Shown here one piece after another: positions 1 through 64,000 of a stretch of DNA of 64,000 nucleotides. Where the stretch lies: contig FMBT01000349.1 in the NCBI GenBank assembly GCA_900095095.1, positions 124,001 through 188,000 on the forward strand, in the 5' to 3' direction. The stretch's first letter is position 1, and the number at the start of each line of letters is the position of its first letter. This DNA is from Fragilariopsis cylindrus CCMP1102. Its lineage: Eukaryota; Bacillariophyta; Bacillariophyceae; Bacillariales; Bacillariaceae. The notes beneath the pieces were generated by a model, which was not told the DNA's origin, ran no database searches, and worked only from the letters and a program-made list of their open reading frames with translations. The position numbers and the translations under genes are program-made.

Positions 1-123
1 ATGGCTAATGTTAAAGCTGCTGGAAAGTATAGACAAGAAGGGAAGAATTACATCGTTCAGGATGGTGATATTTGCCATTTCTTATTTAACAAGGCTGGTG
101 GTGGTAAGAATATGAAGAAATAA
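1..123 (+). CDS. OLA1: Obg-like ATPase OLA1/YchF, C-terminal end (partial)
   Basis: The first 40 codons end in TAA at 121-123 and continue off the left edge. The peptide contains [18 protein letters not shown], the hallmark end of the TGS domain of the OLA1/YchF family of Obg-related P-loop ATPases. In that family this C-terminal TGS domain follows the G domain and coiled coil, which lie outside the window. The tail after the usual FKFN-like end (here FLFN) is extended by a short Gly/Lys stretch, [14 protein letters not shown]1 is a cytosolic, ribosome-associated ATPase linked to translation and stress responses. The family call is secure from this motif; nothing can be said about the start or splicing. 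Confidence 0.85.
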
Positions 124-667
124 ATTATATAGACCTTAAAAAATCAAAATAAATAAGTTATAATATTGAATATCTCTACCATTATTTCCTTTCTTTCTTG
201 TGGGTACCAACATATCTTCTGAACTTTGTCGTGTTTTGTACCAAATGAGGCTCTCTTGCCTGTTCTTCCATCTCATTCAAAGTTTCTACTTTACTATCTC
301 CACTACATATGGTTCTTTATATGACTCATTATCATAGATTGGTGGTATCACCACCTTTCGAACAAATGTGCAGTACCATAGGTATCTGCACCATACTGTT
401 GATGGGATTGTTACAAGGATCTAGATGATTATTAGGCTCGTAATAATATCATATATTTGTGATGAATGAAAAGAAGAATAAATTGTCAGCGCACGACTCA
501 ATGGCGCACGAATGGAATTTAGAAAAATCTTCCCTCCATCAATTTTTAAGGCCAAGATTTATTGATTTCCCTAAAAAATATGTGTCTCTCCATCGGAATA
601 CCATACGGTCGTGCATTTTGTAACGGTTGTCCTATCATTTACTTTCGCCACTATAGCTAGAATCGAA
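124..667. other. Intergenic spacer
   Basis: This AT-rich stretch holds the presumed 3' UTR of OLA1 and the promoter and 5' UTR of the Mini-RNase III gene. I see no ORF with coding character, no RNA gene and no clear repeat. Confidence 0.5.
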
Positions 668-1509
668 ATGAAAATGAAGAGAGTTACAGTGGGCGTATCG
701 AAACAACGACGAATGATTTCTTCCCTGATTTTTGCCATCCTGGCAGCAGTATTTTTATTTGGCATGGAATGCGATTGTTTTTCTTTGATTTTGGATTCCG
801 TCAACAGAAATCCAGCTTATTATGCTAGTTCAAATAATAAGTGTACTAGTAGCAGCATTTTGTTTTCGTCGATTGGTGATGATATCGATAACAAAGATGA
901 CGTCGACAATGGCATCGGAGATGACACGAAACCAGTAACAAAATCCTTGCTAGAGATGTTATCACCGAAAAGCTCATGCACTGTGAATCAAATGAGTGGA
1001 ACGGAACTTGCTTACATCGGTGATGTGGTGTTTGAACTTTTTGTTCGATCGAGGCATGTATGGCCGCAAAAACGAACCACTGATTTGCAGAATCTTGTGG
1101 TTGGTTTGGTGCGAGGTATGTTAAAAAGAAAAACGCAACCTGAAACCCCTCGTTGTTTTAATTCTGGGATTCGTCGGCTTTCTATACTAGGTACATATTT
1201 GTTTTTATGTTCCTTCTACTTCTTACTTGACTTCGTTTATTCTGCCACTTCTCCTAATATTTAGCCGAAAATCAATCGGCTTTGTTAAAAAAGCTCAAAG
1301 AAACCTTCCCGTTATCCGACAGAGAGAGTCAGGTGCTGTCTAGGGGCAGAAATTCAGTGACACGTTCCAAGAATCGAAGAAATCCTGCTGCATACCAAGA
1401 TTCTACGTCAATTGAAGCATTGATAGGATATGTCTATATAAACGACCCAGATCGATGCCAAGAACTACTAGCGTGGTTTGATACCGTTATTGACGAGCCA
1501 ATGGAGTAG
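668..1509 (+). CDS. Mini-ribonuclease III-like protein, probably plastid-targeted
   Basis: Two exons, 668-1115 and 1265-1509, flank a 149-bp GT-AG intron (phase 1) and give about 230 residues. After an acidic linker, the motif YIGDVVFELFVRSRHVWP matches the catalytic signature of Mini-III. Exon 2 supplies LSRGRNSVTRSKNRRNP and SIEALIGYVYI, the other conserved blocks of this dsRBD-less RNase III family, which matures rRNA precursors in bacteria and plastids. The N-terminus has a basic stretch, a hydrophobic segment (SLIFAILAAVFLFG) and a Phe soon after it (CDCFSL), which fits a diatom bipartite plastid presequence. ATG 668 is chosen because it puts basic residues before the hydrophobic core; 611, 674 and 713 are alternatives. 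Family call is strong; targeting is inferred. Confidence 0.8.
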
Positions 1510-2445
1510 AAACTGATGTTTGATTCAAATCTATCTATGAAAAAGTTCTCCTGGAAGAAATCTCAAATGCATTGTGATGATGACATTATGTATTAAGAAA
1601 ATGCTTGTGCCGTCTATTATGGTGAAAAAGGACTGTACATTCAATTTTTTTAAGAACATAAATAAATTGCGTTCTTCATAGCCAATTTTTAACCTCTCTC
1701 TGGGCCGATGCATTCAACATTTCCCAGCATTTAATAGTTGTCAGTTGAACTATCATGAAAATGGAATATTCGATCAGACAATAAAAAATATGCTCTGGCT
1801 ACAGTATCCCTGGAGCACAGTATACAATAGTTTAAAACACAAGAAACAGTCAGATTTTAGCTATTTTTCGCATAAAGTCTCTTGGTACCGTAGTATCAAT
1901 CACTTGAATTGAAGAACAAACAGGACACTCCCATGTAGCCATAATTTATCAGAAATAGATGCTAGCAACTTATCATATATGAAATGATTCCTTATTCACC
2001 TCTAGAAGACTGGCAGCTTACTATGGATAATCCTGTAGCATGGACTTCTGAAACCATGAATTACTATTATAAAAGTGTCTACATACACAACTAATAATAG
2101 TAAATACTTATAATATAGGCCTCATGCTCTTATTGACTACATAATATGTGGATTTCCGTATATTTATTATTGGATACAGAACAATGTCTCTTGACCTCGT
2201 GTGAGCTATCACCAAATGTGTATTATTGCATTTTATACGTAACATGTCATGTGTTATATAATATATAGGACATGTCATGTATTAGTCCTATATAATATAT
2301 ATATATATATATATATACATATATATAATATATTTATAATATATAATGTACTCTAATAGGTCGTGGTACGCTGTCCGCAAAACACTAAGTCTGTACTGTA
2401 CTTAGAACAGTCATTCTACAGTACGTGCACGCGCGAGATGCCTAA
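1510..2445. other. Intergenic spacer between converging genes
   Basis: This stretch separates the stop codons of two genes that point towards each other. It is AT-rich and without a credible ORF. Its right end holds an AT microsatellite and a short direct repeat, listed separately. Confidence 0.5.
2240..2345. repeat. AT microsatellite with flanking ACATGTCATGT direct repeats
   Basis: Two copies of ACATGTCATGT, about 30 bp apart, are each followed by TATATAATATATA-like sequence. They run into a pure TA dinucleotide tract near 2290-2330. It lies about 100 bp beyond the stop codon of the minus-strand gene at 2446. Confidence 0.7.
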
Positions 2446-5400
2446 TCACTTTCTTGATGTAGTAGCGAATATTTCGACCAATTTTCGACTCGCAATAGAA
2501 CGTTTCATAGATTCTATTAGTGCTTTCTGTGATTCATTGATCATTTTTGCATCAACAAGAATGTTATCATTAGTACAGAGATTATTGTTACCGAAGGTTG
2601 ATGATGACAAGGTTGACGACAATGTTGACAACGAAGATGATGACAAGGTTGACGACAATGGTGACGACGATGGAGTACCACAACCACCACCACCACCATT
2701 GTTACCTTGCAACACAGTTCCTCCGGTCCAACCCAATAGTGGAGCCGATGACGATGATGATGAAGCTGCCGCGGATTGCAACGATTGTTGTTGCTGTTGT
2801 TGCCGAACTAACGCTGCGTGAGCACCAAGTTCTTCTGGATCCGTTTTGAGTAGCTGATTTTTTACTGTAACTAAGTCAAAGTTGGTATGAAAGGTAGTGA
2901 AACAATCAATACACAAGTGAACATTACAACTTTCACAATACGATATTCCTCCCTGCTTACTTTTGCCAGCCCATTTGTGAAGAGCACATCTTGGTTGATC
3001 TCCTTTCTTTGGCAAACGAATGTGTGGTAAAGTGTCAAATCGGCACTGGAACACACCATTTGGGCCAAGACTGGTATCAGTGCAACGAGGAGATCGTCGT
3101 GGACGATTTGATTTTGCAGCATGCCGTTCAGCTCTTTTCTCCTTGCCACCCTGTTCGTGATACTGTTCAGTTTGTTTCTCCTTGCCCCCGCCATTGTAAT
3201 AACGATCAGCATGGTACTTCTTGCCCCCGTTCTTGTAGCTCCATTCGTGATGCCATGCAGCTTGTTTCTCCTTGCCCCCTTTATGGTGATACCATAGATC
3301 GTAAGTGGCTTTCTTCTGTGCATCAGTTCTGAGTGGAATCAGATCCATGCGTACTTTAGTCTGTTTTAGAAACATTGGTAACTCCTTGATATCTACAATG
3401 AAAACATCTTTTGGATAAACAGGAATCTCTTCACGTGAATATGCAGGATGACATGATTCTGACCATTTGCCACCAGGACGAAATGGTATAAAATTCTTGA
3501 TTCGATCATCATCAGCATAGATCATTATCAAGGCAACTTTACCACCTGATTTCTTCAAAGCTTCTTTGTGGGTCCTGACTAAATGAGCAATAGTCCACGG
3601 TGCTCTACCCCCAGGTACTGCCCAAACACCTCGAATCGGTTTTTTACTTTTCTTGCCTTTTTGTACCATAGGCTTTAAACCCTGTGCCATAATACCACCC
3701 TCAAGATCAAAACTGTGGGGTTCAAGATTAGTAAGAGTTCGATCAAACAAGTTAGCTTCGGGTGTTGCATGGAGATACCATCTACCTTCCTTCACTTTTT
3801 CCTCATCCAATGGTTCACCATCTAGCTTCAGTCCGTTTGCATGAGGATCTTTGCTATACACCAACCCATCACTCTTAGAATAATCTTGGCTATCCTCCGC
3901 TGGATCAACATATTCACCTCCATTGACATCCCATGTACTCTTCCGTTTTCCTTTTCGTTTATGTGTAGTAGTATTAGTTGGTACATTCATAGTTGAATTA
4001 GAAATGTTAGAATCAGGAACGACTTCCAGTTTATCAAACCAAAATTCGTAAGGTAGCTGGTCATCTCCATCATGATCTCCTAGACCAAATTCTTCTAGTG
4101 TATTTGCAATAGCAAATTCCTTCTCCAGCACAGATGATAATGGAGGTGCTAGCATCCACTATAAATGTAATAAGAAATGTAGTAAGAATGTTATGATGTG
4201 AGTCAAACATAACCATGACAATAAATGATGTACATTATATATACATTCAGTGGTAATAATAATAATAATAATAACAATACAGTAGATGCATTGACTCACC
4301 ATTGCATCTGATGTTGAACTAACAACTTGACTTGGTAGTACATCCAAATCGACAGGTAAAATAGATTGATTTGACGACGATGCAGCGGCAGACGATGAGA
4401 AATCAATTGTTGAAAAAGCTGATCCGACCGAATCAGGTGAAGAAGCTTGTACGCCAGTAGTACCGATCATCGCTCCCATCTCACGAGACTTGCGAGAATC
4501 GTCACTACCAGTGATAATGAATGAACCAGAAGTAACAGCAGTAGCAGACGTCTTCATTTGCATTGGATGATTCATATTGCCATCCGCGTCCATTAGTTTG
4601 AATTCATGATTGGGATCAGCATGACAAGCTTCTCGCTTCTCGTTGTACCTGGAATCATGAGTAGCCGCATTAGGAGTAGTGCCGAAGTTCGGAATAAGCT
4701 TGGAGCTATCCGAAAAGACGTCCTTCCAATAGGCATTGACACCACCTTAATTTTGAATAGAAAAAATCGGAAGGAGGGCATGATAATGTGAGCCAAAGAA
4801 ATCAAATGGTAGACAGGCTGTCATTCACACATACAAATCCCTCTCCATAGACAGGCGGGATGGTCGGATGGCTTGTTTCTAAACTACCAGCCACTTATTC
4901 AGCTTGGTAGCTGACCCTTAAGAAGGGGGGCACAGGTAGAATAGAAACAAGTTGTTGTTGAATAGATGCACACACACACACTCATAACATCAACGAATGG
5001 AACATACCTGTTCCATAGACTGTCGTTGCAGAAGCTCTGTGAGAACCACTACCGTTACTGGAATCATCAAAATGGACGGGCCGCGGTGGTGGTGGTGATT
5101 GTACTTCTTTCGGATGTTGTGTCGTCGACGTTGATAATGACAATGCCGACGATGACAATGATAATGCCGACGATGACAATGATAATGTACCCTGACGATT
5201 GCCATCACGAGATTGTCCACCACCATCACCACGATCACCACCTACGTTGTTATTGTTTTATTGTTATATTGGTTTTGGTTTATTTATCATAGTGAAGAAA
5301 AAGGAGAATGAAAAAAAGAATAAAGGCAAACAAAAGGAATAATTTAAAAATGAGAAACCAAAAATAATAAATAAATTTCATCCCATGACAAGATAATATA

Positions 5401-5800
5401 ATTATAGTCACAGATCATAGTACTTACCATCGCCGTTATCAATATCCTTCTCATTGCTGTTGTTGTTGTTGAAGGAATAGGAGGAAGTACCTTTATTGCT
5501 ACTTCTGCTATCGTCGACCATACCGCAACAGTCGGTGGGTTTGTTGGGTGATACATAATCGGATGTCGCAACTACAGCAGCTATTAGGGCCGTGGTGGTA
5601 TTCCAAAAGGAACATGAAGATGAAGAAGAAAAAGTTGAATCCGAAGTCGACATTGTAGATACAGTCCTATAAGATGATGATGTTTGTGTGGGTAGTGTTA
5701 CCGTATTCTTCATGTTGTTGTTGTTGCATGCTTGTTTTCTTTCAATCGAAGCCACGGACAAGGTCCTTGAGAGTAGCAGCTGAGCTCTTTGACGAAACAT
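2446..5800 (-). CDS. Hypothetical protein with mitochondrial-type presequence and C-terminal piggyBac-like Cys/His motif
   Basis: Four exons join in phase: 5800-5428, 5241-5008, 4745-4300 and 4158-2446 (introns 186, 262 and 141 bp), giving about 921 residues. The N-terminus MFRQRAQLLLSRTLSVAS is a typical mitochondrial presequence, followed by a hydrophobic stretch (TTALIAAVVATSDYV) and a long Ser/Asn-rich linker. Exon 4 carries a block around GVWAVPGGRAPWTIAHLVRT, then tandem GGKEKQ/YH units, then Cys/His residues ending in YCESCNVHLCIDCFTTFH. That last motif resembles the cysteine-rich C-terminal domain of piggyBac-type transposases. No DDE/DDD catalytic core is visible, so this may be a domesticated or host protein. 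The tail is Gln/Ser-rich. ATG 6280 is an upstream in-frame alternative start. Two adjacent genes merged by this model cannot be excluded. Confidence 0.55.
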
Positions 5801-6091
5801 CGTGGAGATGTATTTGTTGTTATTGTTGATATGGCTGCTGCTGTTGTTGATGTTGTTGTTGTTGTTGTCGCCTTCTTCTTTTTTGTCGTAAAAATGAATG
5901 ATCGTCGTTAGTGTTATTTTTATTGTTAGTCGTCGTCTACTCCCGAAGAAGTGTTGTTGTTGTTGTTCTGTTATTATTATTGTTTCTGTTGAGAAGCAAC
6001 AGTCGTCGTCTTTCGAATGAATGAATGAATAAAGAAGAAGAGGCCAGAGACGGCAATGATTGCGAAGAAAAGGCCAGAATCCACAATAACT

Positions 6092-6141
6092 CATTTTTCT
6101 CTTGACGCGATCGAAACATTTTTCTCTTGACGCGATCGAAG
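6092..6141. promoter_or_regulatory. Direct repeat of 22-23 bp upstream of the minus-strand gene
   Basis: ATTTTTCTCTTGACGCGATC continues with GAA and occurs twice, near 6092-6114 and 6118-6140, with 3-4 bp between copies. It sits about 300 bp upstream of ATG 5800 on the minus strand, so it would be in the promoter or 5' UTR. The shared core TTGACGCGATCGA is a plausible protein-binding site, but function is inference from position only. Confidence 0.5.
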
Positions 6142-6170
6142 CTCTTTGATCTTTTATTATTATTAATTCA

Positions 6171-6216
6171 TGACTCGAATCAATGGGACTGAAATCAGTC
6201 CCATGAATTCGAGTCA
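6171..6216. repeat. Near-perfect 22-bp inverted repeat with 2-nt loop
   Basis: The left arm TGACTCGAATCAATGGGACT plus GA and the right arm TCAGTCCCATGAATTCGAGT plus CA are reverse complements at 20 of 22 positions, separated by AA. It would form a strong hairpin or cruciform. It lies just upstream of the 22-bp direct repeat, in the 5' region of the minus-strand gene. Confidence 0.8.
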
Positions 6217-6419
6217 TTGACAAGGATAAGGTTAAACATATCTTTGACTCAATGGTCCCAATCGTAACCCGGAGGCACATACTGTTCGAAAAGTTATGTG
6301 CAACAAGCGATCGATCGATATTGAAGTTAAGAAGAAGAAGAAGAAGAGGGAATACTGACCATGGGATTCCTCACTCCTTTTCTAAATAGTACTAGTAATA
6401 ACTTATGATGAGTCTTATA

Positions 6420-7002
6420 CGATTGTTGTGTTGTTGTTGTTTTTGTTGTTATTAGTTGTTGTATACGAACATATAGAGCAAACAAAGCTTTTTGGATTTG
6501 TAACCGTTCATTGTCGTTCCAAAAGGTTCAGTGCCAGTTAATTCCCTTAGCAGAACAGTCGCCACGTTAATGATTTAACATTAACGCACTCCCCGCGTAA
6601 TAGCAGGACGTACACTATAGTTGAACAGGAAACGACAAGAACAGAAAGTTTCCTAGAGTGATGTTTGGATATGACATGTTGTTGTTGTTGTTTTGTTGTT
6701 GTTGTTATTATTATTAGCATCATGATACTGTCCTTATACGAACAACCAACTGTTTTCAAACTAACGGACAACACCACCGGTCGATGATGTTGTGTCAGGT
6801 TCCAACAAAAGAGATGTAGAGATAGAGGACGTACACTATAGTTGTAACCAGTCATTGTCGTTCCAATCTCATATGACGCGCCATGGAGATTGTTGGAGAT
6901 GTGCGGAACGATCGAAGATCCTTTCCAGCAAACTGTACATCCTTCTTATCCCCATAGCATTCACGAATTTGCTGCTAGCAAACTCAGCTCTGTCATATGA
7001 CA

Positions 7003-7033
<31 letters not shown>

Positions 7034-7105
7034 GAGTTGCTGTTGTTGTTATTATCATTATTATTACTGTTATTAGTTGTTGTTGTATACGAACATAGCA
7101 ATTTG
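6420..7105. repeat. TTG-rich spacer with four shuffled duplicated boxes
   Basis: Long (TTG)n tracts dominate the segment. Four non-TTG boxes each occur twice but in a different order: GTTGTTGTATACGAACATA (about 6455 and 7078), GTAACC-GTCATTGTCGTTCCAA with one variable base (about 6500 and 6844), GGACGTACACTATAGTT (about 6606 and 6829) and ATATGACATGTTGTTGTTG (about 6668 and 6997). The open frames here come from the triplet repeat and are not credible genes. Confidence 0.7.
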
Positions 7106-7364
7106 TAATTTTATGAAAATCTGGAAAAGCGTGGTTTTTTAGAAAATGTGTTCGATTTCGATTCGAAAATAAGAAAATAGCTTCAGTTGAATTTTCATGG
7201 GATTGAATTGACTGACCATTGAAGAACGTGTGGTTTAGATTACTTATGAACCCTGAATATTACTTAAAGAAAATCTTAATCTTATACCTCACTCAAGAAC
7301 CTTATCCAGTTGACCGTTGAACGTGTGGTTTGTGTTTTGTGTCATGTACTTGTAATCATACAGT

Positions 7365-7500
7365 AATCAGTAACCGTATTCAGTAACCGTATTCAGTAAC
7401 CGTATTCAGTACAGTAACGTATTCAGTATCATTTATTTTCAGAACCGTATTCAGTACAAGTACAGTATTCAGTACAGTAGCGTATTCAGTAAATAATATT
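7365..7500. repeat. Imperfect short tandem repeat CAGTAACCGTATT
   Basis: A 13-bp unit, CAGTAACCGTATT, is repeated three times in direct tandem and then degenerates into spaced CGTATTCAGTA units up to about 7497. It lies about 250 bp upstream of the phosphatase start codon. No function is indicated. Confidence 0.75.
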
Positions 7501-7752
7501 ATGAATAAAAGAATGTTAAGTATTTTATTGACAGGTGGTGTTTGGCACACGCCTTTGAAGCGCGACGAAATAAAGAAAAAATTCAATTTATGTTTAAATT
7601 TTTTTTAAAATTAACAGAAAATAAATCAAGATCAGAAGTTACAGCAATTCGAAGCTTAAAAGAGTATTAAGAACTTCTACTTCTCATATTGCTCTTGTGT
7701 TGAGGTTACCACACTGGCAATATTAACTCTGTTCAACAAAAAACAAATCGAA

Positions 7753-9074
7753 ATGGGAATGGGCGCTCAACTCATGGCTTTGCCATTTATGATAGTTTGG
7801 TACGGGGCATGGATTATTTCTAGCATAACTCGACCATTGATACTGGCTACATTTTTTTGCATGGCATTGAATCCAAGAGCGGCAAAAGCGAAAATTATAT
7901 TATTTGTAAATACCTTTCGTTATTTGATTCTTTCAAAGGATAAAAAATGGAAGAAATCTGATGAAAATCCTGCTTCATTTTTTTCTAAAGATGACAATGG
8001 TGAATACATTGTTGTTGATAAAAAAACAGTTGTATTTTTGCGTCATGGCGAAAGTACTTGGAATGACACATTTAATAAAGGAGATCGGAAGCAGGTCAAG
8101 TTTTTGATGGCTTTCATTCCTAATTTATTTATTAGTCTAGCCTATGAATGGTACGAATGTTAGCAGTGTAGTGAATGTTAGCGGGAGTTGTCTCCTTCCT
8201 TCCCTGCTTAATTGTCGCTCGTTGGATTTTCGTTTGTTGTTGACTTACCCTATTCTTTTTTTTACTTTAATATGTTGTTAGGTACTTTTTGGTTCGAGGA
8301 AGATCAGACGAATCATGGTTTTATGACTCTCCTCTCTCATCGAAAGGCATCTCCCAAGCGGAAGGCGTCGCAAAGTTTCTACGTAACACAGATCCGAAAT
8401 ACGCGACGCCGAAAGAAGCAAAGTTCCTTCGTCTTATCAAGGGGGAAGACGATACTTCTACCGCCGATGGTAGTGGTAATGGTAGATGTGTGTTTGTTTC
8501 ATCTAATTTACGTCGAGCGACATCCACCTGCGCAATCGCTATGAGTGGTCGACTCGATCGTAAAATTCCAGGCGACAACATTATTATCCTACAAGAGCTT
8601 CAAGAGGCAAGTATTAATCCAGATGCGCAATCGATATCTCCACCATTCGGTAAGCTTGTAACATCCTTCACAGACTCTAATCATGTCAAGGATATCTACG
8701 CCGACCAAACTGTTACGAGTCTTAATAAGGGTAACAAAGACATCAAAAGCAACGGTAAGAAACGGATGCATGCCTTTTGTGATTTAATATTCGCTACAGG
8801 CAACGACGATGGTGGAAAGAAGAAGAAGAACGACAACACCGGCAGTCTACTCAGCGACGCTGATAACTTACTTTGTACGGGGCATTCGTATTGGTTTCGT
8901 GCATTCTTTCAAACCTATCTGCCAAGTGACTTTCAACACGTCTCTAAAACGAAAAAACTTATTAATGGTGGAATGGTTGGCTTCACTCTATGTCACACGA
9001 AAGCGAAGACGACGGGTGAAGACAAGTACATGATCGATCCAAATTCTCTCGTAGTTCTATACGGTGGATTTTAA
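7753..9074 (+). CDS. Membrane-anchored histidine phosphatase (phosphoglycerate-mutase superfamily)
   Basis: Exons 7753-8150 and 8282-9074 are joined across a 131-bp GT-AG intron in phase 2, restoring EWYFLVRGRSDESWF and giving 396 residues. The N-terminus has one or two hydrophobic segments (ALPFMIVWYGAWIISSI and LILATFFCMAL), so the enzyme is probably membrane-tethered. FLRHGESTW at about residues 95-103 carries the RHG motif with the phosphorylated His. VSSNLRRATSTCAIA matches the downstream Arg motif, and CTGHSYWFR near residue 333 supplies the second catalytic His. The superfamily includes phosphatases and mutases; the substrate cannot be read from sequence. AATAAA lies a few bases after the stop codon. 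The start ATG follows an AT-rich 5' region with no nearer in-frame alternative. Confidence 0.85.
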
Positions 9075-9228
9075 GTATATTAATAAAGAGCTTTACACAT
9101 GCAACGTTTTTTTTCGAATAAATAATAAGAAGATGTGTCATCGAAGTTAAAAGTTATCTATCTACAAAAATAAGAGACAAATATTATCGTTGAGAACATA
9201 CTATAGTGTACTGCAGATATCGATCTGT

Positions 9229-9326
9229 ATCTACTGAAATTAGGTTTTAAGCTAGTAGTATGATAAACTTTGTTTTTATCTACTGAAATTAGGTTTCAAG
9301 CTGGTAGTATAATAAACATTGTTTTT
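9229..9326. repeat. 49-bp tandem direct repeat (2 copies) between converging 3' ends
   Basis: Two adjacent copies begin TATCTACTGAAATTAGGTTT and end ATAAACNTTGTTTTT-like, with only a few substitutions. They lie between the stop codons of the phosphatase gene (+) and the transporter gene (-), inside the shared 3' region. Confidence 0.85.
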
Positions 9327-9423
9327 TAATATATACACATGACAAAGTTTTGCACACACAAAATAAGGGCTCAACCCCGTGCTTTCCTAGAAGATATCGT
9401 CTTCTCTTGTAAACCTAGCTAAG

Positions 9424-10875
9424 TTAGTTATGAGAAGTATTCTTAATATTAATACCAGTAGCATTCAAAAACGGGACGTTATGTTCGACGACAGGATTCG
9501 CGTACCCAGTAATTTCCTCTATTTTTTCTTCCTGGATACTATCGTAACTCTTTCTCATGAAGGCTGCGCCCCAATCATCAGCGTCTCTTAACAACAAGAG
9601 CGGTTTTCCTTCACTGCTGATGCTGCAATCATCATCACCGTTTTCTTCGTCGCGACACGTTACATCCGACGGTGACGACGACGATTCAATGTAGTTGTAG
9701 ATTGCAAATGCTGCAGCGCTCATCATGATCAAAAAGGCTCCGATCATGTTCAATTCTTTAACCTTGAAATCAGATGTTCGACTGACAGTGATCGTGGCCA
9801 AAATCCATTGGGGGATAATCTTGACTTGGCCGACCAACCCTACAGTAACTGTTGATGACAAGAATGTCAAAAAAGTGCAATTAACTTGGAAGACTGCGAT
9901 TAAAAAGGCTCCAACAATCACACCCAACCGGGTCAATTGTTCTAATTCGATAAATGCTATCCACCAAGAATCTTTAGTCTCATCACCCTTCTCCAAGATG
10001 CAAGCTAGAATCAATGCAACAAAAGAGCTTACTATAAGTTTGATTGAAGTTAGTTCTACCGATGATACTGTCCCACCCACACGGTTGTCGGGTCGCATGA
10101 GCTCAATACACGCCAATCGGAGCGTAGCCAAACATAGGCCCAGAAAAATTGGCGAGGTAAGATTGACCAAGATAGCGAAGAGTGGTGCAGCCAATGAAGA
10201 ATCATCTTTGATCGACCAACCAAGAACGACGGATCCAGCAACGCAACCAGCCAAGCAAATCAGTTCAATCGTCGATACAACTTCTGCATTGATAATGTAT
10301 GCCCCAAGTACGGTCCAAACCAAGTCAGTAGATTGTAACAGCAGGTGTGTGGGGGCAGGGACCAGATCCAATCCCAAGTTCGTGATACCATATTTCAATC
10401 CAAATAAACAACCGATTGGAAAACACCATTTAATTTTCCACAAAAAATGAGGTCCAAATATCCAAGATCTCTCTCTACTAGCTATGACTAAGCTACCACT
10501 ACTATTGTATGTGTTACGATTCGAAGAAACAATATGCTGTACTATGTTCAGAACTGCGAGCAAAATAGACACGACACCTAACTGGATTCCAGCCGTAGCG
10601 ACCGGATAGGGGTATAACGACTTCTGAAAGAAGTGTTTGTTATATACCGGTATCAGTGACACAGAAGTCCAGTAAATAATTGTGGAAAATGCTATCAAGC
10701 TATGGTATTTTCGTCCGAAGCGCTGCCGTCCCAATGCCGAATAACTATTCTTTCGCTGTCGTGTTGGCCCTCGCTTTGTAGATTGTGTATACCTTCGATG
10801 CATCTGCTCTTCAGGCAAAAGTTCATCAATTTCGCTGGTACTATTAGTACTACCGCCGCCATCATGGGGTGCCAT
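9424..10875 (-). CDS. SLC35/drug-metabolite-type transporter (nucleotide-sugar or triose-phosphate transporter-like)
   Basis: A single exon of 483 residues. After a hydrophilic N-terminus of about 55 residues there are about ten hydrophobic segments, from FSTIIYWTSVSLIPVYNKHF to MIGAFLIMMSAAAFAIYNYI. Segments such as GLKYGITNLGLDLVPAPTHL and STVTVGLVGQVKIIPQWILA follow the layout of the SLC35/TPT branch of the drug/metabolite transporter superfamily, especially a Lys in the penultimate helix region (GQVKIIP). These carriers exchange phosphorylated sugars or nucleotide sugars across Golgi, ER or plastid membranes. The substrate is not predictable here. The C-terminal 75 residues are soluble and acidic. 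ATG 10875 is the first in-frame ATG of the open frame. No plastid presequence is evident, favouring an endomembrane location. Confidence 0.8.
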   Translation of the reverse strand: MAPHDGGGSTNSTSEIDELLPEEQMHRRYTQSTKRGPTRQRKNSYSALGRQRFGRKYHSLIAFSTIIYWTSVSLIPVYNKHFFQKSLYPYPVATAGIQLGVVSILLAVLNIVQHIVSSNRNTYNSSGSLVIASRERSWIFGPHFLWKIKWCFPIGCLFGLKYGITNLGLDLVPAPTHLLLQSTDLVWTVLGAYIINAEVVSTIELICLAGCVAGSVVLGWSIKDDSSLAAPLFAILVNLTSPIFLGLCLATLRLACIELMRPDNRVGGTVSSVELTSIKLIVSSFVALILACILEKGDETKDSWWIAFIELEQLTRLGVIVGAFLIAVFQVNCTFLTFLSSTVTVGLVGQVKIIPQWILATITVSRTSDFKVKELNMIGAFLIMMSAAAFAIYNYIESSSSPSDVTCRDEENGDDDCSISSEGKPLLLLRDADDWGAAFMRKSYDSIQEEKIEEITGYANPVVEHNVPFLNATGINIKNTSHN

Positions 10876-11762
10876 CTTTAATTATTCTGGTCTTTTCCTG
10901 TTCCCTGTTACGGGGGTTGCTCCTGAAAGACACAAATAGATTTATCCAGTGTAACAAGAATGTACATTGTTGTTGTGCGTTTTCCACTTTTAAATGAAAA
11001 TTCACGTGGGGAACAAGCGTTATCACGTTTGTTCGTGTGTCGTCACACATCATCTTCACATCTTCGTCATACACCCAGTTCTTCTTTTTCTCACGAAAGC
11101 CCTTAGTTTTGTGTGACAAGTGAAAGAATAGAATTGTAGGACTTGAATATAAAACGGGAACGAAATCTTAACAAGAGTTGTCGCGCGCGCGCATAGACAT
11201 CTCACGGACATTGATAATGCAATAATTAGAGTGGAAGCATTATTTTTACTACTGGCTGTTGTACAGTAGCAGATTCTGCCAGGCAGTTTCAAGTGCTTGT
11301 GAGATGAAATTGAAAAATTTGGTCTCTTAAACGCTAAATACAAAATCTTACTTAAAGGGAATCCGCCCTTTTTTGTGTGTTATGCACGCTTTGATATTTT
11401 GTTGGCATATAATGACTACTTAGTAATAAGAAGACTTTTTGTTGAGGAAGGCTTGTCAAGCTTGGCATCATTCGCCGTAAACAAACAGTAGTAAGATTGA
11501 ATAATAAGAATTCTGAATTTAAGAATTGGTATGCCTAAAAATACGCTATTACCATATATCGAAGTGATTGTACGCAAAATTATCAAACTAAACAATTGAT
11601 GTACAGTACCAGTGAGAGCAATGTGTTGCAATATAATATAGTACATCCGTTAATAATAATCCACTCCTTTAGTGAAAACCCCATAAACACTACCAACACA
11701 CAAACACGACGACCATTAATCCAGTAGTCGGTAGGTAAAATCTGAATCAAATTGAATCTTAT
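10876..11762. other. Intergenic region between divergent genes
   Basis: This is the shared upstream region of the transporter (-) and the repeat protein (+). It holds a short CGCGCGCGCG run near 11184 and AT-rich sequence. The small open frames inside it have no coding character. Confidence 0.5.
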
Positions 11763-11803
11763 TAATCAATCAATCGATCGATCAATCGATCAATCAATCG
11801 ATC
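11763..11803. repeat. ATCA/ATCG tetranucleotide repeat abutting the start codon
   Basis: About ten tetranucleotide units, a mix of ATCA and ATCG, run directly up to ATG 11804, so they form the very end of the 5' UTR. Alternating ATCGATCG makes short palindromes. Confidence 0.9.
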
Positions 11804-13546
11804 ATGTTCCGAAAAATGAAAAATAGACTTGGTGGCGCTAGCGCCACCACCGATCAAGTCCCAGAAGAGACGAAAGAGGAGGAACAACAACAACAACCAA
11901 AACAAGAAGGTTCTGGCAAAACAACGACGACGACGAAGAAGAAGAAATCGTCGAAGAAAGAACCTAATTCGAAGTTGAAAAAGAAGGAAAAGCCGCCAAT
12001 ATCATCAGACGAAGAGGAAGATATTAGGAAAGAATTAGCGAAACAGGAGAGTCCTGAACTAGTAGTTGGAAAAGTAGAAGTAGAACAAATAGTCCCAATG
12101 GCGAACCCATCATCTGAATTAGCAGTAGCAGCAACCGGTAGTACCGATACTAACGAAGACAAACCTAAGAAAAAGAAAACAAAAAAACCTAAGTCGTCGT
12201 CTGATCTCATGGGAAATACTAAGCGAAATAAATTAAAAAGGTCAAAATCGACGAAAGATCCTGTCAAGAAAAAACCAGCTAGTTCACGGACGTTATCATC
12301 CCCAAGACCAGCTAGTTCACGGATGTTATCATCCAATGTCGTTGCTCCAGACGTAGAAACAACAATAGGCGATGAGACCAAGACCAACGCTGCTCCTGCT
12401 AAACTTCTCAAAAGGAGAAAGAGCAGTAAAAAGATGACCAGTACGGAGAATAAAGAGGGAACTTCTCCCACTGCTAAATCATCATCGAAGAAAAAGAAAG
12501 CGGCAGCTGCTGTGGTAGAGAATGGTGCTATCAATACTACTGGCGAAGAGGTCACTGATACGGAGAATAAAGAGGTAACTTCTACTGCTGCCGCTGCTAA
12601 GTCATCATCGAAGAAAAAGAAAGCGGCAGCTGCTGTGGAAGAGAATGGTGCTATCAATACTACTGGCGAAGAGGTCACTGATACGGAGAATAAAGAGGTA
12701 ACTTCTACTGCTGCCGCTGCTAAGTCATCATCGAAGAAAAAGAAAGCGGCAGCTGCTGTGGAAGAGAATGGTGCTATCAATACTACTGGCGAAGAGGTCA
12801 CTGATACGGAGAATAAAGAGGTAACTTCTACTGCTGCCGCTGCTAAGTCACCTAAGTCACCATCAAAGAAAAAGAAAGCGGCGATTACAGCCGCCGCTAT
12901 TGCTATCATCGGAGAGGGTGGTGGTGGTACCGATACTAGTACTGGCGAAGATGCCACCGAACATGTGAACGATGCCGTCGAGGAAAAGAAGAAATCCAAG
13001 AAAAAATCCAAGCATCCTTCTCATTCGAAGAAGGAATCAGACGAGGTCGCCGGAGAGGAGGACAATACCAAATCGCCCAAGAAGAATAAGAAAAAAAAGA
13101 CGAAGGAGAAGGAGAAAAAGAAAAAGACCAAGACGATTAATGATGACATCAATCACTCTCCGTCTGAAGAATTAACGACCGTACCCGAACACACAGAAAG
13201 TTCTGAGTTGTCTGTTAACAATGATGGCGACAACGAAGAAGTAGAAGTAGAAAAGATAGCCGGAACAGCGCTCGACTTGAATGAGAATGAAGTCGTGACG
13301 GAAGAAGTGGCAGCGCCACCCTCATCCGAAGAAGTTCCGATCGTCAAGTCAGATATGACGACGTTGGAAGTAACTCCAGAGATGACCGTATCTCCTGATG
13401 TCGCTGATGGAGAAGTCGATCCTTCAGTTGAAAAGGAAATTGCGAATACCGGCGACGAAGTAGACGCATCAGTACTGTCAGGTACGGTCGAAGTAATGGA
13501 AGAAAAAGTCAAAACCGAAACTGAAGCTGCCAGTAGCCATCGATGA
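11804..13546 (+). CDS. Lys/Glu-rich disordered repeat protein, intact 5' part
   Basis: An open frame of 580 residues starts at ATG 11804 with MFRKMKNRLGG. It is almost entirely low complexity: Lys runs (KKKKSSKK), Ser/Lys clusters, then Glu/Val-rich C-terminal sequence. A 41-residue unit, beginning KSSSKKKKAAAAV and ending ENKEVTSTAAAA, is present three times. There is no signal peptide, transmembrane segment or recognisable domain, so a silica-associated (silaffin-like) role is not supported despite the Lys/Ser clusters. The frame stops at 13546 inside a second repeat, but reading continues in other frames to 15240 (separate entry), so the true protein is probably about 1,140 residues. I do not recognise a function. 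Confidence 0.6.
   Translation: MFRKMKNRLGGASATTDQVPEETKEEEQQQQPKQEGSGKTTTTTKKKKSSKKEPNSKLKKKEKPPISSDEEEDIRKELAKQESPELVVGKVEVEQIVPMANPSSELAVAATGSTDTNEDKPKKKKTKKPKSSSDLMGNTKRNKLKRSKSTKDPVKKKPASSRTLSSPRPASSRMLSSNVVAPDVETTIGDETKTNAAPAKLLKRRKSSKKMTSTENKEGTSPTAKSSSKKKKAAAAVVENGAINTTGEEVTDTENKEVTSTAAAAKSSSKKKKAAAAVEENGAINTTGEEVTDTENKEVTSTAAAAKSSSKKKKAAAAVEENGAINTTGEEVTDTENKEVTSTAAAAKSPKSPSKKKKAAITAAAIAIIGEGGGGTDTSTGEDATEHVNDAVEEKKKSKKKSKHPSHSKKESDEVAGEEDNTKSPKKNKKKKTKEKEKKKKTKTINDDINHSPSEELTTVPEHTESSELSVNNDGDNEEVEVEKIAGTALDLNENEVVTEEVAAPPSSEEVPIVKSDMTTLEVTPEMTVSPDVADGEVDPSVEKEIANTGDEVDASVLSGTVEVMEEKVKTETEAASSHR
12476..12844 (+). repeat. Three exact-length 123-bp coding tandem repeats
   Basis: Units start at 12476, 12599 and 12722, each 123 bp (41 codons), and a fourth begins to diverge at 12845. 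By eye, copies 2 and 3 are identical, while copy 1 differs at a few bases (for example GTGGTAGAG against GTGGAAGAG). This indicates recent in-frame expansion within the Lys/Glu-rich protein. Confidence 0.92.
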
Positions 13547-14050
13547 AGCCGGTCGAATCGGTACCATCAAGTACGGTCGAAATAAGTGGGATAGGAAGAG
13601 GTCAAAACCGAAACTGAAATACAGTAGCCATCGATGAAGCCGTCGATCGGTACAATCAGTACGGTCGAAGTAGTGGAAGAAGAAGTCAAAACCGAAACTG
13701 AAACTACAGTAGCCATCGATGAAGCCGTCGAATCGGTACCATCAGGCACGGTCGAAGTAATGGAAGAAGAGGTCAAAACTGATATGATAGTCACAGCCGT
13801 CGAGGATGAAGATGTCGTTGAGTCTGGAGATACGGAAGAAACTGAAACAACAGTAGCCATTGATGAAGTCGTCAAATCGGTACTATCAGGTATGGTTGAA
13901 GTAATGAGAAGAGGTCAAAACCGATATGATAGTCACAGCCGTCGAGTCGGGAGATATTGAAGAAACTGAAACTAACAGTAGCCATTGATGAAGTCGTCAA
14001 ATTGGTACCATCAGGTACGGTCGAAGTATGGAAGAAGATGTCAAGCCTGC
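13480..14050 (+). repeat. Degenerate repeat array (VAIDE.V..V.SGTVEVMEEEVKTETET unit)
   Basis: About six copies of a unit of roughly 86 bp centre on TACGGTCGAAGTAATGGAAG, starting near 13487, 13574, 13660, 13748, 13892 and 14017. The encoded unit reads about TVAIDEAVESVPSGTVEVME followed by EEVKTETE. Individual copies carry single-base insertions or deletions (AATAAGTGGG, GTAATGAGAAG, GTATGGAAG against GTAATGGAAG), so the frame changes repeatedly. Confidence 0.8.
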
Positions 14051-15240
14051 AATAATAGTCACAGCCGTCAGGATGAGGATATTGTTGAGTCGAAAGATAT
14101 GGAGGAAACTGAAACGACCCAAAAAACCGAGATGTTAGTAGAAACGACGGCCGAAAAGTCGCAGGAGGAAAATGCGATGCTGGTTTCATCTTCGTATGAA
14201 GAACCTATCGTAGTGACAGGTGAAGAGTTGACAACAACAAGGCCCATCGAGCCGTCGGCTAGTGTGGACGCAACGGATCAGAATCTACCAGATGGTGATG
14301 AAGAAGAAGAAGAAGAAGAAGGAAAGGAAGAAACAATCACAGAGACAGCTCGCGATGAAGAAGATTTAGAACCGGAAAGTGCACTAGCAGGAGAATCACC
14401 CGTAGAAAATGAATCAAAGAATGAGGTACCAAACAATGCAGCAGTCAATGTAATAGAACTGTTGTCGCAAATAATGATCCACAGCTAACGAAGAGGAAAC
14501 GGGTCATTCTTCCACAGAGATAACTAAAAATGATACTGGAGATAAAGCACCCGTTGCTGGATTGTTTTCTAACTTCCGTTCGCGTTTGAGCTCACCATTT
14601 AATCAAAGTAACACTGCTCCGGTAGAAGCTGAAGATGCAAAACTACTAGCGCCTCATAAGGCAAGATGGAGGATGTTCCACCTAAAAAGGAAGAATTGGA
14701 AATGGTAGACCAGAAGTGACGAATGAAACAAAAGGTGACGGCGAGGATGTAACTGTAGAAACGGATACAGAAGGTGACAACAAGAGCGAGATCGATGCCC
14801 TGCAAAAAAACCATATTGTTGAAGAATCTGGTAGTGTTCCAGGGAATTGGAGTATATGGTAAAAGAGTATAAGGTATTGTCAAAGGAAAATTCGGAGTAC
14901 GTAAACGTGTGACAGAGCTCGATGATGACCAAAAGAAATATTTGCAAGATCACTCAATAGAATGTGAAAAGCTACAGAATATAGCCACCAAAGCTTTGGT
15001 GACCTTGAAGGAAGAACAGATTCAAGGAGTATCTCTGCTGAAGCTGTTATTGAACTGGAAAAGGACTGTATTGAACTGGAAAAGATCATGATGGAAAAGA
15101 ATGAATGTATAGCCAAGCTGCAAAAAGAACTCGAATGTTGTAAAGAAGAAGAAATTCAAAAGTTAGATAGAATTTCGGATTCATTTGAAGAAATAGCATA
15201 TTCAACGACCCCCGACTCAAAAGAAGATGCTACGGAATAG
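13547..15240 (+). pseudogene. Frame-broken 3' part of the repeat protein gene
   Basis: Coding-like sequence continues past the stop at 13546, switching frame about every 100-400 bp: 13634 on, 13985-14488 (MLVETTAEKSQEE), about 14490-14660 (NEEETGHSSTEITKNDTGDK), about 14666-14718 (MEDVPPKKEELEM), about 14720-14860, then about 14897-15240, ending ISDSFEEIAYSTTPDSKEDA and TAG at 15238-15240. The last part reads as a coiled coil (VIELEKDCIELEKIMMEKN). Each break is explained by a one- or two-base indel. Either the 3' half is a decaying pseudogene or, more likely given similar single indels in other genes here, the repeat-rich consensus is poorly corrected. The protein would gain an acidic, coiled-coil C-terminus. 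Confidence 0.6.
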
Positions 15241-15726
15241 AATAGTTTTTATTATATGTAGTTTGAAAAAGAAATTTCGCAATGGATAACAACTTCTTTT
15301 TGTATGAATGATAAAATTAATTATATGTATCGATATGATATAGCTCAAACAAATTTCGAATTCTCTTGCAACAAAACGTATTATATCTCTTTCATATATA
15401 TAGTATGTTGGACTTACTACGTACTGCGCATCTTTCCTGAAGGATGAAAAAACGACAAGCGAGATGATGGATCATCAGCTGTAACAAGCTCTTTTCGTCG
15501 TATCTTCACACAAACAGTAAAATACGTGCGCCCCCAAAGATTTCGACATGTGAGCCCTAGTAATGAAGTAGGAGAGTTAGTGTAAATTATGAAAAGCAAA
15601 TCAAACAAAATTTTATTTTATGTTTCTAGTAGAGTGTAGATATAAATAATACTATATATATAATTTTTGTATATTTTATATTGTATATTGTATATGCCGT
15701 GCAAAAGATAGATACTGTATCAGAAT

Positions 15727-17016
15727 TTAAAATGAGTTATGGGTATGATGGTCATCGTCTTCCTCAGAATCGGTATCTTCTTCCGTATTATAATCCAATT
15801 CTTTTATTGAACCTAAGGTAGCCAAACTCGTACATGATTTAAACTTTTTCACAGATGCAGAATTATGATTGTTAATTGTGCTGCTGTTTAGATGATGATA
15901 ATGATGATGATGGTTGCTGCTGCTGTTGATGTTGTTGTCGTCATTAATATTGTTGTTATTATTGATACTATCTAAAACACTCTTGAAGCAAGTTGGTAGA
16001 TTATAATCTGTATCATTCGTTGTTGGCTCCCACAAAAAGTTTTTCAGACATTCACTACCTTCGGGTGGTACAATTACCATAACAATTTTCAACCATCGTT
16101 CCATAACAGGTACGTATGATGTGACCATAGCATGTAACATAGTAAATCCTCTCCCAACAAAGCCGTGTGTATCATCATCATCACCACCACGATCTTCATC
16201 GCCATGATGATGATGGCCTGTTAAAGGTGGTATTTCAGGAATTTGAACAACATTGCTGTTTGAAATTGTTGATTTTGGATCACAGAAAGTAGGAGCAATA
16301 TTTCCGTTTCCGCTACTATCGTATCGATGTAAATGCAGTGACGTCGTCGTTGGCGGTGAATGTGACGACGATAGTCCACGTCCTTCCTGTGTCAACCATT
16401 GCCTTCGATGTTTCATTTCACGTATCAAATCATCTCGTAGTTGCATTATACATTGCATAGTTCTTTTGGCAGTATACTTCCGTCCGTTAAAGGATATGGA
16501 TAGTTCAAATTCAATCGCTTCATTTTGAGGACTTTTGTTTTTGTTTTTGCTATTTGAGTTGGTGTTGATTGTATTGCTATTATTATTGTTGCTGCTGATA
16601 TTGTTGTCTCCAAATCCAGTTGTTGAATTAGTGGTTGAGCGGTCCCAAACTCTCCGACGTAAGGTTTTTCCTATTTGATTTGCGGTATTATTTATACGTA
16701 TTTGTCCTCCTCCCGTTACGTATTGTATCCATCGAACAGGGTCTATCTTCGCCTCTTTCACGGCAATAGCAGCAGAATTTAAGAGAAGACAACCAATAGA
16801 ATCTTGATTATAATCATGATGCAATGGCATATTCATACTCGTACTATTCGATTGGTGTGTTTGTTGAGTATTGCTATCATTCGAGGTCGAAGTCGAGCAC
16901 GACTCTGACGACTCGGATTGCTCCTTCTTCTTTCCTTCTTCCGTATCAGTACTTGAACAACCAGTCATTAGGCTGTCAATTGGAGGGAACAATCCTGGTA
17001 ATGCGTAGGCTGACAT
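15727..17016 (-). CDS. Asn/Ser-rich protein with a divergent PX-like domain
   Basis: A single exon of 429 residues starts at ATG 17016. A conserved-looking block, SIGCLLLNSAAIAVKEAKID then VRWIQYVTGGGQI, precedes FELSISFNGRKYTAKRTMQC followed by IMQLRDDLIREM. This resembles the first strands and helix of a PX (phosphoinositide-binding) domain. After a poly-low-complexity insert, LHAMVTSYVPVMERWLKIV and SECLKNFLWEP match the usual PX C-terminal helices. The canonical RR(Y/F) lipid-binding motif is replaced by KRTMQC, so membrane binding is doubtful. Asn, His and Asp runs come from AAT/CAT/GAT triplets. The C-terminus is acidic. PX-like is inference from pattern, not a firm domain assignment. 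Confidence 0.5.
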   Translation of the reverse strand: MSAYALPGLFPPIDSLMTGCSSTDTEEGKKKEQSESSESCSTSTSNDSNTQQTHQSNSTSMNMPLHHDYNQDSIGCLLLNSAAIAVKEAKIDPVRWIQYVTGGGQIRINNTANQIGKTLRRRVWDRSTTNSTTGFGDNNISSNNNNSNTINTNSNSKNKNKSPQNEAIEFELSISFNGRKYTAKRTMQCIMQLRDDLIREMKHRRQWLTQEGRGLSSSHSPPTTTSLHLHRYDSSGNGNIAPTFCDPKSTISNSNVVQIPEIPPLTGHHHHGDEDRGGDDDDTHGFVGRGFTMLHAMVTSYVPVMERWLKIVMVIVPPEGSECLKNFLWEPTTNDTDYNLPTCFKSVLDSINNNNNINDDNNINSSSNHHHHYHHLNSSTINNHNSASVKKFKSCTSLATLGSIKELDYNTEEDTDSEEDDDHHTHNSF

Positions 17017-17027
17017 TGTTATGTTAG

Positions 17028-18101
17028 TACTTGTAAGGTAGTTGTGATGTGATTTTAAGTGATTTGACTTTAGTGTGATGTGTGTGTGATTTATTACGAA
17101 TCAATCGAAATCACTGTTCTTGTTTATTTTGGAAGATTCACTTTTTCAATTCTGATTCATATTAAGATTGAGTGATAGATAGAGTGATAGAGAGAGAGAG
17201 AGAAAGAACCGATCAAGGTCATGTGAATGCCTAGTTAGAAATCAATCAAGTCGTGAAAGTACTGGTATTGGAATGGAGAATTTCTAAATAATGCATAGAA
17301 TCTTTTCTGAAAACTGTTACAAGATGAGTGTCGTGTCAAATAAGAACACTAACTTCACACGGTAATGAGGTGATTACCGTTCCCATTTTAAAGATGTCAT
17401 CGGCCGATTAGTATTTTTTTCCTCGTTCGCCGTTTTTTCTTTTCTCGTTACGTTACAATCACTGTTACACACAAAAATTCAAAATGTGGCGAACCCAATT
17501 TTTCTTTGATTTTTTACCTACCGTTATGCGTTACTAAAAAAAGAAGAAAAATGACGAGAAAATAACGACAATGGCACTAGCAAGCAAGCGATTGATCGAT
17601 GAAATGATGTGGTATTCGGTGTTATCGTTCGGTTGTGTTCTTGTTCGAAGCAAATAATCTAAGCAACAACACTTCTTTATTTTGATTGATTTGTGGAACT
17701 TGAAATACCTTCAGATCTTGATATTCTCCTTCCAAACGGATAACCGGAGGGGATGATGCACGTAGTTTCTAGCGAGGTGATGATTTTGATTTTGTGAGAC
17801 TGGGTTGTCATACGTACTGTAGAAAAAGATGGGAGTTGGTTGGTTGGCACGACGGCTATATAAATGCCGTGTACTATAAATTAGCGAATTAAAAATTCGA
17901 ATGAAATGTACGTGGCGACGTATGCGCGACCAAATCTACTTACATGCATATTGACAACATTTGAAAATTGCTCGTGATGATCTAATCTCACAAAGAAAAT
18001 CCCATCATCACTTTTTTTTTACACAAGCAAGAATTCGTTCCGCATGCGGGGATCAAATCCATTCTTAAAACCAACATTCCTTGTTACAATATATTACAGT
18101 A
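17028..18101. other. Intergenic spacer
   Basis: This is the upstream region of the PX-like gene. It holds a GA-rich microsatellite near 17180-17205 and AT-rich sequence, with no credible ORF or RNA gene. It ends at the TA target site of the inserted element. Confidence 0.5.
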
Positions 18102-19628
18102 CTTCCTCCGTGCAACCGTAAGTGTCGCGCGGGCTATCGGGTGAAAATTTAGCGTGAGTTATTAAGACGGTAAACCTTAAAATATTAAGATATAGGGTTA
18201 AAATAACCCCTTTTAACCCCAATAAGAGACAACAAACACAAAGATAATGATGGAACGATACTCAGTACAACAAAATAGATCCAAATAACTATCATTACGA
18301 TTGTATCATATAGGCTATATTTGTATTAATAAGTACTACTGTGTGTGTATATATAGATAATGAATCGATACTGTATGTACTGTACTTGTTGATTGTTCTG
18401 ATGGCAAATACGTTGTCAAATTCGTTGTCGTCCGTCCATTCCTCCGAGTAATATAGATCACATATCGGATCCATTCGTTGCAATCGTCCATTCCTCCCCG
18501 TAATAGATTAGACCATCGTGTATATTGTTGTGTTTGTATATAGTGTATATTGTTGTGTTTGTATATTATTTATTAATCCAACTCCCAGTACCATGCCTGG
18601 AATCGTTCATCTTCTTCCCAGATCTGATCAAATTCATCATCAATACCACCTGTAAAATTTTCATAATCAGGATGATTGACACTTCCTTGTTGGAAAAATC
18701 GTTCATATATACTAGCCGGGAGTAGTTTTTGTGGATTGTATATGTGTTCTGGTAGTATCTTTTGATCATCATTATTGCCAACGTTTGAAGTTGGAGTTGA
18801 AGTTGGAGTCGTATTAATCCCATCGGCGTACATGGTGGCGGCGGTGGAGGAAGAGACAGGAGTAGTAGAACGATCGATAGTTGTCCCATCATCGCCGTCT
18901 GTATCGTTGTCGTCAGTAGTAGTAGTAGTAGTAGTCCCATTGTCTTCTTCCTCACTTCCATTGACATTAACATTAGCATTATCATTGCCATTATCGTTCA
19001 CGGTAGTACTGGCTAATTCTTCATCATCATCTTCATTGCCTTCATTTTTGTCGATTTCACCTTCGCTGCTGCTGTTATCATTATTAGCAGTAGTAGGTAG
19101 AGGAGGATCACCTTCAACGAATCATGGTGCTGTTGTTGTTGTTGTTTTGGTCTTGAAAGAAGCAACACCTATTTATTTTTTTCTCGGTCAAAAAATGGAG
19201 TTAGAAGCTCCCGCTTCCTGTCATGTCTTGTGCTATTAATACCGAAGAGAGTGCGCCAAATTCGTTTTGTGATTATACCAATAGAAGATTTGATATTGTT
19301 AATTTGATGAAAATTATGACCGATTTGCTGCCAACAGTCCCGGTTTAGTAAAGAACTGATATTTTGGCTTCAAAAAAAAGGTCTTTGAACCAGAAAATGA
19401 GTGCAATAGTAGTAGTTGAGATGGTTGTTCGGATGAGTATGATCTTGTTTATTTTCATTCATTAGAAGTGGTCTAAAATTGAGCCACCATGGTCAAATCC
19501 ATTAGGACGTAATTAAAAAATAATAATGAAATAATAAAGTTTACGATGGAAAAAGAAGAACGTGTTAATAACACTAGCTAAATTTTCACGCGATAGCCCG
19601 CGCGACACTTACGGTTGCACGGAGGAAG
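18102..19628. mobile_element. TA-flanked terminal-inverted-repeat element (Stowaway/Tc1-mariner-like ends), 1.53 kb
   Basis: The ends CTTCCTCCGTGCAACCGTAA (18102 on) and its reverse complement (ending 19628) begin an inverted repeat. It matches over about 54 bp with one mismatch, then continues with weaker similarity to about 70 bp. Both ends are flanked by TA (18100-18101 and 19629-19630), the target-site duplication of Tc1/mariner-Stowaway elements, and CTTCCTCCGTG resembles the Stowaway terminus CTCCCTCCGT. No transposase is visible; the interior carries the 3' exon of an acidic protein on the minus strand. It is therefore a non-autonomous element that carries or spans host-like coding sequence. 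A second family member lies at 55705-55909. Confidence 0.8.
18573..19111 (-). CDS. 3' exon of an acidic hypothetical protein inside the TIR element
   Basis: The frame is open from a possible splice acceptor (GTTGAAG, exon from 19111) to TAA at 18573, about 179 codons. No in-frame ATG occurs before the middle (about 18834), so this is likely the last exon of a spliced gene or a gene fragment. The first 100 residues are Asp/Asn/Thr/Glu-rich low complexity. The end is distinctive and not repetitive: LLPASIYERFFQQGSVNHPD, then DEFDQIWEEDERFQAWYWELD. No upstream exon is evident inside the element. A CAA/CAG-rich stretch just upstream is open in another frame, so a one-base indel is possible. I do not recognise the protein. 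Confidence 0.45.
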
Positions 19629-19630
19629 TA

Positions 19631-20630
19631 ATGAATTTGGAACTCCATGTCAATATCTTTTAATTGTGTTGTATTAATGGAGATGGTGGAGTGACGATGA
19701 ATATAATGGAAAAGCCAGTCGAATCAATTTTTCATGTTATTACTCTTACTGCGCCCAATCGAAATGTGATCATACGTGTAGCGTGTTACTACTGCCAGAC
19801 TATAAGAAGAGGTATTATGCTAATAAGATGTTTTTCTTGTTGGATATAATCTTAATTTAATTGTCACGTTCTTGTGTCCATCTTCCACTCGTGAACCCAA
19901 GAAGCAGGATAATCTGCCCTGCTGAGCACCAGCTTTGTTCTTGGATATTAAAATTTATAGTCTAACTGTCATATTGGACAATATTACTTGTACATTCTAC
20001 TGCTAGTGTCGAACTGTACCATTATTGTATATAGACTATAGATTAGTATTTTTTCTAAAATATGATCAAGGATATATGTGACTAGGTCAATCCTGGTGCT
20101 TGGTAGAAGTAGTGCAAATTTTGATGACAACAACAAAAAGGTATAAATTCATAGTAAACCTCAATGAGTGCTGAAAGAACAGAGTGATTTGGTGAAGAAT
20201 GATAAACAAGATTTATGATGCTACTGTTCAGTGTTTTTTCGGTTGAAAAATCATAGAACATTTTAGATTTTGCTAAAGAGACCAAGGCAATACATTCACT
20301 AGCTAGGTATGTTGTTTTCCTGTTGAGAGGAATAGTTCTTTGTCGTTTTTATTTTGACCCCCTCCAGGAAGTTTTTCGTTGAGTTCTTGCCTGTATTGAA
20401 TAGTAACTCTATTTTCGAATTTCTCGAAAGAGTTTTGCTCATGAATCATACATTCTACTTGGTAGGTTACTACTCTGCCTGCTTACCTTTCTGATGCGGT
20501 ATCTGGGTATAAAAGGAATTATCATTTCAATTCAAAACTTGTATGTATAAATAATAGGAAGTTTTTATCAATTACGATGAAGACCAAAACATATATTATT
20601 ATAAAATACTGTATATTACAACTAAATACT
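19631..20630. other. Intergenic spacer
   Basis: AT-rich DNA between the TIR element and the 3' end of the p24 gene. Short open frames here are not supported by composition or similarity, and I see no RNA gene or repeat. Confidence 0.45.
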
Positions 20631-22073
20631 CTACATTCCGATGTGGTGTGATTTAAGGTACCGAACGATGTGATTGGCCTGAGTGAATCCCGTTACAATC
20701 AATACAGTTAATTGAATGATAGGCCAATATTTGGAGGCTCGATTCATAGATATAGATTGTTCGTGAAAGAGAGCCTCTTGTTCTTTGTTATAATCGGCAT
20801 TGTTCAAACATGCCTTTACACGGTTCTGCAGCGTTTGTAAGTCCCGTTCAAGTCTTGACATTTTGGTAGTGATGTCTTTATGTTCTAGATGATCAGGATC
20901 TTTTGTTTTTGCCTGTTCTTGTTGTTTCCGTGAAACTCTATCGTCGTCATCATTATCGTCTAAACCGTTGTCGTATTCTTGGTCGGACGCTACATCTAAA
21001 ATTCGTATATAAAACCTTGCTGGTTTTCTCGTACTTGCTAAAATTGACTGGACACAAATTTCTACCATTCCCCTTCCTCTCCTGTTAAGTATTCAATTCT
21101 TCCGTTGCGATCAGACAATTCTTCACGAACGCGTCCACTTCCCGACGTAACAAGTTTGCCTGTAGCGTCATAGCCCGACCGTTGTTTATTATTCGATGTA
21201 CCGGCAATCGATCCACCTTTTTGAGATACTGTTACGGACTAAATATTTCGGAAAAGCAATCCATACAAAGTCACGAAAACAAATCCATACAAAGTCACGA
21301 AAACAAATACGCACACACACACGTATACACATATACATATATTAAGATATAGAGAGAAAAATTCAATGAGATGATGAAGAGAGAGGAAGAAAGGAAGAAA
21401 GAAATTGAAGATATAGTAAACTTACCGTGTCTCGTAGTTTTTTGGACTTTATCCGTTCTAATCGTTCCTTCATGCGCTTGTTCCATTGCGAATCCATACC
21501 ATCACTGTCTAGTTTTTCTTCTTCTTCTCTACCATCATCAGGTTCGTTTCTTTTAGTCGCGGCAGCCAAGCCATCATCTGGAGTCTGTAAATCTATATAC
21601 CAGAATCAGTTTGGATTGAAATGATATGAATAAGCCATGCATCCGATATATCAAAGAAAGAAGAAAAACACGAGCGTTTAATTGTGAGTTCAGTTCATAA
21701 TTTGTAATGCGATGCAATTTTTATGTAATGTAAAACGTATCGATGGGTTTTTTTTCTTTTTCCAAAGGGACGGAATGCACAAAACTATTCAACACAGCAG
21801 ACCCAAAAAAATAATGCAATATGCATAACATTTATCCGAATTCGATCGATCAACTATTCAATAATACAATATATAATTTGTTGAAGCTGCTTGCTTACCG
21901 GGTGCATCATATTCGATTGTAATGGTTTGTCCATGTGGTGCAATCACTGAGAAGCATTTAGATCGAGTACTTGAAAGTATCATATAAGGAAGTCCGTAAA
22001 CGCCAATTACCCCGTTATATAACATATACCACAGGTACAACGACGCAAATCGTTCAAATCGTCGAAGAATCAT
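20631..22073 (-). CDS. p24/TMED (emp24/gp25L) family cargo receptor
   Basis: Three exons, 22073-21899, 21592-21426 and 21238-20631, have GT-AG introns of 306 and 187 bp. The N-terminus has a hydrophobic signal/anchor stretch, then KCFSVIAPHGQTITIEYDAP, a GOLD-domain start. Exon 3 ends with LERDLQTLQNRVKACLNNAD, then SISMNRASKYWPIIQLTVLI and a single membrane helix, the standard p24 coiled coil and C-terminal anchor. p24 proteins cycle between ER and Golgi and select cargo for COPII/COPI vesicles. The usual cytosolic dilysine is not obvious (YLKSHHIGM). The exons sum to 950 nt. One G missing from GGGG (minus strand, 21070-21073) would restore TGEEGGMVEICVQSI and a 316-residue protein. Exon 2 adds an unusual acidic/basic insert of about 55 residues. 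Confidence 0.8.
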
Positions 22074-22572
22074 AGTAATTAATAGTAATAATTAATAATT
22101 CACCCCACAGCTAGACCCAGTACCAGTCTGAACTTAATTCTTGTCTATTAACTATTTTACCGATCCACTAAAGTCGAGTAATAAAATGATGAGCGTATTG
22201 ATGAGCAGTACAGTTTCCCTATCTTGATTTTAATTTTGTTTCAGACCAATGCTTGTAACTGTTACAATAATCTTGATTGTAATAGCCGATAGAATAACAC
22301 CTCTCTCGATATTGAAGTTTTATCGTTTGCTCGTTTGTGACCCTTATTCATGAGGAAAATAAGTGTATGAACCCTAATTGACTAATAAACCAAATGAGCG
22401 CAGTAGGATTTTCACACAGACACAACAGCCCAAGAAGAGAGGCAGGATCTGGTAGAAATCAACGTGACGATCTTTAGATTCTGATATTTTACTTAACGAA
22501 ATCGTCTGAACAAGAACGTTCCAGAACATTATTTCAACTCCTGCCTATCAGTTTTCGAGAAATTTACCAACA

Positions 22573-23707
22573 ATGATACGAAGTAGCAAGTAGCAAGAAG
22601 CGTAAGCCGGAAGAAGAGCATGAGGTGGGCGACAATGAAGAAGAACGCAAACGCAACAGTTTAAGATGCGATGACGCCAATATAAAGGTTATTGTTGGGG
22701 GAGAGCTCCAACCAACGAAGAAGGTGTTCTGGCATTACAGTCAAGTCTTGGCATCCCAAAGCCGGTACGTGGATGCGTTGCTATCCGCACCTCTAGCAGC
22801 AGCTGCTGCTGCCTCAAAGAAAACTGAAACTGACGAAGAAAGCAAGGCAGCTAATTTTACAGAAATCACATTCCCAGACATCTCTCCATCTCAATGGGAA
22901 AGAATGATGAAATTCTTAACGGACCCAGTGGCTGCACGGGACATGAACAAAAAGGACGCGATTGAATTAATTATCCTGTACGATAAATATGATTTCACCC
23001 AGGGTATTGGACTGTGTGATAAAGTTTTATCTTCAATTTTTTACAAAGATTCGGAAGAATTCAAAGAACATATGAATGACCTTGATCTATTGGACCGATG
23101 TATTGATGTCGTTGTATTAAGTCACGAGAAAAATCTAAAGGAAACTATGAAAAATGCGAAATATTGGTTGTGTGATATTTTAGTTGATGGTTATGAATCA
23201 GAATTAGTGATCCTAACTGTAGATCACGTACGAAAACTAGTCCCTGTGATAGACAGTTACAAAGATGATACTGAGCAATATACCTTGCAAAGCGCTATCG
23301 AAGAACGTTTGGGTAAGAAAAGTATAGATGTACTTAGTCCCATGTTCCCAGACTTTTTTGTTGCTCAGATTCAACTTATTGCTGCTCGGGTTACCACTCT
23401 CAAGCTGGTCAACGAAATTACGATTGAAAATAGTTGGGGTAATATACCAGGAGATTACAGTCCCGAAATGGATGGAGATTTCGGAATTGATGGAACTTGT
23501 ATTTACTATAAAAAATGTACAGCACCTGCAAGGGGTTTCGTTTGGTTGAAGAAGAACCAAGTAGGTGACTGGACTATCAGCGAAAATTTACATCCGTTGT
23601 TCATATGCAAAGGTAGTCGATGTGCAACTCTACCTCCAAAGACAGGGTGGGAGAGCCGATGGTTTAACCGTTACAAGGATGCTTCCAGTAATTTCATATT
23701 ATCATAA
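22573..23707 (+). CDS. BTB/POZ domain protein
   Basis: DDANIKVIVGGELQPTKKVF and FWHYSQVLASQSRYVDALLS are the start of a BTB/POZ fold, an all-alpha/beta dimerisation and Cullin-3 adaptor domain. It continues through FTEITFPDISPSQWERMMKF and LIILYDKYDF. The second half (to ILS, TAA at 23705) has a BACK-like helical part and a unique ending. The coding frame enters from a TGA at 22574 with no in-frame ATG. The likely start ATG 22573 lies in another frame, and removing one base from the AAGTAGCAAGTAGC duplication (about 22582-22596) gives a start MIRSSKSKKRKPEEEHE and 377 residues. Many BTB paralogues of this size are typical of diatoms. Confidence 0.75.
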
Positions 23708-24093
23708 GAGCGGTTCAGTAAGAACAGAAATCGACATCTAAAGTTGCTGCCACGACAGTACGATGTACATCAGTAGCTGCTATATATTAGTACACATAGT
23801 ATTCAGTGTTCGATAGAGCTAATAACGAATAAAATTAATAGTACAGTCATAGTTTATATACTGTAGTCCTATGATAGCAAGCTATACGCTAGTACGTTAG
23901 ACATATTAGATAATATTAAATAAAATATCATTTTTATTTACTATTTCTTAGGTTATGATTATGTTATAAGTTATCAGGTATTTGAGATCGAACATAGTTT
24001 GTCTCTAAAAAGAATCTTTACTGGTATTCAAAATAAATATGTATGAAATAATTGCTTGTATAAAATCTTATTATCATGCATTTAGTCGTCGTA

Positions 24094-27000
24094 TCACATA
24101 AAGTGACGATGAGAGTTGGATTGCTGACTGCGGTTTTCGTCACCGAAAAAGTACGAGTCAGCATCACTGTCCACTTCCTCGATTATGTCATTAATAGACT
24201 TGGCGGTGCTACTCTCTTCGTTGCTGTATCCATTGTTAACTGAAATGTGTTGGTAGTCTTCCTCTCTGGATGTAGACCGTGGAGAACGAGGAGAACGAGG
24301 AGGCGAGGACGACGAAGGTGGTGGCTTTTTGAGATTTTCTTGGCTTTGTTCGGTATAATGAGAAGGTGGTGGCTCTTTTAAAGATGCTCTGGATAAACGG
24401 TAGGCAGTTGGTGGTGGAGCCTTTCGCGATGATCCTGGAGACGCTGTGAATGATCGTTCTTCAGAAGGTGGATGAGGTACCGAACTTCTCGTAGCTACTG
24501 AGTACGCCAGAGAATCAGTATCCGACATACCGTAGTGTCTAGATTTGGAGGAACTACCAACCGAATCCATCATACTATCGATGCTTTGTTGACCAAGTGA
24601 AGAGGTTGATTCTCCCTTTTCGCTCTTCAGTATGTTTCCACGTGGAGGAGATTTGTTGTGTTGTTTCTTGTCTGTATCGTCATCATAAGCCAACCTTTTT
24701 CCTCTTGCAGAAGATCGAAAAGAGTTGCAAGAGTTCGGCGACAGTGAACCTATAGACCCTTGTCGCGATTGCCTTGGTGAACCCCCCATTGATTCTGACT
24801 TGATTCTTTCGTCGGAACCTAGGTTAGACACAAACGTGCCTTTCATGATACGACCATTCGAAGTCGAATCATCGTTGTCGACTACAGTAGCTTCAGGAAG
24901 CGACCAATGACTATCATCAGGGTCATCCACAAAGAGAGTTCGTGCACTAGAGGCAATGCCGTTGCTGGCTTTTAACATCCAACGAAAAGAATCAGTAAAG
25001 AGGACGGGTACTGGATGGATATTCATAGCAGCGCCAGTATCGACTGTTTCCTCGTCATCGTCAGAATGCGATGTGCCGTCCGAAAAGCTACTATTCAAGT
25101 CATCCTTCCCTTCTGCCTCGTCACGGAGATATTGAACAACTGCCTTGCAAACAAAACTGTTAAGGAATGCTAGCAAAATAGCACTAGCTGCCAGGATGAA
25201 TACACTCTTTTCAATGCGAGAGGTGACACTGAAGCACTGTGCATCTTCCTCCTTCAAAACACCGTAGTAGACCATTTGCGCAAACATATCTTCAAGATTG
25301 CTGCAATAGGCGTTGATCATAAAGTCAGATATTGGCCCTAGTTGCCTGTAAGGAAAGACGAGAAGAAGAAGAAAGTGAGTACTTAAATCGAAAGCGTATT
25401 CGGCCGGCCGTATCAAAAAAATAGGATCAAAGATCACATACCAGCTGGAAACAAATAAAGCAATCAAGTAAACTTCTAGGTATTGCCAGGCCTGTAAAAT
25501 TTCTAGCCGAACCGCGATCTTCCTTTTTTGGGTAGTAGTTGTCTTTTTGTAGTATTGACGTAGAAGTGTAACTGATTGGATGATCGGAACGAGCAGGATA
25601 GTGGATACGAATATAATTGACAGTATGATAAGTCCAAGGTAGTCTTTCAGTGTACCCAAGTAGCTTGCTTGATCAAAGAGCAGTATAATAACTGAATAGA
25701 CACTGTGACTAATAGTTGCTTCTTCGAAGTCTTGGCCGAATTCAACTGCAACTCCAACAAGGCCAAAAAACTCTAGGGAAAATGAGGGTAGAGCACATCC
25801 AACAACAACACATACCAATAACGACAAGGCACAGAAGGGTAGTAAATATTTTACATAGCTTCGGACAACAAGCTTTTCTGTTTCACCGCGATGAGGTCGA
25901 CTAAACTGGTATGTACTGAGTGATGTTTCCTCTTCTCTAGCAGCTTTGGCCTCTGCAAAAGATGCACCGCCGATTGACATACTGGGGCTTTGTTCAACAG
26001 GAACGTCTTCAAGTGATGCACTGGGTTGGGATTGCTCTTGTCTAATATGGTTCAGGTGTGACTGCATTTTATTATCCAGCGCTTCTGGATCTCGGTACTG
26101 AGGTCGAGCTCGCGCCTCGGCTGGAGCAGTAACATCATGAGGGAGAGAATTATGCTTGAATCTATCGACTCCTTTGGTAACAATTCGACGGTGATAATAA
26201 ATTATTACATGAGAAGTGATTTGTGATGTCAACTGAGCAATCATGTTAGCGTACAAACCCCAGAGAGGAACAACCATCATGTCAATGGCATAGAAGTCAT
26301 CTGGAAGATATGAAGTGTCAGGGCTCTGGATGGAGATTCGGAAGGCAGCAATACTGATTACCAAAACAAAAATATCCAACCTGAAGTTTTATTATTGGCA
26401 GAGAGAGACGAGAAGGTAAGTTAGTGGAACTAGTATCTTATAATTCACGACTTCGTGTAGGTTTGTATCTCATCTATATCGTTGGTTGTTATCGTGAGCT
26501 TTTTCATTTTCTTTTTCACGGCAAAACTACTTACATACTCCACTTTGCTAGCCGGTCTAGCCAGAGCAAAATCGACCCTCGACGAGAGATTGATACATTT
26601 GACGGAGATGAAAACCAAAGCCAAAGGGTCATAAGGAGTTTGGTATATGGCCAAATCCCAGAAAAAATCAGAATGAGGACAGCAAGCTCCCGACCTCCAG
26701 CTTTCCAAATATCAACCGTCGATCGTGCCATTGAAAACTCAAAGAATTTTTCGATCTTGAATTTTTCTCCAGCCACTTCAGCTTCAATATTGACCGTAGC
26801 CCCTAGACTCAGATGACCAGAGAGGAAAAATAGAACGTTTGATACAATGATAATCGGGATAAGAAATCGTACAATGCATGGAATATCCGGACTGCGGAAC
26901 ATCGAACTTGTAGTGATATTAAGCTTGTCTTCTTTATCCACTTCGGAACGTTGTTGGTAGGCTAATTTCTTTATCTGATGAGGAGGAAGCTTGATCAGCC

Positions 27001-30000
27001 ATTTCCTATGTCGTCGTCGCACGATGCACTTCACAGCAACGACAATCAATGACACGATGATAACCAGTGCTAGGGATAATGCACCCAAGAGAGCGAGATA
27101 AGCCGTGGAATAGCTAGTATCAGGAGTCTCAAAAGCTTCGTAAACTAAAGGTGTTGCATCAGGATCATAGTTTCGACTATGTGGGCATTTGCGGGCTGCC
27201 TCGTTCAGTACACGGTCAATCTGAACTTGAAGGAAGTTTCCTCCCATCAATTGTGCTACATAGTCTAGAAGATCATTTGCCAAATCGGTTGTTTCGTTTC
27301 GTGCAGCTGGAGATGAAATCAAATCCGTCAATTCATTCATTCTTGGGCTAGAGCAATTAGTGCAACTTGCTGTCACAATGAGGCTGCCAATGTGAGCTTC
27401 TAGTTCAGATAGTGCAGCAGTTAATTCGGAATCATCGACTCTAACTCCGCGAGAATCTAATGCTGGCTCAGGAATTGTGGCAGCCCAACAATTCAGATCA
27501 AACAAATCTCGGAGAGGGAAACCAAGTAAACTGGACTCTGCGATCTTTATCATGGTTGAAAGAATTATGTTAGCATCAGCCAACTCGAGACTAAAAAGAA
27601 CCTCATTATCAATATCAATATTATCTACAAGAAAGAAGGTAGTAGGATGTAAGGAAGCAAAGAAAGAAAATATGAGTGACCAAATTAAATTGTCTTAAAT
27701 GACAGCACAGATTTGCTTAGCAAAAAACGTACCATCACCCTCAAGCGATAGTTGTAACTTAGACGATAACCGCAAGGGGTTTGTTCCCACCCCTAAAGTC
27801 ATGGTATTGTTCAGCATGTATGCTTCTCCCAAGATGCCACCGAACAGTTCAAGGGGTGCTCCAACTGTATCAAGATTCTCAATCTTTGCATCGAAAGCAC
27901 GGAATTGAACATTTGTGTCCAGCCCACCAACTTGGATTCTCTTTCCTCCCTTCAACAAATCACCGGGGTAGTGTATCGTGCCAGGCTCGTCATAATTCGA
28001 TGAAGTGAGGGGCGCTACTACGACGTCATTGAATCCCGATAGTCCTGTTGATTCGTCAATCTTGAAAATATTGCGAACAAACCCCATAGCTGTCCTGAAC
28101 ATATTACCATACTGAGAAAGACCCGTACCACCTAGTTGACTGGCAACAGTGGCAGTCCACAAAAGATCACGAATGTCGACAAATCCAGAACCAATGATTT
28201 CATCTGACGATGAATACTTGCAGAATTCAGCTGGAAATTCCTTGGTGTTATATTTTATCCAGTTATTCAATAGACCACGAACTGTTGAGTCAAAGACCTT
28301 AGGAATTGAAGAGATGATCTTATCTCCATATTCTTCTAAAATTAGCCGACTGCTCTCACTTGCTGCAGAACTAATATCGTTCGAGGTGAATCCCTTGATA
28401 GAAAACTCAGTCACTGAACCGATTGATACCTCGAACTCTGCAATACTTGCGTCATGAGCTGCAGACATCAGACAAGGTATGATATTCTTTATCTCCATCA
28501 TCCCCTTCATCTGAATGGAATCTAAAAGATCAAGATCCATTGCCAAAAACATTGCAAGAGACATATCGACATCAGATAGTGAAGCAGATATTATAATATC
28601 TTGCTTCGTGGTCAATGAGTCACCGTTGGGATCTTCCAAAGAAACCACTAGCTGTAGACGGACATTTTCCCAACTGATTTCATTCTGAATTGTTTGGGCC
28701 CCGATTGCATCCAAAATATTCAATTTAGAGATGGTATCTAACCCAAAAATTCGTACTTCCTTCAAGGAAATATTTTCTATTCCGGCTTTCGCAAGATTGA
28801 TGTTGTCAAATGTTAGAGAAAAAGATCCATTTTCATCCAGTAAGGATGATCGAATAAGATCGTTGACTCTCAAGTCGCTTTCATTGTTTGTTCCTTTGGG
28901 GTCACTGATTCTCTCGTTCATAAATGCAACTAAATTATCGACACCAGAGCTCGCCCATTCCCCAACGGATGTCTCTAGAGAAGTAAAGTCCACCAAACGC
29001 ACACCATCCGCAGGATTGAAATCATACTGTCCTGACAAGGGAAAGGTACTTTCTAAATCGTAGGACTCGTGTGCTTGTGCCATAACCACAGCTGCAATTT
29101 CTGCCACCACTGTGGACGCAAATGTGATGGTCTCGAGAGATTCTAAATCGAGAGAAGGGAAGCTTGGCGTGGGCGAATTTTTCGAGAAGGACGCCGATGG
29201 ACCGATAAACTTTGGACTATGGGGGCATTGTAACGCAGAATCAGTCAAAATCACGTTGATGAAGTTCTGGATGTAGTCACTACGCATAATGCCCATAATT
29301 AATCCGACAAGCCGCATCTCTAGAACATCCGAGATACCAAAATCTTCGAGTGACTGAAGAACTTCAGGAAGAATCGATAGGCTCGAACTGGTACAGGCGG
29401 CGCATGTGATGTTAAAATTCATGAATGTTGTAGACAGAAGAGCACTTACGATGGAAAACCCGGTTTCTTCGTCAGTAGCATATATAGAGTCAGGGGGTGC
29501 AAGGGTGTACAGCCAACACTGAAGATTTGTAATGTCTCGTAGAGGAAAGTTGAACAGCGTAGCAGCATCGACATTAGCCATCAAAGACGCCCAAATCTCG
29601 GCGCCGACAAGTTCCACAGATATGTCCATTTCATTTGTCATGGCAAACGTAGGATCCCCTTCTGTGGCAAGCAGCCCCTTCAAACCAATCCGAAGTTTCT
29701 TTGAGTTAGTTCCAAGCGTAGCATAATTATCAAGGATCTGTCCATTGGTGGCGTTCGGTTCCAGTAATTCGATTATCCCAATAGAATCGAGATTTTCAAT
29801 CTTCGGATCGAAGACACGGAGCTCGAATGAATCCAAACCAAACTGCCGGAACACATCCTTGGACACGAGGAAGCCTACGAAGTCCATTGGAAAAAGCATG
29901 GTACCTTCGGCACCAGATTGAGCCGCCGTCAATGGAGCTACTAGAGCTTCATTAATGCGGGATCTTCCGGTCTCGGTATCGATAGCAAGCAACTCTTCAT

Positions 30001-32204
30001 CTAGCATATTCTTCAACATAGGAAGTAAGTCACCATAGCTACCATCATTGGAATCAAAGAACTCGCGGAAGTCAACAAATCCTTCTTCGAACGGCTCCAC
30101 CTCGGGACACTTTGTATTGCTCTTGTCATCTTTGTGGGCATCGATGAAAGAAGCGTTGATCAAGTCACGAATACTCGTCTGGAAAACATTCGGAATAGCA
30201 GTACGAAGAGCACCTTTGTATATAGTAAATGCTGCTTCAATCGAGTCGGTAATGATGCGGTCGAGCCCTGAATCAAGTAGACCATTAACGACTGGCCCAT
30301 CATTAATGAAAGTTGGATCTACATCTAATCCAGAAAGCTTGACTTCTTCAATAATTGAGAGCAAGCACGGAAGAAGGTGTTCCATATAGAACAATGGGCC
30401 AAGCACCATGTCTCCCATGGCATCCTCGTCTAGTACCAATAGAAGAGAAGCCTCTACGTCGATATTATCAACAGTAAAATCGATACTGAAACGTTCTTTG
30501 ATACCAGGAGACGTAGGATCTACCAAAATAGCATCGTCCAACGTTGAAGGTTTGATGTCTAACTCAACATCAAATTCTATCCTTAGTGTGTCCCAGGTCA
30601 ATTCGTTCTGAATGGTATGTCGTCCAATGCTACGGAAGGAATTTAGTCGTGTTATAGAGTCTGATGCCATTATTCAAAGATTGAATGGTTGGGTATGAGA
30701 AGGGGAGAGGGAAGAAAGAAAGAGTGTGAATGAAGTGAAAATGAAAACAATGTTGATTTGAGAACAGGAACGTACGAACGAAATTGGTAGGCAAACACAC
30801 GTTGACTTGACTTTGTGGAATTGAATCCGAATACAAAAGTATGGGACAGCAGAAATGGAATAGAATCATATCGTTTCCCCCCTCCAACAAGGCATACAGG
30901 TAGAGCTCGCAGGCATGCAAAACTTTATAACAAACAAAGACTAACACTTTTAATGTTACTCACCAAGTCCATATAAACGAACTTCTTTCAATGTAACAGT
31001 GAATTGAGTAACTCGGTCGTGTCCCTCGAAGATAATAGGTACTTGTAGGGTAGAAGGATCGACCCGAAAAGATCCATCTTTTTCCAAAAGGAAGGACCGA
31101 ATAAAAACATTGATGGCTAAATCATTTTCTTCTGCCGAGGCGACCGAACTATTGTTGGAGGAATCGGTGGCGGCAGTTCCAAGAACAGAATCAAAGTATT
31201 TTAAAATCTTGTTGAATGTCTTTCCAATGTGACCTTCCGTATCTTGAAAATTTAGATGCTTGAAATCGTTGGAAAGGATTAAATTTGTTTCATCCCAGAG
31301 CGGATCAGTCCATGCTTCACCAAGAGTAACCATATAAGGTTCCAGTTGATCTTTTGCCATATCGACAGTATTTCCCACTATATTAGTCCCTACAACTGAC
31401 AGTTCATCACAAAAAACGTCCCCAATGGCTATCTGCACGCTGTTGTGAATCAATCCCTGGAATACCTCCAGTACCTCCGAGGCGAAGTCTTCCTCAAAGT
31501 CCATTCGTTTGATGTTCACGTCGGAAAAACAACTATCAACGACAGAATCCGTGGGAGGGTAACGTGAATCGGGTGTCTTGAACAGAATTGTTGATGTTGC
31601 CTCACTGTTATCGGTTTGGATGAGCACCCAACCTGTTCCCGACAGGATACCGTAATCGTAATCATAGTCTGATTTAGTGTTTGTTTGTGTATTAGGAGAG
31701 AGAGATATAGATTGAAGTTAGTTTAGTTGAATTCTTCTGTGATCTATGATACATAAACACACACACACACACACACACACACATACGACAATACATACCA
31801 ATTTCACATGTCAAATCAATCGATTTGACATCCACAGTTACTAGAAATTCATCATCGAACTTTTGTTCATGCTCGACCATGATATCTCCCACGTTCATAT
31901 CGTAGCATTTGATATTCCGAAGGTTCAGGTTTAGATCGACGAAGGCAACTCTTTCCGAGACCTTGAATTCTTCTGGAATAAGGATGTAGGCGTCATCAAA
32001 AATCTTGTTGAGCTCGACAAAGTCTCCGTATGCCACTCTACGGGTAGTTGTAGTTGTAGCAGCAGTCATCGAGGACCCAAAAGCTTGAGAGTTTGTTGGA
32101 ACAGGAAGCATAGTTAACGTCGCAACAAATGTAAGAATAGCTGCAACAATACCAGCCGACATAGTGCTCTTATTGCACGATGATTTGTTCGTGATCAACA
32201 CCAT
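24094..32204 (-). CDS. Giant membrane protein: tandem lumenal repeats plus PqiA/LetA-type membrane domain
   Basis: Five exons, 32204-31799, 31668-30964, 30660-27733, 27624-26535 and 26380-24094, join in phase to 2,471 residues. A signal peptide (GIVAAILTFVATLTMLPVP) precedes about 1,600 lumenal residues. These contain two related units of about 650-800 residues, with paired landmarks KEVRLYGLDSITRLN/KEVRIFGLDTISKLN, TIQNELTW/TIQNEISW, FDPKIENLDSIG/FDAKIENLDTVG, GFPLRDLFDLNCW/NFPLRDITNLQCW, a CxxC pair, then CPHS. A first helix (LGALSLALVIIVSLIVVAV) is followed by the PqiA-like core: FLIPIIIVSNVLFFLSGHLS, GRELAVLILIFSGIWPYTKL and RLAKWSMLDIFVLVISIAAF, the family signature. Further helices and a Ser-rich cytosolic tail follow. 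PqiA/LetA proteins work with MCE proteins in bacterial lipid transport; a lipid role here is inference. Confidence 0.75.
31757..31783. repeat. (CA)n microsatellite in intron 1
   Basis: An uninterrupted ACACAC tract of about 26 bp lies in the first intron of the giant PqiA-like gene (31669-31798). Confidence 0.9.
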
Positions 32205-33089
32205 CGTGGCCGTCGTCGGTGTTCAGTGATGTACTTATTAATGATATCGTATTGATATTTGTACTTGGGAATTTATGTATCTGATTATGGATCGATCAAT
32301 CAACTCGACGATAGAAGATATTCCAAAGATTTTTTTTGGCGTAAGCTCGTATAGTAACCATGACTCGTCGTGTCACAGACTACTGGCGAAATTCCCACTA
32401 TTGTCCTTCATTGCATCATACTATACCGCTTTCGGAATGGTTGATAAGTACAGTATGAAGTGCTACAACTCGTGCTTGAGAAGTGTCAATTAATGCTGTT
32501 GACATAATTGATTTTTCTGTTACGACTAATAAGTTCAACTTCCGAATACTGTCCACTTGCAATGCACGACATTGTTTGGTTCCGCTAAAAAAAATCGTGA
32601 ATATTTGGAATTGGGCTTAAGTGAGCACATCAAAAGTGTACAATACTGAGTACTAGTAGTCCTAGGACGAAATAAGAACATAATATGTCCTAAAATCAGA
32701 TCAAACATACACGGTATCTTTGATTATCCACGTTTGAACGTTAAATCGACGCTAAAAAATAATTATTGCTCTAAAAATAAAAACTCGTAAGTAATCTTGT
32801 AATCTATCTATTTATGTTGTATCGTTTTTTTTACCAGATAATATAGAAAATATCAGGTAAAGAGGTCTTCATATACTAGTAGGACCTATATAATATATGT
32901 TGCTCCCTGCACATAGTACCCAAGCTCAAGACTAGCTAGCCAATCAACTCTACATGTAGCATTCTAGATAAGAGGCAAAAAAGTACTACAAAAATAAATG
33001 TGATTTACTGTGTGTAATGGGAAAGCATCATTCGATATAATATACATGTTAGTTTAATTCGATGGTATACTCGAAGTCGTAGAGAAACA
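32205..33089. other. Intergenic spacer
   Basis: Spacer between the 5' end of the PqiA-like gene and the 3' end of the coiled-coil gene; both genes lie on the minus strand. AT-rich; the short plus-strand open frame at 32275-32493 has no recognisable features. Confidence 0.5.
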
Positions 33090-35857
33090 TTAATTGTCCC
33101 GGGGTTGTTCAAGCGTGGAATTCTGCAATAATAGTGCCTCATTCTCTCCCTCTAATCGTGCAATCTTCTTCTTCGTATTATATAATTCTTCTTTGTGAGC
33201 TGTTTGCATCTTAACAAGCTCGCTACTCAGGTCGGCAATCTTTGCTTCAAAAACATGATTTTGTTCTTCAAGAACGCGGATCCGAATTTCTTCCGCAGAC
33301 AATTCTTGGTTTTGACCACTATTTTTGAAAATACCCCAAGAACTAGATCGACTAGTCGTTCCTGAACTTCTTTTTACCATCGCAGCTTGGAGAAACATAC
33401 CTTGGGGTGCCTCGTCAGCAAGATCTTCTGATGCCACAGAATCCTCCACGTCACTTGCTGCGGTAGCTCGATCGTCGTTGTATGCTCCTAATTTCCGCTC
33501 TGCCGATTCAGCCTTCTGCTTCCAATCATAAGTTTTTTCGGTCCACTCAAGAACTTTAGCACGGAGATTATCCGACTTTTCAGTCAACTCTTTCATACTC
33601 TGATTCATGAATACCGAGTTTTCCTTCAATAAATTATGCTTTTCTATTAAATCTTCACGGTCTTCATGAAGCCTTTCTACTATTTTCCTGGCAGCGATTA
33701 GATCCTCCCGAACAGTAGTTGCATCTTCCCGGGCCTCATTAAGTTTCTGCTTTGCTGATTGAAGATCTTGAGCATCATCCGAAATAGAGTAACTCGAAAG
33801 CTCTGTTCTAAGGGATGAAATGGTTTCATCCTTCGTTACCAATTTTGATGTGTACTCCAATCGTTCTCCCTTGAGTCTCCCTTGTAGAGCTTTCTTTTCT
33901 TGGTCCAGTTCCTCAATTTGAAGCTGAGGCACAGTCATCGAGTCTTTCAATTCTATCTCTAGTTTCTCAATTCGCAGAATTTGAGAATCAACTGTCTGTT
34001 CCTTTTCCGATAGCAGTTTCTTGGTACTATGTAATTCAACGAAAGAAGCTCCTCCGCCACCACTCTCTCCGTTTTCTAGTTTCTTCTCGAAATTTTGTAT
34101 ATCATCTAAGAGTTTTTCAATTTCTTCTTCTGATTCGCGTACATCATTCTCCAATTCTTCTTCCCTTCCTAATTGCCTGTCAATAGCTTGTTCCAAATTA
34201 TCGATTCGACTCTTCTCATCCTCGATGACCCGGTCACGCTCCTTCAACTCTTTCATCGCCTCGCTACGCTCTTCCAGCGATTCCATGAGTTCGACTTTAA
34301 CACGTTCAAGCTCTCTGGACACCTGAAGGAACTCATCCTTTTCTTGAATATGTTCTTCCGACATAGTCACTTGTTTCTGCAATGCTGTCGATAGTTGCTG
34401 TTGAAGTTTCAATATTTCTTCATTCTGTTGGTTATTTTCCGTCTGGGTAACCTGAAAGTCGACTGCTGTTCGCAAAAGATCATCTTCGATGACGCGACTA
34501 TTTCTGTTTTCTGCTGCGACAGGACTTTTTGTCTCGACATCATCTGCGAATGGATTGTGTGGATTGTCGTTGGCAATTGGATTGAGCTTCTCCTGATTTC
34601 TTTGGACCTTATCGTCATCCGTACCCTTGCTCTTTCCCATTCCAGTCCAAGCATTCTCGAACATGCTGCTAACTTTCGTATAGCTGCTGTTATTCTTACT
34701 ATTAGAAACTTCACTGCCAAATGTCGACGCGGAGGCATCTAGTTCAGGTTTCTCGTCGATGTAACCCTCTTTGGATCTTCTAAATTCTTCCGCGAGTCCT
34801 TCTAAGCCGTCACCAAAGTCATCTACCGGTAGCACCGGAAATTCCATCTTAGACTTACTTTTCTCTCTCTTTAATTTTTTGGTTTTATCTTTTACCTTTT
34901 TCTTCTTTGCTTTCGGAGACCCTGGCAAACTCATGCTTCCATAACTACTTGTACTGTCATTGTTCGTTTCTACCCTCGACGGAATAGAAATGTCTGCTGA
35001 TGAGTCGTCACTTTGAGATCTAGTACTATTTCGTTTCTTCTTATCTTTATCTTTGTAACTTCTTTTCTTCTTTTTCTTTTTCGACGAATCTTTTGTAGTG
35101 ATAGTACTACCACTACCAGATAAGCTTTTCTTTTCCTCTTCTTGGTACGGAATTTCCGACATAGATTTCGCAAATCGCGCCTTTGAAATGGATCGGGATC
35201 GTCTCGTTGCTTTTTTGGAGGACGCTCTAACACGAGCAGCACCCGTATCAACGATATCAGTCGTCGTCGACACTCGTCTTGATCTCGAGGCTGATCTAGA
35301 TCTACGAGGAGCACTATCTCCGCTGCCGCGAATGACGTCGTTGTTGTCATCTACATCTATGAGCGACGATTTTCGTCTCCCTCCACGCAATTTTTTGGTC
35401 GATTTCGATGTGGACGCTGATGTACCGTCTTTTAAGATTCGTGTCTCAGAATTTGATCGTTCCAAGGCTATTGAATCTATTTTTGATCGAACCTCGGAAC
35501 GATCTCCTCGGAAGACGCCACCTGTGCTTCTACTGCCCCTGCCACTGCCTTTAACTTTCCTCGTCGATGTCGCTTCTCCAATGTCACTCGCTAATCCTTT
35601 CAATCGTTTACTGACCTCGCTTCTGGAACGTTGTCTTCCAGTTGGACGTTCCGACTGCGACCGTTGATTGTTCGCCCGTCTATCTGTACGACCACGGTCC
35701 TTGGAATTTTTTTGTTAAAGCTCCAGGTCTCCCAATCATCCTCCTCCCTGCTGTTCAGTAAAGAAGAGGAATCGTTTCCACCGGCGGATCCAGAAATTTC
35801 GGCGTTCCCACGAAGTAGTGACCTGCCACTCAACAATCTTTTGAACTTTTCTCTCAT
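33090..35857 (-). CDS. Arg/Ser-rich coiled-coil protein
   Basis: The start is ATG 35857 (MREKFKRLLSGRSLLRGN). The frame runs to 35714, then must shift by one base. An A7 run (minus strand; T at 35707-35713) with one extra A would give NKKNSKDRGRTDRRANNQ and connect to the long frame ending at 33090, about 922 residues. The first 300 residues are basic and Ser/Arg-rich (SRSASRSRRVS, KKKKKKRSYKDKDKKK). Residues about 400-720 are a long coiled coil with heptads and Glu/Lys/Leu bias (RIDNLEQAIDRQLGREEEL). The C-terminus has a second coiled coil (IRVLEEQNHVFEAKIADL). It resembles the proteins at 48197 and 53240 in layout and in the central coil. No known domain; a cytoskeletal or scaffold role is only a guess. 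Confidence 0.7.
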
Positions 35858-36970
35858 TTCTGCTCTTTTTATTTTTATTTATCTTAAACTACGTTGGTCG
35901 TATCTCGAAATAATAGGATAAATTAATTGATGCTGTTTTGGTTGTTGTGTGGCGTTTTGGTTGTCGGCTTGATTAGACTTGACTCAATCACTCCTACGGT
36001 ATCCTGTTTGGTCTTGGGGGTCTTCGTTCTTTTTCTTTTCTTTTCTTTTTCTCCTTAAGGTCTACAGCCCACCCCACTGCAGGACCAGGTATCTTGTTAT
36101 TTGTTTATTTTTGAAAATTCCTCAATCAAATAGAAGTGATTTGTAAAGTTAATAGTATTAGTGGAAGATGAAAATGAAAACGACGCGGTCAAGAAGAGTA
36201 CTACTAGTATTAGTGCATAGTATGACAGTGTCAATGTGTTTGAAAATAATTGTTCTCAATTGCCGAAAGTTAGTTTACTCGACTTTTTTGTACAGTATCA
36301 AGAAGAGCGTGTGAAAGTATTCACTCTCGGAAGCGTGCATGCATGATCGTCTAAAATCGCGGTAAAAAATATGTACAGGCAACTTCTTTTGATCTTAGGA
36401 CTAGTTTTGTACACCATAAGTATTACGGAGTAGTTTTTGTTCCACGAATTGAATTGTACACATTGTACTGCCCTACAAGCAACAACACAAAACTTAAAGA
36501 CTGAATTTGTGCTAAACATCCATTGAAAGGTGTTAATATGGATGATATGATTGTATTGATCTTTCGTTTTAGTGCTTTAACTGTTATCTATAACTGCAGC
36601 AGAAGAAAGGTTGTGCCTTACTTACCCAACACCAGTTAGTTGTTTGTTGACAGAGGAATGGATAAAAAGTCTGCATATAAAGCTTCTGCTACAGTAAAAA
36701 AAAATCTATACAATTGTTATCTAAAAGTTGATGTGCTGCTCCTTACTGCCTTAGATAAGCTAGTTAGACCATGATCAACCTGACTGGCGGTTATCAATCT
36801 TCTATGCTAGTATTATTACCTTTAAATTGGCACATCTCCAAATCTATCCGTAATGCACTGCTGGGCCTTGCAGCACTAGTAATTTATGGGGGTTTTCTAG
36901 GAACTAAATATTTAGATGTTTATACATCGTGTTTTTACATGCTTTTGGATACCCTCTTTTCCACTTTGAT

Positions 36971-37165
36971 TACCCGCTTTGGAAAAAAGCAGGTACCCCT
37001 TAGCATGTAACCGCTTCCCTGAAAAGCAGGTAGGGATACCCGCTTTGGATACCTGCTTTGTAAATAGGTAGGTTTTATGTAGAACACACTCAGTAAAAAT
37101 GAGGTGTAAAAATACGGTATAAAATAACCTGCTTCCGTAAAAAGCGGGCGGGGATACCCGCTTTG
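36971..37165. repeat. Cluster of short hairpins with TACCCGCTTT/AAAGCAGGTA arms
   Basis: At least three inverted pairs share one motif: TACCCGCTTT-GGAAA-AAAGCAGGTA (36971-36995), CCGCTT-CCCTGAA-AAGCAGG (37011-37030) and CCTGCTT-CCGTAA-AAAGCGGG (37128-37147). Further single arms are ATACCCGCTTTG, at about 37036 and 37153, and ATACCTGCTTTG near 37050. The arms occur in both orientations within 200 bp. Confidence 0.8.
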
Positions 37166-38040
37166 TAAAAAAAACAGATTTGCCGTACACGCTTTTCAAA
37201 AATACAGATTAGTTATTAGTTTTTGGTCAACCCCCACGCTGTTAATAGTGCTGGAAGGCCCTGTTCCTCCACATCTAAGAATATTTTACCCCACTTGTTT
37301 TCCCAAAGTTGGAAACATCCTTGTGAGGATTCTCACATTGTCCGGTTTCGTTGTTGTCTCAATTGCAGGTAGAGTAGCATCACTGGTCAACCTACTAAGT
37401 GGTTTTGGTTCTAGCAAAGACGTTTGTCAATGGATTGTTCGACATTTTCTTACAAGGAATGTGTTGTCTTGTGGATACTCTTCTGGAGACTGTAGGCTTG
37501 GTTGGTTTACCAGCTGTGAAATATCTTCATATTGGTTTGCTCCTCTCTTTTACAGAGAGAACAATTACTACCCACACAATAACAATAGATTCTTTTCCAG
37601 CAATAGTAGATCTTCTTTTCTAATATCTTCATGTTTTTTCCAGTAGTTCAAAAATGGCTATTATGCTACTTGGTAGGTTATGTCTACATTAGAATCTGAA
37701 CAGGAATTGTGGACTAAAAGTGAGGATAAGCTTGTTTGTTGAGATATACTCAGTGATAACACTCAGCCCCGTCCAATTATCCTGACAATACTGGTAAATG
37801 TTGATGACTTGGATCTATCTTTTTGACCCCTATGTACGTTAGATCTTAGCCTTGTTATTGTAATATCAAATTAGTCCATACAATGTGATTGCAAATCAAT
37901 TACATGCAAATCAAGCAGGAATGTTGTTTATTATCAAATGAGATAATGCATTTCATTCAGCTTTGCAATAATGGATAGGATGTGACCAAACTGAACACAG
38001 ATTCTCTCCTGTCAACATGTTTAATACTGATCACTCTTTC

Positions 38041-38041
38041 C

Positions 38042-38074
<33 letters not shown>

Positions 38075-38083
38075 TATATAGTC

Positions 38084-38114
<31 letters not shown>

Positions 38115-38115
38115 A
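38041..38115. repeat. TA and CA microsatellites
   Basis: A TATATA tract (about 38042-38080) is followed after GTCCT by an ACACAC tract to about 38115. It lies about 300 bp upstream of the TMEM131-like start codon. Confidence 0.9.
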
Positions 38116-38409
38116 CAATAGTATGCAGTTTTTTTTTTTGATTGTTCAATTGGAGGATTTTTCGTTCACTTACAAAAGTAGTGTTCGCAAAATGATATAA
38201 TGATACGCGCGATCTATTGTACGCATGATGGACGCATAAGTTTTGGGCCTACAGTATGCATAATTTGAATGAGGGGGCGGATTTTCATCTCTCATTTTAC
38301 TGCGAGTACTTCGTAGATACAGTTTAGCTGAAAAAATCCACGACGACACATCCCGTCCTCACATGATTCTTGTAGTCGACAAGTACTACTCTAGGAAGCG
38401 ATATTAACG

Positions 38410-41400
38410 ATGAGGCGTCCATGGCTAATGGCAGCATGGCCTCTTCTACTGTTGCTCTACTGTTCTTGTACCTTGACTACAGTCGCTAATGGTAGCAAGA
38501 ACAAGAATAACGACGCGAGATTGAAGGTTTCCATCCGAAAAGACACGATGGTGGGGGTCCCCTCTTGCCAACATACTTTTAGTCAAATCGAGTTACTCAA
38601 TTTGGTACGTGCGCGACTCTGCGAGAAAATTAGTATAAAAATTTATAGAGTGTCTTCTCCTGCGACATTATTTCGTTAAGTGGGAAAACGCTTCAAAATG
38701 GGGGAATGTTTCCGAATTTTCATCTTTGTGGGGGGTTACAATTATTTGTATCATTGAATTTATAAATTGAAACGCTTGCTTTTTTTACAACTACGTACAA
38801 GGAAAATGTACAAGCATTACGATACAAAGTACCTACCATTTCGTGTTGATTGCTGACTTGCGATTGGGTGCTACTCTAAGTTCCCTTTCATCTCTCCCAT
38901 TGTTATGTTGATATCGTGACCAATTTATCTCATAACATGAGGATTTTTCTCCTTCCTTTCTTTCTTTCTTTTTATTTAATTTTTTATATTTATTTTAGCA
39001 TTCTACCGAACCCATCATGATCCACTCTATCCAAACAAATCCCGAGGAGACTATGTTGGTAAGACCCGAAAAATCGCCAACGACGTCACCACGACGTCAC
39101 CAACATCGTTAGAACCGGATTATGCACGTAAATGGGATCATCATGATATTCCCCAGCAACTACACGTTTCGAAATTGCCTTCGGGTAGTCTCTCATTGGG
39201 TCCAGGACAAGTGGCAATTGTTCCTGTGACATTCCTCCCACGGTATCCTAGCTTCGTGGAAAAAGAAGAGGATAGAGACATCAAAGATATCAACAACAAT
39301 AAGAACAACAGCAACAAACAAAACGACAATCACAATAAAAAACACAACAACAATAATATGGATGATTACTATACGACAACGGTTACAGATGGAAGGTCTC
39401 CTCCTCCGCTAAGCTCCACCGCGAAATTAGATCTAATAGATTTGGTAGGAGAACGAGTCCTCAAAGTGATAGACAACAAACGACAATATATGAGGAATAC
39501 ATTAGATCCAACATATCGGCGGAGGAATAATATCAATCCGTCTTCTCTTCCGAATGGTGACGAAGAATATGAGGTCTCAACGACGGTCGTCGTCGATACT
39601 TCTCGAGGCATTGTTGAATTACCGATATCCGCTTCGAGCATCCGTGACAATTCTTATGGTATTCCGGACGTCATCAAATTTCACCATCCTAGCCTCACAA
39701 AAGATGATGGGAACGGTGATGACGACGACAACAACAGTGATGATGATGATGATATAGACGATGACGACTACAATGCTACTTGCGACTCGGGCGGTTGTGA
39801 AACATCCATTGGAGGAGCGGGAACAAGAAACCGTGCAGGTAGCATACCTTCCATGGATGGTGTTGTTATATTAGATACAATTCATGCAACAGATTTAATC
39901 GGTCTACACAATGAAAAAAATGATCGTGCTTCTGTACTAGATACTATAAAACCAGAAAGAGAATGCTTCGACCTGTATTTATCCAATCCTTTCCATGAAA
40001 GAGAACTGCAAATAATGGAAGTTTTAATATCCCGACCAGAGTTCGTAAGCGTGCAGTTTGATCCAGTAAGGATGGCTGCGTTAGATTTATCTGAGCTGGT
40101 CGGAAGTGGACCTTCTCAAGTCTTACGTCAATGGACCGAAGACGGTCCCCTGTATCTGCCACCGGACTCAGACAATCACTACATACTTACTCTTTGCACC
40201 GCATTTGAAGGCGAAATCAACCGTGACGAAGGATCTGAAACGTATCTGGATGAAATGTCAAAATGGATAGATTCTGGAGATCCCGATCGCAACCTAGGCT
40301 TTCTGCAAATTCGAACGGATGCTGAGACTCTTTTCATTGGTTTGGAACATGCGGAAATCGTACCGTTCTTGTCGCTGAAAAATGAGTCATACCATGACGA
40401 TGAACTTCAGAGTATACCACAAAATATCTCCTCTGTTACGGGTAGCACCAATGCAAAAACTGGTACAAGTACTCTGCTGAAGTCCGACCCAGAACGTCTT
40501 GATTTTGATATGATATCTACGACAAGTCCGGCTATGTACACTAGTTTTGGTTTGCAAAACAAATCACCGGTACCAATCCGAATTATGCGGGTTACTATTG
40601 GATTGGACACAAACGGAGACGAAGAAAAAGTGAGGGAGGCGGAGCTTATTGGACTAAAACTTAATATCAGTGTCAGGTCAGATGGAGGAGTCGAGAACGA
40701 CGACGACGATGATGATGATGATGATAATGACAATAAGGATCAACTAGATTCCCTCGTATTAGGATCAGCAACCACTCTCGACAATATATTTGTTTTGAAA
40801 TGCTCTTTGAATCCAGATCGCTATTTTTCGGACTCAAACAAAGAAGCATTTCATTTTAGTGGGACTATAGTTGTTCGGGGAACAATGGATACAGAACTAT
40901 CTTATAATCTATGGCGCGAAGAGACTCTTCGAAATCCATATCGTGACGAACACCTTACCCTTGAGCTGCCATTTTCCGTATCAATACTTAACGGTAGAGT
41001 GGAAGCCTTAATCGAGCGATCGAGTCACCCATACCCTCAACTATTTGCAGCTCAATCGTGGGATGGATCGGGTCGAGCTGTATCACATCTATTTTTCCCC
41101 ATGAATCACTATGCGGCTGTATCGGGAACCGAAGATGAATTACCACAACAAATGTATCTTGGAACGAATGAGATCAGACATGATCTTCGTATTCTAAGCA
41201 ATATGGTGTTTCCATTAACTCTTCTCGGAGCTGAAATTCTAGACGTTGACGATCCGGATAATACTGAGTCTCTTTGTAATAGATTCAATGTATCCGTGGC
41301 ACCACCATCAGATCCAGATGATCTTTATTTTGGGTTTGAGGAAATTGGGTTTTTATTAATGAAGTATAGATTTGGAGTTAAAGGGAAAAGGGGAGAAAAG

Positions 41401-44400
41401 GGAAATGATTCACTTCCACTCGATCTTGATCCTCATTTACCGAAGAGGTGTGCTTTGAACGTTATAACAAGCCCAGCAGAAGCTGGGACATTTCGAATTC
41501 CTCTACTTATTTTCCCTGGGAGCCTGGAAGTTTCCCCTGTCGACTCCTCGCCGATTCAACATTCTTCGCAAAGCAATGCTCTCGTGGGTTTTCATCATCT
41601 TTTGTCCTGGTGTCGATCATCTCGTCTAGGAAAGTCATTCATTGAAATCCTCGAAAAGTCCTCTGATGAGCGAAGGAAACCTAAGAGTGATTCTTATCTT
41701 CTTTCAAAATATATCTCGCAAAATTCCCAATGGGATCCAAAACTGAAACCAAGATTTCATCCGATCTTGTTGAAAGTTGGCGCAGTAGATAGCGGTAAGG
41801 TAGCAAAGATGCATGTCTATCTAACGAATCACAATCCAATACCTTTGACAATTTCGATTGATGTTGGTGAAGTGGAGGGCATGTCGATTACTCTAAGCCG
41901 CGATGCAAGTCAAGAGACAGGTGATGGTAACAGTCTACTTGATTATCTTCCTAAACAGGAAAAGTCATCTTTAGTCAAACTTGGGAAATATAAAGACCAT
42001 CCTGTAGCTGGGCTTCTTGAATTCTTGACTTCGAACGAGGAAGCTCTCGAGTTCACATCGAAATTTAATTTTCGTGATTCACTTTCACCTTATCATCCCG
42101 CTATCGATAGATCGGACGTTCTTCAACTATTACACGATTGGCATTCTAAGGCATTCTTTCATCGCGAACTAGTTTCTAATCGAGTCAACTCGAACGAATC
42201 GACAAGTTGCGAAGGGGATTTCCATCCGCCTGTATACAGTTCTTTCAACAGTACTCTTGATTTGACTAAGACAGAAGGACTTTCCGGTGCTTTTATTCTT
42301 TCAAGTGACAAAAGACTTGCTCGTCCACTCATCGAATGCTGGAAGCGAGATCCAGCTCTTATGTCATCCGATAGAAATACAATAAAAATACCACCAGGAG
42401 CAAGGGCGCGATTTGAAGTTCAGGTTCGAGCTCCGTCTCAGGAGTTTCTGGAAGATGATATCAGCCATCTTTTGACGTCTGGTCTTGTACTATCAACAAA
42501 TCTTGGAGATGTGATGCCTATTTTTGCAGTTTCTGAGGCTCTTCAAGGACAGCTACATGCATCCCAAGACATTGATGGTCAATTTGTTCCCGCAAGGCCA
42601 AAAGATGTGAAGAGAAATGTAATGAATGTACCTCTGGATCTAACTTGGAACAGTCGAGATGATGTGAAAAAACCAAGTTATGTCGACGCAATAACGATTC
42701 CTCCTGCTAACTTTACCACGCGAGTACCATCCCAGGAGACTATAAGTTATAATCTTGGACGTGGAAATTTGAGTCACGGGGTTCCTCTATACTTGAGATC
42801 ATCATTTTCCCGGGACGTACGCTTGCTGAATGTGGAAAGCTGTAATCCTTGGTTTAGGTTTGTTCCGTTGGACCGGAATGAAACCTTCGGAAGCTCATAT
42901 CATGATGAGGGAATCATTGTGGGTTCTATCCGGACTAATGTGGATTGTTCGTCGAATCATGTCACAGACAGCGGATTTCCGTCATTTTATCAATGCATGT
43001 TAAATTGGCTCTCACACCGCTTGAAGTTGCAACCCGAAGGCTGTGGGCTGAATAAGGATTCAAATCTTAAGCTTAGGCAAATCGATAGTGTAAAGAGAAC
43101 AATCGAAGTTGGTCTTCGTCGGTTGAAGAAGAGCTACAAATGCATGCATCGTCCAATCCTATTTCTGTCGATTTTGGTGTTTCTCCCTCAAATGAATCCG
43201 ATATAAGTAACATCAAAACAGGGCGTAGGAAGAATGACGGTGTCATTGCAGATCTTGATTCATATGATGCTATTTGGAAGGCCTTAAAGATGGCTGATAA
43301 TTTCGGATACAACTTATTGAGTTCATCCTTGAGAGCTACTGTCGAGTACGACTCAGAAACCTTGAGTGAAGAACTCGACGATTCGAGGAATAGTACCGTA
43401 AAGCAGAATCTATCCCTATCCATACACGATCTTACTGTCCAGTCTGTTCTTCAAGCACCGAAGCTTTTTGACGCTGATAGCGACTACTTGGAATTCAGAC
43501 CCACTGTTGTTGGATCTATAACCTCAGCAGTAATATCAGTACGAAACCCGACGGGGGTGCCTGTCAGGGTTCGTCTCGGTACCGCCCCTCTGAAGGAGTC
43601 CAATGTAAATTCGCTGACAGAATCGCCCGCTTTCAACTCACATTCATATACGGAAATTGAAAAAATACATCGAATCGCAAACCTGCACAACCCTTACGTT
43701 CAGAATGGGAAAAGTAGTGTCCCTACTAACGATAGTATGTCATTTTTGTGGTGGGACGGCAATGGAGGATTCTTTATCCCTAATGAGCATGGAGATGTAA
43801 TTCGCTCCCATCATAATATATCTGTCATACGTGGAGGTGGATCGACTAGTGTTAGCATGCTAAATCCATCACTTCAATCACAGGTTGGATTTTTGGTTGG
43901 CTGCGGGACGAGGTGTGGGTTGAGGTATAAAAATTACCTCAATATACCCATTGATCACCCTGTGTCAAAAAGTCCGATTGGAGCATCTGCTGCTTCTGGT
44001 ATCACATTAACAGGTCATATGCGCTATGATTCTCCTGAGACCAACGACAAAATTGGTGCAGAACCTTTGATTTTAGCTGGTGGTACGCCAATACCTGATA
44101 CCGGTGGACCGTCCGCCTTTGCCATTCCTTTTCCCGCTCTAGATGAAATTGTAATCCCGCCGTTCGGAAAAGGGCAATTGGGTCCGATATATTTCAGACC
44201 ACCTGGACGGTACAAAACAATTGGGTGTGATGTTGCCAGAAAGAGCGGTACCAAGCTTTATGGAGATAAGGAGATTCTGTGCAGTAGTCAAACATTCGAT
44301 TCGATGATTTATCTCGAAAATTCTTTGACAGGTATAGAAAAGGTAGGATTGCGAGGAAAAAGTGTATGGGATCACTTGTACTTCGTCGACCCGCCGCCCA

Positions 44401-47351
44401 AGCAAGGGGAAGATGCATTTGGTGATATTGAATTCCGTGATGGGATGCCAACACTACTTTTCTCTGGAACAAGTAATTCCGGTATAAAATTTAAGTCTAA
44501 ATCTTCATTATTTGGAAAGAAAATTCAACGCGTTTCGGTCACGAAAGAAGTTGTTTTGCATAACGGCGGAGATGCTGATTCTGAAGTAGCGGGAGTTTAC
44601 TTTTTGGGCATGAATAGTGATAGAGAAGAGCATGGATCATGCTCATTCGGTTCATTTAAACTTCTAAACTGTTGGGACATTTCTTCCAGTAAAAAATTTG
44701 AGAATATCCGTAATGGATTCGTATTGAAACCAGGAGAAAGTCGCTCTTTCTTTGTGGAACATCTTCCTGACTGTACAATGAAAAAAGAATTTGTCACCTT
44801 GCGTGTCCAGTTAAATCGCGCTAGCTCACTAGACGACACGACTTCGATTTTACATGGAGGTAGACATTCGAGATCGCGAGGAATACATAATCCTTTCCTG
44901 ATCAAAGATACTAGCATGTTCTTTGGGTATCAAATGAACGACGTCGCATTCGCACGTTGCATGCCTGCAGACGCGAGATTGAATAGTGCAGTCCTTTACA
45001 AAGATCTGACAACGATAAATACAGCAAAATTCTCTAACAGAATCAAAATGAAGGCATTTGGTGGAAATCAAAAAGAAAGTCCATTGCTACTATTCCAGGT
45101 TGTTCTTTTCTCGACTGCCGCTTTGTTGTTGTGCTATGCATTACGTGCAAGGTTTCATGCTATTCTGGGTATGCTGCAGAAAATGCAAGGTGTACCTCCG
45201 AAGAACTTCCGAAGTAATTGGAATGCAGCATTTAGATGTCTTGCTAGATCAGACCCAACTTCAACGGAGCTCCAGACTATGAGCCGTGAACAGATGCGTC
45301 ATGTTGTAATTGGACGGTATAAAGCGAAAGGAAATACGACGTCATCTTCGTTAAATAGTGTTAATGGGTTCTCACGAGATCGACGAGCAACAACATCCAA
45401 CAACCTACGTCAAAGGACAGGAAAAGAAGGAAGCACTGGTAATGATAGAATTCGGCCTTTCAGCGATGCGATTTTTCATGATACATCCGTAGCCGATGAG
45501 TCCTCATTGCGTATTCACTTTCCGGTTGGACTTGGTTGGCGAACTGCATATTCGCGTGGGGTTATAAAAGACAACTCTTTACAGACAACTTCTTTCGCTT
45601 CGAGAACGAAGGTCTTACTCGACCGTAGAGCCGCGGTAGCCCTACAAAATGATGCTAGCAATTATATCAAAATTGAGAAGAGTGAAAACAAGGGAGGCGT
45701 GAAGACGAACTGCACCGAAGAGAAAGACAAAAATAAGCTCAATGGAAATAAAAATGAAATAGCGGAAACCGCTAGTGTGATTTCGACATCTGAATCCGAA
45801 GAGACGGACGCCAACAAACCTGAAAGCTACCAGAGGGTTACAAATAAATATAACGAAGCAAGTCAAGCCAGAGATATAGTTCCTTCTGCCGAAAAGACAG
45901 AAATCGTTCCAGCTATTCCGAAGGAAGCTCCAAGAAAACCAAAATCTAAAACGGAGAAACATAACACGAGGAAGGGCGAGTCTCCTATCCAATCCATCGA
46001 GAGCACGAATACTGCTGATTCATCAAAACGAAATCAGAAGTCAAAGAATCAAGCTCCGAAAGCAAACGAGCGACAAGACACCAGCAAATTAGACAAATTT
46101 TCAAAGAATGCACCGTGGGGTAACAAAGAAAAAGAAAAAGTCGCCCCTAAGGATCTATCAGATCTGCTCGGCCCTTCACCAAAATCCACTTCATCAAAAC
46201 CATGGCAAGGAGACCGCCAAAAAACTGATACGGATGTGCCAGAGAAGAAACAGGTAGGAATACCAGAGAAGAAATCTAAAGGCAAGGCTAAAGGCAAATC
46301 CAACAAAAAGGCAGAAAAACAAACTATCCCAGGAAAGAAAGTTAATCTAGATTCTGCGCAGAAGGGAATGATTTCGACGATGTCAGCAGACGCGCCAGTA
46401 TTTGTCAATCGATCGCAACCTATCTTAAACCCTCCTCCCGGTTTTGGTGGAGCTCAAATTAGTATCCCTTCATCTCCTACCGCTAATACTCATTTGCCTC
46501 CTGCATCTTCGACAGAAAGTCAGCCTTCGCTAGAGACAATGCTAAATTCAGCGCTTACAGGAGGCTCTATTGATACCGATATTTCTCTTGGTGTTACCTT
46601 ACCCTTTGCGAAGAATAAAACGGGCGGCGGAAGCGATCTCTTTTTCCCCGGTAATATTCGCGATTCACGTCTCTCTGAATCTTCAGCAAATATTATACCT
46701 GGAATAGAAAATGATTTCGTATTTAAAGCAAACCCTTCTCCAACAGCAACACTCGGATTTAGAGTTGCAGACGTCGCAGCGATGGCGGAAAACATCAATG
46801 CGCTTGCTCCACCGGTCGAGCAGCCGTGGCTTCCTGGTTTGCTGAATGAAGAACCCGAGCCAGTTGAGCAGCCGTGGCTTCCTGATTTACTGAACGAAGA
46901 ACCCGAAAGCGGCTTCGATGTAATGGACTTTTTGGATGGTATTTTACAGGATGGATCTACTACCCAGGATGAACCAGTTAAAGAGTTAGAACCTGCTCTG
47001 TTAGAACCTACTCTTCCCGGTACTCCCAGTAGAGCTGTGGGTGGTGCACCAGGAAATACAATTGCACCAGTTTTGTCCAACCCCTGGGCTTCGGAGAGTA
47101 AGTCACGAGCGTCGGCTTACGGAATTTCCTTCGACGACAACGACGAGAACAACGTCAACGTTTCTTCTCAGTCAAGATTAAACGGCCTGTTGGAAGGAAC
47201 GTCGATGAACGAAGGTTTGTCGGGAGGACTTGGTGGCAACAATCCATTATTGACACCAGCTGCTATTCTAAACGCCGAAGAAAGCAACAAGATCGTCGTA
47301 GACGGCGACGAAAAGGCGATTTCGTTCTACGCTGGATTATTAAACGAGTAG
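38410..47351 (+). CDS. TMEM131-like secretory-pathway membrane protein
   Basis: Exon 1 (ATG 38410) encodes a signal peptide (LMAAWPLLLLLYCSCTL). A donor after 38608 and acceptor before 38999 keep the frame, although a stronger-looking donor 3 bp earlier does not. LSLGPGQVAIVPVTFLPRYP is the PapD-like block of TMEM131. Further Ig/PapD-like strands follow, for example LEFRPTVVGSITSAVISVRN. One membrane helix (QVVLFSTAALLLCYALRARF, about 45095-45155) precedes a basic, Lys/Ser-rich cytosolic tail of about 730 residues with a duplicated EQPWLPxLLNEEPE. Frames switch at about 43140, and one more A in AAA 43138-43140 gives about 2,850 residues, longer than the animal protein (about 1,880). Animal TMEM131 binds procollagen through PapD-like domains and TRAPPC8 through its tail; the cargo here is unknown. 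Confidence 0.75.
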
Positions 47352-48196
47352 GAAGAAAATTAAATTAATAATATCGATGCAATGCAAATTGTTTTTCGCT
47401 TCTTTGTTTAAGATATTCGGAAATATTGCCATTTTTATGATAGTGTAAAAAAGACATTATACCTATTTTAGTCTTTTGTAGCTTTTCTACTACACTTGCA
47501 TTGTTTATCAATTCTCTTCCTTATACTACTGTAACAAAATTTAGCCAGGCACTAAATTTAACCAAAGTTGTTATGCAATTAAGTATCGTGAATTATTCTT
47601 TCTTGATATAGGTTTTGTTGAACACGCAGTGTGTCTATCTAAGGGTATAAAGTTCATGAAAATAGGTTGATTGTTGTCAGTTGTGGCTAAATCTACCGGT
47701 ACCCAGTTTATAGCTCCTTAGTGAATCGATTTTTTCGCCGAGCACTAGGTCATCGGAACAGGGTAGTTAAATTTGCATTAATAGTTCCACTTCAAATTCA
47801 TGCAAGCAAAGGCAATAACATTGCATCATGTAATTACTCGGGACTAGATTGATTCCTACTTTTTTTGAGAAGGGGCTTAGCTTTAGTTGAGTCTTGGGCG
47901 TCTTGGTTACAGGTACTAGTAACAATTTTTTCCTAAATCTAACATACCAATAATATCATCTAATACTCACATACAGTACTAGTATACAGCGGGCGAAGTC
48001 ATATTTATAAATTATTATTTAGTGGTACTATTCACTATTATGCCATGCATAATGCATACAGTACTGTAAAAGCGAATTTCCACAGAAAAACAAGTTACGA
48101 CCAAGACATCATCACATCCAAATAAATTCACTCATCATAGACACCCAGTGTCACAGTAAATACTTACCTATAATAGAGTGCAAGTATCTATCAGCC
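47352..48196. other. Intergenic spacer
   Basis: 3' region of the TMEM131-like gene and promoter of the next coiled-coil gene. AT-rich, with no ORF, RNA gene or notable repeat. Confidence 0.5.
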
Positions 48197-51100
48197 ATGA
48201 GCCATGACGACTACGCCTCCGACGATGATGATGATCTTGGACTTTCCGCTATGATGGCACATGCCGTCACTTCCTCCACTTCAGGAGGAGGACGAGAGGG
48301 AAGACTAGGACGAGACCGAGACGACGAAAAGACAGACCGTTCTCGATCGCGATCATCGTCTATTTTCCGACGAAATAAAAAGGATGTTCGTGACAAAAAC
48401 GATTGCGCTCCATCAACTCCCAAGCGACGTGGTAGAAGTCGTGATTTTGACCTAATCGACCACATCGGCAGCGACAACGACAAAAACAAGAGAGATGTTG
48501 GTCGTTCACGATCGCGCTCTGTCTTGCGAAAGATAAAAGGATTGGGTCAAAAGAATACCGCCACAACAACTACAAATGCACCCATTCCCGCTACTAGAAG
48601 CGGTGAAGATGACAGCGTAGTAACGACTGGTATGAATATGACGACAACGACAAAGACCACAACTACTAAAAATACCAGCAACAACAATAAGAGCAAAGTA
48701 GAACGAACAAAATCTTCCTCGAAAAAGAAACATAAAAAGATCAAACGAATTACTAACGCTGACGCTAACGATGATGACGACGACGACAATGATGATACGT
48801 GTTCTCGACGCAGCACCACTAGCAAGAAAGCCACGAAAAACAAGAAAAAGAAGCCTTCTAAAGAACATCACAGCAATAAAACGACTTCATCGAGAATAGA
48901 ATCGATCCGAGAACCAATTCTAACTTCTGAGGGTGCAGTTATCAAAGAAGAGATGGACAATCTCTTTCCGTCTCCCAAATCATCAGAAAAAAAGAACGTG
49001 GTGATGGTGGAGGCTCCTACAACGACGACGATGACGACTGGGACGCCTACAGTGACAATTGTTTCTTCTGAATCGATTGCAGCAGTAGCATCAACAACAA
49101 CAACACAACATGTATCGTCGATACGGCCAGAATTGTCAGTACAGATAAATTCTCAGGAAAGTCATGGTAGTGGTAGTGGTAGTGGTAGCGGCTCTGGTAG
49201 TAGCAATTTTGGATGTGGTATAATGAGCAACAAGGCAGCACAAGAGCAGGCGGAAGCAGCTTTGAACCGTGTGGCCGCCCATCAAGTAATCGAAAAGAAC
49301 AACAACAACAACTACAACAATAGCATCAATAGTTTTGGAAGTAGCATTGGAAGTGGAATGGATGTAGACATCTCCCCGACATTGTTTAACAGGCGAATCG
49401 GTAACACTAACAGCGGTGGTACAGGTAGCAGTAGTAGAAGGAATGAACAATTCCAACGTTTGCACCGAGATAGTGGCCTATCGAGTGTCGGCGATGATGA
49501 AAGCTGCAGAAGCCGGAGCAGCCGTAGAAGTAATATGAAAGGCAATAACATGAATAATATGATTGTATCTGGTTTGCATCGTCAATTAGACGAGCACAAG
49601 GTAGAGAACGTCGATTTGCAAAAGCTACTCTCCAAGGCATTGACGAAGATCGAACAACTCAACGACGAGTTGCGAATTGACAAAGACCATTCAAAGACGA
49701 CCAAGGACGACTTGTCCAGCGTACAATCAAAATTGGGTAGAACCGAAAGAGAAAAACGTTTTCTGATTGAATGCGTACGTGACATGGAAGATGATTTTGT
49801 AGCAAAGGATGAACGGATCGAAAAACTACAAAATGTGGTGGAAACTCAACTAGATACGGTGGAATACCTTGAAGAACAATTAGATAAAACAGAAGAAGAA
49901 GTCCTTCTAATGGAAGACGAACTCAATGCTTTAATATTCGCTGTAGAGAAGAAAAAAGAAGTAACAGAGGAGAGTGTTTCTGATCGAGTCTCGAATAATG
50001 AAGGCAGTCATGCCTCGAACAAACAAGGGCGATTTGCTCGAGTAGGATCTATTAGAGAAGATATGGTCAGTAGAAAGAATTCTATTAAAATGCAGAAAGC
50101 AGAATCTCGACGGCTGCTATTCAACGAAAGTGTCATAACAGAATCATCCCGAAGGAATTGTCCATCTTCGACGCACTCTTCTAGTGGTAGTCACGATGTC
50201 GACGAGCGCGAAAATAAATTGCAACTTCGAGAGTTAAAGCTTGGAGCTGATCGAAAGGAATGTAATCTTCGAGAAGAGCGACTGGACAGATTAGAAAGAG
50301 ATCTTTTAGAAACGGACAACAACAACAACAACAACAACAACAAAGTCACAAATGAGCGAGGAACTTCCCAAGCAGAACATTCCGAAAGAAATGATGTTGT
50401 GTCGGAACTCACTGTGGTACCGTGTAGCCTCGAACCAGAAAACGGAGAAGTTTCCCAATTAATAGCGTCACTTCAAAAAGAAAAGGAAAACCTCCATGCC
50501 ATACAGCTTGAGGACAGTGAAAAATTGAAGAAATTGAAAGCAGAAAACGAAGATCTTCGCGTAAAAGTTGATCACTTCAGATGTACAACTTCGTTGCAAG
50601 AAAATTTGAGTCAAAAGAGTCAAAACGATGAATGCGATGAAGAGGGTAAGGATCTTCTCATAAGAGAATTACAGAATCAGCTGGTGGCGTCTAAGTTGGA
50701 GGCACATCAATTCAGTTCGGGTAGCTACGTTACAAAGCTGAAATTCGAGATCAAAACCTTAAAGCAAAACATTCGTGATCTGAAAAATAATGTTAAAAAG
50801 GAAGAATGTATTTTAAAATCTCAACTGAAGAAAAAGGATGATTCTATAAAATTGATAGAAAAACAAATGCAAAAACTAAAGATTGAGATAGAAAGAAGAG
50901 AAAAGCGAGACAAAAATTTGGGAACGGACCAAATACTTAGCGACGTAGCTTTACAACATCATATCGAAGATCTAGAGGAAGAGATCTTCCACTGGAAATC
51001 AGCACATGCCGATCTAGAAAATGAAATTGAAACGATGAAATCTAGGTCAGACGAGATGGATGGAATACATCAAGACGATGTAAATGCAGATGATGTTGAG

Positions 51101-51373
51101 GACGATTGTTCGATTGGATCAGTACAAAGTCTCATCCCTCAAATAGAAATGCCCATGAATATGTCTCAGGATGATTTGTTCTATGTTTCCAACTCTGATT
51201 CTATGAGTAGCATTAGTGGCATCCCTCCGCTTCAAAACGAAGAACCGGCGACCTCAAGCACGAGAGCGATGCGAACAGTGTCGAGCCTTTGGTCAAAAAT
51301 GACAACCGGAGTAGAACCTACCAATTCGAATCCAGCCATTCCATATGCTACTGGTATGCTCAATGACGAATAA
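48197..51373 (+). CDS. Ser/Arg/Lys-rich coiled-coil protein
   Basis: A single exon of 1,058 residues starts at ATG 48197 (MSHDDYASDDDDDLGLSAMM). The first 400 residues are low complexity: Arg/Ser clusters (RSRSRSSSIFRRNKK), Thr, Lys and (GS)n tracts. A predicted coiled coil spans about residues 450-580 (MIVSGLHRQLDEHKVENVDL to EEVLLMEDELNALIF). A second lies around residues 670-960 and includes a poly-Asn run from (AAC)n at 50318-50341. The C-terminus is acidic with SISGIPPLQNEEPATSST. The segment DDFVAKDERIEKLQNVVETQ is similar in pattern to the coil of the 33090-35857 protein. No domain or function recognised; a cytoskeletal scaffold is possible but not shown. Confidence 0.75.
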   Translation: MSHDDYASDDDDDLGLSAMMAHAVTSSTSGGGREGRLGRDRDDEKTDRSRSRSSSIFRRNKKDVRDKNDCAPSTPKRRGRSRDFDLIDHIGSDNDKNKRDVGRSRSRSVLRKIKGLGQKNTATTTTNAPIPATRSGEDDSVVTTGMNMTTTTKTTTTKNTSNNNKSKVERTKSSSKKKHKKIKRITNADANDDDDDDNDDTCSRRSTTSKKATKNKKKKPSKEHHSNKTTSSRIESIREPILTSEGAVIKEEMDNLFPSPKSSEKKNVVMVEAPTTTTMTTGTPTVTIVSSESIAAVASTTTTQHVSSIRPELSVQINSQESHGSGSGSGSGSGSSNFGCGIMSNKAAQEQAEAALNRVAAHQVIEKNNNNNYNNSINSFGSSIGSGMDVDISPTLFNRRIGNTNSGGTGSSSRRNEQFQRLHRDSGLSSVGDDESCRSRSSRRSNMKGNNMNNMIVSGLHRQLDEHKVENVDLQKLLSKALTKIEQLNDELRIDKDHSKTTKDDLSSVQSKLGRTEREKRFLIECVRDMEDDFVAKDERIEKLQNVVETQLDTVEYLEEQLDKTEEEVLLMEDELNALIFAVEKKKEVTEESVSDRVSNNEGSHASNKQGRFARVGSIREDMVSRKNSIKMQKAESRRLLFNESVITESSRRNCPSSTHSSSGSHDVDERENKLQLRELKLGADRKECNLREERLDRLERDLLETDNNNNNNNNKVTNERGTSQAEHSERNDVVSELTVVPCSLEPENGEVSQLIASLQKEKENLHAIQLEDSEKLKKLKAENEDLRVKVDHFRCTTSLQENLSQKSQNDECDEEGKDLLIRELQNQLVASKLEAHQFSSGSYVTKLKFEIKTLKQNIRDLKNNVKKEECILKSQLKKKDDSIKLIEKQMQKLKIEIERREKRDKNLGTDQILSDVALQHHIEDLEEEIFHWKSAHADLENEIETMKSRSDEMDGIHQDDVNADDVEDDCSIGSVQSLIPQIEMPMNMSQDDLFYVSNSDSMSSISGIPPLQNEEPATSSTRAMRTVSSLWSKMTTGVEPTNSNPAIPYATGMLNDE

Positions 51374-53239
51374 GTTGCACACGAAATAACGTGTTATTCA
51401 AACAACACTTAAAATAAGTAAAAGCACCTACTATTTATCTCGTTTAGCCTTCACTGCAAGGTCATTTTGTATTGGCTAAATAATTTGTTTCAGTAGACGA
51501 TCCATATAAGCAGAATGGAAGATTTATTCAGCATCTTTTCATACCACCGTGTTCCAGGGGGAATTAGATATTTTAAAAAGGATGTAATTTGAAAAGTGAT
51601 TTGATGTCAGTTTGCTACACTGATTCTGAATCTGGTGAGGGGTTACACCTGATATACATGCTTTGAGGTGATGTTTATGAGATATACCCAAGTCTGTTTG
51701 ACCTTTAGAGATAAAAGTCCTCACGCAGCACATTAGTTTGTTCAAGAATAGACCACATACCGGTGCCCATGTTAAGGATACTTAGTATAAAGCTAGCTAT
51801 TTTTGACCATCTTACACATGTACCTTTATCATGCTTAGTCTCAACTCTATAGAGACAAAAAATTACTCATAAATTAATTGAGCAATTTACTTGCATAAGG
51901 TACACAACAAGCAAAGCATAAACCTGTATCACTTAAACTACTAGCTATTGAAAATCATAGTATATATCATCATTAAACATGAATACTGACACCAAATTGA
52001 TTCCCCCTGATTGACAATAATTTAGAAGAGATAATAATGCCACACATGGTAGACATAATCACACAACTTTAAATCATTCCTCTTGCCAATCTTGTACAAA
52101 TACTTCCTTAGTTGGGTAGTAAGCCATCAGGTGGATGCTCTCAGCTAACAACTCAACTTTCCTTGGTAAAATTATCTGAGAGAAAAAATAGAAATGAGAG
52201 TAAAATTGATCCTTGAGCTCTCCAAGTTCTCGTAAAACCTACGGTTGGTAAGGCTTTCACCTCAACATATCACCTACAGTAGCAGAATGAGTAGGACTTG
52301 ATATATCCTGTTTGACAGAAGATGATTCATTCATCTCAATGACAGGTGCACTTGGCAGGGAGATAATAATTTGGTGGCTTAATATTAATTAAGGGTTACT
52401 ATTAAGGACCCACAATATAATGTGAACAAACAGAATTGAATCGAACTATAAAATGAACATAATAAAGACGTGTAAGTACTTTGAACTTCGTAAATTCAGG
52501 TCATGCTCTCTTTGTGCCTATCGTGAAGTGGGGTTCGAACTCACACATACACACATACAACATGTAGTAGTATAAAATATATTTAGTAGCATAGGGTGGC
52601 TTCGTTTTTGTGTCCTTGTGACAATTATGCCACCAAATCTATTGACTTGGATATGGTAGTGGCAAAGTAGTGGTATTGATACTTACTTGTATTGTACTTG
52701 TGGTAGTAACGCACACAAGTCACTACTAGTGAATGAACAACTAATAGGCGTGGACTTGTACTATGCGGCATCATGAGCAACTATCTCACACTTACTCCTA
52801 ATGATAAACCCTATTTACAGATGATGGTTTAGGAAGTGTACAGTCTAGTGAGCCTTAGGTATCTAGACACATTCACAGTATACATTCAATTGTTACAGTA
52901 CATTGTGATTTAAGAACGACCAATCATCGCTCCACAAAAAAACTTGATTCTTTCCCCCGTAAATTAAAAATAAAGTTAATTTGCGAACCAATGTCAATTT
53001 TAGGGGCATTAATGTATACACAAAAATACTTATATCAATGTTCAATTTTTTTCGTCGACGCGAATGAATTAGAGAATTATGACGATGGGACATAAAACAC
53101 CATATAGAACGATACAATTATATAGGACTACTGCAGAAAAGCATCACCAAGTAGTCTACGTAATACCACCGATGCCACATATCGCAACGATGAAATACAA
53201 TGATCAGGTGATATCGAGATATAATACTTCTCGGTAACA
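51374..53239. other. Gene-poor spacer of 1.9 kb
   Basis: No ORF with clear features. On the minus strand at about 52080-52360 two short frames read like coding remnants (ILPRKVELLAESIHLMAYYP; LPSAPVIEMNESSSVKQDIS), broken by stops. These may be a decayed retroelement or gene. A tRNA-like GGTTCGAACTC at about 52532 has no matching cloverleaf. Confidence 0.45.
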
Positions 53240-55165
53240 ATGGGCGATCGAAAAAGAAAAAAGAAGGAACGCAATTCTGCTCCAGAGATATTAAATATCA
53301 AAACCGAAAAGTCAGGAAAGAAAAAACGCTCGTCGAAAACAGCGTCTCAATCTTCTGCTGCTACTACTGCAACTGCAGCTGCTGCTGCTGCTGCAAACCA
53401 GCAGATACGACCCTCGCTTAGTACGGATGTCGTAGATGAAGTCAGACTGAGTTTTATCATCCGAAAGTCAAAACAGCTGCAAGAAAGAAAGAAAATTATC
53501 GCTCGTGTTAAAGAACGAAGAGAAGCTAAAAGATCACTCGAACGCTCTAATCACCATGAAATATCAGTAACAAAATTACCAAAATCCACAAGGCGCAACG
53601 GCAATGATGCACTCAAGATGCAGAAATCTATTCATCAGGTTATAAGGGAGGCTGCACATGCATCATTGACTGACAACAACTCGAGTCTCCACGAAATATC
53701 GATGGGAAGCGGAAACCTAACGGACAGTCAAATCCAGTCACTCATTGAAGAAAATAAGTCTCTGAGGATCAAGTTGGCTACTAGAGATGCACAAACTTCT
53801 TTACTCGATCAGCATGTAAACGATCTAACAGGAGAGACAAAAACTCTCAGAAAACAATTGAATAGATGGCAAAGCAAGGTGGGAAAAGTATGTAAGTTGC
53901 AGAACAAGGAAAGGACGAAATTCGATCGCTCTACTGATCTAATCGCCGAGGCTCGTGTCGGCTTAACCAAGGCACTCAACGATAGTAGCAAGCTAAGAGC
54001 TAAAATCCACGATTTAGATTCCAATATTGACGAGAGAAATAGGCGCCTAGATAATCTTTACGATACTATCGAACGGCAATCTGACACTATTGAAGAAATG
54101 AATACCAAGTTGAGAGATAGTTTGACAGTGTTTCAGCTCAATGAGAATGAAAAACGTAAGTTGGAAGATGAAGTTGCGGTTCTGATTTCATCAAAAGATG
54201 GAGGGGATATCGGGGCAACTCTACGTCGATTAGAGCAAGAGAGACAAACATGGTTATGGGAGCGGGAAAAAAAGCTCGAAAAGGCACGAATAGAGCTGGA
54301 AGATGAGAACGAAAAAATGCTTGGAAAAGAAAAATCAAGACATCAGCAGGAACTCGGAATAATGATGGAAGAAGCAAACAGGAAGAAGGCGATCGATGTA
54401 AACGACCAGATAATGCAAGGATTTATAAATCAGCAACTAGATGGCATGAAGGAAGCAAATCAAGTCCTCCAAGAAAAGCTCACATCCGAACGAGAGGAAT
54501 CGACGTCTGAAATTAAGAAACAGGACGACACAATTATCGAACTTGAAAACCAAGTTCGTGATCTACAGAAGATGGTATCAAATCGAGACCAGTCTTCTAA
54601 GGAACTGATTTTTCGAAAAGCTGAAGTAGAGTCCGTAAAAGTAGATTTGCGAGATATACGAAGACAGAACAAATTTCTGGAAAAGGAAATGGCAGACCTA
54701 AACAAACGAAGAGAAGATTTTTACATACAGGCGCATGGGTCGCAAGATTATGCTTCGTCTGGAAATGGTGCCAGGAAAACGAAAAAAGCCAAGCAAGTCC
54801 GAAGAACCTCAACGAAATCGCTTGATCAATTTCTTGATTTTCGTAAAGAAAAATCCAAACACAAACGGAAATCAGAAGGGAAGAAAAAGAAAGAACCTAA
54901 ATTGAAACTAGATGAAAAGCCGCCGAAGAAGAAGAAGAAGAAGAAGAAGAACACCAAAAGAGGAAAAGACAAGAAGAAATCGAAGAAACGGTGCAAAACC
55001 AAGAAATCAAAAATCAAGACTTCTCCTGACGTTGATGACTCTTCGATGATTGTTTTTAAAAAGAAGCATCGGCGTTCGAAAAAACATAATAACACAGCGT
55101 CCAGTGACGGGGAGCAAGGTCGATCAGAACCCCCAACATTAATTTTATGTACGCAACTGCAGTGA
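53240..55165 (+). CDS. Lys-rich coiled-coil protein
   Basis: A single exon of 641 residues starts at ATG 53240 (MGDRKRKKKERNSAPEIL). A basic N-terminus with a short Ala run is followed by a long coiled coil, about residues 170-500 (IQSLIEENKSLRIKLATRDA onward; IDERNRRLDNLYDTIERQSD). The last 100 residues are extremely Lys-rich, with a run of eight or more Lys (PPKKKKKKKKNTKRGKDKKK). It lies downstream of, and on the same strand as, the 48197 coiled-coil gene and shares its layout, although the order of basic and coiled parts differs. The basic tail suggests binding to nucleic acid, microtubules or membrane, but this is conjecture. Its 3' end meets a 148-bp tandem array. Confidence 0.7.
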   Translation: MGDRKRKKKERNSAPEILNIKTEKSGKKKRSSKTASQSSAATTATAAAAAAANQQIRPSLSTDVVDEVRLSFIIRKSKQLQERKKIIARVKERREAKRSLERSNHHEISVTKLPKSTRRNGNDALKMQKSIHQVIREAAHASLTDNNSSLHEISMGSGNLTDSQIQSLIEENKSLRIKLATRDAQTSLLDQHVNDLTGETKTLRKQLNRWQSKVGKVCKLQNKERTKFDRSTDLIAEARVGLTKALNDSSKLRAKIHDLDSNIDERNRRLDNLYDTIERQSDTIEEMNTKLRDSLTVFQLNENEKRKLEDEVAVLISSKDGGDIGATLRRLEQERQTWLWEREKKLEKARIELEDENEKMLGKEKSRHQQELGIMMEEANRKKAIDVNDQIMQGFINQQLDGMKEANQVLQEKLTSEREESTSEIKKQDDTIIELENQVRDLQKMVSNRDQSSKELIFRKAEVESVKVDLRDIRRQNKFLEKEMADLNKRREDFYIQAHGSQDYASSGNGARKTKKAKQVRRTSTKSLDQFLDFRKEKSKHKRKSEGKKKKEPKLKLDEKPPKKKKKKKKNTKRGKDKKKSKKRCKTKKSKIKTSPDVDDSSMIVFKKKHRRSKKHNNTASSDGEQGRSEPPTLILCTQLQ

Positions 55166-55204
55166 AATTTGTGAGGAAAGTTGGCTACTACTGTACTGAC
55201 ACCG

Positions 55205-55697
55205 GTCTTCGCGAGGATTAATTAATGCGGGAGGCGATCTTGTGATAACTACGGAGTACCACGCTTTTGTCTGATCTTGACCGAAGATTGCATCGCAACA
55301 ATATCTTTTGATTCGTCTATTCACATCATTACGAACCTCAATTGAATTTTCAGTTTTCGCGAGGAACAATTAATGCGGGAGGCGATCTTGTGATAACTAC
55401 GGAGTACCACGCTTTTGTCTGAACTTGACCGAAGATTGCATCGCAACAATATCTTCTGATTCGTCTATTCACATCATTACGAACCTCAATTGAATTTTCA
55501 GTCTTCGCGAGGAACAATTAATGCGGGAGGCGATCTTGTGATAACTACGGAGTAGCACGCTTTTGTCTGAACTTGACCGAAGATTGCATCGCAACAATAT
55601 CTTCTGATTCGTCTATTCACATCATTACGAACCTCAATTGAATTTTCAGTGAAGTCGCGTTCTTATTAGTTTTTGTTTGAGCTTGACCGAAGATTGC
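55205..55697. repeat. 148-bp tandem repeat, three full copies plus a partial
   Basis: The landmark GCGAGG recurs at 55211, 55359 and 55507, exactly 148 bp apart, and each copy carries GCGGGAGGCGATCTTGTGAT and ends CTCAATTGAATTTTCAG. A fourth, damaged copy (CTTGACCGAAGATTGCATC) runs to the TA where the MITE begins. Copies differ by only a few substitutions, and copies 2 and 3 are nearly identical. Confidence 0.92.
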
Positions 55698-55704
55698 ATC
55701 ACTA

Positions 55705-55909
55705 CTTCCTCCGTGCAACGGAAAACGCGCAAACAGCTATAGTAAGGAATTTTCACACCATAATAGCGTTGAGAACCCTTAAAATCTACCAATCGACAGG
55801 ATATTATTAAAAAAAAGTGAGATTTTGAAAGATTTTGACGTAACTCTCAACGCTATTATGGTGTGAAAATTTCTCAGGATAGCCTTATGCGCGTTTTCCG
55901 TTGCACGGC
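55705..55909. mobile_element. Small Stowaway-like MITE (about 205 bp)
   Basis: The element begins after TA with CTTCCTCCGTGCAACGGAAA, the same terminus as the 1.5-kb element at 18102. Its arms are near-reverse complements over about 65 bp: CGTGCAACGGAAAACGCGC on the left and GCGCGTTTTCCGTTGCACG on the right, then TTTTCACACCATAATAGCGT and ACGCTATTATGGTGTGAAAA. The terminal AGGAAG-TA is missing on the right (CGGCGCGC instead), so that end is mutated or truncated. It could fold into one long hairpin and codes for nothing. It sits between the 148-bp array and the oxidase promoter. Confidence 0.8.
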
Positions 55910-56036
55910 GCGCTGTTCTGACTGTTATACCGGTACAGGCCCAGTGAAATACGAATACATCAAGAATCAATTCGACATTACTAATAAGTACAGAACATGA
56001 AATAATAGAGCTCATAAAATCTAAAAATATTGGAAA

Positions 56037-56071
56037 TAATATCTTTAGCAGAACAATATCTTTAGCAGAAC
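56037..56071 (+). promoter_or_regulatory. 17-bp tandem direct repeat just upstream of the oxidase start
   Basis: AATATCTTTAGCAGAAC occurs twice in direct tandem, ending about 16 bp before ATG 56088. It is in the 5' UTR or core promoter. A regulatory role is only suggested by position. Confidence 0.5.
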
Positions 56072-56087
56072 AGGAATTTAATTCGCG

Positions 56088-58775
56088 ATGAAACTTTCAA
56101 CCGCAATCTTTGCATTGTTGCTACTCGCCACCAACACCGCTACTGTCTCGGCAGCGGCAGACGGTAATGTTCTTGACGTGGCTATCATTGGAGCTGGTAC
56201 CGCTGGATCGTATGCAGGATGGCGAATATTGTCTAGTCCAGGAAATGAAGACTTGAATGTGGAGCTCTTTGAGCGTCAAGGTCATGTGGGTGGAAGATTT
56301 TACTCACCACGAATCGGTTGTGACGGTGATACTTCTGATGAAGCAAATTTACCAAGGTATGTTCATGTTTTTACTTGTCTTTCATAAAGTGACTTCGATA
56401 TCATTTCCCTGTCAAATTGACTTTCTTACCGAATCGATCTCAACTTCTTTCCCCAACCTCTAAAATATGAATATAATATCAGAACCGAGCTCGGTGGTAT
56501 GCGTATTCGCAACTCTGACAAGCTGATGCATGGTGTAGTCAAGCAGCTGGGCATCAAGATCGGTCCTTTCTACATGAATAAGGCAACTCCCGATCCAGGT
56601 CCATTCGATGACGATGGTTCTACTCTAGCGGCATTTGAAGCACAATGCGAAGAGCAGGCAGATGAAAAAGGAGGGCTGAAGGGAGGGTTGGACTGTGCTG
56701 GTGATGAGCCGACCAGTCCAATTTACCTTAACGGTCTCTTGACTGATAGAGCGACAATGGAGACCCTGAAAACTGAAGACATGTTCTATCCAGGCCCAAA
56801 CGAGCAAACTGTTACGGGAGAATCTGCGGGAGCGATTCCGTTTATTGTCGACCCTTGGGCTACTACTACTTCCGTGGATACTGCTGCTGGTGCCGCTACT
56901 AGTACTCCGTCGGACGGTGAAAATACTGGTGCAAGAAGAAAACTCAAGATTCCTCCCGTAACAGGTCATGCTTATATGGAGGGAAACACCGACTCCCGAC
57001 GTCGATTGGTTGAAGAAGGTGCCGATCCGTGCAATATCAACAACTTCGAAATCTTTGCTGTATCTGGTAGTTCCAAAACGAAGTTAACGGATGACGTAAA
57101 AGGCTTCAAGCAAAGTATTTGGGGGAAGAACAGTCTCAATCTACAATCGAAAGAACAGATGGACTTCAATGATGGTAAGCATTTCTTTATTTTTTGCATT
57201 TTATGACTACGTTGTAACGTTACTCCATAATAGCAATTTCAACGTAGCTAACATATATTCCTACTTTCGCTTTGCTTTTAATAGCCATTTCTGGATACGG
57301 TGGTAAGCTTGGATCCACGTCAGCATTAAATCTTGCTCAAGCAGATCTTACCTTCACTCCATCAAAACCACAAAATGGAGTAAATATCCCAGAACAGCCG
57401 ACGGTTTCGTATACCCGACCACTCACAGGAATGCAAACAATCCCGTTAGAGCTAGAAAAAGCGTTCCGATCCGAGGGCGGAAAGACAAGCCTTAACACAC
57501 AGCTTCTCAAAGTCCAGAAGAATGGCGACATGGATTACGAGCTTACGCTTCGTAAAACTTGGTCAAGTCCGTGTAACCAGATCACATCCTTTTCGGGTCC
57601 GGATGGATCGGGAGCTGGCGAGGTCTTCACAGTGAAGGCTAAGAAGGTTCTGATCTCGTTGACAAAGAGTGCCTTAGAGCGTGTTACTTTTTATGATGCA
57701 ACTGGTAAATCCGGACTCGCTGACACAGTCAAAAGGCTTACAGATGCTTTGGACTCCGCCCCGGCCTTAAAGTATTTTGCTGCCTATGACGATCGATGGT
57801 GGGAAACCAAAGCTCAAGAACACCCCGACTTTCCTAGCCAGGAACTCTTCAATGTCGGACGTTTGACCTCCTCTGCGTACATCAATAATATGTTTCCTTG
57901 GTTCCCTGGTACACAAGATCTCAAGGGAGTCTGTCCTAGCAATCCTGATATGGGTGTGATTCAGAATTACATTACTGGTTTTGCTGATCTTACTTACGCA
58001 GGCACGTTGAACCAAGATTTCAAAACGAGTGCAACGAAACCGAGGTCGATCAATGTGGCATATGTTTCAATGAAAGTACTGATTTTGTCGGCCCAGCCAC
58101 GAACCACGCTTCAAAATTTCTGTCCGAGATGATGCGATACCAAATGGCGGTTGTTTTCGGGTTTGATCCACAAGAATATGAGAAGCACATTCCAGAACCA
58201 ACTGAGGTCCGTTATCAGCTCTGGTCTAACTCAAACCCTGTAACTCAGACCGACTCTTGTCATTATTTCAAGTCTGGCTACGAATGGTGGGATCTTTATG
58301 AGGCTGCAAGAGACTTAACTGGTGATGGTTCGCTTTCGTTGATCGGAGAGACTATGAGCTATAACTGGTTTTGGGGCGAGGGAGCATTGGAAACAACCGA
58401 ATATGTGTTGGAAGAAGTATATGGCCTCGCTCGTCCTTCGTGGCTCACTAAAGGTACGTTCTGGACCGGTTCAATTTGTTCCTGGCGGTCGATGATATTT
58501 GGTTCCAATCATATATATACTCACACTTCTTAATTCCTTTATTCTTTCTATTCATTATAGAGGAATATTGTTGGGCTATGCCCTACTGGCCATCTCCTCG
58601 TGCCAATCCAACTGGCAAAAGCATCATGGGAGACGACACCGGTTCTGTTACTACCAACACTTCTGTTACTTCACCCGATTCTGTTACTTCTAGCAGTGCT
58701 GTCACTACTAGCAGCAGTTTTGTTGCCGTCTCAGTAGCTGCTGCTGTATTCAGCTTGACCGTCAGGCTATTCTAG
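56088..58775 (+). CDS. Secreted FAD-dependent amine-oxidase-like protein, probably GPI-anchored
   Basis: Four exons, 56088-56356, 56483-57174, 57285-58453 and 58561-58775, have GT-AG introns of 126, 110 and 107 bp. A signal peptide (TAIFALLLLATNTATVSAAA) precedes DVAIIGAGTAGSYAGWRI, the Rossmann GxGxxG FAD-binding motif, and ELFERQGHVGGRF. TELGGMRIRNSDKLMHGVVK fits the conserved second motif of flavin monoamine and L-amino-acid oxidases. The C-terminus is Ser/Thr-rich and ends in a hydrophobic stretch (FVAVSVAAAVFSLTVRLF), as in GPI-anchor signals. Exons sum to 2,345 nt; one extra A in AAAA at 58022-58025 restores FKNECNETEVDQCGICFNE and gives 781 residues. The substrate is unknown; extracellular amino-acid or amine oxidation releasing ammonium and peroxide is a plausible role. 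Confidence 0.8.
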
Positions 58776-59660
58776 GTTCAGCAAGGTTGTAGTAGATACT
58801 AGCTATCAATGTTTGCCTGTTCTTTACGATCACGGCATCATAGTAATTTTTCTTATACAAACAAACAAAATGGGTCTCGATGACAAGTGACGGATAACAA
58901 ATTAGTAATTAATAATAATAGTAATAATAATTATATAGTTACATCTTCTAAGATAGTATTCCAATAGGTTACTTTGCAATGACACAATATTTTGTATAAC
59001 AAAAATAGGCATTTATGGTTTAAAAAAAAGTTGGACTATCGGATAGAGACAATTGGTGTTCATTCGTTTCTCTAAATCAAAGTACATGTATAGTATATTT
59101 ACATAGTTGTCGTATTAGATATATAATGATTTTTAATTCAATTACTGATCTAGAAGGATACCATGTTGGCAAGTACTACTAAGTAAACATGAAAAATGAA
59201 GAAAGAAAAGCAACAATTCTAAAGATATTAGGAGAATTAGAAAGGTCATAGCTAATAGATAAAGATAGGTTTTAATAAACCTATGTTATAACTATATGTA
59301 TATGTATATTATATGTCCTATGTATATATATGTATCTAGCCTATGTATATATATTCCTATGTATTTATGTATGAATAGTTTTAGAACTTCGTATTGTTGA
59401 TTTGATTTTTGAAATTAGTACCGCACGTTTGAAATTTTATATGTTTGTTTGTATTATGTATTATGTAATACGTAATACGGGTACAGTAACATAGCGGATA
59501 GTTTGAAAATAAACAAATACTAAATTGATCGGAATTTAAAATGGCTAAGAGAATTAACTAACTTATTACTCGTCGCAGCCCTCTGTATTCTTGTACAACA
59601 ATTTTGTATTTCACAAGTATAAGAGCTGAGTAAAGTTGAAAGTTACTAACATTTTTCGCG
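58776..59660. other. Intergenic spacer
   Basis: Very AT-rich region with short TATGTATATATA-type repeats near 59290-59375 and a palindromic ATTATGTAATACGTAATA near 59457. No gene seen. Confidence 0.5.
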
Positions 59661-60024
59661 ATGGACTGTCAAATGGAACAAGAGAACGAGACTGCGTCCG
59701 ATGTGGAATTGATCCAACAAGCCGAAGAATTGTACGGACAAGAACGACTCTTACAGGCGGCTGAGGTTTTGGAACTTGTATCAAATCGGGAAAATCTTTT
59801 CACAGATCACCATTGGATGATTCTCAAGTGGGCTGACGTTGTTAAGAAAGGGATGCAGGATCTGTTACAAGATCCCGAACAAGACGGTAGTCCTTGGATC
59901 AAACAAAGGGAAACACACGGTCATCGAGACTTTCTTGTCTTTTATCAGTTGACGGACGAAAACAAATTGATCGCACGAATTGATTGTGCGTTCGAGACTT
60001 CTTTGGTATGTTGCTTTACCATAC

Positions 60025-60061
<37 letters not shown>

Positions 60062-60837
60062 CATTGTTTTGATAATTTTCAGCGGATCAAATAATTTACA
60101 GTTGCCTTACCAACCAAGAACCAAATGCGTATTTCTAATCGTAATGCCTTTCTGTTTAATTTATTGTATAGTTAAATCCATTGTTATCTGTGTTCAATGA
60201 ATCGGATCTATATTCGTCATGGATGCCCTCTTTTAAAAGACCCATCAAGGTCGGAGTAACTAAATCTCAAAAGCTCAAAGAAGAGGGACGTGGTAATCAA
60301 ATAATCCAGGTAACAACATCTCTCGCCTGGCCCTTGTATGATCGAGACTTAATCATGCATGTGATGGCAGTTGATGCCATCGAGGACAGCAACAGCAGTA
60401 ATGATAGTGACGGCGGTTGCATTGCCATTCAAGCTTTGAGCGAAACAACGAACGATAACCCTCTCATACCTGCTGTCGAGAAGAACGCAGTCCGAATAGA
60501 TTTTTCAAACTCGATGTTGATCCGGGCTTGTCCACCCGATCATCCATGCGTCGTTCGATCCACGAATAATGACGACGACGAACCCCTGATCCTTTTGAGT
60601 ATGATGTTGGAAGTTGATCCCAAGGTCCGAGCTGTACCTCAATCGATACAGAATTTTATCACACGGACCTTTCTTGGGCGGATGTGGATATCTCTTTTGC
60701 ACGTGGCAGAAGATGTTCGAGATGGGAAACGCCTCGCTCACAAGGAAAAGATCGAATCGAATCGAGAGCTGTATTCCTGGATCGAAGAACGCGTTGGTGT
60801 CATGATTCATAATATGCAGAAACTGCAGAAAATATAA
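59661..60837 (+). CDS. START-like lipid-binding domain protein
   Basis: Exons 59661-60005 and 60172-60837 join in phase 0 across a 166-bp intron containing a TA microsatellite, giving 336 residues. The N-terminal 60 residues look helical and TPR-like (ELIQQAEELYGQERLLQAAE). From about residue 90, DFLVFYQLTDENKLIARIDC, then LLSVFNESDLYSSWMPSFKR, WPLYDRDLIMHVMAVDAI and the C-terminal helix region (PQSIQNFITRTFLGRMWISL) match the order of START domain blocks, including the characteristic W.P and DRD motifs. START domains carry sterols, phospholipids or sphingolipids between membranes. There is no signal peptide or membrane helix, so it is probably cytosolic. Ligand unknown. ATG 59661 is the first in-frame ATG. 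Confidence 0.7.
60027..60058. repeat. (TA)n microsatellite in the START-gene intron
   Basis: A pure TATATA tract of about 32 bp lies inside the intron 60006-60171. Confidence 0.9.
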
Positions 60838-61628
60838 AAAAGTATAACTACTGTAACTATAAATTTTGTTTTTTCAATTGATACGTAAAAATATTATGTT
60901 GTAGTTTTCGTGAACATTGATATTAAAGGATCAATACATATATTTATCTAGGAAAAACTTTTCCACTAACTTTTCAAAAGTAGTATATTATGATCAAGTA
61001 TAGTCTTCTTGTATAGAAAAAAATACTTGAGTTTGAAAATATTAGTTCCACTTGTCTATTTTGTGAGCCCAAACATGCCTCTCCATACAACCTTTTAACA
61101 GGACTGGCTTTTGAATGACTCGTGATACAAAATTAACGCGTAAATAGTACGGTAGAATCACAAATGTATATATTTTTCAGATTGGATCATCCTCCTTCTA
61201 TTTATCCTAGGCTATAGTAGTAAACTTGTTTATTCGACACCCAGTATTGATGATCTTTTTCCTGGGCATCTGTTTCCTCCGAGAAAAGGGTAACCAGCGA
61301 CATATTGTTTGAGTAGGAGTTTAAGGACAATTTTTTCTATCTACAAGAAAAGTAGTCACCTCAGACTCATGTATAACACGCTACCTATTTCTCCAATAGT
61401 AGGGGAGATACTGACCCTATATGGCCAATTTGCAACGTCACCTATACCTTTTTTCCTTCCAGGAAATGAAAGATTATGATGAAATATATTGATTCCCAAA
61501 GTTTTGAACTTATTTTGGTCTGGAAAATATATCCAGGCAACGAGAAAGAGCACCATAGTGGCGTTTGTACGTTTCGTTTCGTTTCATGCGTCTTTCGGTT
61601 TCGTTGATTGCTCCCTTGCTTGTTTCCT
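60838..61628. other. Intergenic spacer between converging genes
   Basis: AT-rich 3' regions of the START gene (+) and the broken membrane-protein gene (-). No gene or repeat identified. Confidence 0.45.
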
Positions 61629-62647
61629 TCATTCCCACAGACTGGAATAACAAATTTTTCGGGATTTACAGGCGACCCAACCGTCTTGTGTGTCGATGTA
61701 ATTCATCACAATGTCCCCGTGTCGTCGAAAATGAATATAGGGACAATCCATAACCGGACGATCGCTCAAATATAGACATTTGAGCGCGACTCCCACAGGA
61801 CGCGGTTGGTTTTGGACGGGTTGCTCAAACACCAATGTAGTAGTAGCAGTAGCAGTAGCAGTAGCAGTTGTAGTTGTGGTGGAATTCTCTTGGCCGGTGG
61901 TGGATAGGATTTGCCACGTAGCATCAGGTCTCATTTCGAACCACAGTTGTTTTTTTTGTGATGGGGCCACCGCCGCCGATGAAGGGGGCGTATTATTTGT
62001 ATTATTATGGAGCTCGTTGTTGTGCTCGGATTCTCGAAGTGTGATGATTTCTGTTCGGGAGGGATCCGAAGGATCGCATTTTTGCCAGACCAGAGCTCCG
62101 TGTTGGAGTTAAACCGAATTGAAAGAGGACCCCGGGAAATTTCTCGTCGTCATTGTTGCAGAGGGCCTGACCCTTGCACAAGGGAGCGCTGTGACTCAAT
62201 CGATCCCTCGTGTTTTGGAGATTTGGTCTGACAGACACTCCATGCGATGACACCCCGAATCTGGAAGCCTTCCAACAGGAACTGTCTATCGAGCTCTTGG
62301 TGCTTGGTAGGGGACAGTTGGTAGATAGTGAAACAGAGCTGGGTTTGGCTGTAGTTGTCTCCGTGGTTCTTGTTGGGACGTGCTTGGTGGGGGACAGTTG
62401 GTAGATAGTGAAACAGAACTGGGTTTGGCTGTAGTTGTCTCCAGTGGTTCTTGTTGGGACTCTGCGGATTTTAAATTCGGTAGCACTGCGACCACAATGA
62501 TAATAACAACAACAGCGATTACCAGAACCTGTATCAAAACCAAAAGTGACTTTCGTCCGTCCGTCGTTGGACCAATCCAGGAGAGAGAAACATATCAGCA
62601 TCATCGTCCTCTGGGCATTGGGGATTTTCTGCTTCAACTGTGGGCAT
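61629..62647 (-). pseudogene. Single-pass membrane protein, reading frame broken in several places
   Basis: ATG 62647 opens MPTVEAENPQCPEDDDADMF up to about 62546. One extra T in TTTT (minus strand; A at 62542-62545) leads into the membrane helix VLIQVLVIAVVVIIIVVAVL. After the helix the frame changes again around an 80/81-bp duplication. Coding then reads NYSQTQLCFTIYQLSPTKHQ and FLLEGFQIRGVIAWSVCQTK to about 62166. After another shift it reads SIRFNSNTELWSGKNAILRI, then KKQLWFEMRPDATWQILSTT, a (TA) residue run and VMDCPYIHFRRHGDIVMNYI, with TGA at 61629. At least four one-base indels are needed. Consistent coding flavour between breaks suggests consensus errors more than a dead gene, but decay is possible. 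A type II topology is likely; no family recognised. Confidence 0.55.
62300..62460. repeat. 80/81-bp tandem duplication within the membrane-protein gene
   Basis: GTGCTTGGTAGGGGACAGTT starts copy 1 (62300-62379, 80 bp) and GTGCTTGGTGGGGGACAGTT starts copy 2 (62380-62460, 81 bp). They differ at about four positions, including one inserted base (CCGTGG against CCAGTGG). Because 80 and 81 differ by one, the two copies sit in different coding frames. Only one copy per gene would keep the reading frame. Confidence 0.9.
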
Positions 62648-63101
62648 GTCTTTATGTCGATGAAACGATATACGAATTGCCTTCCGTGTGAAGAAATAAT
62701 TAGTCGGCAATTCCTTTTACGAGTGGAGAAAAAGCTTCCTTCAAAGGAGGAGTATTATGTGGTACTATTATATTATATTATGTATGTTGTTTATTGATTT
62801 GATTATTGTTATATACTGTTTCTGTCGATACACGACTCGAAAATCAGGAAGCGTGGAAAGTCCGTGAGTTGTCGCGCCAGCTCAAATACAGTACGTAGGA
62901 CCTGGAACATGTATATCACGCACGAGCACATATATCTAACTTCCAATTTTGCGCATCTCACTTTTTAACTAACTCATCTTTCATTTTCTCGATGTTATCA
63001 GCAAAGGAAAAGTAACGAATTATAAGCAAATCCATTGCTATATCGCTTCGTCTTCGTCGATAGATTTCTATTCTGCTTCCTATTGAAAGATATTATCAGG
63101 A
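62648..63101. other. Intergenic spacer
   Basis: Upstream region of the broken membrane-protein gene and 3' region of the next minus-strand gene. Short TATTA repeats near 62765-62785; no gene seen. Confidence 0.5.
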
Positions 63102-64000
63102 TTAGGAAAATTGTTCATCAAATAAGTCGCCGTGATCATCATCATCGTCATCATCGTCATCATCGTCATCATCATCATCATCATCGTATAATTCGGTGGG
63201 ATTTGTCTCGGTAAGAACGAACAAACCTATAGGTAACGGTTCTATACCTGTGCCGAATAGAACAGAACCATTATTTACTACCAATCGTCGAGTGACATCA
63301 TTAGCGTCTAAGTCAGCTTTCTGGGAATCATCTATTACAGCCGCTTTTTCGTTCCCTTTAACATCTTCGTCGTCGTCGTACTGGATTTTGCCCCAATATG
63401 CTTTCTCATCTTCGGCTGAGAGTGATCTTCCCTCGCTAAAGACCGACCCTGAAACTGATCTTCCAAATCCGAATCGCAATATTTGCATCCATATATGATC
63501 TTTTTTATTTCCTATTACTGAAAACCTACCTCGCAAAATGGTATGTCCACCCATTCCTAAATTACGCAATTAATTCGTTTTAAATTTGTGAGTACAGCAT
63601 GTATATTGAATATCATGGGGCAACAAAAGGAAGAAGTACTTAATTATTGAATGGTTCATTAATTTATCGCAAAAAGGAAAACCAATAATCTTACCTCCAA
63701 TAGTCGCAAAAGTATTGTTTTTAAAGAATTTAACTTCTATAGCTCTTATACCGTGGACCGGTTGGTCAAGCAATTTTTCCTCATCCTTTCTTCTTTTCTT
63801 GGATTTTGGCGGCGGTTCCTCTTTCGTTGTTGGAATGAAACGAAGAAGGAAAATATGTTATTATTTGTTCTTCAGAATATTATGGTAACTATATTACTTT
63901 CAATTACACAATTCACCAAAGAATATACGACTCGTACTACTATACTATTGTCCTTATTTAAACGTACCGACGAATTTATTGTATCTGATCGACCATCGTA
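63102..64000 (-). CDS. Conserved-looking hypothetical protein with poly-Asp C-terminus (5' end outside window)
   Basis: Three exon parts join in phase: 64000-63968 (partial), 63820-63695 and 63556-63102, with GT-AG introns of 147 and 138 bp. The readable protein includes RWSIRYNKFV, a basic linker (EEPPPKSKKRRKDEEKLL), GIRAIEVKFFKNNTFATIGG and GGHTILRGRFSVIGNKKDHI, followed by WMQILRFGFGRSVSGSVFSE. Beta-strand-like blocks such as these recall small beta-barrel (lipocalin or fibrillin-like) proteins, but this is only an impression. The C-terminus has about 17 consecutive Asp from GAT/GAC repeats (63128-63186), then HGDLFDEQFS. The function is not recognised. The start codon and any targeting peptide lie beyond the right edge. 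Confidence 0.6.
63128..63186. repeat. GAT/GAC trinucleotide repeat coding for poly-Asp
   Basis: About 19 consecutive Asp-type codons mixing GAT and GAC (seen as ATC/GTC on the plus strand), near the end of the minus-strand gene at 63102. Confidence 0.9.

Follow-up and report, generated by a model that had tools for sequence, protein, structure and literature searches.

A six-exon gene in the window (the whole stretch of 64,000 nucleotides of Fragilariopsis cylindrus CCMP1102 DNA analysed here) encodes a single polypeptide of 2,439 aa, in which a chain of partly repeated lumenal domains, headed by a domain homologous to BPI, is fused to a PqiA membrane domain. This gene belongs to a small family within the same genome. 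We consider that the protein is probably a self-contained eukaryotic lipid transporter, combining a TULIP-like lumenal chain with a LetA-like PqiA permease.

Gene structure and the lumenal–membrane joint

The sequence-only reading had proposed five exons closing to 2,471 codons. These exons do close in frame, but that model missed intron 5 and was rejected, as positions 25441–25346 form an in-frame GT...AG intron, with the ends GTATGTGATC...CTTTCCTTACAG. In the paralogue L015, the frame is continuous at the corresponding site and lacks the extra 32 residues, and in the paralogue L016 an intron lies at the matching position. With this stretch excised, the second PqiA half scores 27.4 bits instead of 20.8 (PF04403, cut-off 23.8). 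On these three grounds we adopt the model of six exons and 2,439 aa (Table 1). The landmark AKWSMLDIFVL straddles the exon 4/5 junction. As had been read from the sequence, the N-terminus carries a hydrophobic, signal-peptide-like stretch, here located by hydropathy.

Table 1. Features of the gene and of its predicted product (window coordinates; residues refer to the 2,439-aa protein).
Feature	Window positions	Strand	Basis or remark
Whole gene, six exons	24094..32204	(-)	Phases close with a single terminal stop; 5/5 introns GT...AG
Exons 1–6	32204-31799, 31668-30964, 30660-27733, 27624-26535, 26380-25442, 25345-24094	(-)	Product 2,439 aa
Signal-peptide-like N-terminus, residues 1–41, possible cleavage SQA/F	32082..32204	(-)	Hydropathy peak at residues 17–35; cleavage by eye
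Domain N, residues 57–251, BPI/CETP N-type TULIP by sequence	31322..32036	(-)	Intron 1 (31669-31798) inside; PF01273 match of C411 N, A4 profile, cysteines
Domain a1, residues 271–548, probable TULIP	30128..31264	(-)	Intron 2 (30661-30963) inside
Domain b1, residues 562–855, CAAC + CPHS	29207..30088	(-)	Fold not established; may be a diverged a
Domain a2, residues 923–1188, second unit	28208..29005	(-)	25.1% identity to a1 over 247 aligned positions
Domain b2, residues 1194–1499, CTNC + CPHS	27167..28192	(-)	Intron 3 (27625-27732) inside; identity to b1 and L015 b
Exon 4, one open frame: end of b2, linker helix, start of PqiA half 1	26535..27624	(-)	Fusion visible without transcripts
Linker transmembrane helix, about residues 1519–1546, then basic stretch	27026..27109	(-)	Highest hydropathy peak of the protein, 2.99; L015 and L016 have a comparable segment
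PqiA half 1, about residues 1596–1780, K1675 + S1709 + D1712	26170..26878	(-)	Intron 4 (26381-26534) inside; PF04403 E 1e-11 alone
PqiA half 2, about residues 1884–2096	25126..25860	(-)	Intron 5 inside; PF04403 27.4 bits once spliced
Intron 5, 96 nt, in frame	25346..25441	(-)	Paralogue comparison; gain in PqiA score
C-terminal tail, residues 2097–2439, Ser/Pro-rich by eye, predicted cytosolic	24097..25125	(-)	Sequence; hydropathy-based topology

Exon 4 by itself matches PF04403 with an E-value of 5.7e-4 and 20.2 bits, under the cut-off of 23.8. The same lumenal–membrane joint is crossed by single frames in four paralogues (L014, L015, L016, and L032). In L014, the joint-crossing frame takes in the Pfam-matched PqiA part (20.9 bits, under the cut-off); in the other three, it extends through the first PqiA helix and the following loop, stopping just short of the Pfam-matched part. 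Since the frame of exon 4 stays open through the joint, the lumenal and membrane parts do not belong to two genes. The exons are joined here from genomic DNA alone, which would allow that two genes had been mistakenly connected; however, with the frame of exon 4 and the four paralogous frames that likewise pass from lumenal into membrane sequence, such an error is highly improbable. At the level of sequence, therefore, the lumenal–PqiA fusion is real, and the single polypeptide that had been proposed is supported.

Several other open frames are present in the window. Those at 38980–47351, 48053–51373, and 33090–35714 (1408, 1420, 1106, and 874 aa) have no Pfam match at E 0.001. A 376-aa frame at 22577–23707, BTB-like by eye, has none at this threshold either, and a frame at 57248–58132 matches the flavin amine oxidoreductase family PF01593 (E 1.4e-5).

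The membrane domain

PqiA domain proteins have two tandem PqiA halves with about eight helices. The same arrangement is present here, the number of helices being taken from hydropathy. Both membrane motifs singled out beforehand are found, and the bacterial-type PqiA/LetA assignment is borne out by Pfam: the whole protein matches PF04403 in two stretches with an E-value of 1.3e-16 (61.4 bits, cut-off 23.8), and each half also passes separately (E 1e-11 for the first, and 3.5e-6 for the second with intron 5 removed).

The nearest solved structure by sequence is Escherichia coli LetA/YebS (9n8w, E 1.9e-4), with no other PDB entry matching within an E-value of 10. Residues K1675, S1709, and D1712 align with K346, S382, and D385 of the 9n8w chain, in a mapping that leans on the shared WSMLD motif because that stretch alone has an i-Evalue of 1.4. 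Residues of this type build a polar network in LetA. All six first PqiA halves, from the six loci described below, have K, S, and D unchanged. CxxC motifs are confined to positions 790 and 1434, both in the lumenal part, with none elsewhere in the protein and thus no sign of zinc ribbons; we therefore describe it as a PqiA-domain protein and not as a LetA orthologue.

The lumenal region

The lumenal order is N + a + b + a + b. The sequence-only reading had described two homologous lumenal units with matching cysteines. The repeat and its CxxC...CPHS cysteines are confirmed (CAAC 790/CPHS 849 in the first unit, CTNC 1434/CPHS 1493 in the second), but a plain description as two units was rejected, as the units are preceded by the separate domain N and each consists of two halves, a and b. 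The single-unit paralogue L015 matches both units, at residues 80–880 (387 bits) and 904–1653 (448 bits). In addition, b2 shares 29.8% identity with b1 over 289 positions and 40.6% with the b domain of L015 over 298. A self-BLAST of the lumenal part listed the full-length self match and not the repeat, which is established by the alignment of L015 to both units together with the a1/a2 and b1/b2 alignments.

A TULIP/BPI-like fold had also been guessed for the lumenal units, and this guess fares differently from domain to domain. Domain N is, by sequence, a BPI/CETP-type TULIP homologous to BPI. The N domain of the paralogue on contig C411 matches PF01273 (34.2 bits, cut-off 28.8) and shares 22.8% identity with that of the window protein over 180 positions; the window protein itself has no PF01273 match at E up to 1. 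A profile of N domains (A4, built from three of the four at hand, L014 being omitted) finds BPI and LBP as its best PDB matches. The N-domain cysteine pair aligns with the BPI pair, and four cysteine columns are invariant in all four N domains. The exon-1 piece of the window gene, misplaced by MAFFT, was dropped between alignments A1 and A2; none of the alignments includes the L013 allele, and L014 was omitted from the a and b sets.

Neither domain a nor domain b matches any Pfam family. Domain a is probably a TULIP, as suggested by a fold match of a low-confidence model of the L015 paralogue (pLDDT 45). Domain b is placed in no fold, its own model being poor and without a significant fold match. 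The a–b profile alignment scored 40.45, above every one of 300 block shuffles (maximum 28.98), but was at background level in two split-gene tests; domain b is possibly a diverged copy of a.

Predicted topology

The positive-inside rule is the usual guide to helix orientation. Applied to the strongly hydrophobic linker helix and the basic stretch that follows it, this rule suggests that the chain enters the cytosol at this point. PqiA would then begin in the cytosol, as it does in bacteria, and the long tail is predicted to end there.

A family of PqiA-type loci in the genome

The genome searched amounts to 67.9 Mb in 818 contigs. It has 27 matches to silicon transporters (PF03842; best E 1.1e-226), a family typical of diatoms although a few other groups also have it, which makes a diatom host very probable. 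The PqiA search returned 11 exon-level matches on seven contigs, and a lumenal search with L015, which brought in C411, returned 16 matches on five contigs. The membrane part of the C411 gene scores 16.1 bits, under the Pfam cut-off; we assign it to PqiA on its alignment with residues 1640–2121 of the window protein (26.9% identity, 169 bits). With C60 and C275 (identical over the gene) counted as one locus, and C192 and C613 (92.8% identical over 7.3 kb) as another, there are six distinct PqiA-type loci, five of which have a fused lumenal region.

Lumenal layouts were assigned from alignments and reading by eye. The window gene and C411 have N-a-b-a-b, C68 has N-a-b, and C674 has a-b. The divergent lumenal region of C192/C613 might be N-a-b, a weak assignment because the lumenal search with L015 missed this locus. 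On C265, lumenal sequence was not seen in the 4.3 kb upstream of the PqiA gene.

Two observations concern these contigs. The gene on C265 (L012, 3824–5570) is possibly a stand-alone eukaryotic PqiA. About 1.5 kb of the window (18089–19630) is absent from C275, whose match breaks off at 18088 and resumes at 19631, a possible insertion.

Proposed role and alternatives

Bacterial PqiA/LetA permeases partner MCE tunnels encoded by another gene, and TULIPs hold lipids in hydrophobic tubes. In the transporter that we favor, the signal peptide would direct the chain into the secretory pathway, and up to five TULIP-like modules, strung together in the lumen or outside the cell, would bind lipids and hold them in such tubes, in the manner of other TULIPs. 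Of these modules, N is a TULIP by sequence, a probably is one, and b is more conjectural. Lipids would be passed to or from the LetA-like PqiA permease, which would move them between tube and membrane. The one extra transmembrane helix would turn the chain so that PqiA retains its bacterial orientation, and the TULIP chain would lie on the periplasm-equivalent side, where the MCE tunnels lie in bacteria. The TULIPs would stand in for the MCE tunnel.

It is conceivable, though doubtful, that the five lumenal modules line up into an unbroken hydrophobic conduit docked on PqiA, a one-chain eukaryotic counterpart of the LetAB trans-envelope tunnel, with its length set by the number of modules and each version fitted to a different membrane gap. 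Predicted module numbers among the paralogues of this one genome are two, three, and five. These graded lengths make the question of conduit or carrier testable. More generally, if a eukaryotic lineage joined a PqiA/LetA permease to an unrelated lipid-carrying fold, then this permease is not tied to one type of conduit, and lipid handover by LetA-type permeases could be studied in a simpler setting, a transporter made of one chain.

The same protein might instead act at the plastid, moving lipids across plastid membranes and possibly replacing a TGD2/MCE system. This location is considered because of the N-terminal sequence SQAFGSSMTAATTTTTRR, in which SQA/F at residues 39–42 (window 32079–32090) precedes a stretch with Ser/Thr and Arg; we take SQA/F to be a likely signal cleavage site that resembles the diatom ASAFAP plastid-import motif. 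It would also be in keeping with the 0 matches to MCE (PF02470) and MlaE (PF02405) in the genome, although this search was made exon by exon and can miss split genes. However, F is absent at the like place in the N-termini of L014, L016, and L032 (by eye; the L015 N-terminus lay outside the comparison), and the conserved cysteines suit the secretory pathway, which makes a plastid role unlikely.

A surface receptor or scavenger is, in our judgment, quite unlikely. Here, the TULIPs would capture lipid from outside in the way of BPI and LBP, with PqiA serving mainly as a membrane anchor or signaling via the tail, without transport. The resemblance of N to BPI and LBP and the long Ser/Pro-rich tail, predicted to be cytosolic, are what such a receptor would have, but the invariant LetA-like K, S, and D would be needless in a mere anchor, for which one helix would suffice.

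Comparison with known systems

The lipid transporter proposed here shares with E. coli LetA/YebS (9n8w) and PqiA the two PqiA halves, and LetA is matched in two stretches. Unlike either, the window protein carries its lumenal lipid part in the same chain. LetA has cytosolic zinc ribbons, whereas the window protein has no CxxC beyond its lumenal part and no sign of such ribbons; in addition, its K, S, and D lie in the first half yet align with the second LetA stretch. With the LetB/PqiB MCE tunnels, it would share the role of a conduit lying outside a PqiA-type permease, but the fold is different, and the exon-wise search found no MCE match in the genome. Its N domain is homologous to BPI, LBP, and CETP, and has a cysteine pair that lines up with the BPI pair; unlike these proteins, the window protein is longer and predicted to be membrane-anchored, and its a and b domains match no Pfam family.

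Our literature search, run outside preprints and most subscription papers, returned no paper on PqiA in diatoms and none on tubular lipid-binding proteins in diatoms. Under the fuller name paraquat-inducible protein A, it led to a single paper in connection with diatoms, a sea-ice metagenome study (PMC8548342). For PqiA, TULIP, and eukaryotes together, the same search found only PMC5507252. Across these searches, we found no description of the repeated lumenal unit, of graded-length paralogues within one genome, or of a linker helix that would keep PqiA in its bacterial orientation.

The closest relatives are accordingly those of PMC5507252, in which a handful of protist and amoebal proteins are reported to combine CETP/BPI domains with PqiA at the C-terminus, and where the two parts are suggested to handle the same lipid (Wong and Levine, 2017). 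Section 2.1 of that paper names no diatom and no comparable lumenal repeat, and the words “diatom” and “stramenopile” are absent from its text. As described there, these proteins share with the window protein a secreted-side CETP/BPI TULIP and a C-terminal PqiA in one chain; the window protein differs in having N and two a + b units, with five modules predicted. Fusions of the lumenal–PqiA kind, noted briefly in 2017, are therefore known though neglected, and the window protein is an extended version of them.
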